Source: Clostridiales bacterium
GTDB lineage: Bacteria; Bacillota; Clostridia; Saccharofermentanales; Saccharofermentanaceae
NCBI GenBank assembly: GCA_017617935.1
Contig: JAFZVF010000094.1
Location: 1 to 64,000, forward strand
DNA length: 64,000 bases
Reading direction: 5' to 3'
The notes beneath the pieces are model-generated. The model did not search any database. It saw nothing but the letters and a program-made list of their open reading frames with translations, and was not told the DNA's origin. A program made the translations under genes and the position numbers. Positions 1 through 64,000 of the stretch are shown here, piece by piece. Each line of letters begins with the position of its first letter. Position 1 is the first letter of the stretch.

Positions 1-280
1 CAAAAGGCACTTCTGAAGAAAAGCGAGAAATATTCACGACATTCGTTTTGAGCACACTTAGGAAGGTGCGTTACTGTGATCTTTCGAGCCGGGCAGCGAT
101 CCCGATCTTCGGATTATCAGTCAAAGTCTAGGAAATAGCCTATTAATGGAACACGTGGTTTTCGCCGGCATGGTAGACTAAAGCCATAGAACTTCATGGC
201 AGTTTACCTCAACGATATGATCCCTAGGCCGCCCGTACGGGTGGCAGGGGGGTCATTTCATCTATAAGGAGAGATAAAAA
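1..280. other. Leader region without a recognisable gene
   Basis: No open reading frame of substance and no tRNA, tmRNA, SRP or RNase P signature was recognised. The last 65 bases hold a strong hairpin followed by an AAGGAGAG ribosome binding site for the gene at 281, so at least the distal part is probably the 5' leader of that gene. No good promoter hexamers were identified. Confidence 0.4.
217..256 (+). promoter_or_regulatory. Stable leader hairpin before the SseB-like gene
   Basis: Arms ATGATCCC (217-224) and GGGGTCAT (249-256) enclose a second stem GCCGCCCG (228-235) / CGGGTGGC (238-245). Together they give a GC-rich two-part hairpin ending 25 bases before the start codon. There is no U-tract after it, so a plain intrinsic terminator is unlikely. 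It could be a processed or protein-bound leader element; no known riboswitch class was recognised. Confidence 0.45.
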
Positions 281-799
281 ATGAAAAAGAATTTCGATGA
301 AGAATTGAACCAGGAGTTCATTAAGAGAATCATTAACGAGTATTACGAGAACCCCTCTGATAAAACCGCATTCGCCGTAATTGGCCACCTCGCCTTCCGC
401 GCGTTTGAAGGCGGCAAGGTCCCGATGGCGATGATGAACGTGACCACAATCGTTTTGAATGCTAACCCGGATGTGGAGATTGAGGACGTCTTCGATGGCG
501 TTCCTGAGCCGGAGGAACGTTTTGTCGGCTTGACCAATGACAACGGGAATTGGCTTCCGCTGTTTACGGACAGAAGCGAATTGGACGGTCTCGATAAGAC
601 GAACGAGATTAAGGAAGTTCCGATAATCGAGATTCTGGCTGCGGCTTTGGCTGACCCGGACCTGGAAGGGGTTGTAATCAACCCGGGTTCAGACCACTTT
701 CCGGTAAGCAGGGAAGTCTTGGAATGGATGTTCTCTGAAGGGGTGATGGACAAGTTCGAGGAGTTCTTTTCAGAAGGTCCGGAGGATGAGGCGGGATGA
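281..799 (+). CDS. SseB-like domain protein
   Basis: A 172-residue soluble protein with no signal peptide or membrane segment. The central part (about 85-155) carries the pattern typical of the SseB N-terminal domain: a LPLFTDRSEL-like strand, a helix with EVPIIEILAAAL, then a strand GVVINPGSDHFPVS. The acidic C-terminal tail is short. SseB was named for enhanced serine sensitivity in E. coli; the biochemical role of the domain is not established, and in Firmicutes it occurs in many small accessory proteins. Start ATG 281 is preceded by AAGGAGAG at ideal spacing. The gene stands alone and converges on the Rpn-like gene, with a bidirectional terminator between them. A second, larger SseB-type protein lies at 62317. 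Family call good, function unknown. Confidence 0.7.
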   Translation: MKKNFDEELNQEFIKRIINEYYENPSDKTAFAVIGHLAFRAFEGGKVPMAMMNVTTIVLNANPDVEIEDVFDGVPEPEERFVGLTNDNGNWLPLFTDRSELDGLDKTNEIKEVPIIEILAAALADPDLEGVVINPGSDHFPVSREVLEWMFSEGVMDKFEEFFSEGPEDEAG

Positions 800-864
800 C
801 ATATATAAAATGGATGAAGTATGTGGACGTGAAATGAAAGACGCTGAAAGTTAAAGGCAATCAA

Positions 865-893
865 AAAGGTTCTTCAGGCGAAGAACCTTTATT
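865..893. terminator. Bidirectional intrinsic terminator
   Basis: A perfect 11-bp stem, AAAGGTTCTTC (865-875) with GAAGAACCTTT (880-890), and a 4-nt loop. The A-run before and T-rich bases after allow termination from both strands. It lies between convergent genes ending at 799 (+) and 914 (-). Confidence 0.8.
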
Positions 894-913
894 CATTCTA
901 ATGGGCGCTATGT

Positions 914-1714
914 TCAGGCTGATTGTCTGCCTGCGAGTTCTCTTATCTTGTCTAAAGAGAGACCTGAATATTCAGCTATCTTTTCAAGAGAAAGCATACC
1001 GTCCTTAATCATCGCTTTTGCATGTTCGATGTTGGCTCTCTCGACGGCTTCGTTCTTCATCTCATCCAATACGTCACACATATACTTAACTCCCTTCTCC
1101 GTTTCTTTAAAGTTTCTGAACCGTTCGGCCAATTCCTTGTAGTGCATGTCCTTTGCATCAGTGCAGTAGAAGTCGCTCATAAGCCTGCCCAACGCGGTGT
1201 CTTTTGTTCTCATTGATCCATTCACGTATATTATATGCCTGTTGTCGCCGAATTGCACTTTTGTCTCATGAAAGACGCTCTCGATGAAGTACGCCGGTTT
1301 GTTTAATCCAAATACGTCATTCTCGGTAATGAATATCACGTAGTTGCCGCGTAGATCTTCGAAGTTTGTGCCTTCTTTGAGCATGTCCGCATCAATCATG
1401 CTCGAGTGGTATCTGGCACGCTTTGGATTTGCGCCCTTGTTCTTCCGTTGGATCTCGACGTCGTATCTGGATCCCGTATTGTCTTCGGCATAGATGTCCA
1501 GCCTTATGCTGCGGCCGTTCAGGTTGTTCAACTGCTTTTGCGTCCTGGCGTCAATTATCTTGACGTCATTTCTGTTCAGAATGACGTTCAACACGAGTTC
1601 CACGCCTTCAATGTAACCGTCAAAGAAAATGCTCATGAAGTCATCGTCGATCAGGCGGAGGAGCTTGATCCTCTTCAGATTGTCACGATAGTTCTGTTCG
1701 TCTTTTTTCGTCAT
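914..1714 (-). CDS. Rpn-family PD-(D/E)XK nuclease/transposase-like protein
   Basis: A 266-residue protein of the Rpn/PD-(D/E)XK transposase-like nuclease family. The N-terminal half opens with the usual DDDFMSIFFDG-type segment. The nuclease core is visible as LDIYAEDNTG followed by YDVEIQRK (near residues 72-91), giving the D...ExQxK catalytic triad. The C-terminal tail (EKIAEYSGLSLDKIRELA) is the helix-turn-helix-like end common in these proteins. Members are abundant and often multicopy in Clostridia; E. coli Rpn proteins promote recA-independent recombination and have been tied to phage defence. ATG 1714 has AAGAGGT upstream. The gene looks intact and full length, and no inverted repeats or target-site duplications flank it, so nothing shows it is a mobile unit. 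Specific role unknown. Confidence 0.8.
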   Translation of the reverse strand: MTKKDEQNYRDNLKRIKLLRLIDDDFMSIFFDGYIEGVELVLNVILNRNDVKIIDARTQKQLNNLNGRSIRLDIYAEDNTGSRYDVEIQRKNKGANPKRARYHSSMIDADMLKEGTNFEDLRGNYVIFITENDVFGLNKPAYFIESVFHETKVQFGDNRHIIYVNGSMRTKDTALGRLMSDFYCTDAKDMHYKELAERFRNFKETEKGVKYMCDVLDEMKNEAVERANIEHAKAMIKDGMLSLEKIAEYSGLSLDKIRELAGRQSA

Positions 1715-1782
1715 GTCGCATACCTCTTACCGGGCATTATAAGCGCACGGAAAATCGAATAAAAGGGGTCTGAGACAAAGTC

Positions 1783-1850
1783 GGGACTTTAGGGCATCGA
1801 ATGGGACTTTTTCGCGAAAATGGGACTGAATTTTGGAGAGAAACGGCACT
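1783..1850 (+). repeat. Short direct repeats GGGACTTT
   Basis: GGGACTTT occurs near 1784, again near 1803, GGGACTGA near 1822 and a degenerate GGCACTTC near 1845, all on the same strand at 19-21-base steps. The block lies in the 238-bp divergent intergenic region between the Rpn-like gene and the zinc-ribbon gene. Helical-turn spacing suggests protein binding sites, but no family is recognised. Confidence 0.45.
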
Positions 1851-1952
1851 TCAAAAACGGCTTCAAAAGCGCAGTATTGTTGGCTTACACGGATCAAGCA
1901 CAACGAGTGCAAAATTGATACAATATAAAAGACGGCTTTGGAGGTAATCCAT

Positions 1953-2420
1953 ATGGGAAACGGATATACGATCAGATGCAGGAAATGCTCATACGAGTAT
2001 CAGGCGATGCTGGGCTTTGGCATGCTTTTCCCCACGGTGTACGAGGATACGGTCAAGGCGATCAGGGAAGGCAAGCTCGGCGAGGAGTACAAAAAGTTCT
2101 TTGAAGAGCACAAGGATGCCGCGATCAATTGCGAGGCTTGTGCCGCCGTTTGCACGGGCTGCGGGAAGTTTGACACGGTGAAGGACTACGGGCTCTATCT
2201 TCCGAAGAAGGAAACCGGCGATGTGAACTTCGGCTGTGTGACGGCCGAGGAGCTTAATGAAGGCTACAAGCAGGTCATGAAGTACGGTCACAAGTGCAGT
2301 GCTTGCGGCGGCGATCTGAAGGTCATCGATCTGTTTGACGAATTGGCCAAGCACGCCCTCAAGTGCCCTGAATGCGGGGGCGAGATGTATCTTACTGAAG
2401 ACCTTTTGATGTGGGATTGA
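1953..2420 (+). CDS. Multi-CxxC zinc-ribbon protein
   Basis: A 155-residue soluble protein of unknown function, dominated by metal-binding cysteine pairs. They are CRKC near the N-terminus, CEAC and CTGC in the middle (about 60-72), CSAC near 117 and CPEC near 138. These fit two or three zinc-ribbon/rubredoxin-like knuckles. The start at 1953 is chosen because GGAGGTAA lies 6 bases upstream; an upstream TTG in the same frame would overlap that site. The stop is one base before the ATG of the macrodomain gene, so the two are almost certainly co-transcribed and translationally coupled. A nucleic-acid or protein-interaction role is plausible, but nothing in the sequence decides it. Confidence 0.6.
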   Translation: MGNGYTIRCRKCSYEYQAMLGFGMLFPTVYEDTVKAIREGKLGEEYKKFFEEHKDAAINCEACAAVCTGCGKFDTVKDYGLYLPKKETGDVNFGCVTAEELNEGYKQVMKYGHKCSACGGDLKVIDLFDELAKHALKCPECGGEMYLTEDLLMWD

Positions 2421-2421
2421 T

Positions 2422-3432
2422 ATGCCGATAAGGGTTTTTCGACAGGACATTACCAAGGTTGAGGCAGATTGCATAGTCAACAGCGCCAATCCGGAACCGG
2501 TAGTCGGAGGCGGTGCTGAGGCTGCGATCTACGATGCCGCCGGAAGGGAAGCGCTTTTGCATGAGCGTGAGAACATAGGCGCCATCAATCCGGGCGAAGC
2601 CTTTTACACGCCCGCCTTCAGACTTCATGCGAAATATGTAATCCACACGGTTGGTCCGATCTGGCAGGGCGGATCAAAGGGAGAAGCGGCGATCCTCCGC
2701 TCGTGCTACGAAAACTCGCTTGAACTGGCATTGTCGCTTGGGTGCAAGTCGATTGCATTTCCGTTCATTTCGACCGGAATCTACGGCTTCCCGAAGGACA
2801 AGGCGATCGAGGTAGCGACTTCGGCGATAAACAGGTTTCTGGCGCATGAACAGATGGAGGTGATCCTAGTCGTCTTTGATCAGGAATCCTTCAACATCAG
2901 CTCTGAGAAATTCAACGACGTGACGGAATTCATCAATTCGCGCTATACCGAATCAAGGCGAAGCGAACGCGGCAATCGCTCCAACGTCAGGATGCCTGTG
3001 CAAGATCTTGTCGGGAACTTTCACGGCGTTTCGGACGGCAAAGTCCCCGATGACGTTTCCGAGCTTTTGAAGCAGAGCACGGCGAGCTTTTCGGAGAGGG
3101 TCCTGTCGATTGTAAAGGCACGCGGACTCGAGGCCCCGGATGTGTACAACAAGGGTGGCATCCTTACAAAGAAGATATACAGCGACATGAAAAACCAGGG
3201 CGATGACTACCGTCCGAAAAAGGGCACCGCAATCGCGTTTTGCTTGGCTCTTGAGCTGGACCTCCCTGAGGCTTTGGCGCTGCTGAAAAGCGCGGGATGG
3301 ACTTTGTCCGACAGCAAAAAGCCGGACCTGATCGTCATGTGGCACATCGTCCGCCGGGACTTCAGCATAAGGAACGTTAACGATACGCTCAACGCATTTG
3401 GCTTTGCGGATCTGGACAAGTACGAGAAGTAA
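2422..3432 (+). CDS. Macrodomain protein with C-terminal helical domain
   Basis: A 336-residue protein. Residues 1-150 form a macrodomain of the O-acetyl-ADP-ribose deacetylase/ADP-ribosyl hydrolase type: DITKVEADCIVNSAN (adenine-side Asp and catalytic-loop Asn), the GGGAEAAI phosphate loop, and FPFISTGIYGFP. After a linker (150-215) a helical C-terminal domain follows (about 220-336), with helix-turn-helix-like character around ILTKKIYSDM and FCLALELDLPEALALL. I do not recognise a characterised function for that domain, although it recurs after other N-terminal domains in Clostridia. The enzyme should bind ADP-ribose and reverse ADP-ribosylation or related acetyl esters. An ADP-ribosylglycohydrolase gene lies 360 bp downstream, so two ADP-ribose-cleaving activities are side by side. 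Confidence 0.82.
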   Translation: MPIRVFRQDITKVEADCIVNSANPEPVVGGGAEAAIYDAAGREALLHERENIGAINPGEAFYTPAFRLHAKYVIHTVGPIWQGGSKGEAAILRSCYENSLELALSLGCKSIAFPFISTGIYGFPKDKAIEVATSAINRFLAHEQMEVILVVFDQESFNISSEKFNDVTEFINSRYTESRRSERGNRSNVRMPVQDLVGNFHGVSDGKVPDDVSELLKQSTASFSERVLSIVKARGLEAPDVYNKGGILTKKIYSDMKNQGDDYRPKKGTAIAFCLALELDLPEALALLKSAGWTLSDSKKPDLIVMWHIVRRDFSIRNVNDTLNAFGFADLDKYEK

Positions 3433-3492
3433 AAACCGTTTCTGTGTCCGGGGCGGTTTAGAGGACGGATTTTCACCGAATAGCGAGTTTGC

Positions 3493-3520
3493 TTGATAAA
3501 AGGGGAGCACGTAGTATAAT
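3493..3520 (+). promoter_or_regulatory. Strong sigma-A promoter for a short RNA
   Basis: TTGATA (3493-3498), a 16-bp spacer and TATAAT (3515-3520) form one of the best promoters in the window. Predicted start is near 3527. A hairpin terminator begins only about 45 bases later, so the product should be a short non-coding RNA. Confidence 0.7.
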
Positions 3521-3526
3521 CACATT

Positions 3527-3608
3527 AAGAGGTGTTACCCACTAGACGGTTACCTCAAAAGTTTATAGTACTATGACCGCGACTTTTGGTGGGTGGCGGT
3601 CATTTTTT
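3527..3608 (+). ncRNA. Candidate antisense antitoxin RNA
   Basis: An RNA of about 80 nt, bounded by the promoter at 3493-3520 and the terminator hairpin TGACCGC (3574-3580)/GCGGTCA (3596-3602) with a T-run to 3608. It is antisense to the stop codon and 3' untranslated region of the holin-like toxin gene on the other strand. That is the layout of txpA/RatA-type type I toxin-antitoxin loci. No ORF lies inside it. The alternative is a prematurely terminated leader of the gene at 3790. Confidence 0.55.
3574..3608 (+). terminator. Intrinsic terminator of the short RNA
   Basis: A seven-bp stem (3574-3580 with 3596-3602), extendable by one A-T pair, with a 15-nt loop and a seven-T tract. It terminates the RNA starting near 3527, inside the end of the opposing toxin gene. 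Confidence 0.7.
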
Positions 3609-3683
3609 TACATACTCGATAAGCAAACCTATTACTATTGCCATCATGGTCAAGACCACGATAAGAATCTCATAGTCACTCAT
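3600..3683 (-). CDS. Holin-like small membrane toxin (type I TA)
   Basis: A 27-residue peptide, missed by length cut-offs. It begins MSDYEIL, continues as one uninterrupted hydrophobic helix (about residues 5-23) and ends EYVKK. The form M-S-x-Y/F-E followed by a single membrane span and a short charged tail is that of the holin-like toxin family (TxpA/BsrG relatives), which depolarise or disrupt the membrane. ATG at 3683 has a strong GGGAGGTGG ribosome binding site. A weak -10 (TATAAA, + strand 3745-3750) and a palindromic 5' leader (3708-3726) precede it. A short RNA from a strong promoter runs antisense into its 3' end, as in type I toxin-antitoxin pairs. Toxicity is inferred from family resemblance only. 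Confidence 0.65.
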   Translation of the reverse strand: MSDYEILIVVLTMMAIVIGLLIEYVKK

Positions 3684-3707
3684 CAGCACCACCTCCCTTC
3701 TCTCAAA

Positions 3708-3726
3708 GGTAACTTGGCAAGTTACC
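3708..3726. promoter_or_regulatory. Perfect inverted repeat in the toxin leader
   Basis: GGTAACTT (3708-3715) and AAGTTACC (3719-3726) with a 3-nt centre. It sits about 25 bases upstream of the holin-like toxin start, where it would form a 5' leader hairpin in the toxin mRNA, and about 65 bases upstream of the gene at 3790, where it could be an operator. Confidence 0.5.
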
Positions 3727-3789
3727 ACCGCGTTGAAATTGGCGTTTATACTTGAGACATGAAAACCAAAACACGAGGAGGATTGACTT

Positions 3790-4593
3790 ATGTACGGCGC
3801 AATTATTGGAGACGTTATTGGAAGCAGATTCGAGTTTGACAGAGGCCGTAAGACCAAGGAGTTTGAACTTTTCACGGAGGAGTGCGATTTTACTGACGAT
3901 ACGGTCATGACCGTCGCGGTCGCTGAGGCGCTCATGGACGCGGGTCCTGATGCTGACGAGAAGACCGTTAAGGCCCACCTCATTAAGTCCATGAAGAAGT
4001 GGGGAAAGAAGTACCCGCACGCGGGCTACGGCGCTAGGTTCATTAGCTGGGTGCTGACTGACGACCCGGAGCCTTACGGAAGCTATGGAAACGGTTCCGG
4101 AATGAGGGTCTCTTCCGTAGGCTGGCTGTATGGTTCCATGGAGCGCACGCGTGAGGTCGCCAGGTGGACTGCCGAGGTCTCGCACAATCACCCGGAAGGC
4201 GTTAAGGGAGCGGAGTCAGTAGCTGCTGCGATATACATGGCGAGGACAGGCGCTTCCAAAGAAGAGATCAAGGCCTACATTGAAGATGATTTCGGTTATG
4301 ACCTTACCAGGACTTTGGACGAGATCCGTCCCAAGTACCATCACGTTGAAGACTGCATGCACACGATGCCTGAGGCGTTTACTTGTTTCCTTGAGTCTGA
4401 ATCCTACGAAGACTGCATCAGGAACGTCATGTCCATAGGCGGTGACACGGACACATTGGGCGCGATCGCGGGCGCGGTTGCCGAGGCGTTTTGGGGAGTG
4501 CCGGATGAGATCGTTTCTCAGGCTTTGGACTTCATTCCTGATGACGTGGAGGCAGTCGTGGAAAGATTCAACGGGATAGTTCATCCTGCCTGA
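3790..4593 (+). CDS. ADP-ribosylglycohydrolase family protein
   Basis: A 267-residue all-alpha enzyme of the ADP-ribosylglycohydrolase (DraG/ARH) family, near the usual length. Metal-binding signatures are present at both ends: GDVIGSRFEF near residue 7, TDDTVMT near 38-44, and GGDTDTLGAIAGAVAEA near 220. These residues hold the two magnesium ions that position ADP-ribose. The family removes ADP-ribose from arginine or other acceptors, or cleaves related N-glycosidic bonds; the particular substrate cannot be read from sequence. The start is well supported by GAGGAGGA eight bases upstream. The gene lies just after a macrodomain gene with related chemistry but is separated from it by the toxin-antitoxin element, so it is probably a separate transcript. 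Confidence 0.88.
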   Translation: MYGAIIGDVIGSRFEFDRGRKTKEFELFTEECDFTDDTVMTVAVAEALMDAGPDADEKTVKAHLIKSMKKWGKKYPHAGYGARFISWVLTDDPEPYGSYGNGSGMRVSSVGWLYGSMERTREVARWTAEVSHNHPEGVKGAESVAAAIYMARTGASKEEIKAYIEDDFGYDLTRTLDEIRPKYHHVEDCMHTMPEAFTCFLESESYEDCIRNVMSIGGDTDTLGAIAGAVAEAFWGVPDEIVSQALDFIPDDVEAVVERFNGIVHPA

Positions 4594-4705
4594 AGAAGAA
4601 AATAAATAATTTAAGAAGGTTCATGGCTTAATCCCGCGCTGTTTGTATGGTTTAATATCTATACATGACTTTAACTGCCGCAAGGCATAAAAGCAGGGTG
4701 ATGCC

Positions 4706-5614
4706 ATGAACATTCATACAAAGCAGTTCCAGATCCTGACTGACGTCGAGTTGGTCTGGAAAGTGATGACAGACGCATATAAACATGAGCAAAGCAGGCT
4801 CGCGGGGCCGTTCTTTGAGTATGCGGTCACGTCGCCTTGGATGGATAAGGATTACGTGAGGCTCAACCGTTTTTGGTTTGACGGTGACGAACCGGTTGCG
4901 TTCGTGTTTTACGAGTGTCCCGTCTCGGATCTGTATTTCGTGATCAAGCCCGGGTATGAGTTCCTTGCAAAAGAGATGGTCGATTATGCGGAGACCGCTT
5001 ATCCCAATTTCGAGAAAAAGCAGTTCAAGCTTATGGGCACGCAAAAAGCGTTGATCGACGAGGTCACAAAGCGTGGATATAAGGCTTGTTACGAAGAGAA
5101 GGAGTGGGTCTTCGATTTCAGCAAAGGCAAATTGGATTACAAGCTCCCGGAGGGCTATCACTTTGTTGAGCCCGAGAAGTCCGATCCTTTGAAGACCGCG
5201 AAATGCCTTTGGGACGGATTCAACAGCGAGGAATTCGGCCCGTTCGTTAATTGGGAAACTCCCGAAAAGAAGGGCGGCATGAGCCCGCACGAGCTGTATC
5301 AGAACGTTTACGGCGCGACGATCTCGCCTGCGCCTCATCACACCTATCAGTACACTGTGATAATTGCTGACGAAAATGAGGAGTATGTTTGCTTCTCAGG
5401 AATGTGGTGGGTCGAAAAGAACCGCCTTGCCTACATGGAGCCGCTCTGCACTGTGCCCTCACATCAGCATAAAGGCCTTGCCGCAGCGGCGCTTTCGAGA
5501 CATGACGCGGTGCTCCGTCCTTTGGGAGCCAGGCTCATGACCGGCGGCGGAAACGAGTTCTATAAGAAGATTGGATATACCGATCAGCAGGTGATACTTC
5601 ATTTTCACAAATAA
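4706..5614 (+). CDS. GNAT-family acetyltransferase
   Basis: A 302-residue protein with a GNAT acyl-CoA transferase fold at the C-terminus (about 200-302). Beta-4 reads YMEPLCTVPSHQHKGLAAAALSRH, containing the Q-x-x-G-x-A acetyl-CoA pyrophosphate loop, followed by the typical late strand GGGNEFYKKIGY. The N-terminal 190 residues are probably a second, degenerate GNAT-like half. No signal peptide. The acceptor substrate is unknown. It precedes the uncharacterised gene at 5626 by only 11 bases, so the two probably form an operon. No strong promoter was found in the 112-bp gap upstream. Confidence 0.75.
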   Translation: MNIHTKQFQILTDVELVWKVMTDAYKHEQSRLAGPFFEYAVTSPWMDKDYVRLNRFWFDGDEPVAFVFYECPVSDLYFVIKPGYEFLAKEMVDYAETAYPNFEKKQFKLMGTQKALIDEVTKRGYKACYEEKEWVFDFSKGKLDYKLPEGYHFVEPEKSDPLKTAKCLWDGFNSEEFGPFVNWETPEKKGGMSPHELYQNVYGATISPAPHHTYQYTVIIADENEEYVCFSGMWWVEKNRLAYMEPLCTVPSHQHKGLAAAALSRHDAVLRPLGARLMTGGGNEFYKKIGYTDQQVILHFHK

Positions 5615-5625
5615 GGGATAAGCAA

Positions 5626-6621
5626 ATGGGATTATTCGGAAACACAAGCATAATACCTGATGACGTTGCGGAGAGGGTTGCTCAAAGTCTCTTTGTGTTT
5701 TTTAACAAAGAAGTCGAGTACAACATCGACGAAAACATTTGCGTTTCGCATGTTCCTGAGGAACTGAAGATCAAGAGTTTCCCGCACTACGGGAACATTT
5801 CCCAGCATTTCATATTGAGATACGTTAAAGAGATCACGCCTGACATGGAGTTCCGCAGATTTTGGGTTAAAGGGAACGGTTACATCAGCTGCGACAGGTT
5901 CAGGAGGATCAACGTTCTGAACGAGAAAACGCTCTTAAAGGTGATGGAGCTCGTCAGGAAGAAATTTGAAGCACAGAACAAGCATTTCACATACAAGATT
6001 GAATACCAGAAATATTACAAGAGCCTGTGCTTCATTCCGTTTGCTTACATGACGCTTGAACAGAAGCTGATCGAACGCGGCGATGGCAAGGGTAAGACTT
6101 CGTACTGCAGATTCCCAATGCCTGATCACGAATTCTTCAGGCTGGAACCTTCGCCATACAAGATAATTCAGGACCGGCCGGATCTTCAGCTGGACGTAGA
6201 ACTCCAGGGCATCACGCTCCTGAGCTCAAAGGAGGCGCTCTCCTGCAGGCATCTCATCGATTTTCAGCAGAAAGCGGTGCAATGGTGGTTAAGGGACCCG
6301 ATGCCGGGTCTGATAGATACGCAGGTTATGCTGTCAAATGAAACCGTCTATCCGGGCTGCAGAGAATCCAGAAACGGGATCTCGCCTGCCGTAATAGGCA
6401 ATTTCAAAGGCTTAAAGCGTGGCGACAAGGTGCTTTTCGCGGGGCACAAGTGGACGGTTGTTTTCGAGAACACGATATTCGTGGATGACCTTATCGGCTT
6501 CGGGCCGTTCAACTATTACCGCCGTGACGGCTTAGATTACGAGACCAGCAGGGTAAGGGACTTCATCGAGCACTGGTTCGAACAGCACAGGAACGACCCG
6601 GTATATCGGGCAAGCAGATAA
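5626..6621 (+). CDS. Uncharacterised protein with DUF6273-like C-terminus
   Basis: A 331-residue soluble protein that I cannot assign functionally. The C-terminal third (about 215-325) contains WWLRDP, then VYPG and NGISPAVIGNF, followed by a stretch ending in DYETSRVRDFI. This resembles the WWLRS...NG-(I/V)-RPAF pattern of the DUF6273 fold found in many clostridial proteins. The N-terminal 200 residues resemble nothing I know. It starts 11 bases after the GNAT gene and is probably co-transcribed with it. The codon use and composition do not stand out from neighbouring genes. Confidence 0.5.
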   Translation: MGLFGNTSIIPDDVAERVAQSLFVFFNKEVEYNIDENICVSHVPEELKIKSFPHYGNISQHFILRYVKEITPDMEFRRFWVKGNGYISCDRFRRINVLNEKTLLKVMELVRKKFEAQNKHFTYKIEYQKYYKSLCFIPFAYMTLEQKLIERGDGKGKTSYCRFPMPDHEFFRLEPSPYKIIQDRPDLQLDVELQGITLLSSKEALSCRHLIDFQQKAVQWWLRDPMPGLIDTQVMLSNETVYPGCRESRNGISPAVIGNFKGLKRGDKVLFAGHKWTVVFENTIFVDDLIGFGPFNYYRRDGLDYETSRVRDFIEHWFEQHRNDPVYRASR

Positions 6622-6662
6622 CACGATATAATGGATATCATCGCCAAGTAAAGGAGACCACC

Positions 6663-8453
6663 ATGCAGATTACGAATGACATTATTTACGTAGGCGTCAA
6701 TGACCATAAGATCGACCTGTTTGAGGGACAGTACGTCGTGCCGAACGGAATGGCTTACAACTCATACGTCATTAAGGACGAGAAGATCGCCATCATGGAC
6801 ACGGTCGACAAGAATTTCACCCACGAGTGGCTCGACAATCTCGAAAAGGCATTGGACGGCAGAAAGCCCGATTACCTGGTCGTACAGCACATGGAGCCTG
6901 ATCATTCCGCAAACATCGCAAACTTCGCAAAGGCTTATCCGGAGGCCAAGATCGTCGCTTCCGACAAGGCCTTCGTCATGATGAAGAACTTCTTCGGAAC
7001 GGCTTTTGAAGACCGCCAGATCGTTGTCGGCGAGGGCTCAACGCTTGAGCTCGGAAAGCACGTTCTTAACTTCGTCGCCGCACCGATGGTGCACTGGCCG
7101 GAAGTCGTAATGACCTACGATTCAACGGACAAGGTGCTCTTCTCGGCAGACGGATTCGGAAAGTTCGGTGCATTGGACGTTGAAGAGGACTGGGCATGCG
7201 AGGCGAGAAGGTACTACGTCGGCATCGTCGGAAAGTACGGCCCGCAGGTACAGGCAGTCCTTAAGAAGGCCGCAAACCTTGACATTCAGATCATCTGCCC
7301 GCTCCACGGACCCGTGCTGAAAGAGGACCTCGGATATTACGTCAATCTGTACAACATTTGGTCGACTTACCAGCAGGAGACCGAGGGCATCGTGATCGCC
7401 TATACTTCCGTTTACGGCAATACGAAAAAGGCAGTCGAAAAGCTCGCAGAAATGCTGCAGAACAAGGGCTGCCCGAAGGTCGTCGTTAACGACCTCGCAA
7501 GATGCGACATGGCTGAGGCCGTTGAGGATGCTTTCCGCTATGGCAAGATCATCCTCGCAACAACGACTTACAATGCGGGCATCTTCCCGTTCATGAGGGA
7601 GTTCATACATCACCTGACCGAGCGCAATTTCGCGAACCACAAGATCGGCATCATAGAGAACGGTTCTTGGGCGCCGACCGCCGCGAAGACCATGAAGACG
7701 ATGCTTGAAAACTGCAAGAACTGCACATTTGCGGATAATGTTGTTCACATCAGGTCCGCGCTGAACGAGGAGAGCAACGCGCAGCTTGAGGCTTTGGCTG
7801 AGGAGTTCTGCGCTGAATACAAGGCGAGAAAGTCTGAAACCGCGGACAAGAATGACCTCCGCGCTCTGTTCAACATCGGCTACGGCCTTTACGTCGTCAC
7901 TTCGAACGACGGCAAGAAGGACAACGGCCTCATAGTCAACACGGTTTCGCAGGTGACGAACACGCCCAACAGGATCGCAGTCGCCATCAACAAGGACAAC
8001 TATTCGCACCACGTCATCGAGCAGACGGGCATCATGAACGTCAACTGCCTGTCGACCGACGCGCCGTTCTCAGTCTTCCAGAACTTCGGCTTCCAGTCCG
8101 GAAGGTCCGCAGACAAGTTTGCGGGAATCGAGGAGATGAGGTCTGACAACGGACTTCGCTTCCTGCCGCAGTACATCAACGCCTTCTTCTCTCTCAAGGT
8201 TGAAGACTATGTGGACTTGGGAACGCACGGCATGTTCATCTGCTCCGTCGTTGAGTCGCGCGTCATCACCAAGAAGGAGACGATGACCTACACCTACTAT
8301 CAGAACAACGTCAAGCCGAAGCCCGAGACCGAGGGCAAGAAGGGCTACGTCTGCAAGATCTGCGGCTACGTCTATGAAGGCGACGAGCTGCCCGAGGATT
8401 TCGTCTGCCCGCTCTGCAAGCACGGCGCTTCCGATTTCGAACCGATCGGCTGA
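6663..8453 (+). CDS. Flavodiiron protein fused to flavin reductase and rubredoxin
   Basis: A 596-residue cytoplasmic enzyme that reduces O2 (to water) and/or NO (to N2O) and so protects anaerobes. Four modules are visible. The metallo-beta-lactamase-like diiron domain (1-240) has iron ligands in HMEPDH (76-81), His144, Asp163 and His215. The flavodoxin domain (244-390) has the FMN loop TSVYGNTKK. A flavin-reductase-like split-barrel domain (about 400-545) follows. The C-terminal rubredoxin (558-596) has CKIC...CPLC. All diiron ligands are intact. Adding both a flavin reductase and a rubredoxin to the core means the protein could carry much of its own electron-transfer chain. It is a single-gene unit: a TATAAT precedes it and a terminator follows. 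Confidence 0.92.
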   Translation: MQITNDIIYVGVNDHKIDLFEGQYVVPNGMAYNSYVIKDEKIAIMDTVDKNFTHEWLDNLEKALDGRKPDYLVVQHMEPDHSANIANFAKAYPEAKIVASDKAFVMMKNFFGTAFEDRQIVVGEGSTLELGKHVLNFVAAPMVHWPEVVMTYDSTDKVLFSADGFGKFGALDVEEDWACEARRYYVGIVGKYGPQVQAVLKKAANLDIQIICPLHGPVLKEDLGYYVNLYNIWSTYQQETEGIVIAYTSVYGNTKKAVEKLAEMLQNKGCPKVVVNDLARCDMAEAVEDAFRYGKIILATTTYNAGIFPFMREFIHHLTERNFANHKIGIIENGSWAPTAAKTMKTMLENCKNCTFADNVVHIRSALNEESNAQLEALAEEFCAEYKARKSETADKNDLRALFNIGYGLYVVTSNDGKKDNGLIVNTVSQVTNTPNRIAVAINKDNYSHHVIEQTGIMNVNCLSTDAPFSVFQNFGFQSGRSADKFAGIEEMRSDNGLRFLPQYINAFFSLKVEDYVDLGTHGMFICSVVESRVITKKETMTYTYYQNNVKPKPETEGKKGYVCKICGYVYEGDELPEDFVCPLCKHGASDFEPIG

Positions 8454-8478
8454 GTTTGTTTTAGATTTTCGTCCTCTG

Positions 8479-8518
8479 AAAGGTCCTCTGTTTTTGATTA
8501 AACGGAGGACCTTTCTGC
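8479..8518 (+). terminator. Intrinsic terminator after the flavodiiron gene
   Basis: AAAGGTCCTC (8479-8488) pairs with GAGGACCTTT (8505-8514), with two more pairs inside, and a short T-rich end. It lies 25 bases after the stop codon of the flavodiiron gene. Confidence 0.7.
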
Positions 8519-8568
8519 TGAACGCGTGCGCACAATAAGAAAGACCTTGCGGAAAAACGCGGCATTCG

Positions 8569-8577
8569 TGATATAAT
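8569..8577 (+). promoter_or_regulatory. Extended -10 promoter for the M13 peptidase
   Basis: TGATATAAT (8569-8577) is an extended -10 element. A TTGCGG 19 bp upstream of it is a poor -35, as expected for an extended -10 promoter. The start codon is about 45 bp beyond the predicted transcription start. Confidence 0.5.
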
Positions 8578-8628
8578 CTCCACATTGTTAAAGAAGTTTT
8601 ACTTTTGATGTTTGAGGGGGGACAATCC

Positions 8629-10695
8629 GTGTATAAGATCAGAAAGCCGGTAGCTTTGCTGCTCGTGGCCTTCATGCTGCTTGCAATGTGCAGTTGCAGC
8701 GGCGGTGAAGAGAAGGGCGGCGATTTTTTAAGGAACACGTATTTTGACAGTTGGATCGATTCAAGTCTTTTCGACAACGTCGGCAAGATGGCAAACGCCA
8801 ATATAAAGGACGATTACGCTGCCGCGGTCAATTACGATTGGGCCAAAGTCCAGAAAGAGGATCATTCCTATGCGATCTCCTCTTTGGGCGAAGGTTTGAG
8901 GCGCATCGTAAAGAACGTCAGGACCATGATCGGTGACGAATCGGTACAGAACAAGAACGTTGAACTGCTCCGCACCGCCGACGGTCTTTTTAACGACTGG
9001 GAATACAGAAACAAGCTCGGCGTTGAGCCGCTCAAGAAATATCTTGCCTATATTGACGAGATCAAGACTTTGGATGACGTTTCCGCCTATATGCTGGACA
9101 ACGACAAGAATCCTTTTGCCATTTCGCTGGTAAAGCTTTCTTACACGGATAATGAAGCGCTGAAGGAATACCGCGCAATGTACCTGGACAGGCCCGATCT
9201 GCTGCTTGGAAACGAGGACTATTACCTCAACATCAATGAAGACGGATTGAAGAAAAAGGAAGCGAGGGAGTCAAGGATCAGATATCTTTTGATAAGATGC
9301 GGATATTCCAATGGCGAGATCGATGCCGTTTTGAGAGGATGCTTCAGATTTGAGACCGGTCTCGTTCACCTTAACTATTCGCAGCGGCCTGATTGGAAGA
9401 ACGTTCATACCAGGGAAGAAGTAATCAATCTGGCTGGCAAATATCCTTTTGAAGACCTTTTGAACCATTATTCGATCAAGACCTGCAATAACTTCATGGG
9501 TTTTCTCTCGTATCTGGACAAACTCGAGGAGATCTACGTACAGAAGAACGTTGAGGACATGAAGTCCTATTTCAAGGCGCGCCTTGCTCTTGAATCCATT
9601 ACGTATCTGGACAAGGATGCATATGACTTCTACAAGGATTCGAATCTCGACCGCACGAATCCTTTTGCACAGCGCATCGACAGGGATCAGGACTTGCAGT
9701 TTTTCTCCATGCTTACGTCGACGACCCTGTCCGCCGCCCTTGACCAGGCTTACGTTGACTATTACTACAATGAAGACACCTATAAGGAACTAAAGGAATA
9801 CATCCGTTTGCTCAAGGAGAAGTATCTTGTCCTGATCGATGCGAACAAGGATCTTTCCGAAGCGAGCAAGAAGTCGATCCGCGAAAAGATGGACAAGATG
9901 GGCGAGAACGTTATGGCTCCGAACAACAAGGCGGACTTCACCGGCGTGGAGATCAAGTCAAAAGAAGAAGGCGGATCGTTCATTGACGCTCTATGCCCGT
10001 TAAACAAGGTCAGGATCGAGCACCTGGCCGACATGGTGGAGAACAAGCACCCCAAGAACTTCTGGGACATTTACGACTCTTCGACTTCCACCGTTTTGCC
10101 GAACGCATGCTACATTTCCACGCAGAACACCATTTACATCTATATGGGCATCCTTGATGAGATGCAGTTTGATCCCAACGATCCGATCGAGAAGAAGCTT
10201 GGTTCCATTGTGGCCGTATTGGGGCACGAGATCTCCCACGCGTTTGACGACTCGGGCATTACGTATGACGCTGAAGGAAAGGACGCCAAAGTGGTCACGA
10301 AGGAGGATCTGAAGATCTGGGAGAAGACCAAAGACAAGATAAGCAATCACTTTGATGGATACACTCCCTTTGAAGGCTCGGGAGCTTATGAAAACAGCGG
10401 CAAATTGGCCGGCGAAGTAATAGCGGATGCCGAAGGAGTAAAGGCCGCCCTGATGATCGCCAAAGATTATGAGAATTTCAATTACGATCTGTTCTTCAGG
10501 ACCTATGCCAATTTCTGGCGCACTTTGGATACTAAAGACGCGCAGATGGATCTGATAAAGACCGACGAGCATCCGCTTAAGTTCCTGAGGATCAACTACA
10601 CGCTGATCCAGTTTGACGAGTTTTACGAGACTTACGGCATTAAGCCGGGTGACGGAATGTACAAGGATCCCGCAAACAGGATCCTGATCTGGTGA
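8629..10695 (+). CDS. M13-family zinc metallopeptidase lipoprotein
   Basis: A 688-residue neprilysin/PepO-type endopeptidase, a normal length for the family. The GTG start at 8629 is preferred because the GGGGGG ribosome binding site lies 7 bases upstream; the ATG at 8608 lies ahead of that site. A lipoprotein signal follows (VALLLVAFMLLAMC-type lipobox), so the enzyme should be anchored outside the membrane. The M13 N-terminal helical domain spans about 40-430. The catalytic zinc motif HEISH is at 533-537, with the third ligand region GEVIADAEG near 595-603 and the canonical C-terminal tail YGIKPGDGMY. It probably degrades oligopeptides at the cell surface. The following membrane-protein gene begins at the stop codon, implying an operon. 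Confidence 0.88.
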   Translation: MYKIRKPVALLLVAFMLLAMCSCSGGEEKGGDFLRNTYFDSWIDSSLFDNVGKMANANIKDDYAAAVNYDWAKVQKEDHSYAISSLGEGLRRIVKNVRTMIGDESVQNKNVELLRTADGLFNDWEYRNKLGVEPLKKYLAYIDEIKTLDDVSAYMLDNDKNPFAISLVKLSYTDNEALKEYRAMYLDRPDLLLGNEDYYLNINEDGLKKKEARESRIRYLLIRCGYSNGEIDAVLRGCFRFETGLVHLNYSQRPDWKNVHTREEVINLAGKYPFEDLLNHYSIKTCNNFMGFLSYLDKLEEIYVQKNVEDMKSYFKARLALESITYLDKDAYDFYKDSNLDRTNPFAQRIDRDQDLQFFSMLTSTTLSAALDQAYVDYYYNEDTYKELKEYIRLLKEKYLVLIDANKDLSEASKKSIREKMDKMGENVMAPNNKADFTGVEIKSKEEGGSFIDALCPLNKVRIEHLADMVENKHPKNFWDIYDSSTSTVLPNACYISTQNTIYIYMGILDEMQFDPNDPIEKKLGSIVAVLGHEISHAFDDSGITYDAEGKDAKVVTKEDLKIWEKTKDKISNHFDGYTPFEGSGAYENSGKLAGEVIADAEGVKAALMIAKDYENFNYDLFFRTYANFWRTLDTKDAQMDLIKTDEHPLKFLRINYTLIQFDEFYETYGIKPGDGMYKDPANRILIW

Positions 10696-10706
10696 GGTGC
10701 TTGGTT

Positions 10707-11558
10707 ATGGCTGGAATGATCAAAGAAGAAATACTGACAACGATCAAAAAGAAGAGATTCATAATACTGATGGCGCTGGTCTTCATCGGCGCGCTTGTGA
10801 CGACTGTGATCACGAAGAACGGGCATTGGAACGATCAGACGTTCTTATTTGCAATGCTGAAATACGAAGCAAACTATTTCAACACTGCGGTCGGACTTAT
10901 CCTGATCTTCAGCGTTTACCGCAGGAAATACACCAGGTCTTCGATCGAGCAGGTGGAAGGGCACGGCGTTAAAAGGAGTACGGGCGTGATCGCCAGGGCG
11001 ATAGCCGGTTCCGTCATTATTTGGGTCTGCTATTCCCTGATGTTGCTGTTCATATTGCTGCTCGGACTTGTCTTCGGGGCTCAAAACAGCGGGATGCAGG
11101 TAGCCGTGATCGCGACGAAACTCGGATTGGACTGCATAGCTGCGATAACCGCATACGTCGTCTCGCTTTTCTGGCTTTACCTTTTTGCCTTCCCGATAGT
11201 GCCCTGGTTGGTCGATTTCGTATTGATCTTCTTCATGCCATGGTTTTTTACAGACATCGATAACTATGCAAACATCCTCTTCAGGGTCTGCGCATTCATC
11301 AGCCCAAAGTGCGCCATGGACGTTTTCTTTACGAGCGTAATTCTTGCCAATCCGCAGTGGCTGTACTTATTGGCCTGCATCGGTCACATAGTGATCGCGG
11401 TCCTTCTTTCAATGCTCGTCTTCAAGTTTAAGAAGAAGGAGAGGAAGAAGCGTAAGAAGAAGGGCGAGGTGGAAGAGGCTGTCGAAGAGCTGGCCGCCGA
11501 TCCCGAGATCAAGGAAATGCTTGAGCAGGCCGAACAGATTGAGGGCATTGTCGAATGA
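10707..11558 (+). CDS. Polytopic membrane protein, ABC-2 permease-like
   Basis: A 283-residue membrane protein with about six hydrophobic segments and a long basic tail (KKKERKKRKKK) followed by an acidic end. The layout, a short cytoplasmic N-terminus, helix, long loop and a cluster of helices, resembles ABC-2-type permease subunits, but no ATPase gene is adjacent, so the call is tentative. ATG 10707 is chosen over the GTG overlapping the previous stop because GAGGTG lies 8 bases upstream. It overlaps the next gene by ATGA, so translation is probably coupled with the M13 peptidase and the gene at 11555. Confidence 0.5.
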   Translation: MAGMIKEEILTTIKKKRFIILMALVFIGALVTTVITKNGHWNDQTFLFAMLKYEANYFNTAVGLILIFSVYRRKYTRSSIEQVEGHGVKRSTGVIARAIAGSVIIWVCYSLMLLFILLLGLVFGAQNSGMQVAVIATKLGLDCIAAITAYVVSLFWLYLFAFPIVPWLVDFVLIFFMPWFFTDIDNYANILFRVCAFISPKCAMDVFFTSVILANPQWLYLLACIGHIVIAVLLSMLVFKFKKKERKKRKKKGEVEEAVEELAADPEIKEMLEQAEQIEGIVE

Positions 11559-12217
11559 TCGCAGGCATAAGAGCAGACAAGGTTTCTGAAATACTGCACC
11601 TTTCCAAGGAAGACTCGCCTGACGAAAAGGCGCTTAACAAGCAGTGGATAAAGTTCTTCATAATCTTCGGAGGCTTTACGCTGATCGCGGTCGGGCTTTT
11701 TCTGTACCGCCTGCTCTCGCAAACGCGGTCCATTGCGTCGTCCGGCTTCATGATAATCATGGCGCTCGTGTTTGACGCCTACGTCATTTTCAAGTTTTTA
11801 AAGGTGAGGGTGTTTCTTCCGAAAAGATTCAAGTCGGCTATCGCCAAGTACGGCATGAACGAGCTGACCGCGCAGCTTACCGATTCCGCGGCTCTGGGCT
11901 TTTTCATCGATGAGGACAACTATGAAAACCTCGCGATACTGACGCTGGATTATTTCATCGGCTCTTCCGAATTCGTATATGCGCTTCGTGATATCAAGGC
12001 CATCAAGATCAGCAAGCGCGACGTCAACGAAGAGGGCGTCAAAAAGCTGAAAAGCGAGCATAACAAGAACGTCCTGCGTTGCGCGTATGCCGCAGAGATA
12101 ACTACGGTTGACGGCAAAAAGCATACCGACCTTTTTGCCATGACGACGCCTGACCTCAATGCGTTTTTCGGGTATCTGCAGCAGCGCGCCCCGCACGTGC
12201 AGGTAAGTTACCGCTGA
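11555..12217 (+). CDS. Two-helix membrane protein of unknown function
   Basis: A 220-residue protein with two membrane helices near residues 33-52 and 63-82, then a soluble C-terminal domain of about 135 residues that may adopt a PH- or YcxB-like beta-rich fold (strands such as ALGFFIDEDN and RCAYAAEITTVDGK). No catalytic motif is visible. The ATG overlaps the upstream stop by four bases, marking it as the third gene of the M13 peptidase operon. A hairpin at 12243-12270 may end the transcript. Confidence 0.5.
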   Translation: MIAGIRADKVSEILHLSKEDSPDEKALNKQWIKFFIIFGGFTLIAVGLFLYRLLSQTRSIASSGFMIIMALVFDAYVIFKFLKVRVFLPKRFKSAIAKYGMNELTAQLTDSAALGFFIDEDNYENLAILTLDYFIGSSEFVYALRDIKAIKISKRDVNEEGVKKLKSEHNKNVLRCAYAAEITTVDGKKHTDLFAMTTPDLNAFFGYLQQRAPHVQVSYR

Positions 12218-12242
12218 AGCGCTGAGCCACGTTCTCAATATG

Positions 12243-12270
12243 CTTCTCAAATCTTATGCGAATTGAGAAG
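12243..12270 (+). terminator. Hairpin after the 11555 gene
   Basis: CTTCTCAA (12243-12250) pairs with TTGAGAAG (12263-12270) around a 12-nt loop, 26 bases after the stop codon. The T-rich tail is weak (GTCATTT), so it may act as a terminator or only as an mRNA-stabilising end. Confidence 0.4.
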
Positions 12271-12289
12271 GTCATTTAGAATCGATTCC

Positions 12290-12413
12290 ATTCCATGTTG
12301 CCTCCTCACTTTTAGGTCAAACGTGGAACGAAAGATGGAATAGGAGTCAATTTTGCCTGCAATTCCACGTTGCCTCCTCACTTTTGCATAAAAGGTGGAA
12401 CGATAGATGGAAT
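12290..12413. repeat. Paired 52-bp palindromes, 72-bp period (locus 1)
   Basis: Two 52-bp units (12290-12341 and 12362-12413) share about 80% identity, start exactly 72 bp apart and are separated by 20 bp. Each begins ATTCCA and ends ATGGAAT, and both carry GTTGCCTCCTCACTTTT near the left end. The block fills the space between the ends of convergent genes at 12217 (+) and 12415 (-). The same geometry recurs at 43616 and 62046 with related words. No coding potential. Confidence 0.7.
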
Positions 12414-12414
12414 G

Positions 12415-14715
12415 TCAGACGTTCTTTATCGTTACTGTCCCTGCCGTGCCGTCGACTTCAACAAGGTCGCCGGTATTGAGGACGGTCGTTGCGTTGCCGC
12501 AGCCGACTACCGCTGGAATGCCGAATTCGCGCGCGACGATCGCGGCGTGGGAGAGTGGCGCGCCGATGTCAGTGACGATCGCGGAGACTTTGGGGAAGAC
12601 CCTTGTCCAGCCGATGTTCGTAGCGCCCGTCACGAGGATCTCGCCGGGCTCGAGTTCGTCTATGTGACTGACGTCAGGAATGACGCGAACGCGGGCGGTG
12701 ATCTTGCCGGCCGCTCCCGGGAAGCCTTTGACGTCAGAAGAGGTGGTGACTTCAGAGCCGCTTTTATAGAAGTCGTTGCGGCGCTTCGGATCGGAGAGCC
12801 ACTCGGAAGGCTCGAAACGGCCGATTATCACGTTCGGGAAAGGCGGGTTGGAGAGGTATCTTTCGTAGTTGGCCTTGCGCGCGGGGATGTTTGCGAGGAC
12901 CGATCTGTCGCCCTTTGTGAGCGCGATCGCCTCCTTGATGTAGAGCATGAAGACGTCGTCGCCCAAGTTGTTCGCGCGGCTCACGCCCAAGAGCCACTCG
13001 CGCATTACGCACAAGGACCATACGCCCTTTGCGCGGAAGTCCTCTCTGAAGGCGTTCGATGCAGCGAACTTGCCTATCAGCTTTCTGACCTTCCTGGCCT
13101 TGGAAGGGTTGGCTTTTACGAACGCGTTGAGGGCCTTTTCAAACTCGGCCTCGCTCTTTGCCTTGAGTTCGTGCGCGCTGACGCCCTGGGTACTGTAATC
13201 TTCTATCGCCTGCTGCACATAGTTCTCGATCTCATACGGATGTTTTTCAGAGAACTCCATCTCGTTGACCGCGCGCTGGCCGCATGTTCTCATGAACTCT
13301 TCCTCGGTCACTTTGCCGCTTATCACGTCTTCCAGCATTAGCAGCGGCTTCATGCTCTCGATGACGCCCAAACAACCGCCAAGGAGGGCGTTTGCGGTCT
13401 CTTCGCCGGTGAGCTTCACGACCTTTTTGCGCATGCTGAAAAGGTCCATTATGTTGCCGCCCGATGCGGACATAAAGGCTGCCAGGCCGTCGCTCAGTTT
13501 CTGGGCGAGCACGTCACAGCCATATTTGTAAAGTTCCTCGTTGGTCTTGAGCTCTCTGATCTCACTGATCAGGCTTCTGCAGACGTCAGGAAAGTTGGCG
13601 ACCATTTCTTTTTTCTGGGCCTTGCTTAAGCGGCATTTGTGGCCCTTGGCTTTTGCACCGGTAAGGATCTCCCAAAGGTTCTTTCTGAACTTCTTTCCGC
13701 TGAAAGGGAAGACGGGCACGGTCTGGCCCTCGGGCAGGTTTCCTACGAGATCGCGGACCGCGCCGAAAGCCTTTTCCTCCTTCATTCCCATTGCGATCAG
13801 CATCGAGCAGAGGACGCTGACGTTCATGTATGCCTGGCCCTCGATCGAATCGAGCCACTGCGGCAGATAGAGAACGTTGTTTATTATCTCGAGCATGCTG
13901 TAGGTCGCGGGCGTCAGGGGCTTCATGAAGATCTCGCCGACGTTGGTCTTTGTGAGCATGTATTCGCCGGCTTTGGAGCCGTTGATTCGGAATGTATCCA
14001 AGTCGGCCCTCTTGAGGGTCGTGATCGGGCGCGCCTGAAGGATGTAGAGTTTCCCTTTTGAGATAGCCCACTCGATGTCGACTTCAGAGCCCATTTCTTC
14101 CTTGATCCTGCGCGCGCATTTGAAAAGTCTGCAGGCGTGTTTCTTCATTGTTTCGTCGCCGGTGTATGCGTATTTCACGGCGTCGATCCTGAACTCTTTC
14201 GCGTTCTTCTGGCCTGACACGAGGGCCTCGCCTTCGCCCTCAACGAAGTTGCCGACAAACTTGCGGCCGCTGCCGGTCACCGCATCGGCAGTAAAAAGGA
14301 CGCCCGCATATTCAGGCTTTACGAAGCGCTGAACGACGACGGCGATATCGCTTGCCGCTGCGTTTGCGTTGTTTAAGTATTCTTTTACGCGTGCGTTGTC
14401 GGCCGAAGCCCTAACCTTTTTTACCGCGTCATCGAGGTCCGCTTTCGCCACGTCGGTGATCGTCTCGTACTGGCCCGCAAACGAGTTGTCAGAGCCGTCC
14501 TCGTTCAGAGCGGACGAGCGCACGGCGTAGGTGTACTTGTCGGAAAGGGAAGAGAGGGCCTCTGCCGTTTCTTCATTAGACGCACCGGCCGTGATGACGA
14601 TCCCTTCAGGGACGGGCAGGCCCATCCTCGTCATGCGGATCAGGGAAGCGCCCTTGCCGCCGCAGAGGGGGAGCGCCTGATCGGGCGCTTTGTTGAAGGG
14701 ATAAACGCCGCTCAC
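12415..14715 (-). CDS. PPDK/rifampin-phosphotransferase-like enzyme
   Basis: A 766-residue protein of the PEP synthase/PPDK superfamily. The N-terminal ATP-grasp (PPDK_N) domain begins GGKGASLIRMTRMGLPVPEG, and the C-terminal swivelling phosphohistidine domain holds SHAAIVAREFGIPAVVG with the catalytic His. A helical region of about 350 residues separates them, and the PEP-binding TIM barrel of true PPDK is missing. That ATP-domain, middle, His-domain order matches rifampin phosphotransferases and related small-molecule dikinases. The GTG start at 14715 overlaps the TetR stop codon as GTGA and has GGAGG upstream; more 5' sequence in this frame lies inside the TetR gene. The TetR regulator and an operator-like palindrome suggest induction by a small molecule. 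Antibiotic inactivation is possible but not shown. Confidence 0.75.
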   Translation of the reverse strand: MSGVYPFNKAPDQALPLCGGKGASLIRMTRMGLPVPEGIVITAGASNEETAEALSSLSDKYTYAVRSSALNEDGSDNSFAGQYETITDVAKADLDDAVKKVRASADNARVKEYLNNANAAASDIAVVVQRFVKPEYAGVLFTADAVTGSGRKFVGNFVEGEGEALVSGQKNAKEFRIDAVKYAYTGDETMKKHACRLFKCARRIKEEMGSEVDIEWAISKGKLYILQARPITTLKRADLDTFRINGSKAGEYMLTKTNVGEIFMKPLTPATYSMLEIINNVLYLPQWLDSIEGQAYMNVSVLCSMLIAMGMKEEKAFGAVRDLVGNLPEGQTVPVFPFSGKKFRKNLWEILTGAKAKGHKCRLSKAQKKEMVANFPDVCRSLISEIRELKTNEELYKYGCDVLAQKLSDGLAAFMSASGGNIMDLFSMRKKVVKLTGEETANALLGGCLGVIESMKPLLMLEDVISGKVTEEEFMRTCGQRAVNEMEFSEKHPYEIENYVQQAIEDYSTQGVSAHELKAKSEAEFEKALNAFVKANPSKARKVRKLIGKFAASNAFREDFRAKGVWSLCVMREWLLGVSRANNLGDDVFMLYIKEAIALTKGDRSVLANIPARKANYERYLSNPPFPNVIIGRFEPSEWLSDPKRRNDFYKSGSEVTTSSDVKGFPGAAGKITARVRVIPDVSHIDELEPGEILVTGATNIGWTRVFPKVSAIVTDIGAPLSHAAIVAREFGIPAVVGCGNATTVLNTGDLVEVDGTAGTVTIKNV

Positions 14716-15299
14716 GCTGTGGCCTCCGGGAGGAGCAGGTCGATTCTCATGTCGATGTAATGCTTGAGCTCCCTGTCTTTTTCGAGGTCGATGCCCATGT
14801 CGTTCTTGAAGTCGTCCTTGCGGTAGATTATGAGCTGCATCATGGTGGACATCTCGTACGCGATCAGGCGGCACTCCTTGTCGTTCCTGGTGCCGTTAAA
14901 GTGCTCTTTGACAAACCCGTAGCTGACGGATTCTTCGGAAAGGTCGCGCTCGAAAAGGACTAGGTTCGTGATGGCCTTCGTCAGCTTGTGGTTCTCGATG
15001 AGGAACTTGGCGACAAGGTAATGGAGCTTTTTGAGCTTGTCCTTTGGGGAGTCGTTTGAGGTCAGTATCTTTTCGACGTGAGCATCTTTGAGCGCCGCCT
15101 TGTAGTATCTGTGGAAGACCTCGTAGATGAGGTTCTCTCTAGAGCTGAAGCAGTAGTTGATCATGGCGGCCTGCATTCCGGATTCCTCGGCTATCTGCCT
15201 CGAGGTGACCTTGAAGGGGTCGTCGCAGTTGGCGATCAGCTTTTCGGCTGCCGCGATCAGTTTCTCTTTGGTTATCTCGGTTTTGACTTCTTTTTGCAT
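14712..15299 (-). CDS. TetR-family transcriptional regulator
   Basis: A 195-residue regulator. Residues 1-55 form the TetR DNA-binding domain: an amphipathic helix (KEKLIAAAEKLI), then helix-turn-helix VTSRQIAEESGMQAAMINYCFSSRENLIYE. The rest is a helical ligand-binding/dimerisation domain with no close assignment. The start at 15299 is chosen from GGGGAGG six bases upstream. A perfect 20-bp palindrome lies 22 bp before the start codon, where an autorepressor would bind. The stop overlaps the start of the PPDK-like gene, so regulator and enzyme are one operon. Ligand unknown. Confidence 0.85.
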   Translation of the reverse strand: MQKEVKTEITKEKLIAAAEKLIANCDDPFKVTSRQIAEESGMQAAMINYCFSSRENLIYEVFHRYYKAALKDAHVEKILTSNDSPKDKLKKLHYLVAKFLIENHKLTKAITNLVLFERDLSEESVSYGFVKEHFNGTRNDKECRLIAYEMSTMMQLIIYRKDDFKNDMGIDLEKDRELKHYIDMRIDLLLPEATA

Positions 15300-15320
15300 G
15301 GCTGCCTCCCCGCGGAGCAA

Positions 15321-15340
15321 TTATTAAACATGTTTAATAA
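15321..15340. promoter_or_regulatory. Perfect 20-bp palindrome, probable TetR operator
   Basis: The half-sites TTATTAAACA and TGTTTAATAA abut with no spacer. They lie just upstream of the tetR start and are themselves flanked by a longer inverted repeat, CCCCGCGG (near 15309) and CCGCGGGG (near 15350). Position and symmetry match a TetR autoregulatory operator covering the promoter of the tetR-PPDK-like operon. Confidence 0.75.
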
Positions 15341-15375
15341 AGCGTAACACCGCGGGGTGGTTATGTCAACGAGAA

Positions 15376-16203
15376 TCAATATCCCATCTCTTTGAGCTCG
15401 CTTACGACTCCTACATAGAAGGGCACGATGTCGCTGACTTCGCTGTCGGAGGCGGGGGCGCGCTTTGTGAATCTCCTGCGCCTGATGTCGACGACGTCGG
15501 CGTGGGAGATGCCGCGTTTCTTCGTGGAGGTGCGGACGCCCCTGAAGTTGGCCCAGTGCATGGAATCGGTGGAGACGAGACCGTCGTTGTCGCCGTCGAA
15601 CTTGCGGACGATTGGATGCGTGATGCAGAACATGGAATCGGAGAACGCGCCCTTGACCTTGAATCCGTAGCTCTGGCAGAGAATGCCTGAAGGCGTGGGG
15701 TTGTCCTTATTGAATTGCTCGGCGGTCTTCGTGGTGAGGATGTCGAAGCAGGCGTAGCTGTCGGGGTGCTTGTCGCCCAAAAGCCGCATCCAGAGGTCGT
15801 TGCCCTTTGCGGCCAGCTTTACCATCCACTTGGGAGCGCGCATCAGGAAGTCCACCGTGTGAGAGCCGTGGTGGGGCGTGTCGATCGTAGTTATCGAGGC
15901 GATCTTGTCGGCGTAACCGTGGCTTGCGAGCCATCTTGATTCGAGGCCGCCTTTGGAATGCGCGAGGATGTTGACTTTGGGGGCACCGGTGAGGCGGAGG
16001 ACTTCATCGAGGCTCTTGGCAACAGTCAATGCGTTTCCCTCGACCGAGCCGACCGCATCCTGGTGCCCGAAAAAGACGTTTGCCCCGTGGGACTCAAGCG
16101 CTTTGGGGATCCTGCCCCAATAGCAGAGGTGCTTTCGGTCGCGGAAGCCCATTCCGTGCACCATCAATAGCGGATACTTCAAGCTGCAGTCATTGGTACT
16201 CAT
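15376..16203 (-). CDS. Alpha/beta-hydrolase lipase/esterase
   Basis: A 275-residue hydrolase of the triacylglycerol-lipase type. It opens with the oxyanion-side strand YPLLMVHGMGFRD. The nucleophile elbow is AHSKGG near residue 84, with Ser as nucleophile. The acid appears as the Asp pair in FDGDNDGLVS and the catalytic His in ISHADVV. A cap or lid region lies around residues 115-170. No signal peptide is present, so it is probably cytoplasmic unless exported otherwise. It lies upstream of the tetR operon on the same strand, 76 bp away. Its own 5' leader can fold over its ribosome binding site. Natural substrate unknown. Confidence 0.82.
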   Translation of the reverse strand: MSTNDCSLKYPLLMVHGMGFRDRKHLCYWGRIPKALESHGANVFFGHQDAVGSVEGNALTVAKSLDEVLRLTGAPKVNILAHSKGGLESRWLASHGYADKIASITTIDTPHHGSHTVDFLMRAPKWMVKLAAKGNDLWMRLLGDKHPDSYACFDILTTKTAEQFNKDNPTPSGILCQSYGFKVKGAFSDSMFCITHPIVRKFDGDNDGLVSTDSMHWANFRGVRTSTKKRGISHADVVDIRRRRFTKRAPASDSEVSDIVPFYVGVVSELKEMGY

Positions 16204-16210
16204 AAAATAA

Positions 16211-16243
16211 TCTCCCCTTAGGTTTCCAGCCTATATGGGGAGA
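16211..16243 (-). promoter_or_regulatory. Leader hairpin occluding the lipase ribosome binding site
   Basis: On the + strand, TCTCCCC (16211-16217) pairs with GGGGAGA (16237-16243), and TAGG (16219-16222) with CCTA (16230-16233). Read on the minus strand, the GGGGAGA that serves as the lipase Shine-Dalgarno is the 3' arm of this hairpin, so folding would hide it. It could be a translational switch or a simple thermosensitive leader. Confidence 0.5.
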
Positions 16244-16357
16244 ATATCACGGTATTATATAATGTTCAATACTGAATTTTGATTAAGAGCGCTTTTCCGC
16301 AATATTACCGCAAAAGCATTCTGGACCCTGTTTGTGGTAAGAGCTTGGCCGTGGATG

Positions 16358-16363
16358 TATAAT
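16358..16363 (+). promoter_or_regulatory. -10 element of the hicBA locus
   Basis: TATAAT 35 bp before the hicB start. No convincing -35 at normal spacing, although TTGTGG lies 20 bp upstream. Confidence 0.4.
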
Positions 16364-16397
16364 GAAGCAAAAGAAGGAATAAGCGGAGGAATTAAGT

Positions 16398-16619
16398 ATG
16401 AAATATGTGATTAATGTTATTTGGGATAATGATGCTGCTGTTTATATTGCCACCAGTGAAAGTATTCCGGGGCTGGTCTTGGAATCCGGTTCTTTTGACG
16501 CTCTTGTTGAGAAAGTCAGGGTTGCGGTTCCTGAATTGCTTCAGTTAAACAACGATAAGGCCGAAATCGTTGATCTCACATTCTTATCAGAAAGGCATTG
16601 CTTAGTTTCAAATGGCTGA
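16398..16619 (+). CDS. hicB: HicB-like antitoxin
   Basis: A 73-residue protein with the partial RNase H-like fold of HicB/DUF1902 antitoxins. The N-terminal strands read YVINVIWDNDAAVYIATSE, followed by the characteristic SIPGLVLESGSFDALVEKV segment. It is the short form, with no added DNA-binding domain. The hicA frame begins inside its last codons (ATG 16612), giving the usual tight coupling, here in hicB-hicA order. Because hicA carries a stop codon, this antitoxin may no longer have a functional partner. GCGGAGGAAT provides the ribosome binding site. Confidence 0.75.
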   Translation: MKYVINVIWDNDAAVYIATSESIPGLVLESGSFDALVEKVRVAVPELLQLNNDKAEIVDLTFLSERHCLVSNG

Positions 16620-16806
16620 ATATGAGAAAAAAGTTCGCGAGATCTTAAGCGAAAATGGCTGCAGATTTGTTCGCCATGGCAAGGGAGATCATGACATTTA
16701 GTACAGCCCGATTAACGGAAATCATTTTACAGTTGATGGAAAGATCAAGTCGCGTTTTACAGCGAATGCAATAATGAAACAAAGCGGAATAAATTATAAG
16801 TTCTGA
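16612..16806 (+). pseudogene. hicA: HicA-like mRNA interferase, broken by one nonsense codon
   Basis: Reading from ATG 16612, which overlaps the hicB end, gives 64 codons with the HicA double-stranded RNA-binding fold, including VREILSENGCRFVRHGKGDHDI and then YSPINGNHF with the catalytic-side His. Codon 30 (16699-16701) is TAG where HicA proteins normally have Trp in the GDHDIWYSP-type motif; one G-to-A change from TGG explains it. The rest of the frame is intact to TGA at 16804. It is either a recent inactivating mutation or, less likely, readthrough or a sequencing error. Confidence 0.75.
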
Positions 16807-16826
16807 TTTTTGGTACTGAGCGTTAC

Positions 16827-17132
16827 TCAATTATCCGCATCTTTGGCAGGCTTGATCGAATCGATCTCACTCTTCATGCTTATCTTCAGATTGCGTATGT
16901 CGATGTCGTTCTGGATATCGATGAAATAGCGGTCAGAAACGCCAAAGTACTTGGCGAGACGCAGTGAAGTGTCAATTGTGATCCTCCTGCTGTCATCCAA
17001 AATGGCCTGGATCCTGGAGACCGGTACATGGATTTCCTTCGCGAGTTTATAAGCTGAGATGTTCATCGGCTTCATGAAGTCCTCTCTGAGGATCTCACAC
17101 ATTGTAGGGGTAGAAATCTTTTTTCTAGCCAT
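16827..17132 (-). CDS. higA: HigA-like XRE-family regulator
   Basis: A 101-residue protein of the HigA addiction-module antitoxin family. After a short N-terminus (PTMCEILREDFMKPMNISAY) comes the XRE helix-turn-helix LAKEIHVPVSRIQAILDDSRRITIDTSLRLAKYFG. ATG 17132 is chosen over an in-frame ATG five codons upstream because GGAGGGA lies between them at correct spacing. A HigB toxin would normally lie just upstream, but the 70 bp before it hold no gene, so this antitoxin appears orphaned. An inverted repeat at 17158-17193 is a plausible self-operator. Confidence 0.75.
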   Translation of the reverse strand: MARKKISTPTMCEILREDFMKPMNISAYKLAKEIHVPVSRIQAILDDSRRITIDTSLRLAKYFGVSDRYFIDIQNDIDIRNLKISMKSEIDSIKPAKDADN

Positions 17133-17157
17133 GGTCAATCCCTCCATTTAAGCAAAA

Positions 17158-17193
17158 TATACCCGCCTGGCGTGTATATGTCAAACGGGTATA
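17158..17193. promoter_or_regulatory. Inverted repeat, possible HigA operator
   Basis: TATACCCG (17158-17165) and CGGGTATA (17186-17193) are exact inverse copies with a 20-bp spacer, located 26 bp upstream of the higA-like start. HigA proteins autoregulate through such sites. The repeat also lies just downstream of the MFS gene, where it could form a weak 3' hairpin. Confidence 0.5.
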
Positions 17194-17200
17194 GTCGCGA

Positions 17201-18403
17201 TTATGAGTTTTTAACGGAAGGCTTTCCTAACACCTTCAACGCCACAAACGCAATGACCAGGCCGATCGTGGTGACGGTGAGGCTGACGATCAGCATGAAG
17301 TGAGGGCCTCTGACGTCCAAGAGGCGCCCGCAGACGAGGCTGGAGAAGACGCCGCCTAAAGTGATGGAGCAGTTGATGTAGGCCTGGCCTTTGACCTGGT
17401 CGAACTTGGCCATGGTCTGGTTTACGAAGTAGGCGCCGGCGGGGATGAAGACCGCGTAGGCGAAGATCTGCATCGCTTGGCTGATATACACGACGGCCAT
17501 GTTGGGGGCGATTAGCATCAGGAGGGTCTTGATCAGGAACGCCGTGCCTGAGATGAGGAGCAGATTCTTGACCGATATCTTTTTCATTATCTTGTCGATC
17601 AGGGCCATCGTAGGGAGCTCCAAGATGGCCGCGATGAAGACCGCGGTGCCCATGGAAGCTTCGGTTCCGCCCAAGGGCGTGATTATCTGGATCATGTAGT
17701 CGTTGATCGCGTTGTGCGCGAAAAAGAAGCAGACGCCCGCGACGACGAAGAGCATGAAGGCGGGATAGGTCTTGGTGAATACGATCAGATTGTTGTGCGC
17801 GACTTCCGTCTCGGCGGCAGGCTCTGAAGAAGCGGAGGCCGCAGGCTTTTTGAAGAAATACAGAACGATCAGCGCGACCGTCAGGAAGATAATGTCCAAT
17901 ACCATGAGAATGGTGACGCCGAACCTGCCGATCATCATTCCGGTGAAGACGGAAACGACCGCGAAACCGCATGAACCCAAACCCCTGGCAAGGCCGTAGT
18001 AGATGTGGCAGCCGGCGGCTTCGTATTCGAAATACATTGCCGTCAGGATCGGCTGGTAGACCATCTGGACCGTGTAGATCAGCGCGAAGATGATGAATAT
18101 CACGGCTATCCCGTTCTTAATGAGGAGCAGGAGGATGGAACCTGCAAGAAGGATGGCGGTCGAAGCCATGGAGACGTTGCGGTTCGTGAGCTTGCCCTGC
18201 TTGTCGATCAGGCCGGCAATGAGCGGCTGGAAGATGACAGAGAGGATGTTGGCGAGAGCCAGCGTGATGCCAATCAGGGTGTTGGAAAACCCCTTTTCAA
18301 GCAGGAAGACGGATGCGTAAGCATGGATGCCGCTGTACACGGCAAAGTACGTCGCGTTGATTATTATGTATCTGAGCGTCCAGAATCTTCCGGTCTTGGT
18401 CAT
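17201..18403 (-). CDS. MFS transporter
   Basis: A 400-residue major facilitator with 12 predicted membrane helices. The N-terminal segment (YIIINATYFAVYSGIHAYASVFLLEKGFSNTLIG) and the loop GLIDKQGKL between helices 2 and 3 match the MFS_1-like/phenylpropionate-permease-type subgroup. Substrate cannot be predicted. The central cytoplasmic loop around residue 190 is rich in Ser, Ala and Glu. Divergent from the LoaP gene, with a minus-strand -10 at 18432-18437 (TATAAT). No associated enzyme gene suggests a substrate. Confidence 0.85.
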   Translation of the reverse strand: MTKTGRFWTLRYIIINATYFAVYSGIHAYASVFLLEKGFSNTLIGITLALANILSVIFQPLIAGLIDKQGKLTNRNVSMASTAILLAGSILLLLIKNGIAVIFIIFALIYTVQMVYQPILTAMYFEYEAAGCHIYYGLARGLGSCGFAVVSVFTGMMIGRFGVTILMVLDIIFLTVALIVLYFFKKPAASASSEPAAETEVAHNNLIVFTKTYPAFMLFVVAGVCFFFAHNAINDYMIQIITPLGGTEASMGTAVFIAAILELPTMALIDKIMKKISVKNLLLISGTAFLIKTLLMLIAPNMAVVYISQAMQIFAYAVFIPAGAYFVNQTMAKFDQVKGQAYINCSITLGGVFSSLVCGRLLDVRGPHFMLIVSLTVTTIGLVIAFVALKVLGKPSVKNS

Positions 18404-18489
18404 GGCGGTCCCCGTTTGTTGAAGTGAGTGAATTATACTATTTCCGGGGCGCGGCGTGTTTCAGAAAAGCCGTTTATTTGTAGGATTGA

Positions 18490-18518
18490 TTGAAGCATAA
18501 TGCGCGCGATGCTAAAAT
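18490..18518 (+). promoter_or_regulatory. Promoter of loaP
   Basis: TTGAAG (18490-18495), a 17-bp spacer and TAAAAT (18513-18518), giving a start near 18525 and the loaP ATG at 18550. This placement argues against the longer reading frame that would begin with TTG at 18490. Confidence 0.6.
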
Positions 18519-18549
18519 ATGGCGGAAATATAAGAAATACGGGAAAGTC

Positions 18550-19110
18550 ATGGAGAACGAAAACATCGAAAACAACGCATTGACGGAGTCTTCCTGGGTC
18601 GTCGCGAAGGTGACCGCGGGCAAGGAGGACGAGATCCGTGAGAATTGTGCGGCCATGCTATCCAAGGACGTCTTGAAGGACGTCTTCGTTCCGAAACACG
18701 TAAGGCTCAAGAAATACAAAGGCGAGTGGCGCAGGGAGACGAGGCCGCTCTATTCAGGCTACGTCTTCATGGTCACGGACGACCCCGAGACGCTCGACAA
18801 GGCGCTTCTAAAAGTTCCGGGCTATCACAGGCTCCTCAAGGCGGCCGACGTCATACTGACGGTCAGCGATGAGGAAAAGGCCTTTATTAACAGGATCGCG
18901 GGGCGCGACAACGTTGTTGAGATCTCCACGGGATACAAGGAAGGCGACACGATAAAGATCGTTTCAGGCCCCATGATGGGCCTTGAGGGCGACATAGTGC
19001 ACGTGGACCGCCACAAGCGCCTCGTCACGATAAACGTTTCGCTCTTCGGCAGGATGGTCAAGACGACCCTAGGCCTCGAACTGACCTACAAGCAGGCCGA
19101 GCAGGAGTGA
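18550..19110 (+). CDS. loaP: LoaP-type NusG paralogue (transcription antiterminator)
   Basis: A 186-residue specialised NusG. The NGN domain (about 12-120) begins WVVAKVTAGKEDEIRENC and includes the RRETRPLYSGYVFM element common to NusG paralogues (RfaH, LoaP). The KOW domain (about 130-180) reads GDTIKIVSGPMMGLEGDIV. LoaP proteins increase RNA polymerase processivity on long biosynthetic operons in Firmicutes, commonly for polysaccharides or secondary metabolites, through a hairpin in the transcript leader. Here a 20-kb surface-polymer/phosphonate cluster begins 4.3 kb downstream, with a leader hairpin at 23415 and at least one internal terminator; this cluster is the natural candidate target. 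Its link to that operon is inference. Confidence 0.8.
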   Translation: MENENIENNALTESSWVVAKVTAGKEDEIRENCAAMLSKDVLKDVFVPKHVRLKKYKGEWRRETRPLYSGYVFMVTDDPETLDKALLKVPGYHRLLKAADVILTVSDEEKAFINRIAGRDNVVEISTGYKEGDTIKIVSGPMMGLEGDIVHVDRHKRLVTINVSLFGRMVKTTLGLELTYKQAEQE

Positions 19111-19198
19111 GCCAAACGCCTTTTTGCGCGCGGTTTTCACATTTCAGGCTGCTGATATTTGTCATATTACAGATTCAGAATTGACATACTGTATGAAG

Positions 19199-19204
19199 TA
19201 TACT
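19199..19204 (+). promoter_or_regulatory. -10 element abutting the 19213 start codon
   Basis: TATACT ends only 8 bases before ATG 19213. A start 7-8 bases after the -10 would put +1 at or next to the ATG, giving a leaderless message. A TTGACA at 19181-19186 is 12 bp from this -10, shorter than normal, so the assignment is uncertain. Confidence 0.4.
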
Positions 19205-19212
19205 GAATTCAT

Positions 19213-20766
19213 ATGGAAAAGCGTTTCAATGCCAAAACTGAAGACAACATCGTCGCCGATACGCCCGACCGCAAGGCCGGGATAATACTTCTCATCGTTT
19301 CCGGCGTGCTGGTCCTGGGCATTGGAATCGCTGCGGCTTTTGCCACGAACATTCACAAAAACCGCGTTCCCGTCGAGACCGAGACTTCCAAGACCGTTCA
19401 GACTTCGGATCCGAGCGGCACCGCTCCCGTAAAATACAGCAGCTTCAAGGGCTCGTACCCAGAGGGAAGCGTTCCGACCGACTGCATGGCGCTGTCATGG
19501 GGCACGCCGGCTTTCGACCTAAAGATAAAGTATCCCGACGTACTGGCCGAGAATCCGTCCAATCTGGCGGACGAAAAGAACACGACCAACATCTCCTATC
19601 TGCGAAAGGCGAAGGTCGGAGGGTTCGACTATTCGATCGTGACGCTCAGCACGGACAAGGCTGACGGCCTGTACGCTTTTGGCTATCTTCTCGAAAAGGA
19701 CCAATATCAGGAGATCTTTGAGGCTCTGACTTATGAATACGGAAAGCCGATCTTCAAGAGCGGCGAGTCTGCATATTGGGACGTGTCGGACCAGATCCTG
19801 CTATATCTGACGGTCAGGACGGCGGATGCTGACAGGAAGGAGCACGCCTTCCTGCAGTACATTAATACGAAAGAGGCGAAGGTCCCTGAAAAGGCTGACA
19901 AGACGCCCGTAATAAAGCTCGGCATGACGATCGACGAGATCGGCAAGAGAAAGCTCAGCGTGACGAAGACCGACGTGTCCGCGGACGGCACGGAGACCTA
20001 CATTTCAGACAAGGGCTACGACGTCACTTCGGACAACAATCTCGGTAAGTTCGCGCCCCTCAAGGCCAATGCTTCCGCGGTAGTCCTCAAGATAGACCCC
20101 AGGGCGGATCTGACCACGTATTCGTTCATCTTCAGGGGCGACCATCTCTATGAGATCCGCGAAAAGATCGCGGACGTTTACGGGAACCCATCGGAAAACC
20201 GCGATTACAGCTCGGTCTGGAACCTTTACGACGGCAAGGGAGTCGTCACGGTCAGCTACGGGCGCATGACCGGAAGCGGAAGGGGATTTGCGACCGAGCT
20301 CAGGTACAGCTGCTCGTCTTCGGAATACAAGGCTTTGGAGCTCATCAAGTCCGTTGGAAGGGCGACGCGCAAGGGCCTCAAGTATTCCGAGGTCAAGGAA
20401 GAGCTCGGGAAATACTACCCTTCAGAGAACATCGACAAGAAGGGCAACGGCACGCTGACCTACATCAACAACGACGGAATCGACATAGTCGTTTTCGGCG
20501 TCAGGATCAGGTCCGTGGAGATCGAGTTCAAGAAAAACGTCGTAACCGACGTGTACTATCTTTTCGACGGCAAGGCTTATGACACTCTGAAGAGGAACAT
20601 CGAGGTCAATTACGGCGGCGGTGAGAACAAGAACAGGTTCAAGGACCGCATAAGGCGCGTCCAATGGCAGCCCAAGGCCACCGAAAACAATAAGTTCACC
20701 AAGCTCATGCTCGACTACGTGAATCTGAAGGTTAATCCCAAGGCAAGGGTGCACTACTACGGGTAA
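19213..20766 (+). CDS. Membrane-anchored extracellular protein, unknown family
   Basis: A 517-residue protein with one N-terminal membrane helix (about 24-46, KAGIILLIVSGVLVLGIGIAAAF), a Thr/Ser-rich linker and a large extracytoplasmic region of about 440 residues. That region appears to consist of related modules that each contain a helical regulator-like segment (KLGMTIDEIGKR, LKYSEVKEELGKYY) and beta strands ending in aromatic clusters. No enzyme motif is visible. No Shine-Dalgarno precedes the ATG; a -10-like TATACT ends 8 bases upstream, so the message may be leaderless. I do not recognise a family. It stands alone between loaP and the J-domain gene. Confidence 0.6.
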   Translation: MEKRFNAKTEDNIVADTPDRKAGIILLIVSGVLVLGIGIAAAFATNIHKNRVPVETETSKTVQTSDPSGTAPVKYSSFKGSYPEGSVPTDCMALSWGTPAFDLKIKYPDVLAENPSNLADEKNTTNISYLRKAKVGGFDYSIVTLSTDKADGLYAFGYLLEKDQYQEIFEALTYEYGKPIFKSGESAYWDVSDQILLYLTVRTADADRKEHAFLQYINTKEAKVPEKADKTPVIKLGMTIDEIGKRKLSVTKTDVSADGTETYISDKGYDVTSDNNLGKFAPLKANASAVVLKIDPRADLTTYSFIFRGDHLYEIREKIADVYGNPSENRDYSSVWNLYDGKGVVTVSYGRMTGSGRGFATELRYSCSSSEYKALELIKSVGRATRKGLKYSEVKEELGKYYPSENIDKKGNGTLTYINNDGIDIVVFGVRIRSVEIEFKKNVVTDVYYLFDGKAYDTLKRNIEVNYGGGENKNRFKDRIRRVQWQPKATENNKFTKLMLDYVNLKVNPKARVHYYG

Positions 20767-20805
20767 AGCCCCTCGTAACATTGTTACGATTGCCGCCCGG
20801 GCGGA

Positions 20806-21615
20806 TCAGAACTTGAATATCGCTTTCAATATAAGGAATACGAGGAACGCCCACAGGGGGAGCGCGAAAACGGAAACTATCCTAAGTGACGCCATGCAGT
20901 CCTGATAGTGGGGGCTGTCGGGATAAAGCTGGAGCGACTCCTTCAGGTGCTTCCTGACGATGGGAATGATAAGCGGGAAAAACACGCACAAGGCAACGGA
21001 AAAGCTTTCCATGCCCTTTTCACCGGGGGTGAGGACGTCAGTGGCGCCTCTGGACGCCTTCTTGGCGGGAACCGGAGCGTCTTCCGATTCTTCATTTGAA
21101 TGGTATCCCGCAGGGCCGTTGTCGCCCGAAACGACGAACGGGGATTGGGGTTCCTCGGGTTTTGTGAAATCAATGTAGGAAGAATCTGCGGATCCGCTGC
21201 CAGACGTGCGGGGAAATTGGTCGGGGTCACGGTAAGAGGGGCGGTTTTTGGCTGAAGGGGATGCGCTCTGATTTGAGGGCTTTTGTGCGTTTACGGCAGC
21301 TGCGGCTCTTGCAGCTGCAGCGGCTGCGGCTGCTGCCTTTTCGCGCTCAGCCTTTCTTTGCGCTTCCTCCTGCTTTTTGCGCTCGGCGGCGCGGGATTGC
21401 GCGAGCTTGTCGTCAAGTTTTCTCTTTTGGGCCGGATCGGATAGCACCGTATAAGCTTCGTTAATCTCCGCCATGCGCTTCTCAGCCGACATGTCGTCGG
21501 GGTGAAGATCGGGGTGCCAAAGCTTGACAAGCTTGCGGTAAGCCTGCTTGATCTCTTCGGGAGAGGCCTCTTCCGGGACTCTCAGTACGCTGTACGGTGT
21601 AGTCTCATGAGCCAT
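20806..21615 (-). CDS. J-domain protein with membrane tail
   Basis: A 269-residue co-chaperone-like protein. The J domain occupies residues 5-68, with helix II RKLVKLW and the essential HPD loop (WHPDLHPDD), then helix III. A coiled coil rich in Lys, Arg, Glu and Gln (about 70-105) follows, with an alanine run. After a disordered Ser/Pro-rich region there is one or two hydrophobic segments (about 205-265) that should anchor it in the membrane. There is no zinc-finger or DnaJ C-terminal domain, so it is a class III J protein that recruits DnaK to a membrane site. It is transcribed towards the 19213 gene. Confidence 0.82.
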   Translation of the reverse strand: MAHETTPYSVLRVPEEASPEEIKQAYRKLVKLWHPDLHPDDMSAEKRMAEINEAYTVLSDPAQKRKLDDKLAQSRAAERKKQEEAQRKAEREKAAAAAAAAARAAAAVNAQKPSNQSASPSAKNRPSYRDPDQFPRTSGSGSADSSYIDFTKPEEPQSPFVVSGDNGPAGYHSNEESEDAPVPAKKASRGATDVLTPGEKGMESFSVALCVFFPLIIPIVRKHLKESLQLYPDSPHYQDCMASLRIVSVFALPLWAFLVFLILKAIFKF

Positions 21616-21659
21616 ATGGTCAATATACAGAGATTACCTTAATTAAAGTTTAAAGTTCC

Positions 21660-23219
21660 TTAAGGGTTCGCGTTCGCCTGAGTGGTTTCAGCAGCCTTGG
21701 TTACTTTTTTGGTGGGCTTCTTCGTAGGCTTTTTGGTCGGCTTCTTGGTCGGTTTCTTCGTAGGCTTCTTGATAACCGTCTGAGGAGTCGGGGCAGCCGT
21801 AGGGGTCGTGGTCGTTCCGCTGATGTAGAGCTTGTGACCGTTGAGGTTTACGTTGTCCATGTTGCCTGTAAAGTGAGTAATGTAGGTGTCTTCGGTGAGC
21901 GTCCAAGTGCAGTCTGCGCTCATGTTCACGTAAACGATGCCCTGTTCGTCAGAGACCTTTGTGCCGTTCGCATCGGTAATGGCGCCCTTTATCGATCCGG
22001 TCCAGGAAGTGCCGGAGGAGAAGTTTATCGTGAGCTTGCCCTTCTTAGCGACAAGGAAGTCGCCGGTCAGGGCGGTCTTTGAAGCGTTGAAAACGGCTAC
22101 GTTGACGTTTCCGGTCCAACTGTCGGGGCAGACTGAAAGAAGGACGACGTTCTTGTTCTTGTCCTCGTTAACGAGCGTGACGTTGGAGAGGCTGATGACG
22201 GCATTGGTGTTGGTCACGTGAAAGACGTGGCCGTTCTTGCTGGTGAGCGTGCCGTACTGCATCGTGAAGGAAGTCTGGCAGTTGTTCGTGTCACCGGGAA
22301 CGGACCAGAAGAGCCTGACTGCGCTTAAAAATTTTGAATTGCCGCTAAGCTTGGTGTTGTTGGCCGTGAGATTGCAGCCGACCAGCTTGACGGAATTGTT
22401 GCCGTCAATGACGACGCCTTCGGACTGGTTGGTCTCAAAGTTTGCGGTCTTGGCGGTAACGTTTCCCCTACTGAAGATGGCGGGAGAACCAACGCCGTTG
22501 GTGGTGTAGGTGCCGCCCGAAACGTTGATCACGTTGCCGGTCATGTCGGAGCCGACGGCGGGGGAATTGTTGCCTTCCGTCGTGACCGTGAGGTTTGTGG
22601 CGCTCATCTTTCCTGCGCCTGAGGTCATGACGGCGGGGGAATCCTCACCTGAAGTGGTTACCGTTGCGTCGCTGACCGTCAAGGTCGTGCCGTCGCCGGA
22701 CAGACCGTTGACTTCACCGTAGCTTCCGTATGAGAAGACGCCTGCGGCGCCTTTTGCCTTAGTCGTTATCGTGCCGCCGGAGATGAGGACCTTGGGGCTT
22801 CCGATCGCGAGGAATGCGGCGTTGACGCCGTAAGCGCTGCTGTTTTGGACCGATGAGGAATCGCCGCCGTTCTTTTCGATGACGGGGGTCGTGAGGTTGA
22901 CGGTCTTCTTGCCCTTGACGATCAGGGCGCTCTCGTCGGCATTGGTGCTTGCGTACTTCTTGCTCTTTTCGGTGGTTGCCGCGGTTATGGTCTTCGCGGC
23001 CTTGTAGTCCATCTTGACGCTTGCGTCCGCAGTCGTGGCAACTGGCTCAGTGCCCTGCTGCTTGCCTGACGCGCTGGGCTGCGTCACTTCAGTTCCGCTC
23101 GTTACCGCGGGCGTCGTATCGGTCGGATCGCCTTCCGCCTGATTGCAGGATGCGAGTCCGAAAGTGGCCGCTATTGCGGCGGATAATGCCATAGTCTTTA
23201 TCAACAGAAGCTTTTTCAT
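21660..23219 (-). CDS. Beta-helix-like surface lipoprotein
   Basis: A 519-residue exported lipoprotein. The start at 23219 is chosen over an upstream in-frame codon from AGGGGG seven bases before. The signal peptide ends in a LASC lipobox. A low-complexity Thr/Ser linker leads to a long region (about 95-470) of short turns alternating with Asn/Gly/Ser-rich strands (VSGGTYTTNGVGSPAIFS-like), typical of a right-handed parallel beta-helix. The C-terminus is a Pro/Thr/Lys tail with five or six KPTK repeats, which could thread through or bind the cell wall. Such architectures occur in adhesins and in polysaccharide-binding proteins; no catalytic residues were recognised. It is divergent from the phosphonate cluster. 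Confidence 0.7.
   Translation of the reverse strand: MKKLLLIKTMALSAAIAATFGLASCNQAEGDPTDTTPAVTSGTEVTQPSASGKQQGTEPVATTADASVKMDYKAAKTITAATTEKSKKYASTNADESALIVKGKKTVNLTTPVIEKNGGDSSSVQNSSAYGVNAAFLAIGSPKVLISGGTITTKAKGAAGVFSYGSYGEVNGLSGDGTTLTVSDATVTTSGEDSPAVMTSGAGKMSATNLTVTTEGNNSPAVGSDMTGNVINVSGGTYTTNGVGSPAIFSRGNVTAKTANFETNQSEGVVIDGNNSVKLVGCNLTANNTKLSGNSKFLSAVRLFWSVPGDTNNCQTSFTMQYGTLTSKNGHVFHVTNTNAVISLSNVTLVNEDKNKNVVLLSVCPDSWTGNVNVAVFNASKTALTGDFLVAKKGKLTINFSSGTSWTGSIKGAITDANGTKVSDEQGIVYVNMSADCTWTLTEDTYITHFTGNMDNVNLNGHKLYISGTTTTPTAAPTPQTVIKKPTKKPTKKPTKKPTKKPTKKVTKAAETTQANANP
21700..21778 (-). repeat. 12-bp tandem repeats coding for KPTK units
   Basis: Inside the lipoprotein gene, 12-bp near-identical units encode consecutive P-T-K-K blocks at the C-terminus. 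Copy number in such tracts usually varies by slippage. Wall-spanning or wall-binding role inferred from composition. Confidence 0.65.
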
Positions 23220-23379
23220 AGGAACCCCCTTAGATACCAAATAATAACTTTACCATCTGTTTTTTGACTTTAAAAGTGCCAATATAGGCAATATTTCGTA
23301 ATTATCGGGTGCAGGTTCTGTTACAGGCGCACCATTTTTGCCGCACTCTGGGCGGCACCGCTTTCTTATTATATAGAGG

Positions 23380-23408
23380 TTGAAACGGCCAAATTCAGGG
23401 AGTATAAT
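23380..23408 (+). promoter_or_regulatory. Main promoter of the phosphonate/YidC-AlkP cluster
   Basis: TTGAAA (23380-23385), 17-bp spacer, TATAAT (23403-23408). Predicted start near 23415, about 30 bases before the first gene. It is the best-placed promoter for the 20-kb cluster. Confidence 0.75.
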
Positions 23409-23414
23409 AGCCGA

Positions 23415-23430
23415 GCCTTAAAATTAAGGC
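23415..23430 (+). promoter_or_regulatory. Hairpin at the 5' end of the cluster transcript
   Basis: GCCTTAA (23415-23421) and TTAAGGC (23424-23430) with a 2-nt centre in DNA form (a 4-nt loop if the inner pair opens). It begins at the predicted transcription start. It could stabilise the transcript or serve as a recruitment hairpin for the LoaP-type factor encoded upstream. Confidence 0.5.
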
Positions 23431-23445
23431 GTTTCGAGAGGAAAA

Positions 23446-24708
23446 ATGATCAACCTTTACATAGATCCCGGCACGGGAAGCATGCTTTTCACGATACTTA
23501 TCAGCGCCATCAGCGCTGTGGTATACGTCGTGCGCATTCTCTGGATCAAGGCCAAGAACATGGCCGGCGTCAAGAACCAGAATGAGAGGAACGCCAAGAG
23601 GATCCCGATCGTAATGTTTTCCGACAACAAGCGGTACTGGTCGACTTTCAGGCCGATATGCGACGAGCTTGAAAAGCGCGGCCAGAAGGCAGTCTACATG
23701 ACCGCTTCGCCCGATGATCCGGCTCTCGATTCCAAATACGAGCATATAAAGTGCGAGTTCATAGGCGAGGGCAACAAGGCCTATGCGAAGATGAACATGC
23801 TCAATGCTGGCATCGTTCTTTCGACGACTCCTTCTTTGGACGTCTTCCAGTGGAAGCGCTCAAAGACCGTAGATTACTACGTTCACATCCTCCACTGCTG
23901 TGGAGACGTTACGCTTTACAGGCTTTACGGCGTCGATTACTATGACGCGCTCCTGCTTTCCGGCGACTTCCAGGAGAAGCAGGTCAGAGAGCTCGAAAGG
24001 CAGAGAAACCTTCCCGCCAAGGAGATCAGGATGGTGGGAATCCCCTATCTCGACACGATGCTCGAGCACGCAAAGAACTACGAGAGAAAGAAGTCCGATA
24101 CGACGACCGTTTTGCTTTCGCCCACATGGGGAACTCGCAGCCTTTTGGTCAAGTACGGGTCAAAGCTCATCGACAGGCTTATCGAGACGGGTTATGACAT
24201 AACGATCCGCCCGCATCCGCAGTCCTTCACGGCCGACAAGGAGACGATCGACAGCCTTATGGCCAAGTATCCGGAGACTGAGAAGCTTCACTGGAACAGG
24301 GACAACAACAATTTCGACGTGCTCGCAAGATCCGACATAATGATCTCCGACTATTCGGGCGTCATGTACGATTTCTCGTTCATCTTCAACAAGCCCGTCA
24401 TCTATACGAATGCCGAGTATAAAAAGGATCCCTACGACGCATGGTGCATCGAAGGGGAGACCTGGATGGTCAGCACGATCAAGAAGATCGGCAAGGAGCT
24501 GAATTCAGACAACATCGGTCAGGTAAAAGAACTGATCGATTCATGCATAAAGGAAAGCCGGCAGAGCGCGAAGATAGCCGAGGCTAGGGACGAGACTTGG
24601 TGCAACGTCGGAAAGAGCGCTTCGCTTACCGCTGACTACCTGATCGAAAAGCTTTCCGAGCTTGAAAAGAAGGACAAGCCTTCTGTTGAAACGGAGGGCA
24701 AAAAATGA
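23446..24708 (+). CDS. TagB/TagF-like CDP-alcohol phosphotransferase 1
   Basis: A 420-residue member of the CDP-glycerol:poly(glycerophosphate) glycerophosphotransferase family, of TagB size. A hydrophobic segment follows an N-terminal NLYIDPGTGSM motif (residues 3-13). The catalytic GT-B domain has the family hallmarks: a His pair near 147-150, RPHPQ at 255-259 and SDYSGVMYDF at 301-310. Family members use CDP-glycerol or CDP-ribitol to extend teichoic acids at the inner membrane face. Because this cluster makes CMP-phosphonates, the donor could be a CMP-phosphonate instead; that is inference. It is first in the operon, its stop overlaps the next ATG, and a homologue sits at the other end (41530). 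Confidence 0.85.
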   Translation: MINLYIDPGTGSMLFTILISAISAVVYVVRILWIKAKNMAGVKNQNERNAKRIPIVMFSDNKRYWSTFRPICDELEKRGQKAVYMTASPDDPALDSKYEHIKCEFIGEGNKAYAKMNMLNAGIVLSTTPSLDVFQWKRSKTVDYYVHILHCCGDVTLYRLYGVDYYDALLLSGDFQEKQVRELERQRNLPAKEIRMVGIPYLDTMLEHAKNYERKKSDTTTVLLSPTWGTRSLLVKYGSKLIDRLIETGYDITIRPHPQSFTADKETIDSLMAKYPETEKLHWNRDNNNFDVLARSDIMISDYSGVMYDFSFIFNKPVIYTNAEYKKDPYDAWCIEGETWMVSTIKKIGKELNSDNIGQVKELIDSCIKESRQSAKIAEARDETWCNVGKSASLTADYLIEKLSELEKKDKPSVETEGKK

Positions 24709-27341
24709 GCTTTTTGACCGTACTTTATCTTTTGACTTTGTACCCGATCGAATATCTCCTTGAGATGATATTCGCGATAATCTCGAGGGTTTCCGGCAAC
24801 ACGGTCCTTTCGATAATCGTACTGAGCCTCGTGGTAAACGTAATCGTTTTGCCGCTCTACAACCGCGCCGACAAGGTGCAGGAAGAGGCGAAGGACAAGG
24901 AAAACGCGATCGCCCCGATGGTCAAGCACATCAAGCAGACATTCAGCGGCGACGAGAGGTTCATGCTCCTTCAGACGTGCTACAGGCAGAACGACTACAG
25001 CCCCTTGAACGTCCTCAAGAGTTCCGTTTCGATACTTTTGCAGGTCCCGTTCTTCATGGCGGCGTACAACATGCTGTCGGGCAACAAGCTCCTTTCAAAC
25101 GTCAGCCTAGGCCCCATCGCAAACCTTTCCGCGCCTGACGGACTCATAACGATCGGCTCGTTCACGCTGAACGTCCTGCCGATAATAATGACGCTGATCA
25201 ACGTGGTCGCAAGCTTCATCTATGCAAAGGGATTCCCGCTCAAGACGAAGATACAGATGTACGGCCTTGCCGCGGTATTCCTCGTGCTCTTGTACCAGTC
25301 GCCGTCAGGCCTCGTCCTTTACTGGATCTGCAACAACGTCTTCTCTTTGGGCAAGAACATCGTTAACAAGATCATTGCAAAGAAGCGCAAGGAGAAGGCG
25401 GCAAAACAGATCGCAAAGCACGTAAAGGCGGTAAAGCCGGGCTCTCTGAAGCTTGACTCTAAATACAAGGTGGTCTTCCTCTTCTCGTCGCTCACGCTTG
25501 CGATCTACGTCGGATTCTATCTGCCGATGCTGACGGTGTCTTCTGCACCCGAGGAATTCGTCAATCTCTACACCATGGCCAACCCCATGATCGACATCAT
25601 AGACACGGCCTCTAAGGGCTTCGGACTGTTCCTCGTCTGGCCTGCGGTATTCTTTGCGCTGGCATCGGTCAAGGGCAGGAAGATCATGTCTTACATCATG
25701 TTCATCCTTGCCACGTCAGCGATACTGAACTCAAAGCTTTTCAGCAATGATTTCGGAGACATCTCGAACTACCTGGAATATAAGGATTCGCCTGAGTTTA
25801 CCGTGAAGGCGATCCTTCTGAGCCTTGCGGTAACTGTCGGAGGCGCTGTCATATGCTTCCTTTTGACGAGGTTTGGAAAATACACCGCACCGGTAATCTG
25901 CTTCTCGGCGGCGCTGGTTTTCGGCATATTGGGCCTTACCAGCATAGGCAAGGTGACGGAGGGCTACAAGCTTGCGGAAAAGTCTGAGACCTCAAAGGCC
26001 GAGTTCACGCTCTCGAAGAACGGAAAGAACGTCATAGTCATCATGACCGACCGTGCCGTCGGACCGATGGTGCCGTACATCTTCAAGGAAAAGCCCGAGC
26101 TTAATTCCATTTACGACGGATTCGTTTACTACCACAACGCCGCGTCCTTCGGAACGCACACGAATTCGGCGGTCCCCGCGCTCCTCGGAGGCTATGAGTA
26201 CACTCCCGAGCAGATGAACCTGAGGACCGACAAGGCCCTGCCCGAAAAGTACGACGAAGCATTGAAGCTCATGCCCACGATCTTTACGCAGAACGGCTTT
26301 GACGCGACGCTCGTCAACCCGACTTACGCGGGCTACATGTGGTATCCGGACCTTTCCGTTTTCAACGGCATGGACAAGGTCAAGGCATACAGCACCAAGT
26401 ATTCATACCTGCCCGAAGAGACTAAGCAGATCTATACGGTCGAGCATGCGAACACCTTCAGGCACAACCTGTTCTGCTATTCGATCTTCCAGTCGGCTCC
26501 CGTCGCGCTCCAGGAAGCGCTCTACGACGGCGGCAACTACAATGACATGAGGGCTATCGATCCGTCGCACCTCATCACGCAGAAGAGAAAGGGCACCACC
26601 CAGGCGTGGGGTCACGAGCAGACCTTCATGTGGGAATACTACACGATGAAGAACCTCGATCAGATCACGAAGATCGATGAGGGATCTGAAAACCACTTCA
26701 TCTATTTCGCGACTGACATGACGCATGACGTCGAGATGCTCCAGGAGCCCGAATACGAGCCCAGGGACACGGTCGACAACAAGAAGTACGACCAGACGCA
26801 CCCCGCCAGGTTCGTCCGCCAGGGCGAGTCGATGTGGATGCGTGACGCAAAGGACTTCAAGCACTACCAGTGCGACGTCGCCGCGTATACCCTGATCGGC
26901 AAATGGATAGAGTATTTGAAGGCCAACGACTGCTACGACAACACGAGGATAATCATCGTCGCGGACCACGGATATTACCTTGAGAACTTCCCTGACGTCG
27001 TCCAGTACGACATCGGCGGCCGCCTCGACGGAGAGGCCTTTGCGCCTCTGCTCATGGTCAAGGACTTTAACAGCCGCGGAGACCTCAAGACCTCTGAGGA
27101 ATTCATGACCAATGCGGACACGCCCTATCTCGCGACGAAGGGGCTTATAAACAATCCCGTCAATCCTTTTACTGGAAAACCTGTGACTGATCAGGGTAAA
27201 AACGGTACAATAACCGTATTCCATTCGAATAACTGGAACATCAGAAACAACAACGGCGTGACCTACCAGCCCGGAGACTGGTTCAGCTTGAAGGAAAGCA
27301 TCTGGAAGAAGGAAAACTGGAAATATCTGGGAACGCATTGA
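24705..27341 (+). CDS. YidC/Oxa1-like + AlkP-superfamily transferase fusion, copy 1
   Basis: An 878-residue membrane protein in three parts. Residues 1-225 match YidC/Oxa1: a helix ending LPLYNRADK, the cytoplasmic coiled-coil hairpin ending in YRQNDYSPLNVL, then further helices with the late QSPSGLVLYW segment. Residues 255-418 add about five helices. Residues 440-878 are an extracellular alkaline-phosphatase/LTA-synthase-type domain with metal-site Asp449 (IMTDRA), candidate nucleophile Thr486 (GTHTN), His674 (DMTHD) and Asp754-His755 (ADHG). LTA synthases have five helices plus this domain, so the unusual part is the added YidC domain. Likely role: transfer of a phospho- or phosphono-alcohol group outside the membrane. 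It overlaps the upstream gene by ATGA. Substrate unknown. Confidence 0.8.
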   Translation: MSFLTVLYLLTLYPIEYLLEMIFAIISRVSGNTVLSIIVLSLVVNVIVLPLYNRADKVQEEAKDKENAIAPMVKHIKQTFSGDERFMLLQTCYRQNDYSPLNVLKSSVSILLQVPFFMAAYNMLSGNKLLSNVSLGPIANLSAPDGLITIGSFTLNVLPIIMTLINVVASFIYAKGFPLKTKIQMYGLAAVFLVLLYQSPSGLVLYWICNNVFSLGKNIVNKIIAKKRKEKAAKQIAKHVKAVKPGSLKLDSKYKVVFLFSSLTLAIYVGFYLPMLTVSSAPEEFVNLYTMANPMIDIIDTASKGFGLFLVWPAVFFALASVKGRKIMSYIMFILATSAILNSKLFSNDFGDISNYLEYKDSPEFTVKAILLSLAVTVGGAVICFLLTRFGKYTAPVICFSAALVFGILGLTSIGKVTEGYKLAEKSETSKAEFTLSKNGKNVIVIMTDRAVGPMVPYIFKEKPELNSIYDGFVYYHNAASFGTHTNSAVPALLGGYEYTPEQMNLRTDKALPEKYDEALKLMPTIFTQNGFDATLVNPTYAGYMWYPDLSVFNGMDKVKAYSTKYSYLPEETKQIYTVEHANTFRHNLFCYSIFQSAPVALQEALYDGGNYNDMRAIDPSHLITQKRKGTTQAWGHEQTFMWEYYTMKNLDQITKIDEGSENHFIYFATDMTHDVEMLQEPEYEPRDTVDNKKYDQTHPARFVRQGESMWMRDAKDFKHYQCDVAAYTLIGKWIEYLKANDCYDNTRIIIVADHGYYLENFPDVVQYDIGGRLDGEAFAPLLMVKDFNSRGDLKTSEEFMTNADTPYLATKGLINNPVNPFTGKPVTDQGKNGTITVFHSNNWNIRNNNGVTYQPGDWFSLKESIWKKENWKYLGTH

Positions 27342-27366
27342 TATTTAGCAATAGAGGTGTTGATTT

Positions 27367-29169
27367 ATGCAGGCTCTGATACTCGCTGCCGGAATGGGCA
27401 AAAGACTTAAGGACCTTACACGGAATAATACCAAGTGCATGGTAAAGGTGAACGGCGTTACGCTCATCGAAAGAATGCTCCGCCAGATAGAAAAGCAGAA
27501 CGTCTCAAGGATCGTCATCGTCGTCGGCTATGAGGGCCAGAAGCTCATCGACTTTATCGGCACGTTGGACGTCAAGACGCCCATCACCTTCGTCGAAAAC
27601 CCGATCTACGACAAGACGAACAACATCTATTCTTTGGCGCTTGCAAAGGATTGGCTCTGCAAGGAGGACACGCTCCTTTTCGAGTCCGACCTGATCTTTG
27701 AGGATGCGGTTTTGGACCTCCTCGTAAACGACCCGAGAGACACTTTGGCGCTCGTAGACAAGTTCGAGAGCTGGATGGACGGCACCTGCCTCAAGCTTTC
27801 CAAGGACGACAAGATCACCTCATTCGTTTCGAAGAAGGAGTTCAGGTTCGCGGACATCGACGAATACTACAAGACCGTAAACATCAGCAAGTTCAGCAAG
27901 GACTTCTCCGAGAAGTACTACGTGCCTTTCCTTGATGCCTACGAAAAGGCTCTGGGAGAGAACCAGTACTACGAGGAAGTCTTGAAGGTCATCACGATCC
28001 TTGACGTTCCGAGGATCAGGGCAAGGCGCCTCGAAGGACAGCTCTGGTACGAGATCGACGACATTCAGGATCTGGACATCGCCGAGTCGCTCTTTGCAGA
28101 GGATCCTGACGAGAAGGCTGCCCTCATAACCGGAAGATATGGCGGATACTGGAGATATCCGAAGATGAAGGATTTCTGCTATCTCGTAAATCCTTATTTC
28201 CCGCCGCAGAAGATGCTCAACGAGATCAAGGCAAACTTCGAGACGTTGATCTCCCAATACCCGTCGGGAATGCGCGTCAATTCGCTCCTTGCGGCCAAGA
28301 ACTTCAACGTTCATACGGAAAACATAATCGTCGGAAACGGCGCCGCGGAGCTCATCAAGTCCCTGATGGGGCAGCTTATGGGCAAGACCGGATTTGTAAG
28401 GCCGACCTTTGAGGAATATCCGCACAGATACGACGCGTCCGATACCGTGTCCTTCGTCCCTGAAAACAAGGACTTTTCATACACTGCGGACGATGTGATG
28501 AACTTCTTTGAAGGCAGCGGCGTAAGCCAGATCGTAATCGTAAATCCTGACAATCCGTCGGGAAATTACATCCCGAAAAAGGACCTTTTAAGGCTCGTTG
28601 AATGGACGAAGGAAAAGGGCATGAAGCTCGTGATCGACGAGTCATTCGTTGATTTCGCGGACGAGGAGGACAGCACGCTGATAGACCTTGAACTGCTCGT
28701 GGCAAACCCGCATCTCTACGTCATGAAGAGCATCTCAAAGTCCTACGGCGTACCGGGCTTGAGGCTCGGCGTTCTCGCTTCGGGCGACGTCGTCACGATC
28801 GCGCTAATGAAGAAGGACGTCGCGATCTGGAACATCAATTCGTTTGCGGAATTCTACATGCAGATCGAAGAGAAGTACAAGGCAAAATACGCTGAAGCGC
28901 TGGTCAAGATCAGGGCTGAGCGCGCAAGGTTCGTTGCTGAGCTTTCGAAGATAGGCGGCCTCCGCGTGATACCTTCGCAGGCGAACTTCATAATGTGCGA
29001 GCTCGAAAACGTTGAGCCCAAGGACCTTATGAAAGCCCTTCTTTTCAAGCATCACATCCTCATCAAGGAACTCTCTTCCAAGACCGGCGGCAAGTACGTA
29101 AGGCTTGCGGTAAGGGATACCGAGGACAACGACTTGCTCGTCGCGGCCCTCAAGGAAGAGCTCGGCTAA
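27367..29169 (+). CDS. pntC: PntC-like cytidylyltransferase fused to AEP aminotransferase
   Basis: A 600-residue fusion. Residues 1-235 are a nucleotidyltransferase of the LicC/PntC type: LAAGMGKRL signature, KCMVKVNG, metal Asp in ESDLIFED and closing DIQDLDIAE. Residues 245-600 are a fold-type I PLP aminotransferase: NPDNPSGNY (393-401), Asp424 in VIDES, and PLP lysine 458 in SISKSYG. The same fusion, a CMP-2-aminoethylphosphonate synthase joined to an AEP transaminase, is known from Treponema. The predicted reactions are phosphonoacetaldehyde to AEP, then AEP + CTP to CMP-AEP. Choline/LicC-type activation is the alternative, but the PepM and decarboxylase genes in the same cluster strongly favour AEP. 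Starts 25 bp after the first YidC-AlkP gene. Confidence 0.85.
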   Translation: MQALILAAGMGKRLKDLTRNNTKCMVKVNGVTLIERMLRQIEKQNVSRIVIVVGYEGQKLIDFIGTLDVKTPITFVENPIYDKTNNIYSLALAKDWLCKEDTLLFESDLIFEDAVLDLLVNDPRDTLALVDKFESWMDGTCLKLSKDDKITSFVSKKEFRFADIDEYYKTVNISKFSKDFSEKYYVPFLDAYEKALGENQYYEEVLKVITILDVPRIRARRLEGQLWYEIDDIQDLDIAESLFAEDPDEKAALITGRYGGYWRYPKMKDFCYLVNPYFPPQKMLNEIKANFETLISQYPSGMRVNSLLAAKNFNVHTENIIVGNGAAELIKSLMGQLMGKTGFVRPTFEEYPHRYDASDTVSFVPENKDFSYTADDVMNFFEGSGVSQIVIVNPDNPSGNYIPKKDLLRLVEWTKEKGMKLVIDESFVDFADEEDSTLIDLELLVANPHLYVMKSISKSYGVPGLRLGVLASGDVVTIALMKKDVAIWNINSFAEFYMQIEEKYKAKYAEALVKIRAERARFVAELSKIGGLRVIPSQANFIMCELENVEPKDLMKALLFKHHILIKELSSKTGGKYVRLAVRDTEDNDLLVAALKEELG

Positions 29170-29187
29170 GGGTCAAAACCCTCGCGT

Positions 29188-29216
29188 TTGCGTCAAATTA
29201 AGAAGAGTAATAGAAT
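29188..29216 (+). promoter_or_regulatory. Possible internal promoter before YidC-AlkP copy 2
   Basis: TTGCGT (29188-29193), 17-bp spacer, TAGAAT (29211-29216) in the 83-bp gap. A short GGGT/ACCC hairpin precedes it. Suggests a secondary transcription start inside the cluster. Confidence 0.45.
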
Positions 29217-29252
29217 TAAACGGTCATTTCCAAGGGGGAAGGGCTACCAAGC

Positions 29253-31856
29253 ATGCTGCAATACCTTTACGCCCTGACGATCGGCCCGATCGAACAGGTC
29301 TTCAAGATAATCTTTTCGGTACTCAACAAGTACGTCCCGGTGTCCGGGGTGTGCATTCTGTTGCTCAGCCTCGTTTTCAGCCTCATCGTGCTGCCGCTGT
29401 ACATGCGCGCGGACAAGATCCAGGAGGAGGCGAAGGAGGATGAGGAGCGCTTAGGCCCCACGATCAAGCACATAAAGCAGTATTTCAAGGGCGACGAGCG
29501 CTTCATGATACTGCAGACCTATTACCGCCAGAACAACTACAGCCCATTGGGAGTCCTTCGCAGTTCCGTGTCGCTTCTCCTGCAGGTCCCGTTCTTCCTC
29601 GCGGCATACAGGATGCTCCACAACAACGTCTACCTCCAGGGCAAGGGATTCGGCCCGATAGCGGACCTGAACAGTCCTGACGCGCTCCTGGTGCTCGGTG
29701 GCACTGCGATAAACGTCCTGCCTTTCGTCATGACCGCGATAAACCTCATTTCCGCGGCAGTCTACGCAAACAAGATGCCGTTGAAGTCCAAGATCCAGCT
29801 CTGGGTCATGGCAGCGCTGTTCCTCGTCCTGCTCTACAACTCGCCTTCGGGAATGGTCATCTACTGGACCTGCAACAACCTTTTCTCGCTGATAAAGAAC
29901 GTAATCATCAGGATCGTTTCGTCGAAGAAAAAGGCGGCAAGGCCTGCAGTTTCCGCAGAAAAGCTAGATTCCAGGTACAAGGCGGTCTTCTATTTTTCCT
30001 GCCTGACCTGCGCGGTCTACCTGGGCTTCTACATCCCGATGAACATGATCTCTTCGGCGGCCGAGGAGTTTGTCAACCTCTACACGATGGCGAGCCCGAT
30101 GCTGGACGTCCTCTACGCGGTCTGCAAGGGCTTCGGCCTGTTCCTTCTCTGGCCCGCGATCTTCTACGCGATGGCATCGGTCAGGGGAAAGAAAGCCCTG
30201 TCCTACGTCATGTTCATGCTCGCAACCTCGTCGATCTTGAATTCAAAGATCTTCAGCAACGATTTCGGCGACCTGTCGAACTTCCTGAAATACAAGACGA
30301 ACCACGATTTCACGCGCAATGCGATAATCTGGAGCCTCGTGGTCACCGTGGCCGCCTGCGCCATATGCTTCCTCATAGTCCGTTTTGGAAAGAACATAGC
30401 GCCGGTGATCTGTTTCTCGGCCGCGCTGGTCTTTGCGGTATTGGGATTTGCGGGCATCGGAAAGGTCAACGAGGGCCACAGGGACGCCTGCAAGTCAGAG
30501 ACTTCCAAGGCTGAGATCACGCTTTCGAAAACGGGAAAGAACGTCGTCGTCATAATGTGCGACAGGGCGGTCGGCCCCATGCTGCCATACATCTTCAACG
30601 AAAAGCCCGAGCTCAAGAAAGCCTACGACGGCTTCGTTTACTACCACAACACGGTGACTTTGGCGGCGCATACGAATTCCGCGATCCCGGGCCTCATCGG
30701 AGGCTACGAGTATTCACCTGAAGAGATGAACAAGCGCACGGACAAGCTCATTTCAGAAAAGCTCGACGAGGCGCACAAAGTGCTCCCCACGATCTTCAAC
30801 CAGAACGGCTTTGACACGACGATAATCAACCCGTCCTACGCGGGCTACAAGTGGTATCCCGACCTTTCCATCTATAACGGCATGGAGAACCTCAAGGCAT
30901 ACAGCACGAAGTTTGCTTATCTTCCTGAAGACCTGAAGGAAGGCTACAGCAACGAGTTCACCGAATGCTTCAGGTACAACCTTTTTGCATACTCGATCTA
31001 CAAGTCGGCGCCCGTCCTTTTCCAGGAAGCGCTTTACGACGACGGAAACTACAATGAGACGAGGATAATCGATCCTTCAAGGCTCGTCGACCAGAAGAGG
31101 AGCGGCAACTCGAAGTCTGAGGGCCACTCACAGGCTTTCATCTGGGACTACTACACGATGAAGGCGATGAGCGACATGACGACGGTCGAGGAAAACGGCA
31201 ACCACTACGTCTATTTCGGCACGCACCTGACGCACGACACGCAGTTCCTGCAGGAGCCCGCTTATGAGCCCGCCGACGTCGTCAACAACTCCAAGTACGA
31301 CAAGTCGGCCCAGGGCCAGGCAAGGTTCCTCTTGAAGGGCCAGATGATGTGGGTCAGGGACGCCATGGACTACAGGCATTACCAGTGCAACGTGGCAAAC
31401 TACGAGCTGATCGGAAAGTGGCTTGAATACCTCAAGGCGAACGGCTGCTACGACAACACGAAGATAATCATCGTTTCGGACCACGGCTTCCACTTGGAGA
31501 ACTTCACCGACATCATCGATTACGAAATGGGCATGAAGCTCGACGGCGAGGCCTACACGCCGATCCTCATGGTCAAGGACTTTGGAAGCCACGGCGAGAT
31601 ACAGACCTCCGAGGAGTTCATGACCAATGCGGACACGCCTTATCTCGCGCTGAAGGGCATTGTCGACAATCCCGTCAACCCGTTCACGGGCAAGGCGATC
31701 TCCGATGAGGGCAAGAAGAACGGCGCCGTCATCTACCGCTCCGACCACTGGAACCCTTGGAACAACACGGGTTCCGTTTACGCGTCCGGCGACTGGATCA
31801 GCGTTAAGGACGACCTCTGGAAGAAGGAAAACTGGAAGTATCTGGGCACGCACTGA
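29253..31856 (+). CDS. YidC/Oxa1-like + AlkP-superfamily transferase fusion, copy 2
   Basis: An 867-residue paralogue with the same order of domains: YidC/Oxa1-like (1-225, LPLYMRADKIQEEAK, YYRQNNYSPLGVL), five-helix block (about 243-410), and extracellular AlkP domain. Metal and catalytic positions are kept as Asp437 (IMCDRA), Thr474 (AAHTN), His661 (THLTHD) and Asp743-His744 (SDHG). Compared with copy 1, the residues around the nucleophile are TLAAHTN rather than SFGTHTN, so the active-site rim differs. The YidC half is nearly the same as in copy 3 (over 90% by eye), which implies recent duplication or conversion of this half, while the AlkP halves differ more. A strong GGGGGAAGGG precedes the ATG, and a terminator follows. 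Confidence 0.8.
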   Translation: MLQYLYALTIGPIEQVFKIIFSVLNKYVPVSGVCILLLSLVFSLIVLPLYMRADKIQEEAKEDEERLGPTIKHIKQYFKGDERFMILQTYYRQNNYSPLGVLRSSVSLLLQVPFFLAAYRMLHNNVYLQGKGFGPIADLNSPDALLVLGGTAINVLPFVMTAINLISAAVYANKMPLKSKIQLWVMAALFLVLLYNSPSGMVIYWTCNNLFSLIKNVIIRIVSSKKKAARPAVSAEKLDSRYKAVFYFSCLTCAVYLGFYIPMNMISSAAEEFVNLYTMASPMLDVLYAVCKGFGLFLLWPAIFYAMASVRGKKALSYVMFMLATSSILNSKIFSNDFGDLSNFLKYKTNHDFTRNAIIWSLVVTVAACAICFLIVRFGKNIAPVICFSAALVFAVLGFAGIGKVNEGHRDACKSETSKAEITLSKTGKNVVVIMCDRAVGPMLPYIFNEKPELKKAYDGFVYYHNTVTLAAHTNSAIPGLIGGYEYSPEEMNKRTDKLISEKLDEAHKVLPTIFNQNGFDTTIINPSYAGYKWYPDLSIYNGMENLKAYSTKFAYLPEDLKEGYSNEFTECFRYNLFAYSIYKSAPVLFQEALYDDGNYNETRIIDPSRLVDQKRSGNSKSEGHSQAFIWDYYTMKAMSDMTTVEENGNHYVYFGTHLTHDTQFLQEPAYEPADVVNNSKYDKSAQGQARFLLKGQMMWVRDAMDYRHYQCNVANYELIGKWLEYLKANGCYDNTKIIIVSDHGFHLENFTDIIDYEMGMKLDGEAYTPILMVKDFGSHGEIQTSEEFMTNADTPYLALKGIVDNPVNPFTGKAISDEGKKNGAVIYRSDHWNPWNNTGSVYASGDWISVKDDLWKKENWKYLGTH

Positions 31857-31897
31857 GTTTTGGCCGCGTTTCAAACCGCCGTTAAAAGTTACATAAG

Positions 31898-31921
31898 GAG
31901 GCAAGCGATTGCCTCTTTATT
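31898..31921 (+). terminator. Internal intrinsic terminator in the cluster
   Basis: GAGGCAA (31898-31904) and TTGCCTC (31909-31915) with a 4-nt loop and a T-rich tail (TTTATTTATAT). It splits the cluster into two transcription segments unless antiterminated, for example by the LoaP-type factor. Confidence 0.7.
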
Positions 31922-31935
31922 TATATATTTATTAT

Positions 31936-31964
31936 TTGCTTTATCGCGTAAAGAAGTCTAAAAT
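31936..31964 (+). promoter_or_regulatory. Internal promoter before YidC-AlkP copy 3
   Basis: TTGCTT (31936-31941), 17-bp spacer, TAAAAT (31959-31964), placed just after the internal terminator and 30 bp before the copy 3 start. Marks the start of a second transcription unit covering the genes from 31994 to 43612. Confidence 0.6.
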
Positions 31965-31993
31965 TATTAGGTTAAACGCACAGAAAAGGGCAG

Positions 31994-34636
31994 ATGGACG
32001 GCATGGGATTCTTTCAATATCTTTACGCACTGTTAATAGGACCTATCGAACTGGTCTTTAAGATCATATTCTCGCAGCTCAACAAATACATTCCGGTCTC
32101 CGGAGTGTGCATTCTGCTCTTAAGCCTCACTTTCAGCCTTATCGTGCTGCCTTTGTACATGCGCGCTGACAAGATCCAGGAGGAGGCTAAAGAGGACGAG
32201 GAGCGCCTTGGCCCCACGATCAAGCACATCAAGAAGTACTTCAAGGGCGACGAGCGCTTCATGATCCTTCAGACCTATTACCGTCAGAACAACTACAGCC
32301 CTCTGGGCGTCCTCAGAAGCTCGGTTTCCCTGTTGCTGCAGGTTCCCTTCTTCCTCGCGGCTTACAGGATGCTCCACAACAACACCTTCCTTCAGGGAAA
32401 AGGCTTCGGCCCGATAGCCGACCTCAACAGCCCTGACGCGCTCCTTACGGTCGGCGGCGTTGCGATCAACGTTCTGCCTTTCGTAATGACCGCGATCAAC
32501 CTCATCTCAGCAGCCATCTACGCAAACAAGATGCCCATGAAGTCCAAAGTTCAGCTTTGGGTCATGGCGGCGCTCTTCCTTGTTCTGCTCTATAACTCGC
32601 CTTCGGGCATGGTCATCTACTGGACCTGCAACAACCTTTTCTCGCTTTTCAAGAACATAATCGTCAAGATAGCGACGTCGAAGAAGAAGGCAAAGAAGGA
32701 AGACGCAAAGAAGTCTGCCAAGCCTGCAGTCAAGAAGCCCGATTCAAGATACAAGTACGTATTCATCTTCTCGAGCCTTACCCTGGCGATCTACGTCGGA
32801 TTCTATCTGCCCATGATCACGGTCGCTTCCGCGCCTGAGGAATTCGTAAACCTCTACACCATGGCTCACCCGATGCTTGACGTCCTTGAGGCGGCTTGCA
32901 AGGGACTGGGTCTTTTCCTTCTCTGGCCGTCGGTCTTCTATGCGATGTCTTCCGTTACGGGCAAGAAGGTCTGGTCCTACGTCATGTTCATCGGAGCGAT
33001 CGCGGCGATCCTTAACTCCAAGCTCTTCAGCAGCGGTTCGGGCGACATGTCGAACACGCTCATCTACAAGGACACTTCGCTCAAGATCACGACACAGACG
33101 ATCTTACTCAGCCTCGGCGTTACGCTGGGCGCAGCCGTTGTCGGATTCATTCTCGTCCGTTTCGGAAAGAACGTAACGCCCGTTATCGCTTTTTCAGCGG
33201 CTCTGGTCTTCGCGGTACTTGGCCTTACGAACATTGGCAAGATCAACGCGGGTTATCAGGAAGACTTAAGGTCAAACACCTCCAAGGCTGAGATTACGCT
33301 TTCCAAGACCGGCAAGAACGTCATCGTCATAATGGCGGACAGGGCGATCGGCCCGATGCTGCCCTACATCTTCAAGGAGAAGCCGGAACTGAACCAGGTT
33401 TACGACGGCTTCACCTACTATCACAACACGGCTTCATTCGGAACGCACACGAACTTCGGCGTTCCGTCGCTCCTCGGAGGCTATGAGTACACTCCCGCCG
33501 AGATGAACAAGAGGACTGACAAGCTCCTTTCTGAGGACCACGAGGAAGCCCTCAAGCTTATGCCGAAGATCTTCACCCAGGCAGGTTTTGACGCCACCAT
33601 CATCAACCCCAAATATGCGGGATATCAGTGGTATCCGGATCTTTCCGTTTTCAATGACCTGCAGAACACGAAGGCATACAGCACAAAGTATTCCTACCTG
33701 CCCGACGAGATGAGGGAGGGCTACAAGGAAGAGCAGACGACCGCCTTCAGGTTCAACCTTTTCGGTTATTCGATCTTCAGGTCCGCACCCGTCGCGCTTC
33801 ATAAGGCGCTCTACGATGACGGCAACTACAATGAGACAAGGGTGATCGATCCCGCGCGTCTCATGGACCAGAGGCGTTCAGGCAACTCAAAGTCCGAGGG
33901 TCACGAGCAGGGCTTCATGTGGGATTACCACACGATGAAGGCGCTGAGCTCGATGGTCAAGGTCGAGGAAGGCAGCGGAGACCATTTCGTTTATTACGGA
34001 ACGGACACCTGCCACGATTCGGAGTTCCTCAAGGAACCCGAGTACGAGCCCGCCGATATCGTCGACAACACGAAGTTCGACAAGTCGCAGAAGGGCCAGG
34101 CGAGATTCCTCGTCAAGGGCCAGATGATGTGGATGAGGGACGCTAAGGACTATAGAAACTATCAGTGCAATTTCGCAACGCTCAGGGAACTCGGAAATTT
34201 CCTGAACTACCTCAAGGAGATCGGCTGCTATGACAATTCGAGGATCATAATCGTCGCCGATCACGGTTACTACATCGAGAACTTCCCTGACCTGATCCAG
34301 TACGACATCGGCGCGCAGCTCGACGGAGAGGCGTTTGCTCCGCTCCTTCTGGTTAAGGATTTTAACAGCCGCGGAGACTTGAAGACCTCCGAGGAGTTCA
34401 TGACGAACGCCGATACGCCTTATCTCGCGACGAAGGGCATTATCGAAAATCCGACCAACCCTTTCACGGGCAAGGCGATAACTGACGAAGGCAAGAAAAA
34501 CGGCATCACCGTATTCCATTCTGAATATTGGAAAGTCCATTACAACAATGGAACCGCATACAAGCCCGGAGACTGGTACACCGTCAAGGACAGCATCTGG
34601 AAGAAGGAAAACTGGAAGTTCCTAGGACACTATTAA
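31994..34636 (+). CDS. YidC/Oxa1-like + AlkP-superfamily transferase fusion, copy 3
   Basis: An 880-residue paralogue. YidC/Oxa1-like part to about 230, a Lys-rich cytoplasmic linker (KKKAKKEDAKKSAKPAVKK), five-helix block to about 418, then the AlkP domain with Asp449 (IMADRA), Thr486 (GTHTN), a His in DTCHD and Asp-His in ADHG. Its AlkP active site resembles copy 1 (SFGTHTN, DFNSRGDLKTSEEF), whereas its YidC half matches copy 2, a mosaic pattern that suggests recombination between copies. The alternative ATG at 32003 would give a start more like the other copies; 31994 is kept because AAAAGGG lies upstream of it. First gene after the internal promoter. Confidence 0.8.
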   Translation: MDGMGFFQYLYALLIGPIELVFKIIFSQLNKYIPVSGVCILLLSLTFSLIVLPLYMRADKIQEEAKEDEERLGPTIKHIKKYFKGDERFMILQTYYRQNNYSPLGVLRSSVSLLLQVPFFLAAYRMLHNNTFLQGKGFGPIADLNSPDALLTVGGVAINVLPFVMTAINLISAAIYANKMPMKSKVQLWVMAALFLVLLYNSPSGMVIYWTCNNLFSLFKNIIVKIATSKKKAKKEDAKKSAKPAVKKPDSRYKYVFIFSSLTLAIYVGFYLPMITVASAPEEFVNLYTMAHPMLDVLEAACKGLGLFLLWPSVFYAMSSVTGKKVWSYVMFIGAIAAILNSKLFSSGSGDMSNTLIYKDTSLKITTQTILLSLGVTLGAAVVGFILVRFGKNVTPVIAFSAALVFAVLGLTNIGKINAGYQEDLRSNTSKAEITLSKTGKNVIVIMADRAIGPMLPYIFKEKPELNQVYDGFTYYHNTASFGTHTNFGVPSLLGGYEYTPAEMNKRTDKLLSEDHEEALKLMPKIFTQAGFDATIINPKYAGYQWYPDLSVFNDLQNTKAYSTKYSYLPDEMREGYKEEQTTAFRFNLFGYSIFRSAPVALHKALYDDGNYNETRVIDPARLMDQRRSGNSKSEGHEQGFMWDYHTMKALSSMVKVEEGSGDHFVYYGTDTCHDSEFLKEPEYEPADIVDNTKFDKSQKGQARFLVKGQMMWMRDAKDYRNYQCNFATLRELGNFLNYLKEIGCYDNSRIIIVADHGYYIENFPDLIQYDIGAQLDGEAFAPLLLVKDFNSRGDLKTSEEFMTNADTPYLATKGIIENPTNPFTGKAITDEGKKNGITVFHSEYWKVHYNNGTAYKPGDWYTVKDSIWKKENWKFLGHY

Positions 34637-34653
34637 GGAGTACTTGAACGGGC

Positions 34654-37257
34654 ATGCAATTCTTTTCGGAACTTTACGCATTGATATTCGGACCGATACA
34701 GCTGGTATTCGAGATAATCTTCTCGGTGCTCAATAAGCACATCCAGATTTCCGGTCTGAACATCATGCTCTTAAGCCTCGTTTTCAGCCTGATCGTGCTG
34801 CCCCTTTACATGCGCGCGGACAAGATCCAGGAAGAGGCGAGGGAAGCCGAAGAGCGCCTTGGCCCCGTCATCAAGCACATCAAGCAGTACTTCAAGGGCG
34901 ACGAGCGCTTCATGATCCTGCAGACCTACTACAGGCAGAACAACTACAGCCCGTTGTCCGTTCTTAAGAGCTCCGTTTCGCTGCTCCTGCAGATACCGTT
35001 CTTCCTCGCGGCATACAGGATGCTCTCAAACAACGTCTACCTCGTCGGCCGTTCCTTTGGACCGATACAGAACCTGGGCGCGCCAGATGCGATGCTTGCC
35101 GTCGGTTCAGTCACGATCAACGTACTGCCTTTCGTAATGACCGCGGTCAACCTGATCTCGGCCGCAGTCTACGCAAACAAGATGCCCGCCAAGTCGAAGG
35201 TCCAGCTGCTCATAATGGCTGCGCTCTTCCTTGTGCTGCTCTACAACTCGCCTTCAGGCATGGTCCTCTACTGGACGTGCAACAACCTTTTCTCGCTCAT
35301 CAAGAACATCGTGATGAAGCTTGCGTCTAAAAAGAAGTCCGCTCCCAAGACTGCCAAGAAAGAGGCAAAGGCGGATGATGCGAAGGCTTCAAAGAGCAAG
35401 GGCCTGTTCGTCTTCTCCTGCATCGCTTGCGCGGTGCTCTCAGGGATCTACCTGCCCATGACGGTTCTGGCTTCCGCACCTGAGGAATTCGTCGACATGC
35501 AGTCGCTCGCAAACCCGATGACCTACATCATAGATTCAGCGGTGAAGGGCGTTGGTCTTTTCGTCCTTTGGCCTTCGGTCTTCTACGCGATGGCCTCGAA
35601 GAAGGGAAGGAAGCTCATATCCTACGTCATGTTCGCGCTGTCAGTCAGCATCGTAGTCAACGCGCACTGCTTCAGCAACGGATTCGGAACGATGTCCGAC
35701 GTCCTCGTCTATGACGTCGCGCCGGTCTTCCAGATCAATACCGGACTGATCAGTTTGGGCGTTACCGTCGTCGCGATCGTCGTCGCCGTCGTTCTTGCCA
35801 AGTTCGGAAACAGCATCGCAACCGTTATCGCGCTGTCGATGGCCCTGGTCTTTGCGGGACTCGGCGTTTCCAAGACGGGCGCGATCAACCAGGGATTTGC
35901 GAACGCCAAGAAGGCATGCACCGTCACCGATCCCGAATTCACGCTTTCAAAGAATGGAAAGAACGTCGTCGTCTTGATGCTCGACCGCGCTCTGGGCCCC
36001 ATGCTCCCCTACCTCTTCGGTGAAAACGAGTCGCTGGGCAAGTCCTTTGACGGCTTCACCTACTATCACAACACCGTGTCCTACGGCGCTTACACGAACT
36101 TCGCGACGCCTTCGATGTACGGCGGATACGAGTACACTCCCGAAAAGATAAACGAGCGTGTCAACGAGACCCTTGCTGAAAAGCAGAACGAGGCACTCAA
36201 GGTCATGCCCGTCATGTTTGCGAACGCCGGCTACAACGCGACGATAGTCAATCCGTCCTACGCGGGATACAAATGGAATGCCGACCTGACTGTCTTTGAC
36301 GGTCTCGAAAACGTTTCCGCATACAACACGCTCTTCCGCTACGTGCCGGTCGATTACGGCAAGGCTTACAAAGAGACGATAAGGAGGAACCTTTTCTGCT
36401 ATTCGCTCTACAAGGGCGCTCCGGTCCTCGTTCAGAAGTACCTCTACGACAACGGCAGCTACAACGACACGAAGATCCCCGACTGGTCGACGGCTTCACA
36501 GGTGAGAAGCGGCATGTCGGTCTCAAACGGCCACAACAAGGAATTTGAGGCTGAATACTGGGCGGTCAATTCGATGGACAAGATGACGAAGATCGATGAA
36601 GGCTCAAGCAACAACTACCTGTTCTTCTGCTCACGCATCACGCATGAGGAGTCGTACCTTCAGGAACCTGAATACGCTCCTGCGGATCACGTCGACAACA
36701 CGGTTTTCGACAAGGCGAACCAGAAGAGGTTCAGGAATGGCGGCAAGATGATGCTCATGCTCGACGAACTCGATTACTGCCACTATCAGATCAACATGGC
36801 GGGCCTTACGGCAGTCGCAAAGTGGCTCGATTACCTTAAGGCAAACGGCTGCTACGACAACACGAGGATAATCATCGTTTCCGATCACGGCTTTGGCCTT
36901 GGAAACTTCCCCGATCTCATGGAGTACGGTTCTGCCGCTCCGATCGACGGAGAATGGTTCACGCCTTTGCTCATGGTCAAGGACTTCGGAAGCCATGGTT
37001 CGCTCAAGACAAGCGAAGATTTCATGACGAATGCCGACACGCCGCTTCTCGCAGCGCAGGGCGTCATCGACAACCCGACGAATCCCTTCACGGGAAAGAA
37101 GCTCACTTCTGACGCCAAGCAGGGCGAGCAGAAGATCTTCTATTCCGGCGAATGGAACGTCAGCAAGAATAACGGCAATACCTTCAAGCCCGGCATGTGG
37201 TATTCCGTTAAGGAAGACATTTGGAAAAAAGAAAATTGGAAATATCTGGGAGGTTAA
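34654..37257 (+). CDS. YidC/Oxa1-like + AlkP-superfamily transferase fusion, copy 4
   Basis: An 867-residue paralogue and the most divergent of the four. YidC/Oxa1-like part (1-225), Lys/Ala-rich linker (225-250), helix block (about 250-412), AlkP domain with Asp444 (LMLDRA), Thr481 (GAYTN, where the other copies have HTN), a RITHEE His motif and SDHG. Loss of the His beside the nucleophile and an altered lid region suggest a different acceptor or donor. It keeps the C-terminal WKKENWKYLG ending shared by all four. Starts 17 bp after copy 3 and ends 2 bp before the pepM fusion, so it is translationally linked to phosphonate synthesis. Confidence 0.8.
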   Translation: MQFFSELYALIFGPIQLVFEIIFSVLNKHIQISGLNIMLLSLVFSLIVLPLYMRADKIQEEAREAEERLGPVIKHIKQYFKGDERFMILQTYYRQNNYSPLSVLKSSVSLLLQIPFFLAAYRMLSNNVYLVGRSFGPIQNLGAPDAMLAVGSVTINVLPFVMTAVNLISAAVYANKMPAKSKVQLLIMAALFLVLLYNSPSGMVLYWTCNNLFSLIKNIVMKLASKKKSAPKTAKKEAKADDAKASKSKGLFVFSCIACAVLSGIYLPMTVLASAPEEFVDMQSLANPMTYIIDSAVKGVGLFVLWPSVFYAMASKKGRKLISYVMFALSVSIVVNAHCFSNGFGTMSDVLVYDVAPVFQINTGLISLGVTVVAIVVAVVLAKFGNSIATVIALSMALVFAGLGVSKTGAINQGFANAKKACTVTDPEFTLSKNGKNVVVLMLDRALGPMLPYLFGENESLGKSFDGFTYYHNTVSYGAYTNFATPSMYGGYEYTPEKINERVNETLAEKQNEALKVMPVMFANAGYNATIVNPSYAGYKWNADLTVFDGLENVSAYNTLFRYVPVDYGKAYKETIRRNLFCYSLYKGAPVLVQKYLYDNGSYNDTKIPDWSTASQVRSGMSVSNGHNKEFEAEYWAVNSMDKMTKIDEGSSNNYLFFCSRITHEESYLQEPEYAPADHVDNTVFDKANQKRFRNGGKMMLMLDELDYCHYQINMAGLTAVAKWLDYLKANGCYDNTRIIIVSDHGFGLGNFPDLMEYGSAAPIDGEWFTPLLMVKDFGSHGSLKTSEDFMTNADTPLLAAQGVIDNPTNPFTGKKLTSDAKQGEQKIFYSGEWNVSKNNGNTFKPGMWYSVKEDIWKKENWKYLGG

Positions 37258-37259
37258 TG

Positions 37260-39272
37260 ATGAAAGCATTGATCCTGAATTCAGGTCTCGGAAAGAGAAT
37301 GGGAACCCTTACGAGCGAGCACCCCAAGTGCATGACGGAGCTCTCGGTCGGTGAGACGATCGTAAGCCGCCAGCTTAAGCAGCTCAGCGAAGTAGGCATA
37401 ACGGACGTCGTAATGACCACGGGACCTTTCGTGGACGTCCTCGAGGGTTACATCAAGTCACTGAACCTTGATCTTGACGTCAAGTTCGTGAACAACCCGA
37501 TTTACGATCAGACGAATTACATCTATTCGATCTACATGGCAAGAGAGCTCTTGAAGGGTGACGACCTCATCCTGATGCACGGTGATCTCGTTTTCGAGAA
37601 CAGCGTGCTCGACGGCATCCTTGCACAGCAGTCGGCAATGACCGTTTCTTCGACCATCCCGCTTCCCGAAAAGGACTTCAAGGCGGTCATCAAGGACGGC
37701 GAGATCAAGAAGGTCGGCATCGAGTTCTTCGATGACGCGCTCGCGGCACAGCCCCTCTACAGGTTCACGAAGGAAGACTGGGAGACCTGGCTTGATTCCA
37801 TCTGCAAGTTCTGCGAAGAAGGCACGACCGGATGCTATGCCGAGAACGCTCTCAACGTCGTTTCCGACAACACTCACATCATTCCCTTCGACGTAAAGGA
37901 CGCGCTCTGCGGCGAAGTCGACAACCCTGAGGATCTTGCGGTAATGAGCAAGAGGCTCGAAGAGGTCAAGTCCAGAAAGGTATACGTCTGCTTCTCAACG
38001 GACATCCTTCACAGCGGCCACCTCAACATCTTAAGAAGGGCTTCAAGATTGGGCCGCCTCATCGTGGGCGTAATGAGCGACGAGGCTGTCGCTTCCTACA
38101 AGAGGTTCCCGCTCGTTCCCTGCGAGGAGAGGAAGGCCATGTTCAAGTCCATCAAGGGCGTTTGGCAGGTCGTAGAGCAGGATACCTTAAGCTACAAGGA
38201 CGTTATCGCGAAGTACCAGCCTGACATAGTCGTTCACGGCGACAACTGGCAGGAAGGCTTCCAGAAGCCGATCAGGGACGAAGTTATCGAGCTCCTTTCC
38301 GCATACGGCGGACAGCTCGTCGAGTTCCCTTATTCGTCAGATCCCAAGTATAAGGAAGTTGACGCAAGGAGCAGGCTTGAATTATCGCTCCCTGACAACA
38401 GGAGGGGCAGGCTCAGAAAGCTCATCGCGATGAAGGGTCTTGTCACCATGATGGAAGCTCACGACGGCATCTCAGGCCTCATCGTCGAGAACACCGTAGT
38501 TCACGATGACACGGGCGCTTCATACCAGTTCGATGGCATGTGGGTCTCATCCCTCTGCGACTCCACGGCAAAGGGCAAGCCTGACATTGAGCTCGTTGAC
38601 ATGACTTCCAGATTCAGAACGATCGACGACATCACTGAAGTAACGACCAAGCCGATCATCTTCGACGGAGACACCGGCGGACTTACCGAACACTTCGTTT
38701 ACACCGTCCGTTCACTCGAAAAGCTCGGCGTTTCGGCGGTCATAATCGAGGACAAGAAGGGTCTTAAAAAGAATTCGCTTTTCGGCACCGAAGTCAAGCA
38801 GACACAGGCTACGATCGAAGAGATGAGCGAAAAGATCGCTGCAGGAAAGAGGGCGCAGAAGTCATCCGATTTCATGATCATCGCCCGTATCGAATCCCTC
38901 ATCCTCGAGCAGGGCATGGAGGATGCTCTTACCAGGGCATTTGCGTTCGTAAAGGCAGGCGCTGACGGCATCATGATCCACTCACGCCGCACCGAGCCTG
39001 ACGAGATAATCGAGTTCATAAACAAGTTCAGGGAGCAGGACAAGATCACACCGATCGTCATCGTTCCCACGTCTTTCCATTCCGTCAAGGAAGAGGAATG
39101 GAAGAAGATCGGCGTCAACGTCGTCATCTACGCTAACCAGCTCATGAGGGCTGAGGTTCCCGCGATGCAGACTACTGCCGAGGAGATCTTAAAGAACCAC
39201 AGGGCACAGGAAGCGGATGAGCATCTGATGGGCTTCAAGCAGATCATCAGATTGATTCCCGACCAGATTTGA
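37260..39272 (+). CDS. pepM: Tri-domain PEP mutase (NTP transferase + HxGH cytidylyltransferase + PepM)
   Basis: A 670-residue fusion that starts phosphonate synthesis. Residues 1-235: sugar-nucleotidyltransferase-like domain (LNSGLGKRMG, metal Asp in HGDLVFEN). Residues 240-370: HxGH cytidylyltransferase fold (HSGH, 251-254; HGDNW). Residues 382-660: PEP mutase of the isocitrate-lyase superfamily, with FDGDTGG near 468 and the diagnostic EDKKGLKKNS at 497-506, which separates mutases from hydrolases and lyases. PepM converts PEP to phosphonopyruvate. An HxGH domain on PepM is known in Fom1 of fosfomycin synthesis, where it makes CMP-hydroxyethylphosphonate; the third, N-terminal domain is extra. 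ATG 37260 is preferred over 37257 for spacing from GGGAGGT. Confidence 0.88.
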   Translation: MKALILNSGLGKRMGTLTSEHPKCMTELSVGETIVSRQLKQLSEVGITDVVMTTGPFVDVLEGYIKSLNLDLDVKFVNNPIYDQTNYIYSIYMARELLKGDDLILMHGDLVFENSVLDGILAQQSAMTVSSTIPLPEKDFKAVIKDGEIKKVGIEFFDDALAAQPLYRFTKEDWETWLDSICKFCEEGTTGCYAENALNVVSDNTHIIPFDVKDALCGEVDNPEDLAVMSKRLEEVKSRKVYVCFSTDILHSGHLNILRRASRLGRLIVGVMSDEAVASYKRFPLVPCEERKAMFKSIKGVWQVVEQDTLSYKDVIAKYQPDIVVHGDNWQEGFQKPIRDEVIELLSAYGGQLVEFPYSSDPKYKEVDARSRLELSLPDNRRGRLRKLIAMKGLVTMMEAHDGISGLIVENTVVHDDTGASYQFDGMWVSSLCDSTAKGKPDIELVDMTSRFRTIDDITEVTTKPIIFDGDTGGLTEHFVYTVRSLEKLGVSAVIIEDKKGLKKNSLFGTEVKQTQATIEEMSEKIAAGKRAQKSSDFMIIARIESLILEQGMEDALTRAFAFVKAGADGIMIHSRRTEPDEIIEFINKFREQDKITPIVIVPTSFHSVKEEEWKKIGVNVVIYANQLMRAEVPAMQTTAEEILKNHRAQEADEHLMGFKQIIRLIPDQI

Positions 39273-39282
39273 GGAAGCATAA

Positions 39283-40392
39283 ATGGAACAGCTGATACTA
39301 AGCAGTGAAAACGGTTACGCCGAGCTGAACGGATATCTTGCGGACAACAACGTCTGCAACATTTTCCTGGTATGCGACAGCGCGTTCGGATTCCTTAAGA
39401 TCAAGGACTATTTTGACGAGCTTGAAGAAGAGGGAATCGAGATCACGAGGTTCTCCGACTTCCAGCCGAACCCGCTCTATGAATCCGTAGTCGAAGGCGT
39501 AAGGCTCTTCAAGGAATCAGGCGCAAAGCTGATCATCGCGGTCGGCGGGGGCTCGGCGATGGACGTTGCAAAGTGCATCAAGCTCTATAGCAACATGGAT
39601 CCTTCGAAGAACTATCTTGAGCAGGAGATCGTACCCAATGACGTAACGCTCCTGGCGATCCCCACGACGGCGGGAACCGGCTCGGAGGCAACCAGGTTCG
39701 CGGTCATCTACTACGAGGGAAAGAAGCAGAGCGTGGCTGATCATTCGATAATCCCGACGGTCGTTCTTTTCGATGAATCCGCCCTCAAGACGCTGCCCTT
39801 GTATCAGAAAAAGTCCACGATGCTGGACGCGTTCTGCCACGCGATCGAATCCTACTGGTCGGTCAACAGCAACGACGAGAGCAAGGAATATTCAAAGAAG
39901 GCGATCTCAGGGATACTCACAAATCTTGATGCTTACCTTGCAAATGACGAGGCAGCGAACCGCGAGATGATGACCGCAGCGCACTACGCCGGCAAGGCCA
40001 TCAACATTACACAGACGACCGCGGGCCACGCGATGTGCTACAAGCTCACGAGCCTTTACGGCGTAGCTCACGGACACGCCGCGGCACTTGTCGACACAAA
40101 GCTTTTCCCTTACATGGTCTCGCACACGGAAGACTGCGTTGACCCCAGGGGAGAGGAGTACCTCAAGAAGACTTTTGAAGAGATCGCTTCAATGCTCGGA
40201 TGCAAGAGCACGGGCGAAGCCTGCGTAAAGCTTCAGCAGTTCTTTGATTCATTGGATCTTCTGGTCCCTGAGGCCGCGGAGGAGGATTTCGCGGAACTTA
40301 AGACCTCGGTCAATCCGGTAAGGCTCAAGAACAACCCGGTGAAGCTTGATGAAGAAAACATAGAGTCGCTTTACAGACTCATTTTGAAATAA
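39283..40392 (+). CDS. Iron-containing alcohol dehydrogenase, probable phosphonoacetaldehyde reductase
   Basis: A 369-residue group III (Fe-dependent) alcohol dehydrogenase of usual length. NAD-binding glycine motif GGGSAMDVAKCI near 84-95, TTAGTGSE loop near 126, and the metal ligands in DAFCHAIES and the later AGHAMCYKL...GVAHGHAAA histidines. In phosphonate pathways such enzymes (FomC, PhpC) reduce phosphonoacetaldehyde to 2-hydroxyethylphosphonate. Its place between pepM and the phosphonopyruvate decarboxylase gene makes that the best assignment. A competing aminotransferase for the same aldehyde is encoded at 27367, so the cluster should make both HEP and AEP, or draw from one pool according to conditions. 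Confidence 0.85.
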   Translation: MEQLILSSENGYAELNGYLADNNVCNIFLVCDSAFGFLKIKDYFDELEEEGIEITRFSDFQPNPLYESVVEGVRLFKESGAKLIIAVGGGSAMDVAKCIKLYSNMDPSKNYLEQEIVPNDVTLLAIPTTAGTGSEATRFAVIYYEGKKQSVADHSIIPTVVLFDESALKTLPLYQKKSTMLDAFCHAIESYWSVNSNDESKEYSKKAISGILTNLDAYLANDEAANREMMTAAHYAGKAINITQTTAGHAMCYKLTSLYGVAHGHAAALVDTKLFPYMVSHTEDCVDPRGEEYLKKTFEEIASMLGCKSTGEACVKLQQFFDSLDLLVPEAAEEDFAELKTSVNPVRLKNNPVKLDEENIESLYRLILK

Positions 40393-40412
40393 ACGGCAAA
40401 GGATGACGGATT

Positions 40413-41537
40413 ATGAAAGTTGAAAGCCTGATCGAAATCTTAGGTGCGGACTTCTACTCGGGAGTCCCTGATTCCCAGCTCAAAGCTCTCTGCAACTTCC
40501 TGATGAGCAAGTACGGGATCGACAAAAAACATCACATGATCGCCGCAAACGAGGGCAACTCTGTGGCCCTTGCGGCAGGTTACCATATGGCGACCGGAAA
40601 GATTCCCGTCGTTTACATGCAGAACTCGGGTGAGGGCAACATAATCAACCCTCTTGCGTCTCTCGTAAACGACAAGGTCTATGCGATCCCCATGATCTTC
40701 ATCGTCGGATGGAGAGGCGAGCCCGGCACGAAGGATGAGCCGCAGCACATCTATCAGGGCATCGTTACGAGAACGCTTTTGGACGACATGGACGTAAAGA
40801 ACTTCGTCATCACGAAGGAGACGACCGAGGATGAGGTTAAGGCCGCGATGGATGAGTTCAAGCCCGTTCTTGCGGCAGGCAAGCAGGTCGCCTTCGTCGT
40901 TTCCAAGGGCGCGCTTTCATTCGACGGCAAGGTCGATTACAAGAATTCCTACAGCCTCAACCGCGAGGAAGTCGTAGGCCACATCGCAAAGGCGGCCGGC
41001 GAGGATCCGATCGTTTCAACGACCGGCAAGATCTCCCGCGAGCTTTTCGAATACAGGACGAACAACGGCATGAGCCACAAGTACGATTTCCTCACCGTCG
41101 GTTCGATGGGCCACTGCTCATCGATTGCTCTGGGCATCGCGATCAACAAGCCCGACCTCACGGTATGGTGCATCGACGGTGACGGCGCGGCACTCATGCA
41201 CATGGGCGCGATGGCGGTAACAGGCTCGAACAAGCCTTCCAACATGATCCACGTCGTGATCAACAACGGAGCTCACGAGACCGTTGGAGGAATGCCCACG
41301 GTCTGTTCCGATTCATCCGTTGACCTTCCCGCAGTTGCCAAGGCATGCGGATATCCTTACACGGTTTCCGTTGATAATTTTGAAGACCTTGACAGGGAGC
41401 TTGCAGCCGCTAAGGCTAGGGGCGCCCTTTCATTGATAGAAGTTAAGTGTCAGGTAGGAGCAAGAGAGGACTTGGGCAGGCCGACGACGACCGCGCTCGA
41501 GAACAAGAACAATTTCATGGAGTACATCAATGGTTAA
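40413..41537 (+). CDS. aepY: Phosphonopyruvate decarboxylase
   Basis: A 374-residue ThDP enzyme of the phosphonopyruvate/sulfopyruvate decarboxylase family. Catalytic Glu lies in AANEGNSVALAAGY. The family-typical substrate segment VGWRGEPGTKDEPQH is intact. The ThDP-Mg motif runs from DGDGAALMHMGAMA to NNGAHE. It decarboxylates phosphonopyruvate to phosphonoacetaldehyde, the step that pulls the unfavourable PepM reaction forward. Sulfopyruvate decarboxylase is the alternative but does not fit next to pepM. The last eight bases overlap the start of the second TagF-like gene. Confidence 0.9.
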   Translation: MKVESLIEILGADFYSGVPDSQLKALCNFLMSKYGIDKKHHMIAANEGNSVALAAGYHMATGKIPVVYMQNSGEGNIINPLASLVNDKVYAIPMIFIVGWRGEPGTKDEPQHIYQGIVTRTLLDDMDVKNFVITKETTEDEVKAAMDEFKPVLAAGKQVAFVVSKGALSFDGKVDYKNSYSLNREEVVGHIAKAAGEDPIVSTTGKISRELFEYRTNNGMSHKYDFLTVGSMGHCSSIALGIAINKPDLTVWCIDGDGAALMHMGAMAVTGSNKPSNMIHVVINNGAHETVGGMPTVCSDSSVDLPAVAKACGYPYTVSVDNFEDLDRELAAAKARGALSLIEVKCQVGAREDLGRPTTTALENKNNFMEYING

Positions 41538-42837
41538 TCTTTACATCGACCCGGGCACGGGAAGCATGCTTTTCACGGTACTTATCGGTGTGTTGAGCGC
41601 CGCCGTTTACGGTGCGAGAACGCTTTTCATCAGGCTCCGCACGGGCGCAGGCAGAAAGGCCGACAAGAACAAGATCCCGCTCGTGATCTATTCCGACTCG
41701 AAGAGATACTGGAACACTTTCGAGCCCATCTGCGACGAGCTCGAAAAGCGCGGCCAGGACGCAGTCTTCATGACGGCTTCCCCTGACGATCCGGCTCTCA
41801 AGAAGGAGTACAAGCACATCAAGACCGAGTTCATCGGCGAGGGCAACAAGTCCTTCACAAGACTCAACATGCTCAACGCAAGACTCGTCTTCTGCACGAC
41901 ACCGGGTCTTGACGTTCTCCAGTGGAAGAGGTCGAGATCAGTCGATTACTACACGCACATCATGCACGCTCCGAGGGACGCCGCATCCTACAGAATGTTC
42001 GAGCTCGACTACTTTGACTCGATCCTTTTCTCGGGCCAGGTTCAGATCGACCAGATCAGGGAGCTTGAAGAGCTCAGAGGCCTTCCTGCAAAGGAACTGA
42101 CTTTGGTAGGCATCCCTTACATGGACGAGATGATGAAGCGCGCGCAGGCACTGCCTCCCGCACCGAAGTCCGACAAGACGACGGTCCTTCTCGCGCCTTC
42201 ATGGGGCAAGTCATCCCTCCTCGTCAAGTACGGTTCATCGTTCATCGACAACCTTTTGAAGACCGGTTATCACGTCATCATAAGACCTCACCCGCAGTCG
42301 TTTACGGCTGACAAGGAAGTCATCGAAAAGCTCATGGCCGAGTACCCGAACAGCGACGATCTTGAGTGGAACAGGGACAACGACAACTTCGACGTCCTGA
42401 ACCGTTCCGACATCATGATCTCCGACTTCTCCGGCGTCATGCTCGACTTCGCGTTCATCTTCAACAAGCCCGTCATCTACGCTGACATCAATTTCGACAA
42501 GGGTCAGTACGACTACTACTTCCTCAAGGAAGAACCCTGGTCACTCACCATGCTTCCCAAGATCGGCATGGCTCTCACGATGGAGAATGTCGAGAACGTC
42601 AAGGACCTCATCGAGGAGTGCCTTACGAATCCGAAGTTCAAAGAGACCCGCGAGCAGGCAAGAGACGAGATCTGGCAGCACAGGGGCGAGGGCGCGGTAC
42701 GCGTAGCAGACTATCTCTGCAATAAGCTCAAGGAGCTTGAAGAGAAGGAAGCTGCCGAGATAAAGGCCGCTGAGGAAAAGGCTTCCAAGAAGGGCAAGAA
42801 GGCCAAGACCGATAAGAAGGCCGAGGCAAAGGCCTAA
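41530..42837 (+). CDS. TagB/TagF-like CDP-alcohol phosphotransferase 2
   Basis: A 435-residue homologue of the 23446 protein. It shares the N-terminal NLYIDPGTGSM motif plus hydrophobic segment, the His pair in YTHIMH, RPHPQ at 252-256 and SDFSGVMLDF at 298-307. The C-terminus adds a Lys/Ala/Glu tail (about 405-435), probably a disordered or membrane-surface-binding end. It overlaps the decarboxylase gene by 8 bp, which ties it tightly to phosphonate synthesis. As with the first copy, the family precedent is CDP-glycerol, while the gene context suggests that a CMP-phosphonate could be the donor. The two copies bracket the cluster. Confidence 0.85.
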   Translation: MVNLYIDPGTGSMLFTVLIGVLSAAVYGARTLFIRLRTGAGRKADKNKIPLVIYSDSKRYWNTFEPICDELEKRGQDAVFMTASPDDPALKKEYKHIKTEFIGEGNKSFTRLNMLNARLVFCTTPGLDVLQWKRSRSVDYYTHIMHAPRDAASYRMFELDYFDSILFSGQVQIDQIRELEELRGLPAKELTLVGIPYMDEMMKRAQALPPAPKSDKTTVLLAPSWGKSSLLVKYGSSFIDNLLKTGYHVIIRPHPQSFTADKEVIEKLMAEYPNSDDLEWNRDNDNFDVLNRSDIMISDFSGVMLDFAFIFNKPVIYADINFDKGQYDYYFLKEEPWSLTMLPKIGMALTMENVENVKDLIEECLTNPKFKETREQARDEIWQHRGEGAVRVADYLCNKLKELEEKEAAEIKAAEEKASKKGKKAKTDKKAEAKA

Positions 42838-42862
42838 TCCTTTCAGGATTCCGGATCGACCA

Positions 42863-43612
42863 ATGGCAGAAAACGAAGTAACAGTAACGAAAAAGCAGAG
42901 GGCGCTTGGCATCTTCCTCTGCGTCCTGATCTTCGCCGTAGTCGGCGTGATCTCTTATTTCATATGCAAGCCGATGCTCGAGATGAGCAAGGACCCGGCC
43001 GCTTTCCGCGCGTACATTGACGAGCAGGGAGTAAAGGGATACCTGATGCTCATGGCGGCAATGTTCCTTCAGGTCGTTGCGGCCGTCATTCCGGGCGGAC
43101 CTTTCGAGATCGCCGCGGGCTATGCTTTCGGCGTGTGGAAGGGCGCGCTCGTCGCGGACGTCGCGATGACTTTGGGAAGCCTTTTCGTATTCCTGATGGT
43201 CAGGCGTTTCGGCGTGAAGTTCGCGTGCCTTTTTGTTTCGAAAAAGAAACTCGATTCGGTCAAGTTCTTCCATCAGTCCTCAAAGAGGGATCTTCTCGCA
43301 TTCGTATTCTTTCTGATCCCGGGAACGCCGAAGGATATTTTCACGTACGTCATGGGCTTCACCGACATGAAGATCCCGATGTGGATATTCATCACCTTTG
43401 TCGGAAGGTTCCCCGCGATCTGGCTTTCCGCGATGAGCGGCGACGCGATCGGCGAGAAGAACTACACGGCGTTTTTCATCATGCTCGCAATCATTGTAGT
43501 CGTCTGCATCGCCGGCAGCATCGTTTACTCGCGCTGGAAGAAAAAGCACGACGCGAAGGAAGCTGCGTTGAGCGAGGCGGCTGAAAACGCTGCCCCCGAA
43601 AGCAATTCCTGA
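42863..43612 (+). CDS. TVP38/TMEM64 (DedA/SNARE-associated-type) membrane protein
   Basis: A 249-residue polytopic protein of the VTT/DedA superfamily. The re-entrant core motif is recognisable: VIPGGPFEIAAGYAFGVWKGALV around residues 76-98, then the helix-loop RRFGVKFA and the second half-motif FLIPGTPKDIFTYVMG near 150, with GRFPAIWLSAMSGDAIGE. Relatives have been implicated in scrambling or flipping undecaprenyl phosphate and phospholipids. As last gene of the cluster it could recycle or flip a lipid carrier for the surface polymer. The C-terminus is Ala/Glu-rich and cytoplasmic. Confidence 0.82.
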   Translation: MAENEVTVTKKQRALGIFLCVLIFAVVGVISYFICKPMLEMSKDPAAFRAYIDEQGVKGYLMLMAAMFLQVVAAVIPGGPFEIAAGYAFGVWKGALVADVAMTLGSLFVFLMVRRFGVKFACLFVSKKKLDSVKFFHQSSKRDLLAFVFFLIPGTPKDIFTYVMGFTDMKIPMWIFITFVGRFPAIWLSAMSGDAIGEKNYTAFFIMLAIIVVVCIAGSIVYSRWKKKHDAKEAALSEAAENAAPESNS

Positions 43613-43615
43613 TCG

Positions 43616-43739
43616 ATTCCACGATTACCTGCCATGGTTTGAAAAATGTTGGCAGGCGATCTTGGAATTTTCCGAAAATAAGACGATATTCCAAGTTTGC
43701 TGCCAAGATCTGACCGAAGTTGGCAGGGTATCTTGGAAT
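43616..43739. repeat. Paired 52-bp palindromes, 72-bp period (locus 2)
   Basis: Unit 1 (43616-43668) and unit 2 (43688-43739) are imperfect palindromes: left arms such as ATTCCAAG...GCTGCCAA, right arms such as TTGGCAGG..ATCTTGGAAT. The TTCC words of the two units are exactly 72 bp apart. The block lies between the end of the phosphonate cluster and the cytidylate-kinase-like gene. Arm sequences closely match locus 3 at 62046. Confidence 0.75.
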
Positions 43740-43802
43740 TAGGCGGGGTTTGCACCATGGTAAAACATGCTATCCTATATATATGGACGCGGGAGGTGCT
43801 TT

Positions 43803-44402
43803 ATGGACGCGAAGACATCGAAGATCATTACCATAGGCAGGTCGTTCGGCGCGGGCGGAAAGACGATCGGAAAATTGGTCGCGGACCAGCTTAACGTTCC
43901 TTATTACGATTCCGAACTGCTTAAGGAAACTGCGAAGAACTGCGCCCTTAATGAGAAGTACCTCGCGAGCGTTGACGAGAAGGAGATCAACGACGCGGTG
44001 CTCTACATGTCCGTAGGATTCATGAGCCCCTCTTACACTTCAGTCCGTCAGATCGCGGCAAACGCGCAGAGGGAAGTCATCGAAAAGATCGCAAACGAAG
44101 GGCCGTGCGTCATAGTCGGACGCCGCGCAAACGAGATATTGAGGGAGCGCAAGAACGTCGTCAGCGTCTTTGTCACCGCTTCCGTTGATTACAGGGCCGA
44201 AAGGATTATGGAGCGCGAAGGGCTTGACCTGAAGGCGGCCACAAAGAAGGTCCTGAAGGCGGACAAGGAAAGAGCCGCTTACTACAACCAGTTCGGAGGC
44301 CCGAGGTGGGGCGAGGCTTCGACTTACGATCTTTGCATTAATACTGAGACGTTCGGCGATGAAAAGGCCGCCGAGCTGATAGTCCGTCTGGTCACGAACT
44401 GA
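43803..44402 (+). CDS. Cytidylate-kinase-like family protein
   Basis: A 199-residue P-loop protein of the cytidylate-kinase-like (Cytidylate_kin2) family. The P-loop is GRSFGAGGKTIGK near residues 12-24, followed by the paired-strand YYDSELL element and the nucleotide/LID segment GRRANEILRE and ERAAYYNQFG. It is shorter and different from housekeeping Cmk (no YIDTGAMYR motif), so the exact substrate is not certain. Start ATG 43803 has GGGAGG eight bases upstream. It lies 190 bp after the phosphonate cluster; recycling the CMP released when CMP-phosphonates are used would be a sensible role, but this is inference from position. Confidence 0.75.
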   Translation: MDAKTSKIITIGRSFGAGGKTIGKLVADQLNVPYYDSELLKETAKNCALNEKYLASVDEKEINDAVLYMSVGFMSPSYTSVRQIAANAQREVIEKIANEGPCVIVGRRANEILRERKNVVSVFVTASVDYRAERIMEREGLDLKAATKKVLKADKERAAYYNQFGGPRWGEASTYDLCINTETFGDEKAAELIVRLVTN

Positions 44403-44407
44403 TTTCC

Positions 44408-46207
44408 TTATTTTTTGATGAAATCCTTCAGGGCTTCGGCACGCATTACGTTGCCCAAGTATTTGCCCTGGAAGGCATCGCAGCCGTAGCTTGAGAGAAT
44501 CTCAAACTGCTCTTCCTCGCCGACGCCCGTGGCGCAGACTTTAATGTCCGTGTCGTGCATCAGGTCGATGGCGGATGCGGTGAGGATCCTGACGTCTGAA
44601 TTGGACGCGAGGTCTGAAGTGAAGTTGCCGTCAAGCTTGAGAACCGAGACCGGCAGGAGCGGGATGGCGTTGAATGAGGAGTAGCCTCTTCCGAAGTTGT
44701 CCAGAGCGATCCTTACGCCCGTTGAAGCAAGGAGCTCGATTACCGAGCGGATGTCCGAAAGCTCGGTGATAAGGCTCTCTTCGGGGAGATCTAAGATGAG
44801 GTTGCCGATCTCGCATTCGGAGGCGGCGACGGTGCTCGAAAAGCTTCTGACGAAGTTTTCTTCCTTAAGCTGGTTTGCCGAGATGTTGACGGCCATGGTA
44901 AGCTCGGGGCGGATCTTGTTGATCTCCGCGAGGGCCTTGAGCGCTTCGAGCATGGAGAACTTTCCAAGGCGGCGCATGTATCCCGAATTCTCTGCGGCCG
45001 CGATGAAGACTTGCGGACTTACGAAGGTGCCTTCGTGCTCAAAACGCATAAACGCTTCAAAGCCCATGAGCTCGCGCTCAGAGGAGTAGCAGGGCTGATA
45101 TACCATGTATATGTCGTTGTTCTTGATCGCGTAGTCAAAGGCCGCCGTGATATCTTCCCTGGACATGCCGTCGAAGATCCTTGCGCCCGCGTCCTTGGCC
45201 TCAGCGGGTGACTGGGAACCGATCATCGCCTCTTCGGCCTTTGTTATGAGCTCGCCTGCGATCCTACTGTCTTCAGGGTAGTTTGCGATGCCGTAGGAGA
45301 TGTGGACGTTCATGGAATCCGAACCAGCCTCGAAAGCCCTGGCGCCTGCACGGCAGAGCTTTTCACAATACTCCTTGAGGTCGTCGCCCGAGAGCTTTCT
45401 TCTCTCAAGGACGAGGAAATCCGAATCGACTATCCTTGCGACCATGTCGGCCGGGTCTGCGGCTTCGCGGACCTTGTGCGCCATGTTCTGGATGAAGAGG
45501 TCCATGGAGTTGTGGCCGATCCTGCGGCAGATTATCTCGGAATTGTCGAGCGCCAGATAGATGACGGTGAAGGGTTTGCATTCGTCGTCCGGAACGCTGG
45601 ATTCACGCTGTGCGTTGATGTCGTCTGCGATGAGGCGTGAAGCCCTCTCGGTGATCATGTCCCTTCCGGGAAGGGTAGTGAGCGGGTCTAAAGAAGACGC
45701 GATGTTGCGGCCGATGGCCTCGTTTACCTCAACGCTCGAGCTTGATCTCTGCTGGCTGACGATGAGGCTGGTACGCTTGAACATTTCTTCTTCAAGCTCT
45801 TTGTTGATGCGCCTTCCGCGTTCTTCCCTGTGCTCTTTTTCGATCCTCGTGATCTTGGCGGCGACGCGGGTTATGTAATACTGCATGAACAGGATTATCA
45901 TCATCGCGGTAAAAGCCATGCTGCCCAATACGGACGCGTTCTTGTAGCCGAGCCTGAAATACTCGTAGCCATAGACGAGGCACAGCATCACGTTCAAGAC
46001 GAATGAAATGTAGAAGCCGAACTTGCCGAGCGACACGCACATCAGGAAGGACAACAGCATAAGGGCGATGCCGATCAGGATCCTTGTTTCGTCGCTAACC
46101 ATCAGCTGGAGCGCAACGAGCGCCATGAAAAGAAAGACGCCCGTGATCAAAACGATCATGTACGCCGCGCCGGATTTGAAAAAGATCCTGTCTGTTTTTG
46201 TATCCAT
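44408..46207 (-). CDS. Degenerate GGDEF-EAL membrane protein
   Basis: A 599-residue protein with about five N-terminal membrane helices (10-135), a coiled coil, a GGDEF-like domain (about 175-330) and an EAL-like domain (about 335-595). The GGDEF signature is replaced by VDSDF. In the EAL domain EAL has become EAF, DDFG is DNFG and the Glu of the usual AEGVE is Thr (CATGVGEEE), so neither cyclase nor phosphodiesterase activity is expected. It probably acts as a c-di-GMP sensor or scaffold. ATG 46207 is chosen, though it has no clear Shine-Dalgarno; a longer TTG-initiated form from 46270 cannot be excluded. Confidence 0.78.
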   Translation of the reverse strand: MDTKTDRIFFKSGAAYMIVLITGVFLFMALVALQLMVSDETRILIGIALMLLSFLMCVSLGKFGFYISFVLNVMLCLVYGYEYFRLGYKNASVLGSMAFTAMMIILFMQYYITRVAAKITRIEKEHREERGRRINKELEEEMFKRTSLIVSQQRSSSSVEVNEAIGRNIASSLDPLTTLPGRDMITERASRLIADDINAQRESSVPDDECKPFTVIYLALDNSEIICRRIGHNSMDLFIQNMAHKVREAADPADMVARIVDSDFLVLERRKLSGDDLKEYCEKLCRAGARAFEAGSDSMNVHISYGIANYPEDSRIAGELITKAEEAMIGSQSPAEAKDAGARIFDGMSREDITAAFDYAIKNNDIYMVYQPCYSSERELMGFEAFMRFEHEGTFVSPQVFIAAAENSGYMRRLGKFSMLEALKALAEINKIRPELTMAVNISANQLKEENFVRSFSSTVAASECEIGNLILDLPEESLITELSDIRSVIELLASTGVRIALDNFGRGYSSFNAIPLLPVSVLKLDGNFTSDLASNSDVRILTASAIDLMHDTDIKVCATGVGEEEQFEILSSYGCDAFQGKYLGNVMRAEALKDFIKK

Positions 46208-46289
46208 AAAAATATTATGCAGGGAACAGAAGCATTTATGTATTAAATAATAGTTAAATTTCTGGGACAAACCTACATCAGGTTGTCAT

Positions 46290-46931
46290 TTATTCCTCTT
46301 CATCGTCGTCAGCGCCGTCATCGCCGCCGTCACCGTAATCGTCGTTTTCGGACTCGTCATAGTAGTCGTCATCGTCATCTTCCTCATCTTCGACGTGGCC
46401 TGCGGGAGCCTCAGTTTCGCCTATGTCTTTAGGCTTCTGGTTGATCTTGAAGATGGAATAATCGACCTCGGGCTTTCCATTCCTGATCGTGAGACCCCAG
46501 GACGCGACGACGTATCCGACATTGTCCGTGCTGCAGAGGACCATCGAGTATTCACCGTCCTCGATGTCTTCGACTGACACCTTGAAATAGTAGTCTGAAG
46601 CGTCAGACTGTCCCTCGTCGAAAAACGAGTACGTGAACTGGTTGTCGTCGGCGTCTTCTTCATAAACGTAATCGCCCTTGAGGCAGATGCCGATCCATGC
46701 GTCGGTCTCGAGGCTTATCTTTTTGCTGACCCTGAAGATTATATATTTCCCGTCGACTGCGAACTTGATCTGGTCGGGGACCGCAGTGTTTTCGGTAGCG
46801 ACAGAAACTGAGCCCGTCGCGCTGCCTGAACTGCCGGTGGCACCCGAGTCACCAGAAGGCGCCTTTTTGCAGGACGTCAGGGAAAACGCCATTGCGAGCA
46901 ATACGATCGATGTCAGCAGCCGTTTTTTCAT
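46290..46931 (-). CDS. Small lipoprotein with acidic tail
   Basis: A 213-residue exported lipoprotein: signal peptide MKKRLLTSIVLLAMAFSLTSC with a LTSC lipobox, a Gly/Ser linker, then a compact beta-rich domain (about 50-160), and a striking tail of Asp, Glu, Tyr and Gly over the last 40 residues. The domain resembles no family I recognise. The acidic tail could bind calcium or basic wall polymers. The gene is divergent from the ECF sigma operon, only 25 bp from the sigma gene's upstream region, and might be a target of that sigma factor. Confidence 0.6.
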   Translation of the reverse strand: MKKRLLTSIVLLAMAFSLTSCKKAPSGDSGATGSSGSATGSVSVATENTAVPDQIKFAVDGKYIIFRVSKKISLETDAWIGICLKGDYVYEEDADDNQFTYSFFDEGQSDASDYYFKVSVEDIEDGEYSMVLCSTDNVGYVVASWGLTIRNGKPEVDYSIFKINQKPKDIGETEAPAGHVEDEEDDDDDYYDESENDDYGDGGDDGADDDEEE

Positions 46932-47001
46932 AATAAGCAATTCTAACATCTGATATTGAAAAAAGCATTCGCAAAGCTCGGGAGCTTTGAATTAAAGTTT
47001 A

Positions 47002-47029
47002 TTGATATAATTGACTTCGCGGTTATAAT
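47002..47029 (+). promoter_or_regulatory. Promoter of the ECF sigma operon
   Basis: TTGATA (47002-47007), 16-bp spacer, TATAAT (47024-47029); start near 47036. This supports the ATG at 47097 over the longer frame opening at 46956. Confidence 0.65.
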
Positions 47030-47096
47030 TTTAAGTGCAACATTATTGTCCGCTCATCTGTATATAGTGCAGAAGCGGAAGAAAACGGGAGACGTC

Positions 47097-47753
47097 ATGA
47101 TATTCGGCTTAACACTGAGAATTCCGCTTTGGAGCTTCTTCTCTGCGTTCGCGCGGGGCGGAAGTGAAGCCGGCGCAGGAGAAAGACCCGCTGCGGCCGA
47201 AGAAGGACGATCTTCTGAAGAGAATATGGCTGCCCCCGGCAGACGGTTTTCAAAAGAAGAGATCGAAGCCGCTGCTGAGGAAGTGCTGACGACCATGGGA
47301 GACGCGATCCTAAGGCTCGCCTTCTCATATCTGCACAACAGGGAGGATGCCGAAGACGTCCTTCAGGAGACGATGATAAAGCTCGTCACGCAGATGCCGG
47401 TCTTCGAAAATGAGAAACACCGCAAGGCGTGGCTCATGACCGTGGCGGCGAACCTGGCTAAGAACAGGATCGAATACAACAAGGTAAGGGACTGCGCCGA
47501 GCTCAACGAAGAGCTCGCCGGAGCCGAAGAAGAGGACAGGAACGTGAGCGATGACCTGTCCGCAATATGGAAAGCCGTAGAGCAGCTTCCTGTTAACCAG
47601 CGTGAAGCAATTCACCTGTTCTATCAGGAAGGATACAAGACCGCTGAGATCGCACAGATCTTAGGACGCTCGGAGGCTACGGTCCGTTCCGACTTAAAGC
47701 GCGGAAGGGACAAGCTCAAAATACTGTTAAAGGAGGCAGACGACTTTGAATAA
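47097..47753 (+). CDS. ECF-type RNA polymerase sigma factor
   Basis: A 218-residue extracytoplasmic-function sigma factor. The N-terminal 60 residues are a low-complexity Ala/Glu extension. Sigma region 2 spans about 70-135 (AILRLAFSYLHNREDAEDVLQETMIKL, AWLMTVAANLAKNR) and region 4 about 160-215 (QLPVNQREAIHLFYQEGYKTAEIAQILGRSEATVRSDL). It should direct a stress or envelope regulon. The start ATG 47097 follows a promoter at 47002-47029 and GGGAGA. It ends over the start of the gene for its probable anti-sigma partner, which begins at TTG 47746 inside its last codons. Confidence 0.85.
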   Translation: MIFGLTLRIPLWSFFSAFARGGSEAGAGERPAAAEEGRSSEENMAAPGRRFSKEEIEAAAEEVLTTMGDAILRLAFSYLHNREDAEDVLQETMIKLVTQMPVFENEKHRKAWLMTVAANLAKNRIEYNKVRDCAELNEELAGAEEEDRNVSDDLSAIWKAVEQLPVNQREAIHLFYQEGYKTAEIAQILGRSEATVRSDLKRGRDKLKILLKEADDFE

Positions 47754-48651
47754 GTATAACGAGATAATGAGTCACGTCAGAGTCGACGACGAGATGCATC
47801 GCCGCGTTATGAACGCTGTCTCCAAGGCTCTCGATGAGCAGGAAAACAAGGGCGCAGAGGCCGTCAAGCCTGCGCACGTTTCAAGTATCGAAAAGGCTGA
47901 AGTAACGCCGGTACGCCGCAAGGCAAAGGTGTCAACCATCAGGATCATTTCGATCGCCGCTTGCTGCCTCATCGTTGCAGGCGGAGCGGTAATGTTCGCA
48001 AAGTCATTCTTCTCGAAATCAGCAAAGACGGAGAGCTTACGGATGGCTGCTGCGGAAACCACGGCGGCCGCCGTCAATGAAAATATGGACAACGCCGTCG
48101 GTGGCGACGTTCAGGGCGCCAAATCCAACAAGAAGGACAATCCCAAGACGGCGTCCGGTGGCGGCGAAGCACCGACCGCTGCCGGCACTGAGGAAGAAAC
48201 GACTCAGGATGAAGAGAAGGATGCCGCACTTGAGGCAACCACCAGGGTACAGACTTTTGCACCGGAGAATAAGACCGCATCCTCTGACTACAGGACCCTC
48301 ATGCCCTTCAAGGTCAAGACCGTCGGTTCTTCCACATATGGTGAAAACAACATCAGCGCCAAGGTCTATACGGGCGAGAACGGCGAAAAGGCCATCGTGT
48401 TCTCCGCAAAGGAAGGCATTGATCTCATAAAGGCATACTTTCCACAGTTCAAGGGAACTCCGGCATTGCTCCAGACTGAGGGCGGACAGGTATTCTACGG
48501 CATCGACACGTCCGTTGGAATAAACCAGCAGGTCGGAACGACGGGACCTTATGACGCCGTTGCATGGACCAAGAACGGAACTTCCTACATGCTGGTATTC
48601 AACAAAAAGACCGACGTCACCGTCCTGATCTCCATCATGGAAAAAATCTGA
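47746..48651 (+). CDS. Probable membrane anti-sigma factor
   Basis: A 301-residue single-span protein: cytoplasmic N-terminus (1-65, with the VDDEMHRRVMNAVSKALDEQ helix), one membrane helix (IRIISIAACCLIVAGGAVMFA, near 68-88), a long disordered Thr/Ala/Glu linker and an extracellular domain of about 110 residues that resembles substrate-sensing tails of clostridial anti-sigma factors. The TTG start at 47746 has AGGAGG nine bases upstream and overlaps the sigma gene's stop; ATG 47767 is a weaker alternative. Coupling to the ECF gene is the main reason for the call; no zinc-binding anti-sigma motif is present. Confidence 0.7.
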   Translation: MNKYNEIMSHVRVDDEMHRRVMNAVSKALDEQENKGAEAVKPAHVSSIEKAEVTPVRRKAKVSTIRIISIAACCLIVAGGAVMFAKSFFSKSAKTESLRMAAAETTAAAVNENMDNAVGGDVQGAKSNKKDNPKTASGGGEAPTAAGTEEETTQDEEKDAALEATTRVQTFAPENKTASSDYRTLMPFKVKTVGSSTYGENNISAKVYTGENGEKAIVFSAKEGIDLIKAYFPQFKGTPALLQTEGGQVFYGIDTSVGINQQVGTTGPYDAVAWTKNGTSYMLVFNKKTDVTVLISIMEKI

Positions 48652-48694
48652 GCCTGACCCTTACTATTTTTGTTTTCATAAACGCAAAACAAGA

Positions 48695-48711
48695 CACTAT
48701 TAGTGTATAAT
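48695..48711 (+). promoter_or_regulatory. Palindrome overlapping the -10 of the 48767 gene
   Basis: ACACTA and TAGTGT flank a single T (about 48695-48707) and run into TATAAT. An operator overlapping a -10 element would allow repression. The -35 is poor. Confidence 0.35.
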
Positions 48712-48766
48712 CTGCTTATTACAAGTCGGGCGCGAGCGTGCTCCCGGAGAAAGGCAGAGTAATATT

Positions 48767-49600
48767 ATGTTTTGTCCCATTTGTGGTAAAGAAAACCCTG
48801 AAGGCGCGACCTTCTGTGCCGGATGCGGAAACTCACTTGCAGCACCCGCTCCCGCAGCAGCACCTGCACCTGCAGCTGCTCCCGCACCCGCTCCCGCCGC
48901 TGCACCCGCAGCAGCACCGGTAATTCCGCAACAGCCTGCAGCCCAGGCTCCCGCAGCACCCGCAAAGAAGTCTGCGATCCTTCCGTTCGGAGAATTCTTC
49001 AAGTCTCTGATCAACGCTGCGATCAAGCCCGTTACCGGTTGCTCTGAAGAAGCAAAGAAGTACGATCACGTCGGCAATGCGGTCATTCTTTCCGCAATCG
49101 TAGTCGGCATCCTCACGATCTGCAGCTTCCTTTCTTCGATCATTACGACTTCCATCAGGCACGCATGGCCCAGCACGGTTGGCAGCGTATTCGTAAGACT
49201 TATCAGATGGTTCTTTGGATCGCTCCTCGACTATGCGCTCATGACGTTCGGTTTTGCGGCAGTAGTTCTCGTTGTTGGCATGATCATCAAGGAGAAGTGG
49301 TCGTTTTCAAGACTCCTCGCAATCTGCGCAATGGCAACGTTCCCTTCACAGATCGTAAGGACACTGCTCATCTCTTACCTCAACAGCTTCTCCATCGCAT
49401 TCGGCTGGTTCTCCACAACGATGAGATACCTCCCCATCACAACGGTCCTCTCATCCGCTGCAACCATCTATTCATTCATCCTTCTTTATGAGGGAATCAC
49501 GCAGGAGACAAAGCTTTCGGGCAACAAGAAGGGCTTCATCTACGCGATCGCTTACGTTGCGCTCCAGTTCGTAGCCCACTACATCGGCCTGATCTACTGA
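48767..49600 (+). CDS. Zinc-ribbon, Yip1-domain membrane protein
   Basis: A 277-residue protein. An N-terminal zinc ribbon (CPICGKENPEGATFCAGCG, residues 3-21) leads to a long Ala/Pro linker (23-67). The C-terminal half has five hydrophobic helices of the Yip1 type (with EEAKKYDHVGNAVILSAIV, then LLAICAMATFPSQIVRTLL). Such fusions are common in Clostridia and their function is not known. It is monocistronic, with a strong terminator 25 bases downstream. Confidence 0.75.
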   Translation: MFCPICGKENPEGATFCAGCGNSLAAPAPAAAPAPAAAPAPAPAAAPAAAPVIPQQPAAQAPAAPAKKSAILPFGEFFKSLINAAIKPVTGCSEEAKKYDHVGNAVILSAIVVGILTICSFLSSIITTSIRHAWPSTVGSVFVRLIRWFFGSLLDYALMTFGFAAVVLVVGMIIKEKWSFSRLLAICAMATFPSQIVRTLLISYLNSFSIAFGWFSTTMRYLPITTVLSSAATIYSFILLYEGITQETKLSGNKKGFIYAIAYVALQFVAHYIGLIY

Positions 49601-49624
49601 TCATCTCCGGATCATTCCGGTCCA

Positions 49625-49662
49625 AAGGGCTGTGATTGAGAGATCACAGCCCTTATTATTTC
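49625..49662 (+). terminator. Intrinsic terminator after the Yip1-type gene
   Basis: A perfect 12-bp stem AAGGGCTGTGAT (49625-49636) / ATCACAGCCCTT (49643-49654), 6-nt loop, then ATTATTTCTTT. Confidence 0.85.
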
Positions 49663-49670
49663 TTTACGAA

Positions 49671-49714
49671 TCGGGAAATGGGTTTTGCAAAAACGCGTCC
49701 CTGACCTTTCCCGA
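49671..49714. repeat. Imperfect palindrome with TCGGGAAA ends
   Basis: TCGGGAAA (49671-49678) is mirrored by TTTCCCGA (49707-49714) about the intervening 28 bp. It precedes the 42-bp repeat pair in the same 325-bp intergenic region and looks like another unit of the same kind. Confidence 0.45.
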
Positions 49715-49729
49715 ATCATCTGCGAGCAA

Positions 49730-49845
49730 GTGTACCTAAAAGTGTCACGAAATCAGCAAAAATCAGTACACAAATAAGCAAACTGAAGCTGATTTGCCGA
49801 AAAGTATACCTAAAAACGGGAAAAATCGTACACTTTTACGTACAC
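49730..49845. repeat. Paired 42-bp palindromes, 74-bp period
   Basis: Units 49730-49771 and 49804-49845 are both 42 bp and start 74 bp apart. Each begins GT(G/A)TACCTAAAA and ends GTACAC, so the ends are inverted copies. They lie between the terminator at 49662 and the serpin gene. The layout mirrors the 72-bp-period loci, but the words are different. With the terminator and the 49671 palindrome they fill this 325-bp gap. Confidence 0.6.
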
Positions 49846-49925
49846 CCTACTGCGGGACCTGTACTGCAACAAAATGCCGGGCTGTTCTGTATATATGGCA
49901 TAAGCGAAAAACGGAGGCTCACAAA

Positions 49926-51227
49926 ATGAAAAAACTGATCGGAAAAAGAGCTTTAACTGCAGGCCTGGCAGCGATGATGCTGCTCACGGGTTGCGCAAAG
50001 AATATGCCTGCCCCTACCCAAACAAAGACGCTCACGAACGATCCGAAGGTCAAGGCGGAGATCAATCTTGACGCGGTCGCGACGAAGACGTTCGACGAAG
50101 ACAAGATGAATGCCGGATACGGCGAATACACCTTCAAGATGCTCGCAGCGACTGCAGCGAATGCGAAGAAGGCCAATATCATGATCTCTCCCGCTTCGAT
50201 AATGATGGCGCTCGACATGTGCGCGGCAGGCGCGAAGGATGAGACGCTCAAGGAACTGAACGACCTTTTCGCCAAGGACTCGGATCCTTTGGAGCAGCAG
50301 GCTTTTGCCGCCGAACTGATGAAGAGGATCAACAACGCGCAGAAGGTTGATTTCGCTTGTGCCAATGCGGTCTGGTGCAATGAAAAGGTGTTGGTGGACG
50401 GGGCCAACAAGGCTTACGTGAACTACATCAAGAATACTTTTGGAGCGGAATTCCGTTCGACCAAGTTCGATAATCATACTCATGAGGGGATCAACAAGTG
50501 GGTCGATGAAAAGACGAACCACATGATCGACAAGATCTTTGACCAGCCGCTCAATTCCAAAACGGCCATGGTCCTCGTAAACGCGATCCGTTTTGAGGGC
50601 AAGTGGAAGATGGCTTATGATGAAGACAACGTCCTCACGAAGGAATTCAAGGGAACCAATGGAACCAAGAACGTGAAGATGCTTGCGAGCACCGAAAACT
50701 TGTATTTCAGCTCTGACAAGGCGACCGGCTTCATCAAGTTCTACGAAGGCGATGAGTATGGCTTCCTGGCCATCCTTCCCAACGATGAAAAGGTGAGCGC
50801 AAATGATTTCGTAAAGAACTTCTCTTATGAGGATTACAAGAAGTTCATTAATAACCGTCAGGCGACGGAAGTCATAGCACAAATGCCCGAGTTCAAATCC
50901 GATTATCTGACTGAGTTAAAGCCCCTGCTTCAGGCTCTCGGCGTAAAGCAGGCCTTTGAACCGGACACGGCAAATTTCAAGGGCATGGCTGACACCATGT
51001 TGGATAATATCTTCATATCTAGCGTGCTCCACAAGACGCACATCGAGGTCGACCGCCAGGGCACCAAGGCTGCCGCGGTCACGGCGGTCAGGATGGAGGC
51101 GAACGCGGCGATGGAGCCGAAGCCGGAACCGAAGCGCGTCATATGCGACAGGCCGTACGTGTACGCGATAGTCGAAAGGTCTACGATGAATCCAATCTTC
51201 ATAGGGACGGTCAACAATGTAGGATAA
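49926..51227 (+). CDS. Serpin-family protease inhibitor lipoprotein
   Basis: A 433-residue serpin with a lipoprotein signal (ALTAGLAAMMLLTGC lipobox). Serpin signatures run through the chain: ANIMISPASIMMALDMCAAGAKDETLKEL near the N-terminus, GINKWVDEKTNHMIDKIF in the middle, VNAIRFEGKWKMAYDED in sheet A, and near the C-terminus the hinge EVDRQGTKAAAVTAVRMEANAAM with small residues that permit loop insertion, so it should be inhibitory. The reactive-site bond cannot be fixed; it lies between MEANAAMEP and the CDRPYVYAI strand. Gut bacterial serpins protect against host or competitor serine proteases. ATG 49926 is preferred (GGAGGCTC before it). Confidence 0.9.
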   Translation: MKKLIGKRALTAGLAAMMLLTGCAKNMPAPTQTKTLTNDPKVKAEINLDAVATKTFDEDKMNAGYGEYTFKMLAATAANAKKANIMISPASIMMALDMCAAGAKDETLKELNDLFAKDSDPLEQQAFAAELMKRINNAQKVDFACANAVWCNEKVLVDGANKAYVNYIKNTFGAEFRSTKFDNHTHEGINKWVDEKTNHMIDKIFDQPLNSKTAMVLVNAIRFEGKWKMAYDEDNVLTKEFKGTNGTKNVKMLASTENLYFSSDKATGFIKFYEGDEYGFLAILPNDEKVSANDFVKNFSYEDYKKFINNRQATEVIAQMPEFKSDYLTELKPLLQALGVKQAFEPDTANFKGMADTMLDNIFISSVLHKTHIEVDRQGTKAAAVTAVRMEANAAMEPKPEPKRVICDRPYVYAIVERSTMNPIFIGTVNNVG

Positions 51228-51231
51228 AGCA

Positions 51232-51257
51232 AAGGGGGGCTAAAAAACCCCCTTTTT
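51232..51257 (+). terminator. Intrinsic terminator of the serpin gene
   Basis: A G-rich arm AAAGGGGG pairs with CCCCCTTT, followed by a T-run, a few bases after the stop codon. Confidence 0.8.
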
Positions 51258-51306
51258 GCCACACGTATCAGGTTTCCCACATACTTTTATTTTTTATATC
51301 TTAGGA

Positions 51307-51312
51307 TATAAT
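51307..51312 (+). promoter_or_regulatory. -10 element upstream of the GT2 gene
   Basis: TATAAT at 51307-51312, followed by a small hairpin TTTGAG/CTCAAA in the leader. No clear -35, and the ribosome binding site of the GT2 gene is weak or distant (GGTGGG about 20 bases before the ATG). Confidence 0.4.
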
Positions 51313-51352
51313 ATTTGAGAAATCTCAAAGGTGGGACTGGGTTGTATTTTTA

Positions 51353-52381
51353 ATGAAATTACTGAGTGTCGCTATACCCTGTTACAATTCACAGGATTAT
51401 ATGGGCAACGCTGTCGAATCACTGCTCGAGATCGGTGAAGATCTTGAGATAATAATCGTTGATGACGGTTCGACTGACGACACTGCACTTATTGCTGACA
51501 AATACGCGGAAAAGTATCCTGAGATCGTCCGCGCGATCCATAAGGAAAACGGCGGCCACGGATCTGCCGTCAATACGGGAATAGACAATGCGCAGGGCCT
51601 TTATTTCAAGGTCTTGGACAGCGATGACAGGCTTGATCCCGAAGTCCTCAAGGAAGTAATGGACACCTTGAAGTTCTACTCCAAGGAAGAGCAGCCTTTG
51701 GACATGCTCGTTACAAATTTCGTTTACGACAAATTGGGCGTTCCCGACGGTAAAAAGAAGGTTATGAGCTACGAGGGCGAGCTGCCCGAGAAGTTCGTTT
51801 TCTCATGGGAACTCGCCAATTTCGGCAAGGGCGACTATCTTTTGATGCATTCGGTAATCTTCAGGACGCAGCTTCTGAAGGATTGCGGATTGAGGCTTCC
51901 CGAGCACACGTTCTATGTGGACAACATCTACGTTTTCGAGCCTCTCCTGAAGGTTGAGCGCATCTATTACATGAGCGTCAACCTCTACTATTATTTCATC
52001 GGCAGAGAGGACCAGTCGGTCAATGAGGCCGTCATGATCAAGCGCGTTGACCAGCAGCTCAAGGTCAATTATCTGATGATCGACTACTACGTCGAAAACA
52101 GAAAGCATTTCAGGGAAAACAAGAACTGCGGACAGTACATGTACAATTATCTCGAGATAATCACGACCGTTTCCGCCGTCCTCCTGATTTTAGACGGAAG
52201 CCCTGAGGCTCTCGCCAAGCGCAAGGCGCTGCTCGACTACATTTACAGTAAGAGCAAGAGGCTTTACGTAAGATTCAAATACGGGATCCTGGGCACCGTA
52301 GTAACTCTTCCCGGCAAGACGGGCAGGCTTGCGGCTTTGGAAGCATACAAGGTCTTCCAGAAGTTCTATGGATTCAACTGA
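51353..52381 (+). CDS. Family 2 glycosyltransferase
   Basis: A 342-residue GT-A enzyme. The start MKLLSVAIPCYNSQDYM is the usual beginning of GT2. Nucleotide-binding Asp residues follow in IIIVDDGSTDDT, the metal-binding pair is in KVLDSDDRLDP (about residues 88-96), and HKENGGHGSAVNTGI is the helix-2 loop. No membrane helices. It should add a sugar from UDP- or GDP-sugar to a glycan acceptor at the inner membrane face. It overlaps the following GT39-like gene by 14 bp, so the two act in one pathway. Confidence 0.88.
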   Translation: MKLLSVAIPCYNSQDYMGNAVESLLEIGEDLEIIIVDDGSTDDTALIADKYAEKYPEIVRAIHKENGGHGSAVNTGIDNAQGLYFKVLDSDDRLDPEVLKEVMDTLKFYSKEEQPLDMLVTNFVYDKLGVPDGKKKVMSYEGELPEKFVFSWELANFGKGDYLLMHSVIFRTQLLKDCGLRLPEHTFYVDNIYVFEPLLKVERIYYMSVNLYYYFIGREDQSVNEAVMIKRVDQQLKVNYLMIDYYVENRKHFRENKNCGQYMYNYLEIITTVSAVLLILDGSPEALAKRKALLDYIYSKSKRLYVRFKYGILGTVVTLPGKTGRLAALEAYKVFQKFYGFN

Positions 52382-54062
52382 CCAGAAAGGCTCCAAGAAA
52401 TCCCTTTACGAGTTGTTTTCGGAAATGCCTCCGATGAGTTCTATACGCAGGTTCAACCGTGTTGAATCCAATGTTCCCTTTGTCGTCGTTACGGTCATCT
52501 ACACCGCGCTGATAATCTGGATCTCGGTCTTCCACGAGCTGTGGTTTGACGAGGCGCAGGCCTGGATGATCGCGAAAGACGCGTCGCTCTACGACATATT
52601 GTTCAAGATCCCGCACTACGAAACGCACCCGCCGCTCTGGCATCTGATGCTTGCGGTCCCTGCCAAGGCGGGGCTGCCATACGAGTTGTCGATGAAGGTG
52701 ATACAGATACTGACCGCGGTCTTTATGGTCGCCGTCATTGAATTCAAGTCGCCGCTGCCGAACATAATCAAGGTAATCCTTCCGTTCACCTATTGGACGG
52801 CATACCAGTACGGCGTCATCTCAAGGCCTTACGCATTGTTCGCCGCGCTGCTCTTCCTGTGCGCGTCGCTTTACTTGGAAAGGGACGAAAAGCCGGTACA
52901 ATACTGCGTGGTCTTAGGGATCTTGAGCCTTACTTCGCTTTACGGCCTGATGATCGCCGCCATGATCGCCGCGGCCTGGATATTCAAGCTTATGCTCAAA
53001 TACAAGGGGCAGTTCGCAAAGAAGTTTTTTGGAGAAGACAGGGCAAGGCTCTTATCGCTTTTGGCGCTTCTTGTTTTCGGCATCTGCGTCGCCCTTACCG
53101 TCTGGCCTTGGAGCGATACCGCGGGCATGATTAAAACGGAGATGAATGCGGGCAAGCTCGGGAAGTGCCTTGCGTATTCTTTGTTTGTCATTCCTTCAGA
53201 GACGTTTTTTTCAATCAACACCCATCCCAACTCACTGCTCCTTTCCGTTGATATTGAACCGACGGAACTGATCCTTTGCGCGCTCAGATCCGTAGTGGCC
53301 TTCTTTGCGGTCCTGGCGCTCCCGTTCAGGAAAAAGCGTCTTTTGGATTCCGTCCTTCCTTTGGGGGGATTTCTTGTGATCGCGGCCTTTTATTCGATGG
53401 TGCATCATTTCGGACTGTTTTTCATTTTGGCGGTTTACTGCATCTGGATCGGTTTTTACGATTGCGAAAAGAAGGAGAAGGAAGAGCCGGGTGCTTTGGG
53501 AGGCGCTGTTACCGCCGTATTCATGTACATGCTGGTATTTCCTCTAATTTGGACGGTTACGTCCGCAAGAAGCGAGATCATATACAACTACGATTACGGC
53601 AAGGATGTGGCCGCCTGGATCACGGAAAACAATTTACAGGACTACACCTGGCTTTCCGCATGGGAGCCCGTTGACCTTACGTATACAAGCTACAACATTT
53701 CGATCACGACGTCCGCATATCTGGGCAGGCCCGTGAACTACAATCTCCATGGCGGCTTCTCCTACTGCATCCGTGACACGGGCGACTATGAGGCCGCGTT
53801 AAAGGAAGCCAAAGAGCTTGCAAAGTACGGCGCGCCGGATTTCATAATCGCCAACAGGAGAAGCCAGTTCAAGGCCGATCTTACGGCCATCGGAGGAGTG
53901 TGGAGCGACTATGAGCTCGTTTGCGTGACCAATGGCGGGAACATCGACAGGGGCCGTTGCTTCAGGAGCGTTCTCGGCGTTTGGATGAATAAGGACAATA
54001 AAAAACTTCCGTCTGTGAAGACACAAACGGAAGTTCCTGAAGGTTTTGTTTTGGAAGACTGA
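52368..54062 (+). CDS. GT39-like polytopic glycosyltransferase 1
   Basis: A 564-residue membrane protein with about ten helices. After the first helix comes the catalytic loop of the ArnT/PMT (GT39) fold, FDEAQAWMIAKD, and the THPPLWHLML element that follows it. These proteins transfer sugar from a polyprenyl-phosphate donor outside the membrane. ATG 52368 overlaps the GT2 gene; no good Shine-Dalgarno precedes it, and a later ATG (52426) is possible. The 3' end of this gene contains the terminator of the opposing pnt operon, and the two stop codons sit in one 14-bp palindrome (54057-54070). Confidence 0.75.
   Translation: MDSTDQKGSKKSLYELFSEMPPMSSIRRFNRVESNVPFVVVTVIYTALIIWISVFHELWFDEAQAWMIAKDASLYDILFKIPHYETHPPLWHLMLAVPAKAGLPYELSMKVIQILTAVFMVAVIEFKSPLPNIIKVILPFTYWTAYQYGVISRPYALFAALLFLCASLYLERDEKPVQYCVVLGILSLTSLYGLMIAAMIAAAWIFKLMLKYKGQFAKKFFGEDRARLLSLLALLVFGICVALTVWPWSDTAGMIKTEMNAGKLGKCLAYSLFVIPSETFFSINTHPNSLLLSVDIEPTELILCALRSVVAFFAVLALPFRKKRLLDSVLPLGGFLVIAAFYSMVHHFGLFFILAVYCIWIGFYDCEKKEKEEPGALGGAVTAVFMYMLVFPLIWTVTSARSEIIYNYDYGKDVAAWITENNLQDYTWLSAWEPVDLTYTSYNISITTSAYLGRPVNYNLHGGFSYCIRDTGDYEAALKEAKELAKYGAPDFIIANRRSQFKADLTAIGGVWSDYELVCVTNGGNIDRGRCFRSVLGVWMNKDNKKLPSVKTQTEVPEGFVLED
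53998..54035 (-). terminator. Terminator of the pnt operon, inside the opposing gene
   Basis: AACTTCCGT (54004-54012) pairs with ACGGAAGTT (54027-54035), with inner TGTG/CACA pairs. Read on the minus strand it ends in a T-run (TTTTTT then ATT). It would terminate pntB transcription about 30 bases past its stop codon, within the last codons of the GT39-like gene. Confidence 0.75.
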
Positions 54063-54064
54063 CG

Positions 54065-55495
54065 TCAGTCGTTCTCGTATTCTACAACGAGCTGTGACAC
54101 CGTCTGCTTTGCGTCGCCATAGATCATGACGGTGTTGTCCATCGTGAACAGCGGGTTCTCGATTCCTGAGAAGCCCGTACCCTGACCTCTCTTGAGTACG
54201 AATACCGTTCTTGCCTCGTAAGCGTTTACGATGGGCATTCCGTACAAAGGCGAAGACTCGTCGTTGATGGCCGCAGGGTTGACGACGTCGTTTGCGCCGA
54301 TGACGATCGCAACGTCGACATTGCTCATCTGAGGGTTCATTTCGTCGGAGGTCTTGAGCTGCTCGTAAGGAACGTTTGCCTCAGCGAGGAGAACGTTCAT
54401 GTGACCCGGCATACGTCCTGCAACGGGGTGGATCGCGAAATTGACTTCACAACCGTTGTCCATGAGGACGTCCGTGAGCTCCTTGACGGCGTGCTGAGCC
54501 TGTGCAACGGCCATGCCGTAACCAGGGATGATGACGACGTTCTTTGCAGCCTCAAGGATGAGATAAGCATCCTCGACGGACATTGACTTGGGCTCCTTGT
54601 GCTCGCCGGTGGCTGCTGTGGACTTCTTCTTCGTTGTCTTGAAGAGGAGTGCTGCGAAGGTCTTGTTCATGGCCTTGCACATGATGAGCGTAAGGATGAC
54701 GCCTGAAGCACCGACAAGGCATCCGGAAACGATGAGAACGGTGTTTCCGATAGGGAAGCCTGCGAATGCAGCAGCGAGACCTGAGAGGGCGTTGAGGAAG
54801 GAGATGATGACGGGCATGTCTCCGCCGCCGATGGTGATGACGAGGGTAACGCCGAGGACGAGGGAAGCGATCGTCGTGATGAGGATGCCTGCGAGTCCGA
54901 GGCCGCCGTCAGGTGAGATCGTATAAAGAACGATGCCGATTACGGCGACTACGAGGATGCCGGCATTGATGAAGTTCTTGCCGGGGATCGAGATGTTCTT
55001 CTTGAACATCTTGAGGCCTGCAAGCTTGCCCCATGCGATGAGTGAACCGGTGAATGCGACTGCGCCGATCACGATCGTGAGACCGAGAGTGATCGACGTG
55101 AAGGCGTCCTTGTTGATCCTGTCGGAACCGCCTCTGAGAGCGCAGTACTGGGAGATGGCGACGAGCATTGAGGAAAGGCCGCCGAAGCCGTTGAAGAGGG
55201 CAACGAGCTGGGGCATTCCCGTCATCTCGACCTTCTTGGCCCAGATGAAGCCTACGATGGAGCCTGCGATTACTGCGCAAGCGATGATGCCGTAGCCTAC
55301 GATGCCGCCGTCGATAACGTCCTGTGAAATGAGGACGGAAACGACTGCGACTGCCATACCGATGGATGAATAAAGGTTGCCCTTTCTTGCCGTGTCAGCC
55401 TTTCCGAGCTTCTTGATGCCCATGATGAAGAGCACGGCTGAGATCATGTAGAGGATGATGCAGATAAAATTATCCTTGATAGCGAGGAAATCCAT
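54065..55495 (-). CDS. pntB: NAD(P) transhydrogenase beta subunit
   Basis: A 476-residue subunit with the dII membrane domain (about nine helices, residues 1-285) and the dIII NADP-binding domain (about 300-476). dIII has PGYGMAVAQAQHAVKEL and GHMNVLLAEANVPYE near the NADP site, and VIGANDVVNPAA. The complex couples proton movement to hydride transfer from NADH to NADP+. The start overlaps the pntAB stop by one base. Full length. Confidence 0.95.
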   Translation of the reverse strand: MDFLAIKDNFICIILYMISAVLFIMGIKKLGKADTARKGNLYSSIGMAVAVVSVLISQDVIDGGIVGYGIIACAVIAGSIVGFIWAKKVEMTGMPQLVALFNGFGGLSSMLVAISQYCALRGGSDRINKDAFTSITLGLTIVIGAVAFTGSLIAWGKLAGLKMFKKNISIPGKNFINAGILVVAVIGIVLYTISPDGGLGLAGILITTIASLVLGVTLVITIGGGDMPVIISFLNALSGLAAAFAGFPIGNTVLIVSGCLVGASGVILTLIMCKAMNKTFAALLFKTTKKKSTAATGEHKEPKSMSVEDAYLILEAAKNVVIIPGYGMAVAQAQHAVKELTDVLMDNGCEVNFAIHPVAGRMPGHMNVLLAEANVPYEQLKTSDEMNPQMSNVDVAIVIGANDVVNPAAINDESSPLYGMPIVNAYEARTVFVLKRGQGTGFSGIENPLFTMDNTVMIYGDAKQTVSQLVVEYEND

Positions 55496-55800
55496 TACTT
55501 CTTCTTACCCTCCTTTTTCTTGAACATCGCGAGCATCCTGTCGGTTACGAAATAACCGCCGATGACGTTGATCGTTGCGAAGAAGATCGCGATGCCGCCT
55601 AAGATCATTCCGAGGATGTGGTTGTCAACGCAGATCGCGCATGCAGCGATGGCGCCTACGATGGTGATGCCTGAAATGGCGTTCGTACCGCTCATGAGCG
55701 GGGTGTGGAGCTGCGAAGGGACCTTTGAGATCAGTTCGACTCCGAGATATGCCGATATGATGAAAACGAATATCAGCAGCATTATGGTCTTGGAATCCAT
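55495..55800 (-). CDS. pntAB: NAD(P) transhydrogenase alpha subunit, membrane part
   Basis: A 101-residue membrane subunit with three helices and the conserved LHTPLMSGTNAISGI segment that lines the dII proton channel. It is the C-terminal piece of PntA in species with a split alpha subunit. It lies between pntAA (2-bp gap) and pntB (1-bp overlap). Confidence 0.95.
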   Translation of the reverse strand: MDSKTIMLLIFVFIISAYLGVELISKVPSQLHTPLMSGTNAISGITIVGAIAACAICVDNHILGMILGGIAIFFATINVIGGYFVTDRMLAMFKKKEGKKK

Positions 55801-55802
55801 TA

Positions 55803-56930
55803 TTAAGCCTCCTTGAATCTTTCGTGTATGATGGCGCCGTCTTTGGTAAGGAGGCAGCCCTTCATGATCTCGTCACCGAGATTGACTTCGAATTCCTTGG
55901 TCTCCTTGTTGTAGAAGTGCGTGAGGAATGCGGAGATGTTGCCTGAGAGCATCTTGGATGCGTCCCACGGTACCTGACGCTGGAGCTCGTCACCCGGGAG
56001 GATGACTACGCCGTTGTCGGTGATTACTTCCTTGGTCGGATCGCTTCCTTCGACGTTTCCGCCTGTGGAAACGGCCATATCTACGACTACCGTGCCGGGC
56101 TGCATGCGGTCAAGCACGTCCTTCTTGATGAGGACGGGAGCCTTGCGGCCGAAGACCTTGGCGGTCGTGATGACGATGTTGGACTTTTCGCAGACCTTGG
56201 CCTGAGCTTCCTGCTGCTTGGCGATCTGCTCGGGCGTGAGCTCTTTTGCGTAACCCTGAGCGGTCTGGCCCATTTCGCCAAGGTCGATCTTTACGAAGTT
56301 TGCGCCAAGGGACTTGACCTGCTCCTCGACTACCGGACGGGTATCGAAAGCGTCAACCCTTGCGCCTAAACGCTTAGCGGTTGCGATAGCCTGAAGGCCT
56401 GCAACGCCAACGCCGATGACGAAGACTCTTGCCGGGTTGATGGTGCCTGCGGGGGTGACCATCATCGGGAGGATCTTAGGCATTCTTGCAGCCGCATTGA
56501 GGACTGCGACGTATCCTGCGAGTGAAGTCTGGGAAGACTGGACGTCCATCTTCTGGGCCAAAGTCGTTCTCGGGATCATCTCGAGGGATACAGCCTGGAT
56601 CTTGTTGTCGGCAAATTCGTGGAGGAGGTCTTTCTCGTTGAAGGGATCGAGGAAGCTGACATGGAGCGAATCGGGCTTGAGGCCTTTTGCTGACTCCGGC
56701 TTCAGGATCCTGACGACGATCTCAGCGTCGTCCAAAGCTTCCTGCTCGTTCTTTACGATCTTGGCGCCAACGGCCTCGTATGCCGCGTCGTCAAAACCGC
56801 TTTTGGCACCTGCGCCGCTAACGACCGTGAATTCGAATCCCATTCCGGAGAGCTTTTTGATGTCATCCGGTATGAGGGCGACTCGGGTCTCGGCAGGCAG
56901 GGTTTCCTTGCACACCAAAACTTTCTTCAT
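55803..56930 (-). CDS. pntAA: NAD(P) transhydrogenase alpha subunit, NAD-binding part
   Basis: A 375-residue dI subunit, related to alanine dehydrogenase. N-terminal ETLPAETRVALIPDDIKKL, the AQKMDVQSSQTSLAGY segment, and the Rossmann motif VIGVGVAGLQAIATAKRLGARVDAFDTRP near residues 171-200 that binds NAD(H). GAGGGG precedes the ATG. Transcription begins in the 126-bp gap to 57057, which has an inverted repeat GCCTAAA/TTTAGGC (56959-56987) as a possible regulatory site. It would supply NADPH for biosynthesis. Confidence 0.95.
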   Translation of the reverse strand: MKKVLVCKETLPAETRVALIPDDIKKLSGMGFEFTVVSGAGAKSGFDDAAYEAVGAKIVKNEQEALDDAEIVVRILKPESAKGLKPDSLHVSFLDPFNEKDLLHEFADNKIQAVSLEMIPRTTLAQKMDVQSSQTSLAGYVAVLNAAARMPKILPMMVTPAGTINPARVFVIGVGVAGLQAIATAKRLGARVDAFDTRPVVEEQVKSLGANFVKIDLGEMGQTAQGYAKELTPEQIAKQQEAQAKVCEKSNIVITTAKVFGRKAPVLIKKDVLDRMQPGTVVVDMAVSTGGNVEGSDPTKEVITDNGVVILPGDELQRQVPWDASKMLSGNISAFLTHFYNKETKEFEVNLGDEIMKGCLLTKDGAIIHERFKEA

Positions 56931-56958
56931 TTGAATAACCCCTCTTGTTAAAGAAATA

Positions 56959-56987
56959 GCCTAAATAATAAAAGGAACTCTTTAGGC
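56959..56987. promoter_or_regulatory. Inverted repeat upstream of pntAA
   Basis: GCCTAAA (56959-56965) and TTTAGGC (56981-56987), 15-bp spacer, 29 bp before the pntAA start. A redox regulator such as Rex would be sensible for this operon, but only a lone TTGTTAA half-site nearby (56945-56951) resembles the Rex consensus. Confidence 0.35.
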
Positions 56988-56998
56988 GAATAAATTAT

Positions 56999-57038
56999 AA
57001 AACATCACCCTGCAATTGCAAAGTGATGTTTTTAGTGT
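56999..57038 (-). terminator. Terminator of the 57057 gene
   Basis: AAAACATCAC (56999-57008) with GTGATGTTTT (57023-57032); T-rich on both sides. Serves the minus-strand gene ending at 57057 and separates it from the pnt operon. Confidence 0.75.
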
Positions 57039-57056
57039 TTTTTATTTAATTATTTT

Positions 57057-58553
57057 TTACTGCTTCTTGAACCAGGCGTCGATCACTTCTCCATAGGCCT
57101 TTTTCGCGTCGCTTCTGAGGGTCTTGTAGTCCTCGGCGGACATTTTCGTGATCTCCTGGTATCTTGCCGGGTTGGGAGCCCTGTCGGAACCGTTGAAGGT
57201 TACCTTTACGTTGTAGTCGGAGATCGGGGCCTGCAGACCCTTTGTAACACTGTTATACCTGCCGGTCGCATCAAGGTTTTCAAGGGTGAAGCCATAGAAG
57301 TTGCCCTTCTTGGAAAGCTTGCCTTCAAGGTTCAGGATGCTTCCGTTGGTTTCCATGGAGAGGGTGTATCCGCCGCCTTTCTTGTCCCATTTGAAGGAAA
57401 GACCGGAATTGTATCTGACCTTGCCGTTCTTGGCGGTCTCGGTCATCTTGACGGATGCCTTGTAAGCGGTCTTGTCGTTCTGCCTTACTGAATAGGAGAT
57501 ATTCAGGGAATGGCCCGTGGACATGTCCAAAGAGAAGGAGATCTCCTCGGAATTCATGACGCTCCTTCCGAGGTCCAAAGACATCTCGTAGGCTACGCGG
57601 TTTCCGCTGGAGGCCTTGCCGTCGGTATCGACGTCGATCCTTGCAATGCGCTTGCCGGACTTGGTTATGTAGATCCATACGGTCATGTCGCCGTCATAGT
57701 CCTTGACCTTGCGCTTGAACGTGTCGAGGCCTTCATAGAAATCGTCGACCTTGTCATCGGCGTCCTTGATCCCGTAATCGTAATTCGAGTAGCACTTGAG
57801 AAGGAACTGCTCAAGATCCTTGTCGTGCTTGGCTTGTGCAACGATCTGTGAAACGGCGTCAACGAGGGTTTTTCTGTCAAAATCGAGCGTTACGACGGTG
57901 CAGTTTAACTGCTGTCCGCCCGCCGTGATCTTGTCGGAGCCCTTGGTAACGCGGGCGTTGTCGAGCAGGGCGTTGACGATGCGTCTTTCGTAGCTGCTCT
58001 TAAGCCTCTTGTATTCGGCAGAGAGGGCCTTGTCGTTTGCGATGGTCTTGCCGAGCTTCAAGTAGTATTCATAGAGGTTCTTGTCAAGCTTTACGTCCTC
58101 GTCGCCCGTCTCGGGATTGAAGATCGACTTGGGAAGGTTGGAAGCGAGGTTCTTGATCGAAACGCCGTAAGGCTTGTTCGATACCTGAGGCGATTCAAGG
58201 CTCAGGTCGTTTCCGTTGAAAATGCCCCTAAAGCTTGCGGCCACGGTCTTGTCTTCCTTGATTGCCGCTGTCGTCGCAAAGCGCATGTGGGAAAAGTCCG
58301 AATACACCTTCAATCCAAGTTCGGCGTCCTTGCCCGAGACCGGCTTAAGGCTTCCGGTGACCGTGACGGAACCGCCGTTTGCGAGACGGTTTGCATAGTC
58401 GACGAGCTCGATCCTGGATACGTCGTTCGCAGTATTTGAAAGCGCGCCCAAAACAAGGTTTTTAGGATTATTGGATGCCGCAGCGCACAAAACGATTATC
58501 AGCAGAAAGATACCGGCAGCAACTGCTCCTGCTATTACGGATTTCTTTTTCAT
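57057..58553 (-). CDS. Signal-anchored extracellular protein, unknown family
   Basis: A 498-residue protein with an N-terminal membrane anchor (IAGAVAAGIFLLIIVLCAAA, about 7-27) and a wholly extracytoplasmic remainder. It has alternating helical and beta-rich parts: a helical region around 160-260 and an extended beta sheet at 280-440 (SFSLDMSTGHSLNISYSVRQN, SGLSFKWDKKGGGYTLSME). That layout resembles lipoproteins that bind hydrophobic ligands, but I do not recognise a family. ATG 58553 is chosen from GGGGAGA upstream. Monocistronic, with its own terminator. Confidence 0.6.
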   Translation of the reverse strand: MKKKSVIAGAVAAGIFLLIIVLCAAASNNPKNLVLGALSNTANDVSRIELVDYANRLANGGSVTVTGSLKPVSGKDAELGLKVYSDFSHMRFATTAAIKEDKTVAASFRGIFNGNDLSLESPQVSNKPYGVSIKNLASNLPKSIFNPETGDEDVKLDKNLYEYYLKLGKTIANDKALSAEYKRLKSSYERRIVNALLDNARVTKGSDKITAGGQQLNCTVVTLDFDRKTLVDAVSQIVAQAKHDKDLEQFLLKCYSNYDYGIKDADDKVDDFYEGLDTFKRKVKDYDGDMTVWIYITKSGKRIARIDVDTDGKASSGNRVAYEMSLDLGRSVMNSEEISFSLDMSTGHSLNISYSVRQNDKTAYKASVKMTETAKNGKVRYNSGLSFKWDKKGGGYTLSMETNGSILNLEGKLSKKGNFYGFTLENLDATGRYNSVTKGLQAPISDYNVKVTFNGSDRAPNPARYQEITKMSAEDYKTLRSDAKKAYGEVIDAWFKKQ

Positions 58554-58702
58554 CTTGATTCTCCCCGAATATATATGGCTGAACGTCAAAAAAATTATAA
58601 CAGAAATCGGAACCACTGTCCTGCCGTACGCTTTTGGGGCGTATTGAAAACGGTTCCCGTCAAAGTTATCATTTTATTATTCTTTACGAAAGGCATTTTC
58701 TG

Positions 58703-60274
58703 ATGGGCGAAAAAGGCATTACCCCGGTCAATTCCGGCAACTCGTTCCTGCGGTTCCTCCGGCGGTTTCCGGGCGTTCCCGCGGCAGTAATAGCGCTGGT
58801 AATGCTTGTGATTACGGGCAACAGGATCGCGAATGGTTATGTAACGTTTGCGCTCATGATCGTGGGATTCATCGTCATCCTTGCCTTCGGCATTGCGCTC
58901 TCCAAAAAGAAAAAGCTTACCGATGACCTCCTCATCCTGCTGCTTTTCGCCGTGGGCTTTTGGATAAAGCTCTGCTATGTTCTCTACACGGACATAACCG
59001 TCCGTCAGTGCGACGTCGAAACGTTCGTTGAAGGAAATTACAGTGATTACCATGCAGGCTACATTCTTTATCTGCGTGACTTCTTAAGGCTGCCTGATTT
59101 CGACGTGGCGCAGCACGGACAGTTCTACCATCCGCCGCTTCATCACTTTTTGTGCGCGGTATTTCTCCGCATATATGAGATGTTCCTGCCTTCGGGAACG
59201 CACAATTACGAGTGCCTCCAGACGCTGACGTTGCTCTGGTCCTTCGGTTGCCAATACTATATGTTCAGAATCGTCAGATTATTGGGGTGCAAGGGCAGGG
59301 GCCTGGTCAACGCGGCTTTACTGCTTTCCGCATTCCCGTTGCTGACGGTTTTTGCCGGTTCGATCAATAACGACGTCTTGTCGCTGATGCTGTTTTTTGC
59401 AGCATTTTACTATGGGTTGAGATGGTATCGGGAAGGGAAGTTCAAGGACGTTCTGGTCTCCGCGCTTTGCACCGGTCTCGGCATGATGACCAAGCTTTCC
59501 GTGGGACTCATCGCGTTCCCCATGGGATTTCTTTTCATCGTGAGATTCTTCAAGGATATTAAAGCGAAAAGAGGCATCAAGTCATTCGGGCATCTTGCCT
59601 GTTTCGGAGTCATAGCGGCACCGTTGGGGCTTTGGTATTCCATCCGCAACCTTATCAGGTACAATACGCCTTTAGGTTACGTCCTCAAATTGCACTACCT
59701 TCCACAGGACATCAGCAGATACTCCGTGTCACAGAGGCTTTTTGATTTTTACGGTTTTCCCATTGAGGATTTTTACGTGAATCTCGGGTCTGACGGTGAA
59801 CAGGACTACAATATCTTCATAACGCAGGTGAAGACGATGCTCTTCGGCTATGAAAACTGCCGTGATGACATGGCAATGTCCCTTACCGGCTATGGCCTGC
59901 TTATTCTGACACTAATGCTTATTGCAATTGCCGTCGCAGGGATTATTTATCTGGCCGTAACGTTAAGGAAACGCGGATGTGCGTTCGAGGAGATTGCATT
60001 GATAATTCTGTTTTTGACGGAGATTGGTTCATCCGTGATGTTTTCACTTAAATATCCGCATGTTTGCTCGCAAGCCTTCCGCTATGATTTTCCCGCATTA
60101 ATGACTGGAGTTTACGGAATTGCCGCGCTGTCCGGATCCAAGCGCGTTGAGGGCCTGCCGGACAAGGGCTTACGGATCCTCTGTGCTGCATTTTTCGTCA
60201 TGTCGGTATTCTATTACGCACTGCTTTGGACCTACGTCAAAGGCGAGGTCGTCGTGGTGGAACCGACATGGTAG
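58703..60274 (+). CDS. GT39-like polytopic glycosyltransferase 2
   Basis: A 523-residue membrane protein with about 11 helices. After the second helix pair comes a periplasmic-side loop with acidic residues (QCDVETFVEGNYSDYHAGYIL), then FDVAQHGQFYHPPLHHFL, the equivalent of the GT39 catalytic loop with a HPPL element. This layout is shared with its neighbour at 60268. It should transfer sugar from a polyprenyl phosphate to a surface acceptor. ATG 58703 is used; AAAGG lies about 10 bases before it. The next gene starts inside its last codons. Confidence 0.7.
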   Translation: MGEKGITPVNSGNSFLRFLRRFPGVPAAVIALVMLVITGNRIANGYVTFALMIVGFIVILAFGIALSKKKKLTDDLLILLLFAVGFWIKLCYVLYTDITVRQCDVETFVEGNYSDYHAGYILYLRDFLRLPDFDVAQHGQFYHPPLHHFLCAVFLRIYEMFLPSGTHNYECLQTLTLLWSFGCQYYMFRIVRLLGCKGRGLVNAALLLSAFPLLTVFAGSINNDVLSLMLFFAAFYYGLRWYREGKFKDVLVSALCTGLGMMTKLSVGLIAFPMGFLFIVRFFKDIKAKRGIKSFGHLACFGVIAAPLGLWYSIRNLIRYNTPLGYVLKLHYLPQDISRYSVSQRLFDFYGFPIEDFYVNLGSDGEQDYNIFITQVKTMLFGYENCRDDMAMSLTGYGLLILTLMLIAIAVAGIIYLAVTLRKRGCAFEEIALIILFLTEIGSSVMFSLKYPHVCSQAFRYDFPALMTGVYGIAALSGSKRVEGLPDKGLRILCAAFFVMSVFYYALLWTYVKGEVVVVEPTW

Positions 60275-62019
60275 AGAAGAAGAGTGACGTTGGTTCCATA
60301 GGGCCTTCGTTCCTGTTGATGACGGCGGGAGTGCTTTTCATCTACTGTCTTACGGGGATGACCGCGGCACGCCTGAACAGCGCCAAAGCCGCCATTCTTT
60401 TCGGCGTCTTCGTCTCGTTCATCGCATTCTATACGGTGAGCCGCATAAAGAGCGTGAAGGTCGGATTCATTGGCCTTCTGGCAGGAGTTCCCGTGGGGTT
60501 CGTCTCTTCCTTCGCACTCGAAAAAGCCTTCGATTCGGTCAGCCGTTTGACCATCGAATGTTTCGGAATCTTGCTGAGATTCTTTTTGTTCGGATGCCTT
60601 ACTGCGATAGCGCTTTCATGCATTTGCCTGATCGCCGCAAAAAGGTTCAAGACCGAAGACGCGGTTTTCGCGGTGCTTTCCGCGGGCTTTGTCTTGAGAG
60701 GGATAATGGTGCTGTTTACGCCGATGAACTTTTACCAGCACGATGTATCCTCGTTCGCGCCCGGGTTCCAAGGCTTCCACGACGACTACATCATGTACGT
60801 TTACGAGAACTGGGCGCTTCCTGACGGCGACGTAAGGGACTTGGGCCAGCTCTACCATCCGCCGCTCCATTACATTCTGAGCGCGGTCTTTTTCAAGCTC
60901 AATGCGGTCCTTTTCCCGGACCGTTCGGGTGCGGTCGACTCCCTCAAGACGCTTCCGTTCATCTGGAGCAGCGGTTTTGTCCTCTTTAGCCTTAAGATCT
61001 TCAGGCATTTCAAGCTCCAAGGCGCTTCACTCATAGCGGCGCTTGTCTTTGTCTGCTTCCACCCGCAGACGGTGTTCCTGTCGATCCAGGTGAATAACGA
61101 CGCGCTCGCGCTGATGCTCTTCGTCGCGGCACTCTATCTTGCTCTCAAGTGGTATGAGAGCCCTGACCTCACGACGATCCTTTTCACGGCGCTCGCCATC
61201 GGCTGCGCCATGATGACCAAGCTCTCGATGGGCTTTGTCGCCTTCCCCGTCGGATTCCTGTTCCTTGCAAAACTGGTGAAGGCCTTCAGGGAAAAGAAGA
61301 AAGGCGAGGTTACGGCAGGCGGGCTTATAAAGCAGTTCGTGCTTTTCGGCGTTCTCGTGGCTCCTCTGGGGCTTTGGTATCCGGTGAAAAACTTCATCGA
61401 GCACGGAACGCCCTTCACTTACGTTTTCACGATCGATTCCACCAGCGGCCAGGACGTCTGGACGTATTCAGCGTGGCAGAGGCTTTTCGCGCCGTCTTCC
61501 GAATCCCTTAAGATGCCGTTCCTCACGATGTCTTCGTCCAAGCCCGCGGTCGATTACAACATGTTCTTGGCACTCCTCAAGACTTCGCTTTTCGATGAGA
61601 GACACTTCGAATCGGACTATCTCACCAAGGCGGCGTGCTGCCTTTGGGCGTCCGCACTGATTGTGGCGTTCGTGATCCTGATCAGCGCGGTGACGTTAAC
61701 CGTCAGGTACATTTGCAAGAAGAAAATGACTGCAGGTTTCGCATCGCTCCTGATCCTTTGCGCCGTGATGCTCATCTGCTACGTAAGCTTCTGCTTCAAT
61801 TACCCGGTGGTGTGTACGGAGAGCTTCAGATACATAGCTCCGGTCCTTCCCGCGGCGGGCGTTTTTTTGGGACTCGCCGGGCAGGAATCCCGAACAAAGT
61901 CCATTTGGAAGACCGTTTACGGATGCATCCACACTTCTTTTGTCTTATCGGTGTTTGCCTTCTATGGGGCATATTCCCAATACAGAGGGGCCTGGGAGCA
62001 CTTCATCAAGCCCAAGTGA
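60268..62019 (+). CDS. GT39-like polytopic glycosyltransferase 3
   Basis: A 583-residue paralogue of the preceding protein. Shared landmarks include YQHDVSSFAPGFQGFHDDYIMYVYENW, LGQLYHPPLHY and, late in the sequence, FNYPVVCTESFRYI, in the position of LKYPHVCSQAFRYD of the neighbour. About 12 helices. ATG 60268 overlaps the stop of the upstream gene by 7 bp. The pair looks like an ancient tandem duplication with a shared pathway. Acceptor unknown. Confidence 0.7.
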   Translation: MVEKKSDVGSIGPSFLLMTAGVLFIYCLTGMTAARLNSAKAAILFGVFVSFIAFYTVSRIKSVKVGFIGLLAGVPVGFVSSFALEKAFDSVSRLTIECFGILLRFFLFGCLTAIALSCICLIAAKRFKTEDAVFAVLSAGFVLRGIMVLFTPMNFYQHDVSSFAPGFQGFHDDYIMYVYENWALPDGDVRDLGQLYHPPLHYILSAVFFKLNAVLFPDRSGAVDSLKTLPFIWSSGFVLFSLKIFRHFKLQGASLIAALVFVCFHPQTVFLSIQVNNDALALMLFVAALYLALKWYESPDLTTILFTALAIGCAMMTKLSMGFVAFPVGFLFLAKLVKAFREKKKGEVTAGGLIKQFVLFGVLVAPLGLWYPVKNFIEHGTPFTYVFTIDSTSGQDVWTYSAWQRLFAPSSESLKMPFLTMSSSKPAVDYNMFLALLKTSLFDERHFESDYLTKAACCLWASALIVAFVILISAVTLTVRYICKKKMTAGFASLLILCAVMLICYVSFCFNYPVVCTESFRYIAPVLPAAGVFLGLAGQESRTKSIWKTVYGCIHTSFVLSVFAFYGAYSQYRGAWEHFIKPK

Positions 62020-62045
62020 TACGTTTGGCACGGCAGGGGTCTGGC

Positions 62046-62169
62046 GTTCCAAGATTACCTGCCAACTTTTTGAGGATCTTGGCAGGAAACATGGAATTTC
62101 GGCCTGTATTATGAAATATTCCAAGAAACCAGCCAACTTTCGGTAATTCTTGGCAGGTAATCTTGGAAT
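62046..62169. repeat. Paired 52-bp palindromes, 72-bp period (locus 3)
   Basis: Units 62046-62097 and 62118-62169 are each 52 bp and start 72 bp apart. Arms read (G/A)TTCCAAGA..ACC.GCCAAC and TCTTGGCAGG...TGGAAT, close to those of locus 2. The block follows the GT39-like pair and precedes the SseB-type gene. Confidence 0.75.
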
Positions 62170-62316
62170 ATGGTTGTTTGAGCGCACAAATGCTCTGTTC
62201 GGGCATCCGTTTTGTCGAAAAAGGCTTGCCAAACAGGGAACCGCCAAATCCGAATGCGGTCAAAAACGGCTTGCCGTGTTATAATTCTTTTTGACTAAAA
62301 ATAAAGGGGACCTTAT

Positions 62317-63714
62317 ATGGCACTTTTTGGAAAGAAAAAAGACGAGAATAAACCCGAGGAGCAGAACGTACAGAACAGCGCAAGCTCCAAGGAGATGGAC
62401 ATAATCCTCCAGGCACGCAAGGAGGAAGAGGAAGAACGAAAGGCGAAGATCGCGGAGCGCGAGGCTGAGCAGCAGGAATACAGGGAAGCCGTCGCGGCGG
62501 ACATGACAAAGGCTGCCGAAGCGGCTTCCGACGTCATCTCGATGTTCCCCGCAACTGACGGAAACGAGCGCTTCTTCATGCTCGTCGACGCGAACGTTTA
62601 CACCGATCCCGTCATTGAAGGCGATGAGATCGTTACCGGATACCTCCGCGGCAAGGTAAAGAAGGGCCAGGAGATCCAGGTTCTTTCGGGTCTTGATGAC
62701 CTGAACCGCGTTACGGTAAACGCGATCCGCAACGACGACCGCGAACTCATAGACGAAGCATGCGACCAGAAGGTCGAATTGGAGCTCTCAAAGGGCGATT
62801 TCAAGGACCCCGAGTCTCCGGACGAGGAGAAGGAATCGAGGGTCAGGAACTTCTCGATCCTGACGAACCTTCCTGCTAAAGAGGGCGCTTCCGAAGGCAT
62901 CCGCCTTCCCGCGATGCTCTGCGAATTCTCAAGATATCAGGGCGATCAGGAGTTTTTCGGCCAGCTGATGAACGCGGCAATGAAGACCGAGTTCGTCATT
63001 CCCGCAAAGGTTACGGGAGGAAACGCCCATCAGAAGAGAGTGGCTTTCGCAGGCCTGCAGCCCAAGGAAAACGGCGGCAAGCCAATGCTTCCGGCGTTCT
63101 CAGGCATGAAGGGATTCCAGAAGCATAAGGCGATGCTCACGAAGATGGGCGGCTTCAACGACGGGATCAACATGGATTTCGCGCAGCTTTGCGCCATTGC
63201 AAGGGACGAGAATCACGACGGATGCGTCGTCGATCCCCTCGGCCCGGTCATCTTCTCGCTTCCCAAGCCGGTGCTCGACACTGCGGTCAACACGATCCAG
63301 TACCATTATCTTTTTGGCGAGAACAAGACCGCTGAGACGATGAGGCCCGCTCCGCAGGAAGCTGAGAAGCCTTCCCCGAAGCTCAAGGAATACAACGTCG
63401 TGAACCTCGTTCCCGGCGGCGAGTCCAACTACATTCAGGACGCCGTCAAGAAATTCGGCGGATCGCACGCTGACATCGTAAAGATCTTCGTCGTCATGAT
63501 CGTTGCGGTTGAAGACCCTCAGGACAAGGCATACATCTGCATCGTGGACTGCCCGAAGGAAAAGTTCGACGTGAACTGCAAGGGCCTTGAGAAGGTCATC
63601 AGGCCTTACATGAGAACGATCAGGAACCTCCAGTTCCGTCCTTACGACAAGGAGCAGTTTAACGACGAGTTTGCCGAGAGATACCCTTGGACGTACAACA
63701 AGCTTTCATTCTGA
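62317..63714 (+). CDS. SseB-domain protein with coiled coil and translation-barrel-like domain
   Basis: A 465-residue cytoplasmic protein. Residues 25-75 are a charged coiled coil. Residues 85-170 resemble the EF-Tu domain 2 beta barrel (MLVDANVYTDPVIEGDEIVTGYLRGKVKKGQEIQVL). An SseB N-terminal-type domain spans about 205-322 (LPAFSGMKGFQKHKAML, GCVVDPLGPVIFSL) and an SseB C-terminal-type domain about 355-460 (VVNLVPGGESNYIQDAVKKF, VNCKGLEKVIRPYM). Each part is known singly; the combination is unusual and its role is unknown. It has GGGGA before the ATG, and the PIN/NYN-like gene begins 7 bases after its stop. Confidence 0.65.
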   Translation: MALFGKKKDENKPEEQNVQNSASSKEMDIILQARKEEEEERKAKIAEREAEQQEYREAVAADMTKAAEAASDVISMFPATDGNERFFMLVDANVYTDPVIEGDEIVTGYLRGKVKKGQEIQVLSGLDDLNRVTVNAIRNDDRELIDEACDQKVELELSKGDFKDPESPDEEKESRVRNFSILTNLPAKEGASEGIRLPAMLCEFSRYQGDQEFFGQLMNAAMKTEFVIPAKVTGGNAHQKRVAFAGLQPKENGGKPMLPAFSGMKGFQKHKAMLTKMGGFNDGINMDFAQLCAIARDENHDGCVVDPLGPVIFSLPKPVLDTAVNTIQYHYLFGENKTAETMRPAPQEAEKPSPKLKEYNVVNLVPGGESNYIQDAVKKFGGSHADIVKIFVVMIVAVEDPQDKAYICIVDCPKEKFDVNCKGLEKVIRPYMRTIRNLQFRPYDKEQFNDEFAERYPWTYNKLSF

Positions 63715-63721
63715 GGTACTG

Positions 63722-64000
63722 ATGAATTACTACTACATTGACTTCGAAAACGTAAAGACCGCGGGCCTCAAGGGACTGGACAGCCTCCCGTCCTGCGACA
63801 CCGTGAAGATCTTTGCCAAGGGCGGATCCGACCAGTTGAAGTTCAATGACGTCAAGACGCTGATGGCCGCAAAGGCGACCGTCGCCATCGAGGACGTGGT
63901 CACGGGCACCAAGAACGCCCTGGACTTCCAGCTTTTGGCTGACCTCATGATCGACTGCGTGAAGAGGGCGGGAATGTCTCCCGCGCCGAAGTTCATAATC
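63722..64000 (+). CDS. PIN/NYN-like nuclease domain protein (cut by window end)
   Basis: The first 93 residues of a protein whose end lies beyond the window. The opening MNYYYIDFENVK (Asp7 and Asn10 positions of the metal site), a strand VKIFAKG, and the NALDFQLLADLMIDC helix with a second acidic residue match PIN/NYN-type ribonuclease-like domains. It follows the SseB-type gene with GAGGTA as ribosome binding site, so the two probably form an operon. Total length and any further domains cannot be seen. Confidence 0.65.
   Translation, partial: MNYYYIDFENVKTAGLKGLDSLPSCDTVKIFAKGGSDQLKFNDVKTLMAAKATVAIEDVVTGTKNALDFQLLADLMIDCVKRAGMSPAPKFII

Follow-up and report, generated by a model that had tools for sequence, protein, structure and literature searches.

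Four genes in the window, a stretch of 64,000 nucleotides from a Clostridiales bacterium, encode proteins in which a YidC domain, five transmembrane (TM) helices and an extracellular alkaline phosphatase-fold (AlkP) domain are fused. Judged from sequence and gene context, the fusions and an adjoining TagF-like partner enzyme probably add phosphonate, phosphocholine or similar groups to the cell surface. We see about an even chance that a surface-decoration system of three modules, running from TagF through YidC to AlkP, has the fusions as its membrane-spanning output half. The fusion genes are as follows:

24705..27341, + strand: copy 1, 878 aa; Asn45 at the groove position, predicted nucleophile Thr486
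29253..31856, + strand: copy 2, 867 aa; Ser at the groove position
31994..34636, + strand: copy 3, 880 aa; Ser at the groove position
34654..37257, + strand: copy 4, 867 aa; Ser at the groove position

Architecture and distribution of the fusions

Identity to copy 1 is 61% for copy 2, 64% for copy 3 and 53% for copy 4. All four exceeded the Pfam cut-offs for both 60KD_IMP (PF02096; 79–85 bits over residues ~34–225, cut-off 35) and Sulfatase (PF00884; 28–51 bits over residues ~440–780, cut-off 25). The NCBIfam model of the YidC C-terminal domain (TIGR03592, cut-off 84.3 bits) was passed by copies 2–4 (87.4–88.5 bits) and narrowly missed by copy 1 (80.9 bits). The AlphaFold2 model (pLDDT 84) placed five TM helices (252–280, 295–319, 322–345, 367–390 and 394–412) between the YidC core and the AlkP domain. 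Chance open reading frames are excluded, since each frame is uninterrupted for 2.6 kb and members of the family turn up in numerous genomes.

Pfam, AlphaFold2 and Foldseek thus confirmed the four paralogues with an Oxa1/YidC domain, about five helices and an AlkP-fold domain that a preliminary description of this DNA had recognized. It had also called the genes tandem; they do lie on the same strand, but a gene at 27367–29169 separates copies 1 and 2. Its statement that no characterized protein is known with such an architecture agrees with our search of the open-access literature, in which no paper describing a YidC–AlkP fusion was found. The TagF partner, the surrounding phosphonate pathway and the swapped fusion described below were not mentioned there.

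The fusion family is large and taxonomically narrow, occurring mostly in Saccharofermentans-like Clostridia and in a few other families. Rumen bacteria carry such fusions. A fifth copy is encoded in the same genome outside the window (G000:C103), downstream of an alanine racemase gene and with no TagF gene adjoining.

The TagF-like partner and the donor pathways

The genes surrounding the fusions are as follows:

23446..24708, + strand: TagF-like protein 1 (PF04464), with ‘YIDPGTGSML’ in an N-terminal membrane segment; its stop and the start of copy 1 share a 4-nt overlap
27367..29169, + strand: fusion of a LicC/PntC-like nucleotidyltransferase and a CobD/HisC-like PLP enzyme, between copies 1 and 2
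37221..39272, + strand: triple fusion of NTP transferase, cytidylyltransferase and PEP mutase (TIGR02320 above cut-off)
39283..40392, + strand: iron-containing alcohol dehydrogenase, adjoining the phosphonopyruvate decarboxylase gene
40413..41537, + strand: phosphonopyruvate decarboxylase (TIGR03297, 450 bits, cut-off 312.5)
41530..42837, + strand: TagF-like protein 2, a homologue of the TagF domain found in YidC–TagF fusions (E 2e-31)
42863..43612, + strand: membrane protein with a VTT/DedA domain
43767..44402, + strand: cytidylate kinase-like protein (Cytidylate_kin2, E 1e-51)

The two TagF-like proteins of the window scored 45.7 and 47.1 bits against Glyphos_transf (PF04464, cut-off 22.1), covering the profile only partly. 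The partners are a short form of 410–460 aa, with ‘RPHP’ and ‘SDxSG’ motifs and the YIDPGTG membrane segment. Such a gene, for a membrane-tethered member of the CMP/CDP-alcohol transferase family, is present in 59 of 74 fusion loci; among adjacent + strand pairs, the gap to the fusion is ≤15 nt in 53 of 55, with a 4-nt overlap in 15. Within the genus, 69 genomes carry both fusion and TagF, 12 neither, 2 the fusion only and none TagF only (Fisher 9e-13, without correction for ancestry). In addition, YidC is fused to TagF, with a separate AlkP gene as neighbor, at loci L188, L184, L187, L219 and L220. At L221 the YidC–TagF gene heads a phosphonate operon; no AlkP gene was recognized beside it, and two neighboring proteins had no Pfam match. 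Since the same modules are joined the opposite way in other genomes, TagF, YidC and AlkP look, from their sequences, like one three-part system.

Characterized TagF-type enzymes use CDP-glycerol or CDP-ribitol; here it is from the neighboring genes only that we infer CMP-phosphonates or CDP-choline as substrates. In the window, the 27367..29169 product probably makes a CDP/CMP-activated aminoalcohol from a presumed substrate. The alcohol dehydrogenase is a probable phosphonoacetaldehyde reductase yielding 2-hydroxyethylphosphonate, its substrate likewise presumed, and the cytidylate kinase-like protein could recycle CMP released by the transferases. The triple-fusion frame as listed starts at a TTG within copy 4, and its real start is probably a later ATG. 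Encoded in the operon of the fusions, the VTT/DedA protein belongs to a separate membrane family with scramblase relatives. It could serve as an alternative lipid flipper, which counts against YidC as the conduit.

Hydroxyethylphosphonate (HEP) pathway genes stand beside the module both in the window and at L064. At L224, genes for PhnW-AepZ, a PntC-like protein and PEP mutase (aminoethylphosphonate, AEP) adjoin the fusion and TagF, and at L223 the same set adjoins LicD and the fusion, with LicD in the TagF slot. Choline-type licC/licA-like genes occur at type-A loci and L188. In 17 of 59 cases, against 0.5 expected, PEP mutase is no more than 5 kb away from the module, 12 of the 17 representing one ancestral locus; for most module copies no activation pathway was found within 10 kb. 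The module as a general substitute for LicD was rejected, since 59 of 83 genomes of the genus have LicD. The window's own assembly, which is 81% complete, gave no LicD match.

The same partnership could serve polymer export, a reading we consider rather unlikely. In this case a complete lipid-linked polymer would be made or decorated in the cytoplasm by the TagF-like enzyme and exported by YidC and the five helices; outside, AlkP would transfer it, attach it or trim its carrier. TagF relatives are teichoic acid polymerases or primases, the conserved partner and the domain swap fit equally well, and the five-helix and AlkP portion is LtaS- and YejM-like. However, a glycopolymer is large for the small YidC groove, and the nearby donor genes yield choline, AEP and HEP, small groups that usually serve as decorations. 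No paper on Saccharofermentans teichoic acids was found in the open-access literature.

The YidC and AlkP domains

Since the AlkP domain dominated the first structural search, the N-terminal half was modelled and searched with Foldseek separately. Residues 1–437 matched E. coli YidC (6al2, E 1e-5) and B. halodurans YidC (3wo6), which together with the PF02096 score bears out the earlier assignment of this part as Oxa1-related. The position of the conserved TM1 groove arginine of insertases is occupied by Asn in 102 and Ser in 25 of 127 fusions, and by Arg in none. Ordinary YidCs of the order have Arg in all 30 checked, and the YidC–TagF fusions have Lys in 5 of 5. As read from the sequences, this loss argues against canonical insertase function, without being proof of lipid transport. 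Conservation along the protein is highest in the YidC domain (mean frequency of the commonest residue 0.70, compared with 0.60 in AlkP and 0.45 in the five helices), whose helices contain the invariant polar residues S41, T163, N166, S199, N210 and N211. The idea that YidC is degenerate baggage was rejected because of this conservation.

It is unlikely that the YidC fold merely tethers the TagF-like and AlkP enzymes in the membrane, with phosphatidylethanolamine (PE) or phosphatidylglycerol (PG) as the AlkP donor, although the catalytic domain resembles those of EptA, LtaS and YejM, and the groove Arg is lost. EptA and LtaS take ordinary phospholipids (PE or PG) as donors, whereas the neighboring genes here produce CMP-activated groups, and the invariant polar residues and high conservation of the YidC domain exceed the needs of a passive anchor.

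Decidedly unlikely is a retained insertase role, in which the YidC domain would insert or fold membrane or secreted proteins and AlkP would modify them as they emerge. The YidC fold is clear and keeps its cytoplasmic hairpin, and a positive residue is retained in the YidC–TagF fusions; against this, every fusion lacks the groove Arg, the host also encodes a separate ordinary YidC, and the partners are glycopolymer and phosphonate genes. The preliminary description had offered two roles for YidC, handling of a lipid or polymer and placement beside nascent membrane proteins. The latter is less favored, since the groove Arg is gone in 127/127 and the partners are polymer or alcohol-phosphate enzymes. 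The former fits the TagF partner, the YidC–TagF swap, the phosphonate and choline activation genes, and the reported scrambling of lipids by E. coli YidC, whose path runs through the insertion groove in simulations (PMC10491306).

In the AlkP domain, Thr486, Asp449, His674, Asp754 and His755 are invariant in 127/127 full-length homologues, consistent with a Thr nucleophile; Asn487 is found in 112/127. Thus, of the metal ligands and Thr-Asn motif earlier described as intact, the ligands and Thr hold throughout the family, whereas the Asn is common but not invariant. Foldseek matched the whole protein to PbgA/YejM, MCR-1, LtaS and phosphonate monoester hydrolase, matches driven by the C-terminal part; the PbgA alignment covers 247–878 but at 14 Å rmsd. 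The top structural matches include phosphonate monoester hydrolases and choline sulfatases, but it is highly improbable that the domain is a phosphodiesterase or phosphonate monoester hydrolase acting outside the cell to free groups for uptake, given that the hydrolases and sulfatases of these matches use a formylglycine derived from Cys or Ser while the fusions have an invariant Thr, as in transferases, and biosynthetic neighbors (PEP mutase, cytidylyltransferases). An equivalent Thr/acid/His set has been described in LtaS, EptA, MCR-1 and YejM (PMC7576196).

Proposed mechanism and comparison with known systems

In the surface-decoration system that we favor, the TagF-like enzyme would transfer a phosphonate or phospho-alcohol from a CMP carrier to a membrane lipid at the inner face. 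The YidC domain, with the insertase Arg absent and a conserved polar interior, would let the lipid head group pass through the membrane. The AlkP domain, its metal held by Asp449, Thr486, Asp754 and His755, would take the group onto Thr486 as a covalent intermediate and then pass it to an acceptor outside the cell, for example a glycan of teichoic-acid-like or other type. The paralogues would differ in the group that they handle or in the acceptor.

Protein insertion is the known activity of the YidC/Oxa1 fold, and lipid scrambling by it has been reported in vitro without a dedicated biological role. The fusion family, in which the fold is joined to a surface-polymer-type enzyme, has lost the Arg and swaps between the inside and outside enzymes of one system, is a direct test case for such a role; if the proposal is true, an Oxa1/YidC-fold protein would act on a lipid or glycan instead of a protein, a new use of the fold. 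We consider it slightly short of evenly balanced that a CMP-group transferase, a lipid conduit of YidC fold and the AlkP transferase may work as one machine, a third surface-decoration route carrying phosphonate, phosphocholine or phosphoethanolamine across the membrane to outer polymers and supplying the missing final Pnt step. In the biosynthesis of surface phosphonates, the steps after CMP-AEP and CMP-HEP have been termed enigmatic (PMC6697681), and the fusion and TagF are candidates for these transfers.

Like LtaS, EptA, MCR-1 and YejM, the fusions place an AlkP domain with a Thr nucleophile and metal ligands on the outside, behind an anchor of five helices. In contrast, a whole YidC domain precedes their anchor, a TagF-like partner is linked to them, and their donor is likely a CMP-derived group instead of a PE or PG head group. 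With YidC/Oxa1 insertases they share the five-helix core, cytoplasmic hairpin, PF02096 score and structural match to 6al2 and 3wo6, but differ in the groove Asn or Ser in place of Arg and in the covalently linked enzyme. The known choline transferase, LicD, is intracellular and works with a separate flippase. Activation enzymes similar to those of the Lic (LicA-LicB-LicC-LicD) and Pnt (Ppm, Ppd, AEPT, PntC; PMC6697681) pathways adjoin the module, in which the TagF-like and YidC–AlkP proteins would take the place of LicD or of the undescribed Pnt transfer step. Finally, the partner shares PF04464 above cut-off, ‘RPHP’ and ‘SDxSG’ with the TagF/TagB glycerophosphotransferases of teichoic acid synthesis, but is distinguished by its short form, its N-terminal YIDPGTG membrane segment and its linkage to YidC and AlkP modules.

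Fusion genes and their predicted structure

The window carries four copies of the YidC-AlkP fusion, and a fifth lies elsewhere in the genome:

24705-37257, + strand: four YidC-AlkP fusion genes, 867-880 residues each
L007:6326-10095, on another contig: fifth copy, directly downstream of an alanine racemase gene with a 4-nt overlap

Pfam scores for PF02096 (YidC/Oxa1, 79-85 bits) and PF00884 (Sulfatase/AlkP, 28-51 bits) exceeded the cut-off in all four window copies. Copies 1 and 2 are separated by one gene, a nucleotidyltransferase/aminotransferase-like fusion. The fifth copy has no TagF gene nearby in its locus; its arrangement with alanine racemase was seen again in L061, L062, and L063. The genome also encodes one ordinary YidC.

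AlphaFold2 models, built on alignments of 15 and 48 sequences, predicted a YidC core with a long cytoplasmic hairpin, followed by a basic linker, five more transmembrane helices, and the AlkP domain. In a structural search, residues 1-437 matched YidC crystal structures, and the C-terminal domain matched LtaS, EptA-type enzymes, YejM/PbgA, and phosphonate monoester hydrolases. The C-terminal end of YidC would lie in the cytoplasm; with five helices after it, the AlkP domain would be extracellular, as judged from the basic linker and the topology known for YidC.

By record titles, all 72 named loci were from Clostridia; most belonged to Saccharofermentans-like genomes from the rumen, and some to named Lachnospiraceae. 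The genomes surveyed were mostly MAGs. Even samples contained the fusion in 12 of 391 genomes of the class (4/222 genera) and 3 of 388 of the phylum (3/260 genera); within the genus, a genome had up to 12 fusion matches among the matches listed.

The TagF-like partner and exchange of modules

A short, membrane-tethered TagF-like protein (PF04464) was encoded in 59 of 74 fusion loci, of which the genome collection supplied 72 and the other two are the window and the fifth-copy locus. The gap between adjacent TagF-like and fusion genes was at most 15 nt in 53 of 55 pairs; 15 overlapped by 4 nt, as does the window pair (24705/24708). Among the matches listed for 83 genomes of the genus, 69 had both genes, 12 neither, two the fusion alone, and none TagF alone (Fisher 9e-13, shared ancestry ignored). 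At L223:8900-12472, LicD occupies the TagF-like position upstream of the fusion and ends about 30 nt before it.

Other bacteria have YidC-TagF fusions (PF02096 + PF04464, roughly 630-800 aa), as does G080, a genome of the same genus without the window-type system. These genes stand directly beside a Sulfatase/AlkP gene at five loci:

L188:5729-10025
L187:4546-8831
L184:4505-8720
L219:4781-9180
L220:5067-8695

Homology between the TagF domains of the two types extends over 381 residues (E 2e-31), and the Thr region of AlkP can be aligned between the swapped and window-type systems. That one module set occurs in two fusion arrangements is a classical indication that YidC, TagF, and AlkP work together. 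The AlkP proteins adjoining YidC-TagF often begin with YIDPATTTY, resembling YIDPGTGSML of the window TagF proteins. YidC-TagF also heads the phosphonate operon of L221, where two other membrane proteins could replace the AlkP part:

L221:5653-8377: two membrane proteins (488 and 421 aa) that match no Pfam family, just upstream of YidC-TagF

Probable donor pathways beside the module

The window operon and its surroundings include the following:

23446-44402, all + strand: window operon
27367-29169: nucleotidyltransferase with CobD/HisC-like PLP domain (TIGR01140, 181 bits, below cut-off)
42863-43612: protein with a VTT/DedA domain, part of the phosphonate operon; its family has lipid scramblase relatives
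21660-23240: secreted protein ending in KPTKKPTKK repeats, no Pfam match
19213-20766: 517-aa protein, no Pfam match

Related genomes have conserved counterparts of the last two upstream of the operon. By homology, the operon encodes a PEP mutase that carries two nucleotidyltransferase domains and, besides it, phosphonopyruvate decarboxylase, an iron alcohol dehydrogenase, and a protein resembling cytidylate kinase, plausibly a complete CMP-hydroxyethylphosphonate route with CMP recycling, by analogy with Fom1 and PntC (PMC6697681). The 27367-29169 gene has a layout similar to that of PntC-AEPT fusions, except that its PLP domain is CobD/HisC-like. In L121, a homologue lies directly upstream of TagF and the fusion, suggesting a CDP-aminoalcohol made by decarboxylation; CDP-ethanolamine from phosphoserine is our guess. 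The operon combines two donor routes with two TagF-like genes and has four fusions, which would fit the transfer of two groups to several acceptors.

An aminoethylphosphonate route accompanies the fusion and TagF in L224 (PntC-like, PhnW-AepZ, and PEP mutase); in L223, which comes from elsewhere in the phylum, it lies on the strand opposite LicD and the fusion. Of 59 module-bearing cases, 17 had PEP mutase no more than 5 kb from the module (0.5 expected); because 12 of these appear orthologous to the window locus, independent support amounts to about five loci. Choline-type genes were licC-like in nine named loci and licA-like in nine, with both in eight; five of these loci additionally had a licB-like transporter. 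At L087:1323-8570, four genes of one family adjoin the module and licC/licA-like genes, and choline-binding repeats in the one scanned suggest that this organism bears phosphocholine on its surface.

Proposed mechanism, groove, and catalytic residues

We propose that the TagF-like enzyme charges a lipid, the YidC domain passes it, and the AlkP domain transfers the group outside. The functional link among the three parts is very probable, while this order of events is evenly poised between right and wrong. Sequence comparison establishes the parts, partners, catalytic residues, arginine loss, domain swap, and donor neighbourhood; enzyme functions are all homology-based assignments. In liposomes, YidC acts as a lipid scramblase, and simulations of the family place the lipid path along the insertion groove (PMC10491306).

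YidC insertases carry a conserved groove arginine on H1 (aligned on E. coli TFIVRGIMYPL; R72 in B. halodurans YidC2, PMC8675477), found in 30/30 ordinary YidCs of the same order. In contrast, the 127 full-length fusion homologues have Asn (102) or Ser (25) and never Arg; the YidC-TagF type has Lys (5/5). Despite the loss of this arginine, no other part of the fusion is as well conserved as the YidC domain, whose helices retain invariant polar residues (S41, T163, N166, S199, N210, and N211). Selection therefore probably maintains the domain for a role other than canonical insertion.

In the AlkP domain, Asp449, Thr486, His674, Asp754, and His755 (copy 1) did not vary among the 127 homologues. 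This set resembles that of LtaS, EptA, and MCR-1, in which Thr300/Thr280 has Glu/Asp/His neighbours (PMC7576196); where those enzymes have Glu, the fusions have Asp, as does YejM.
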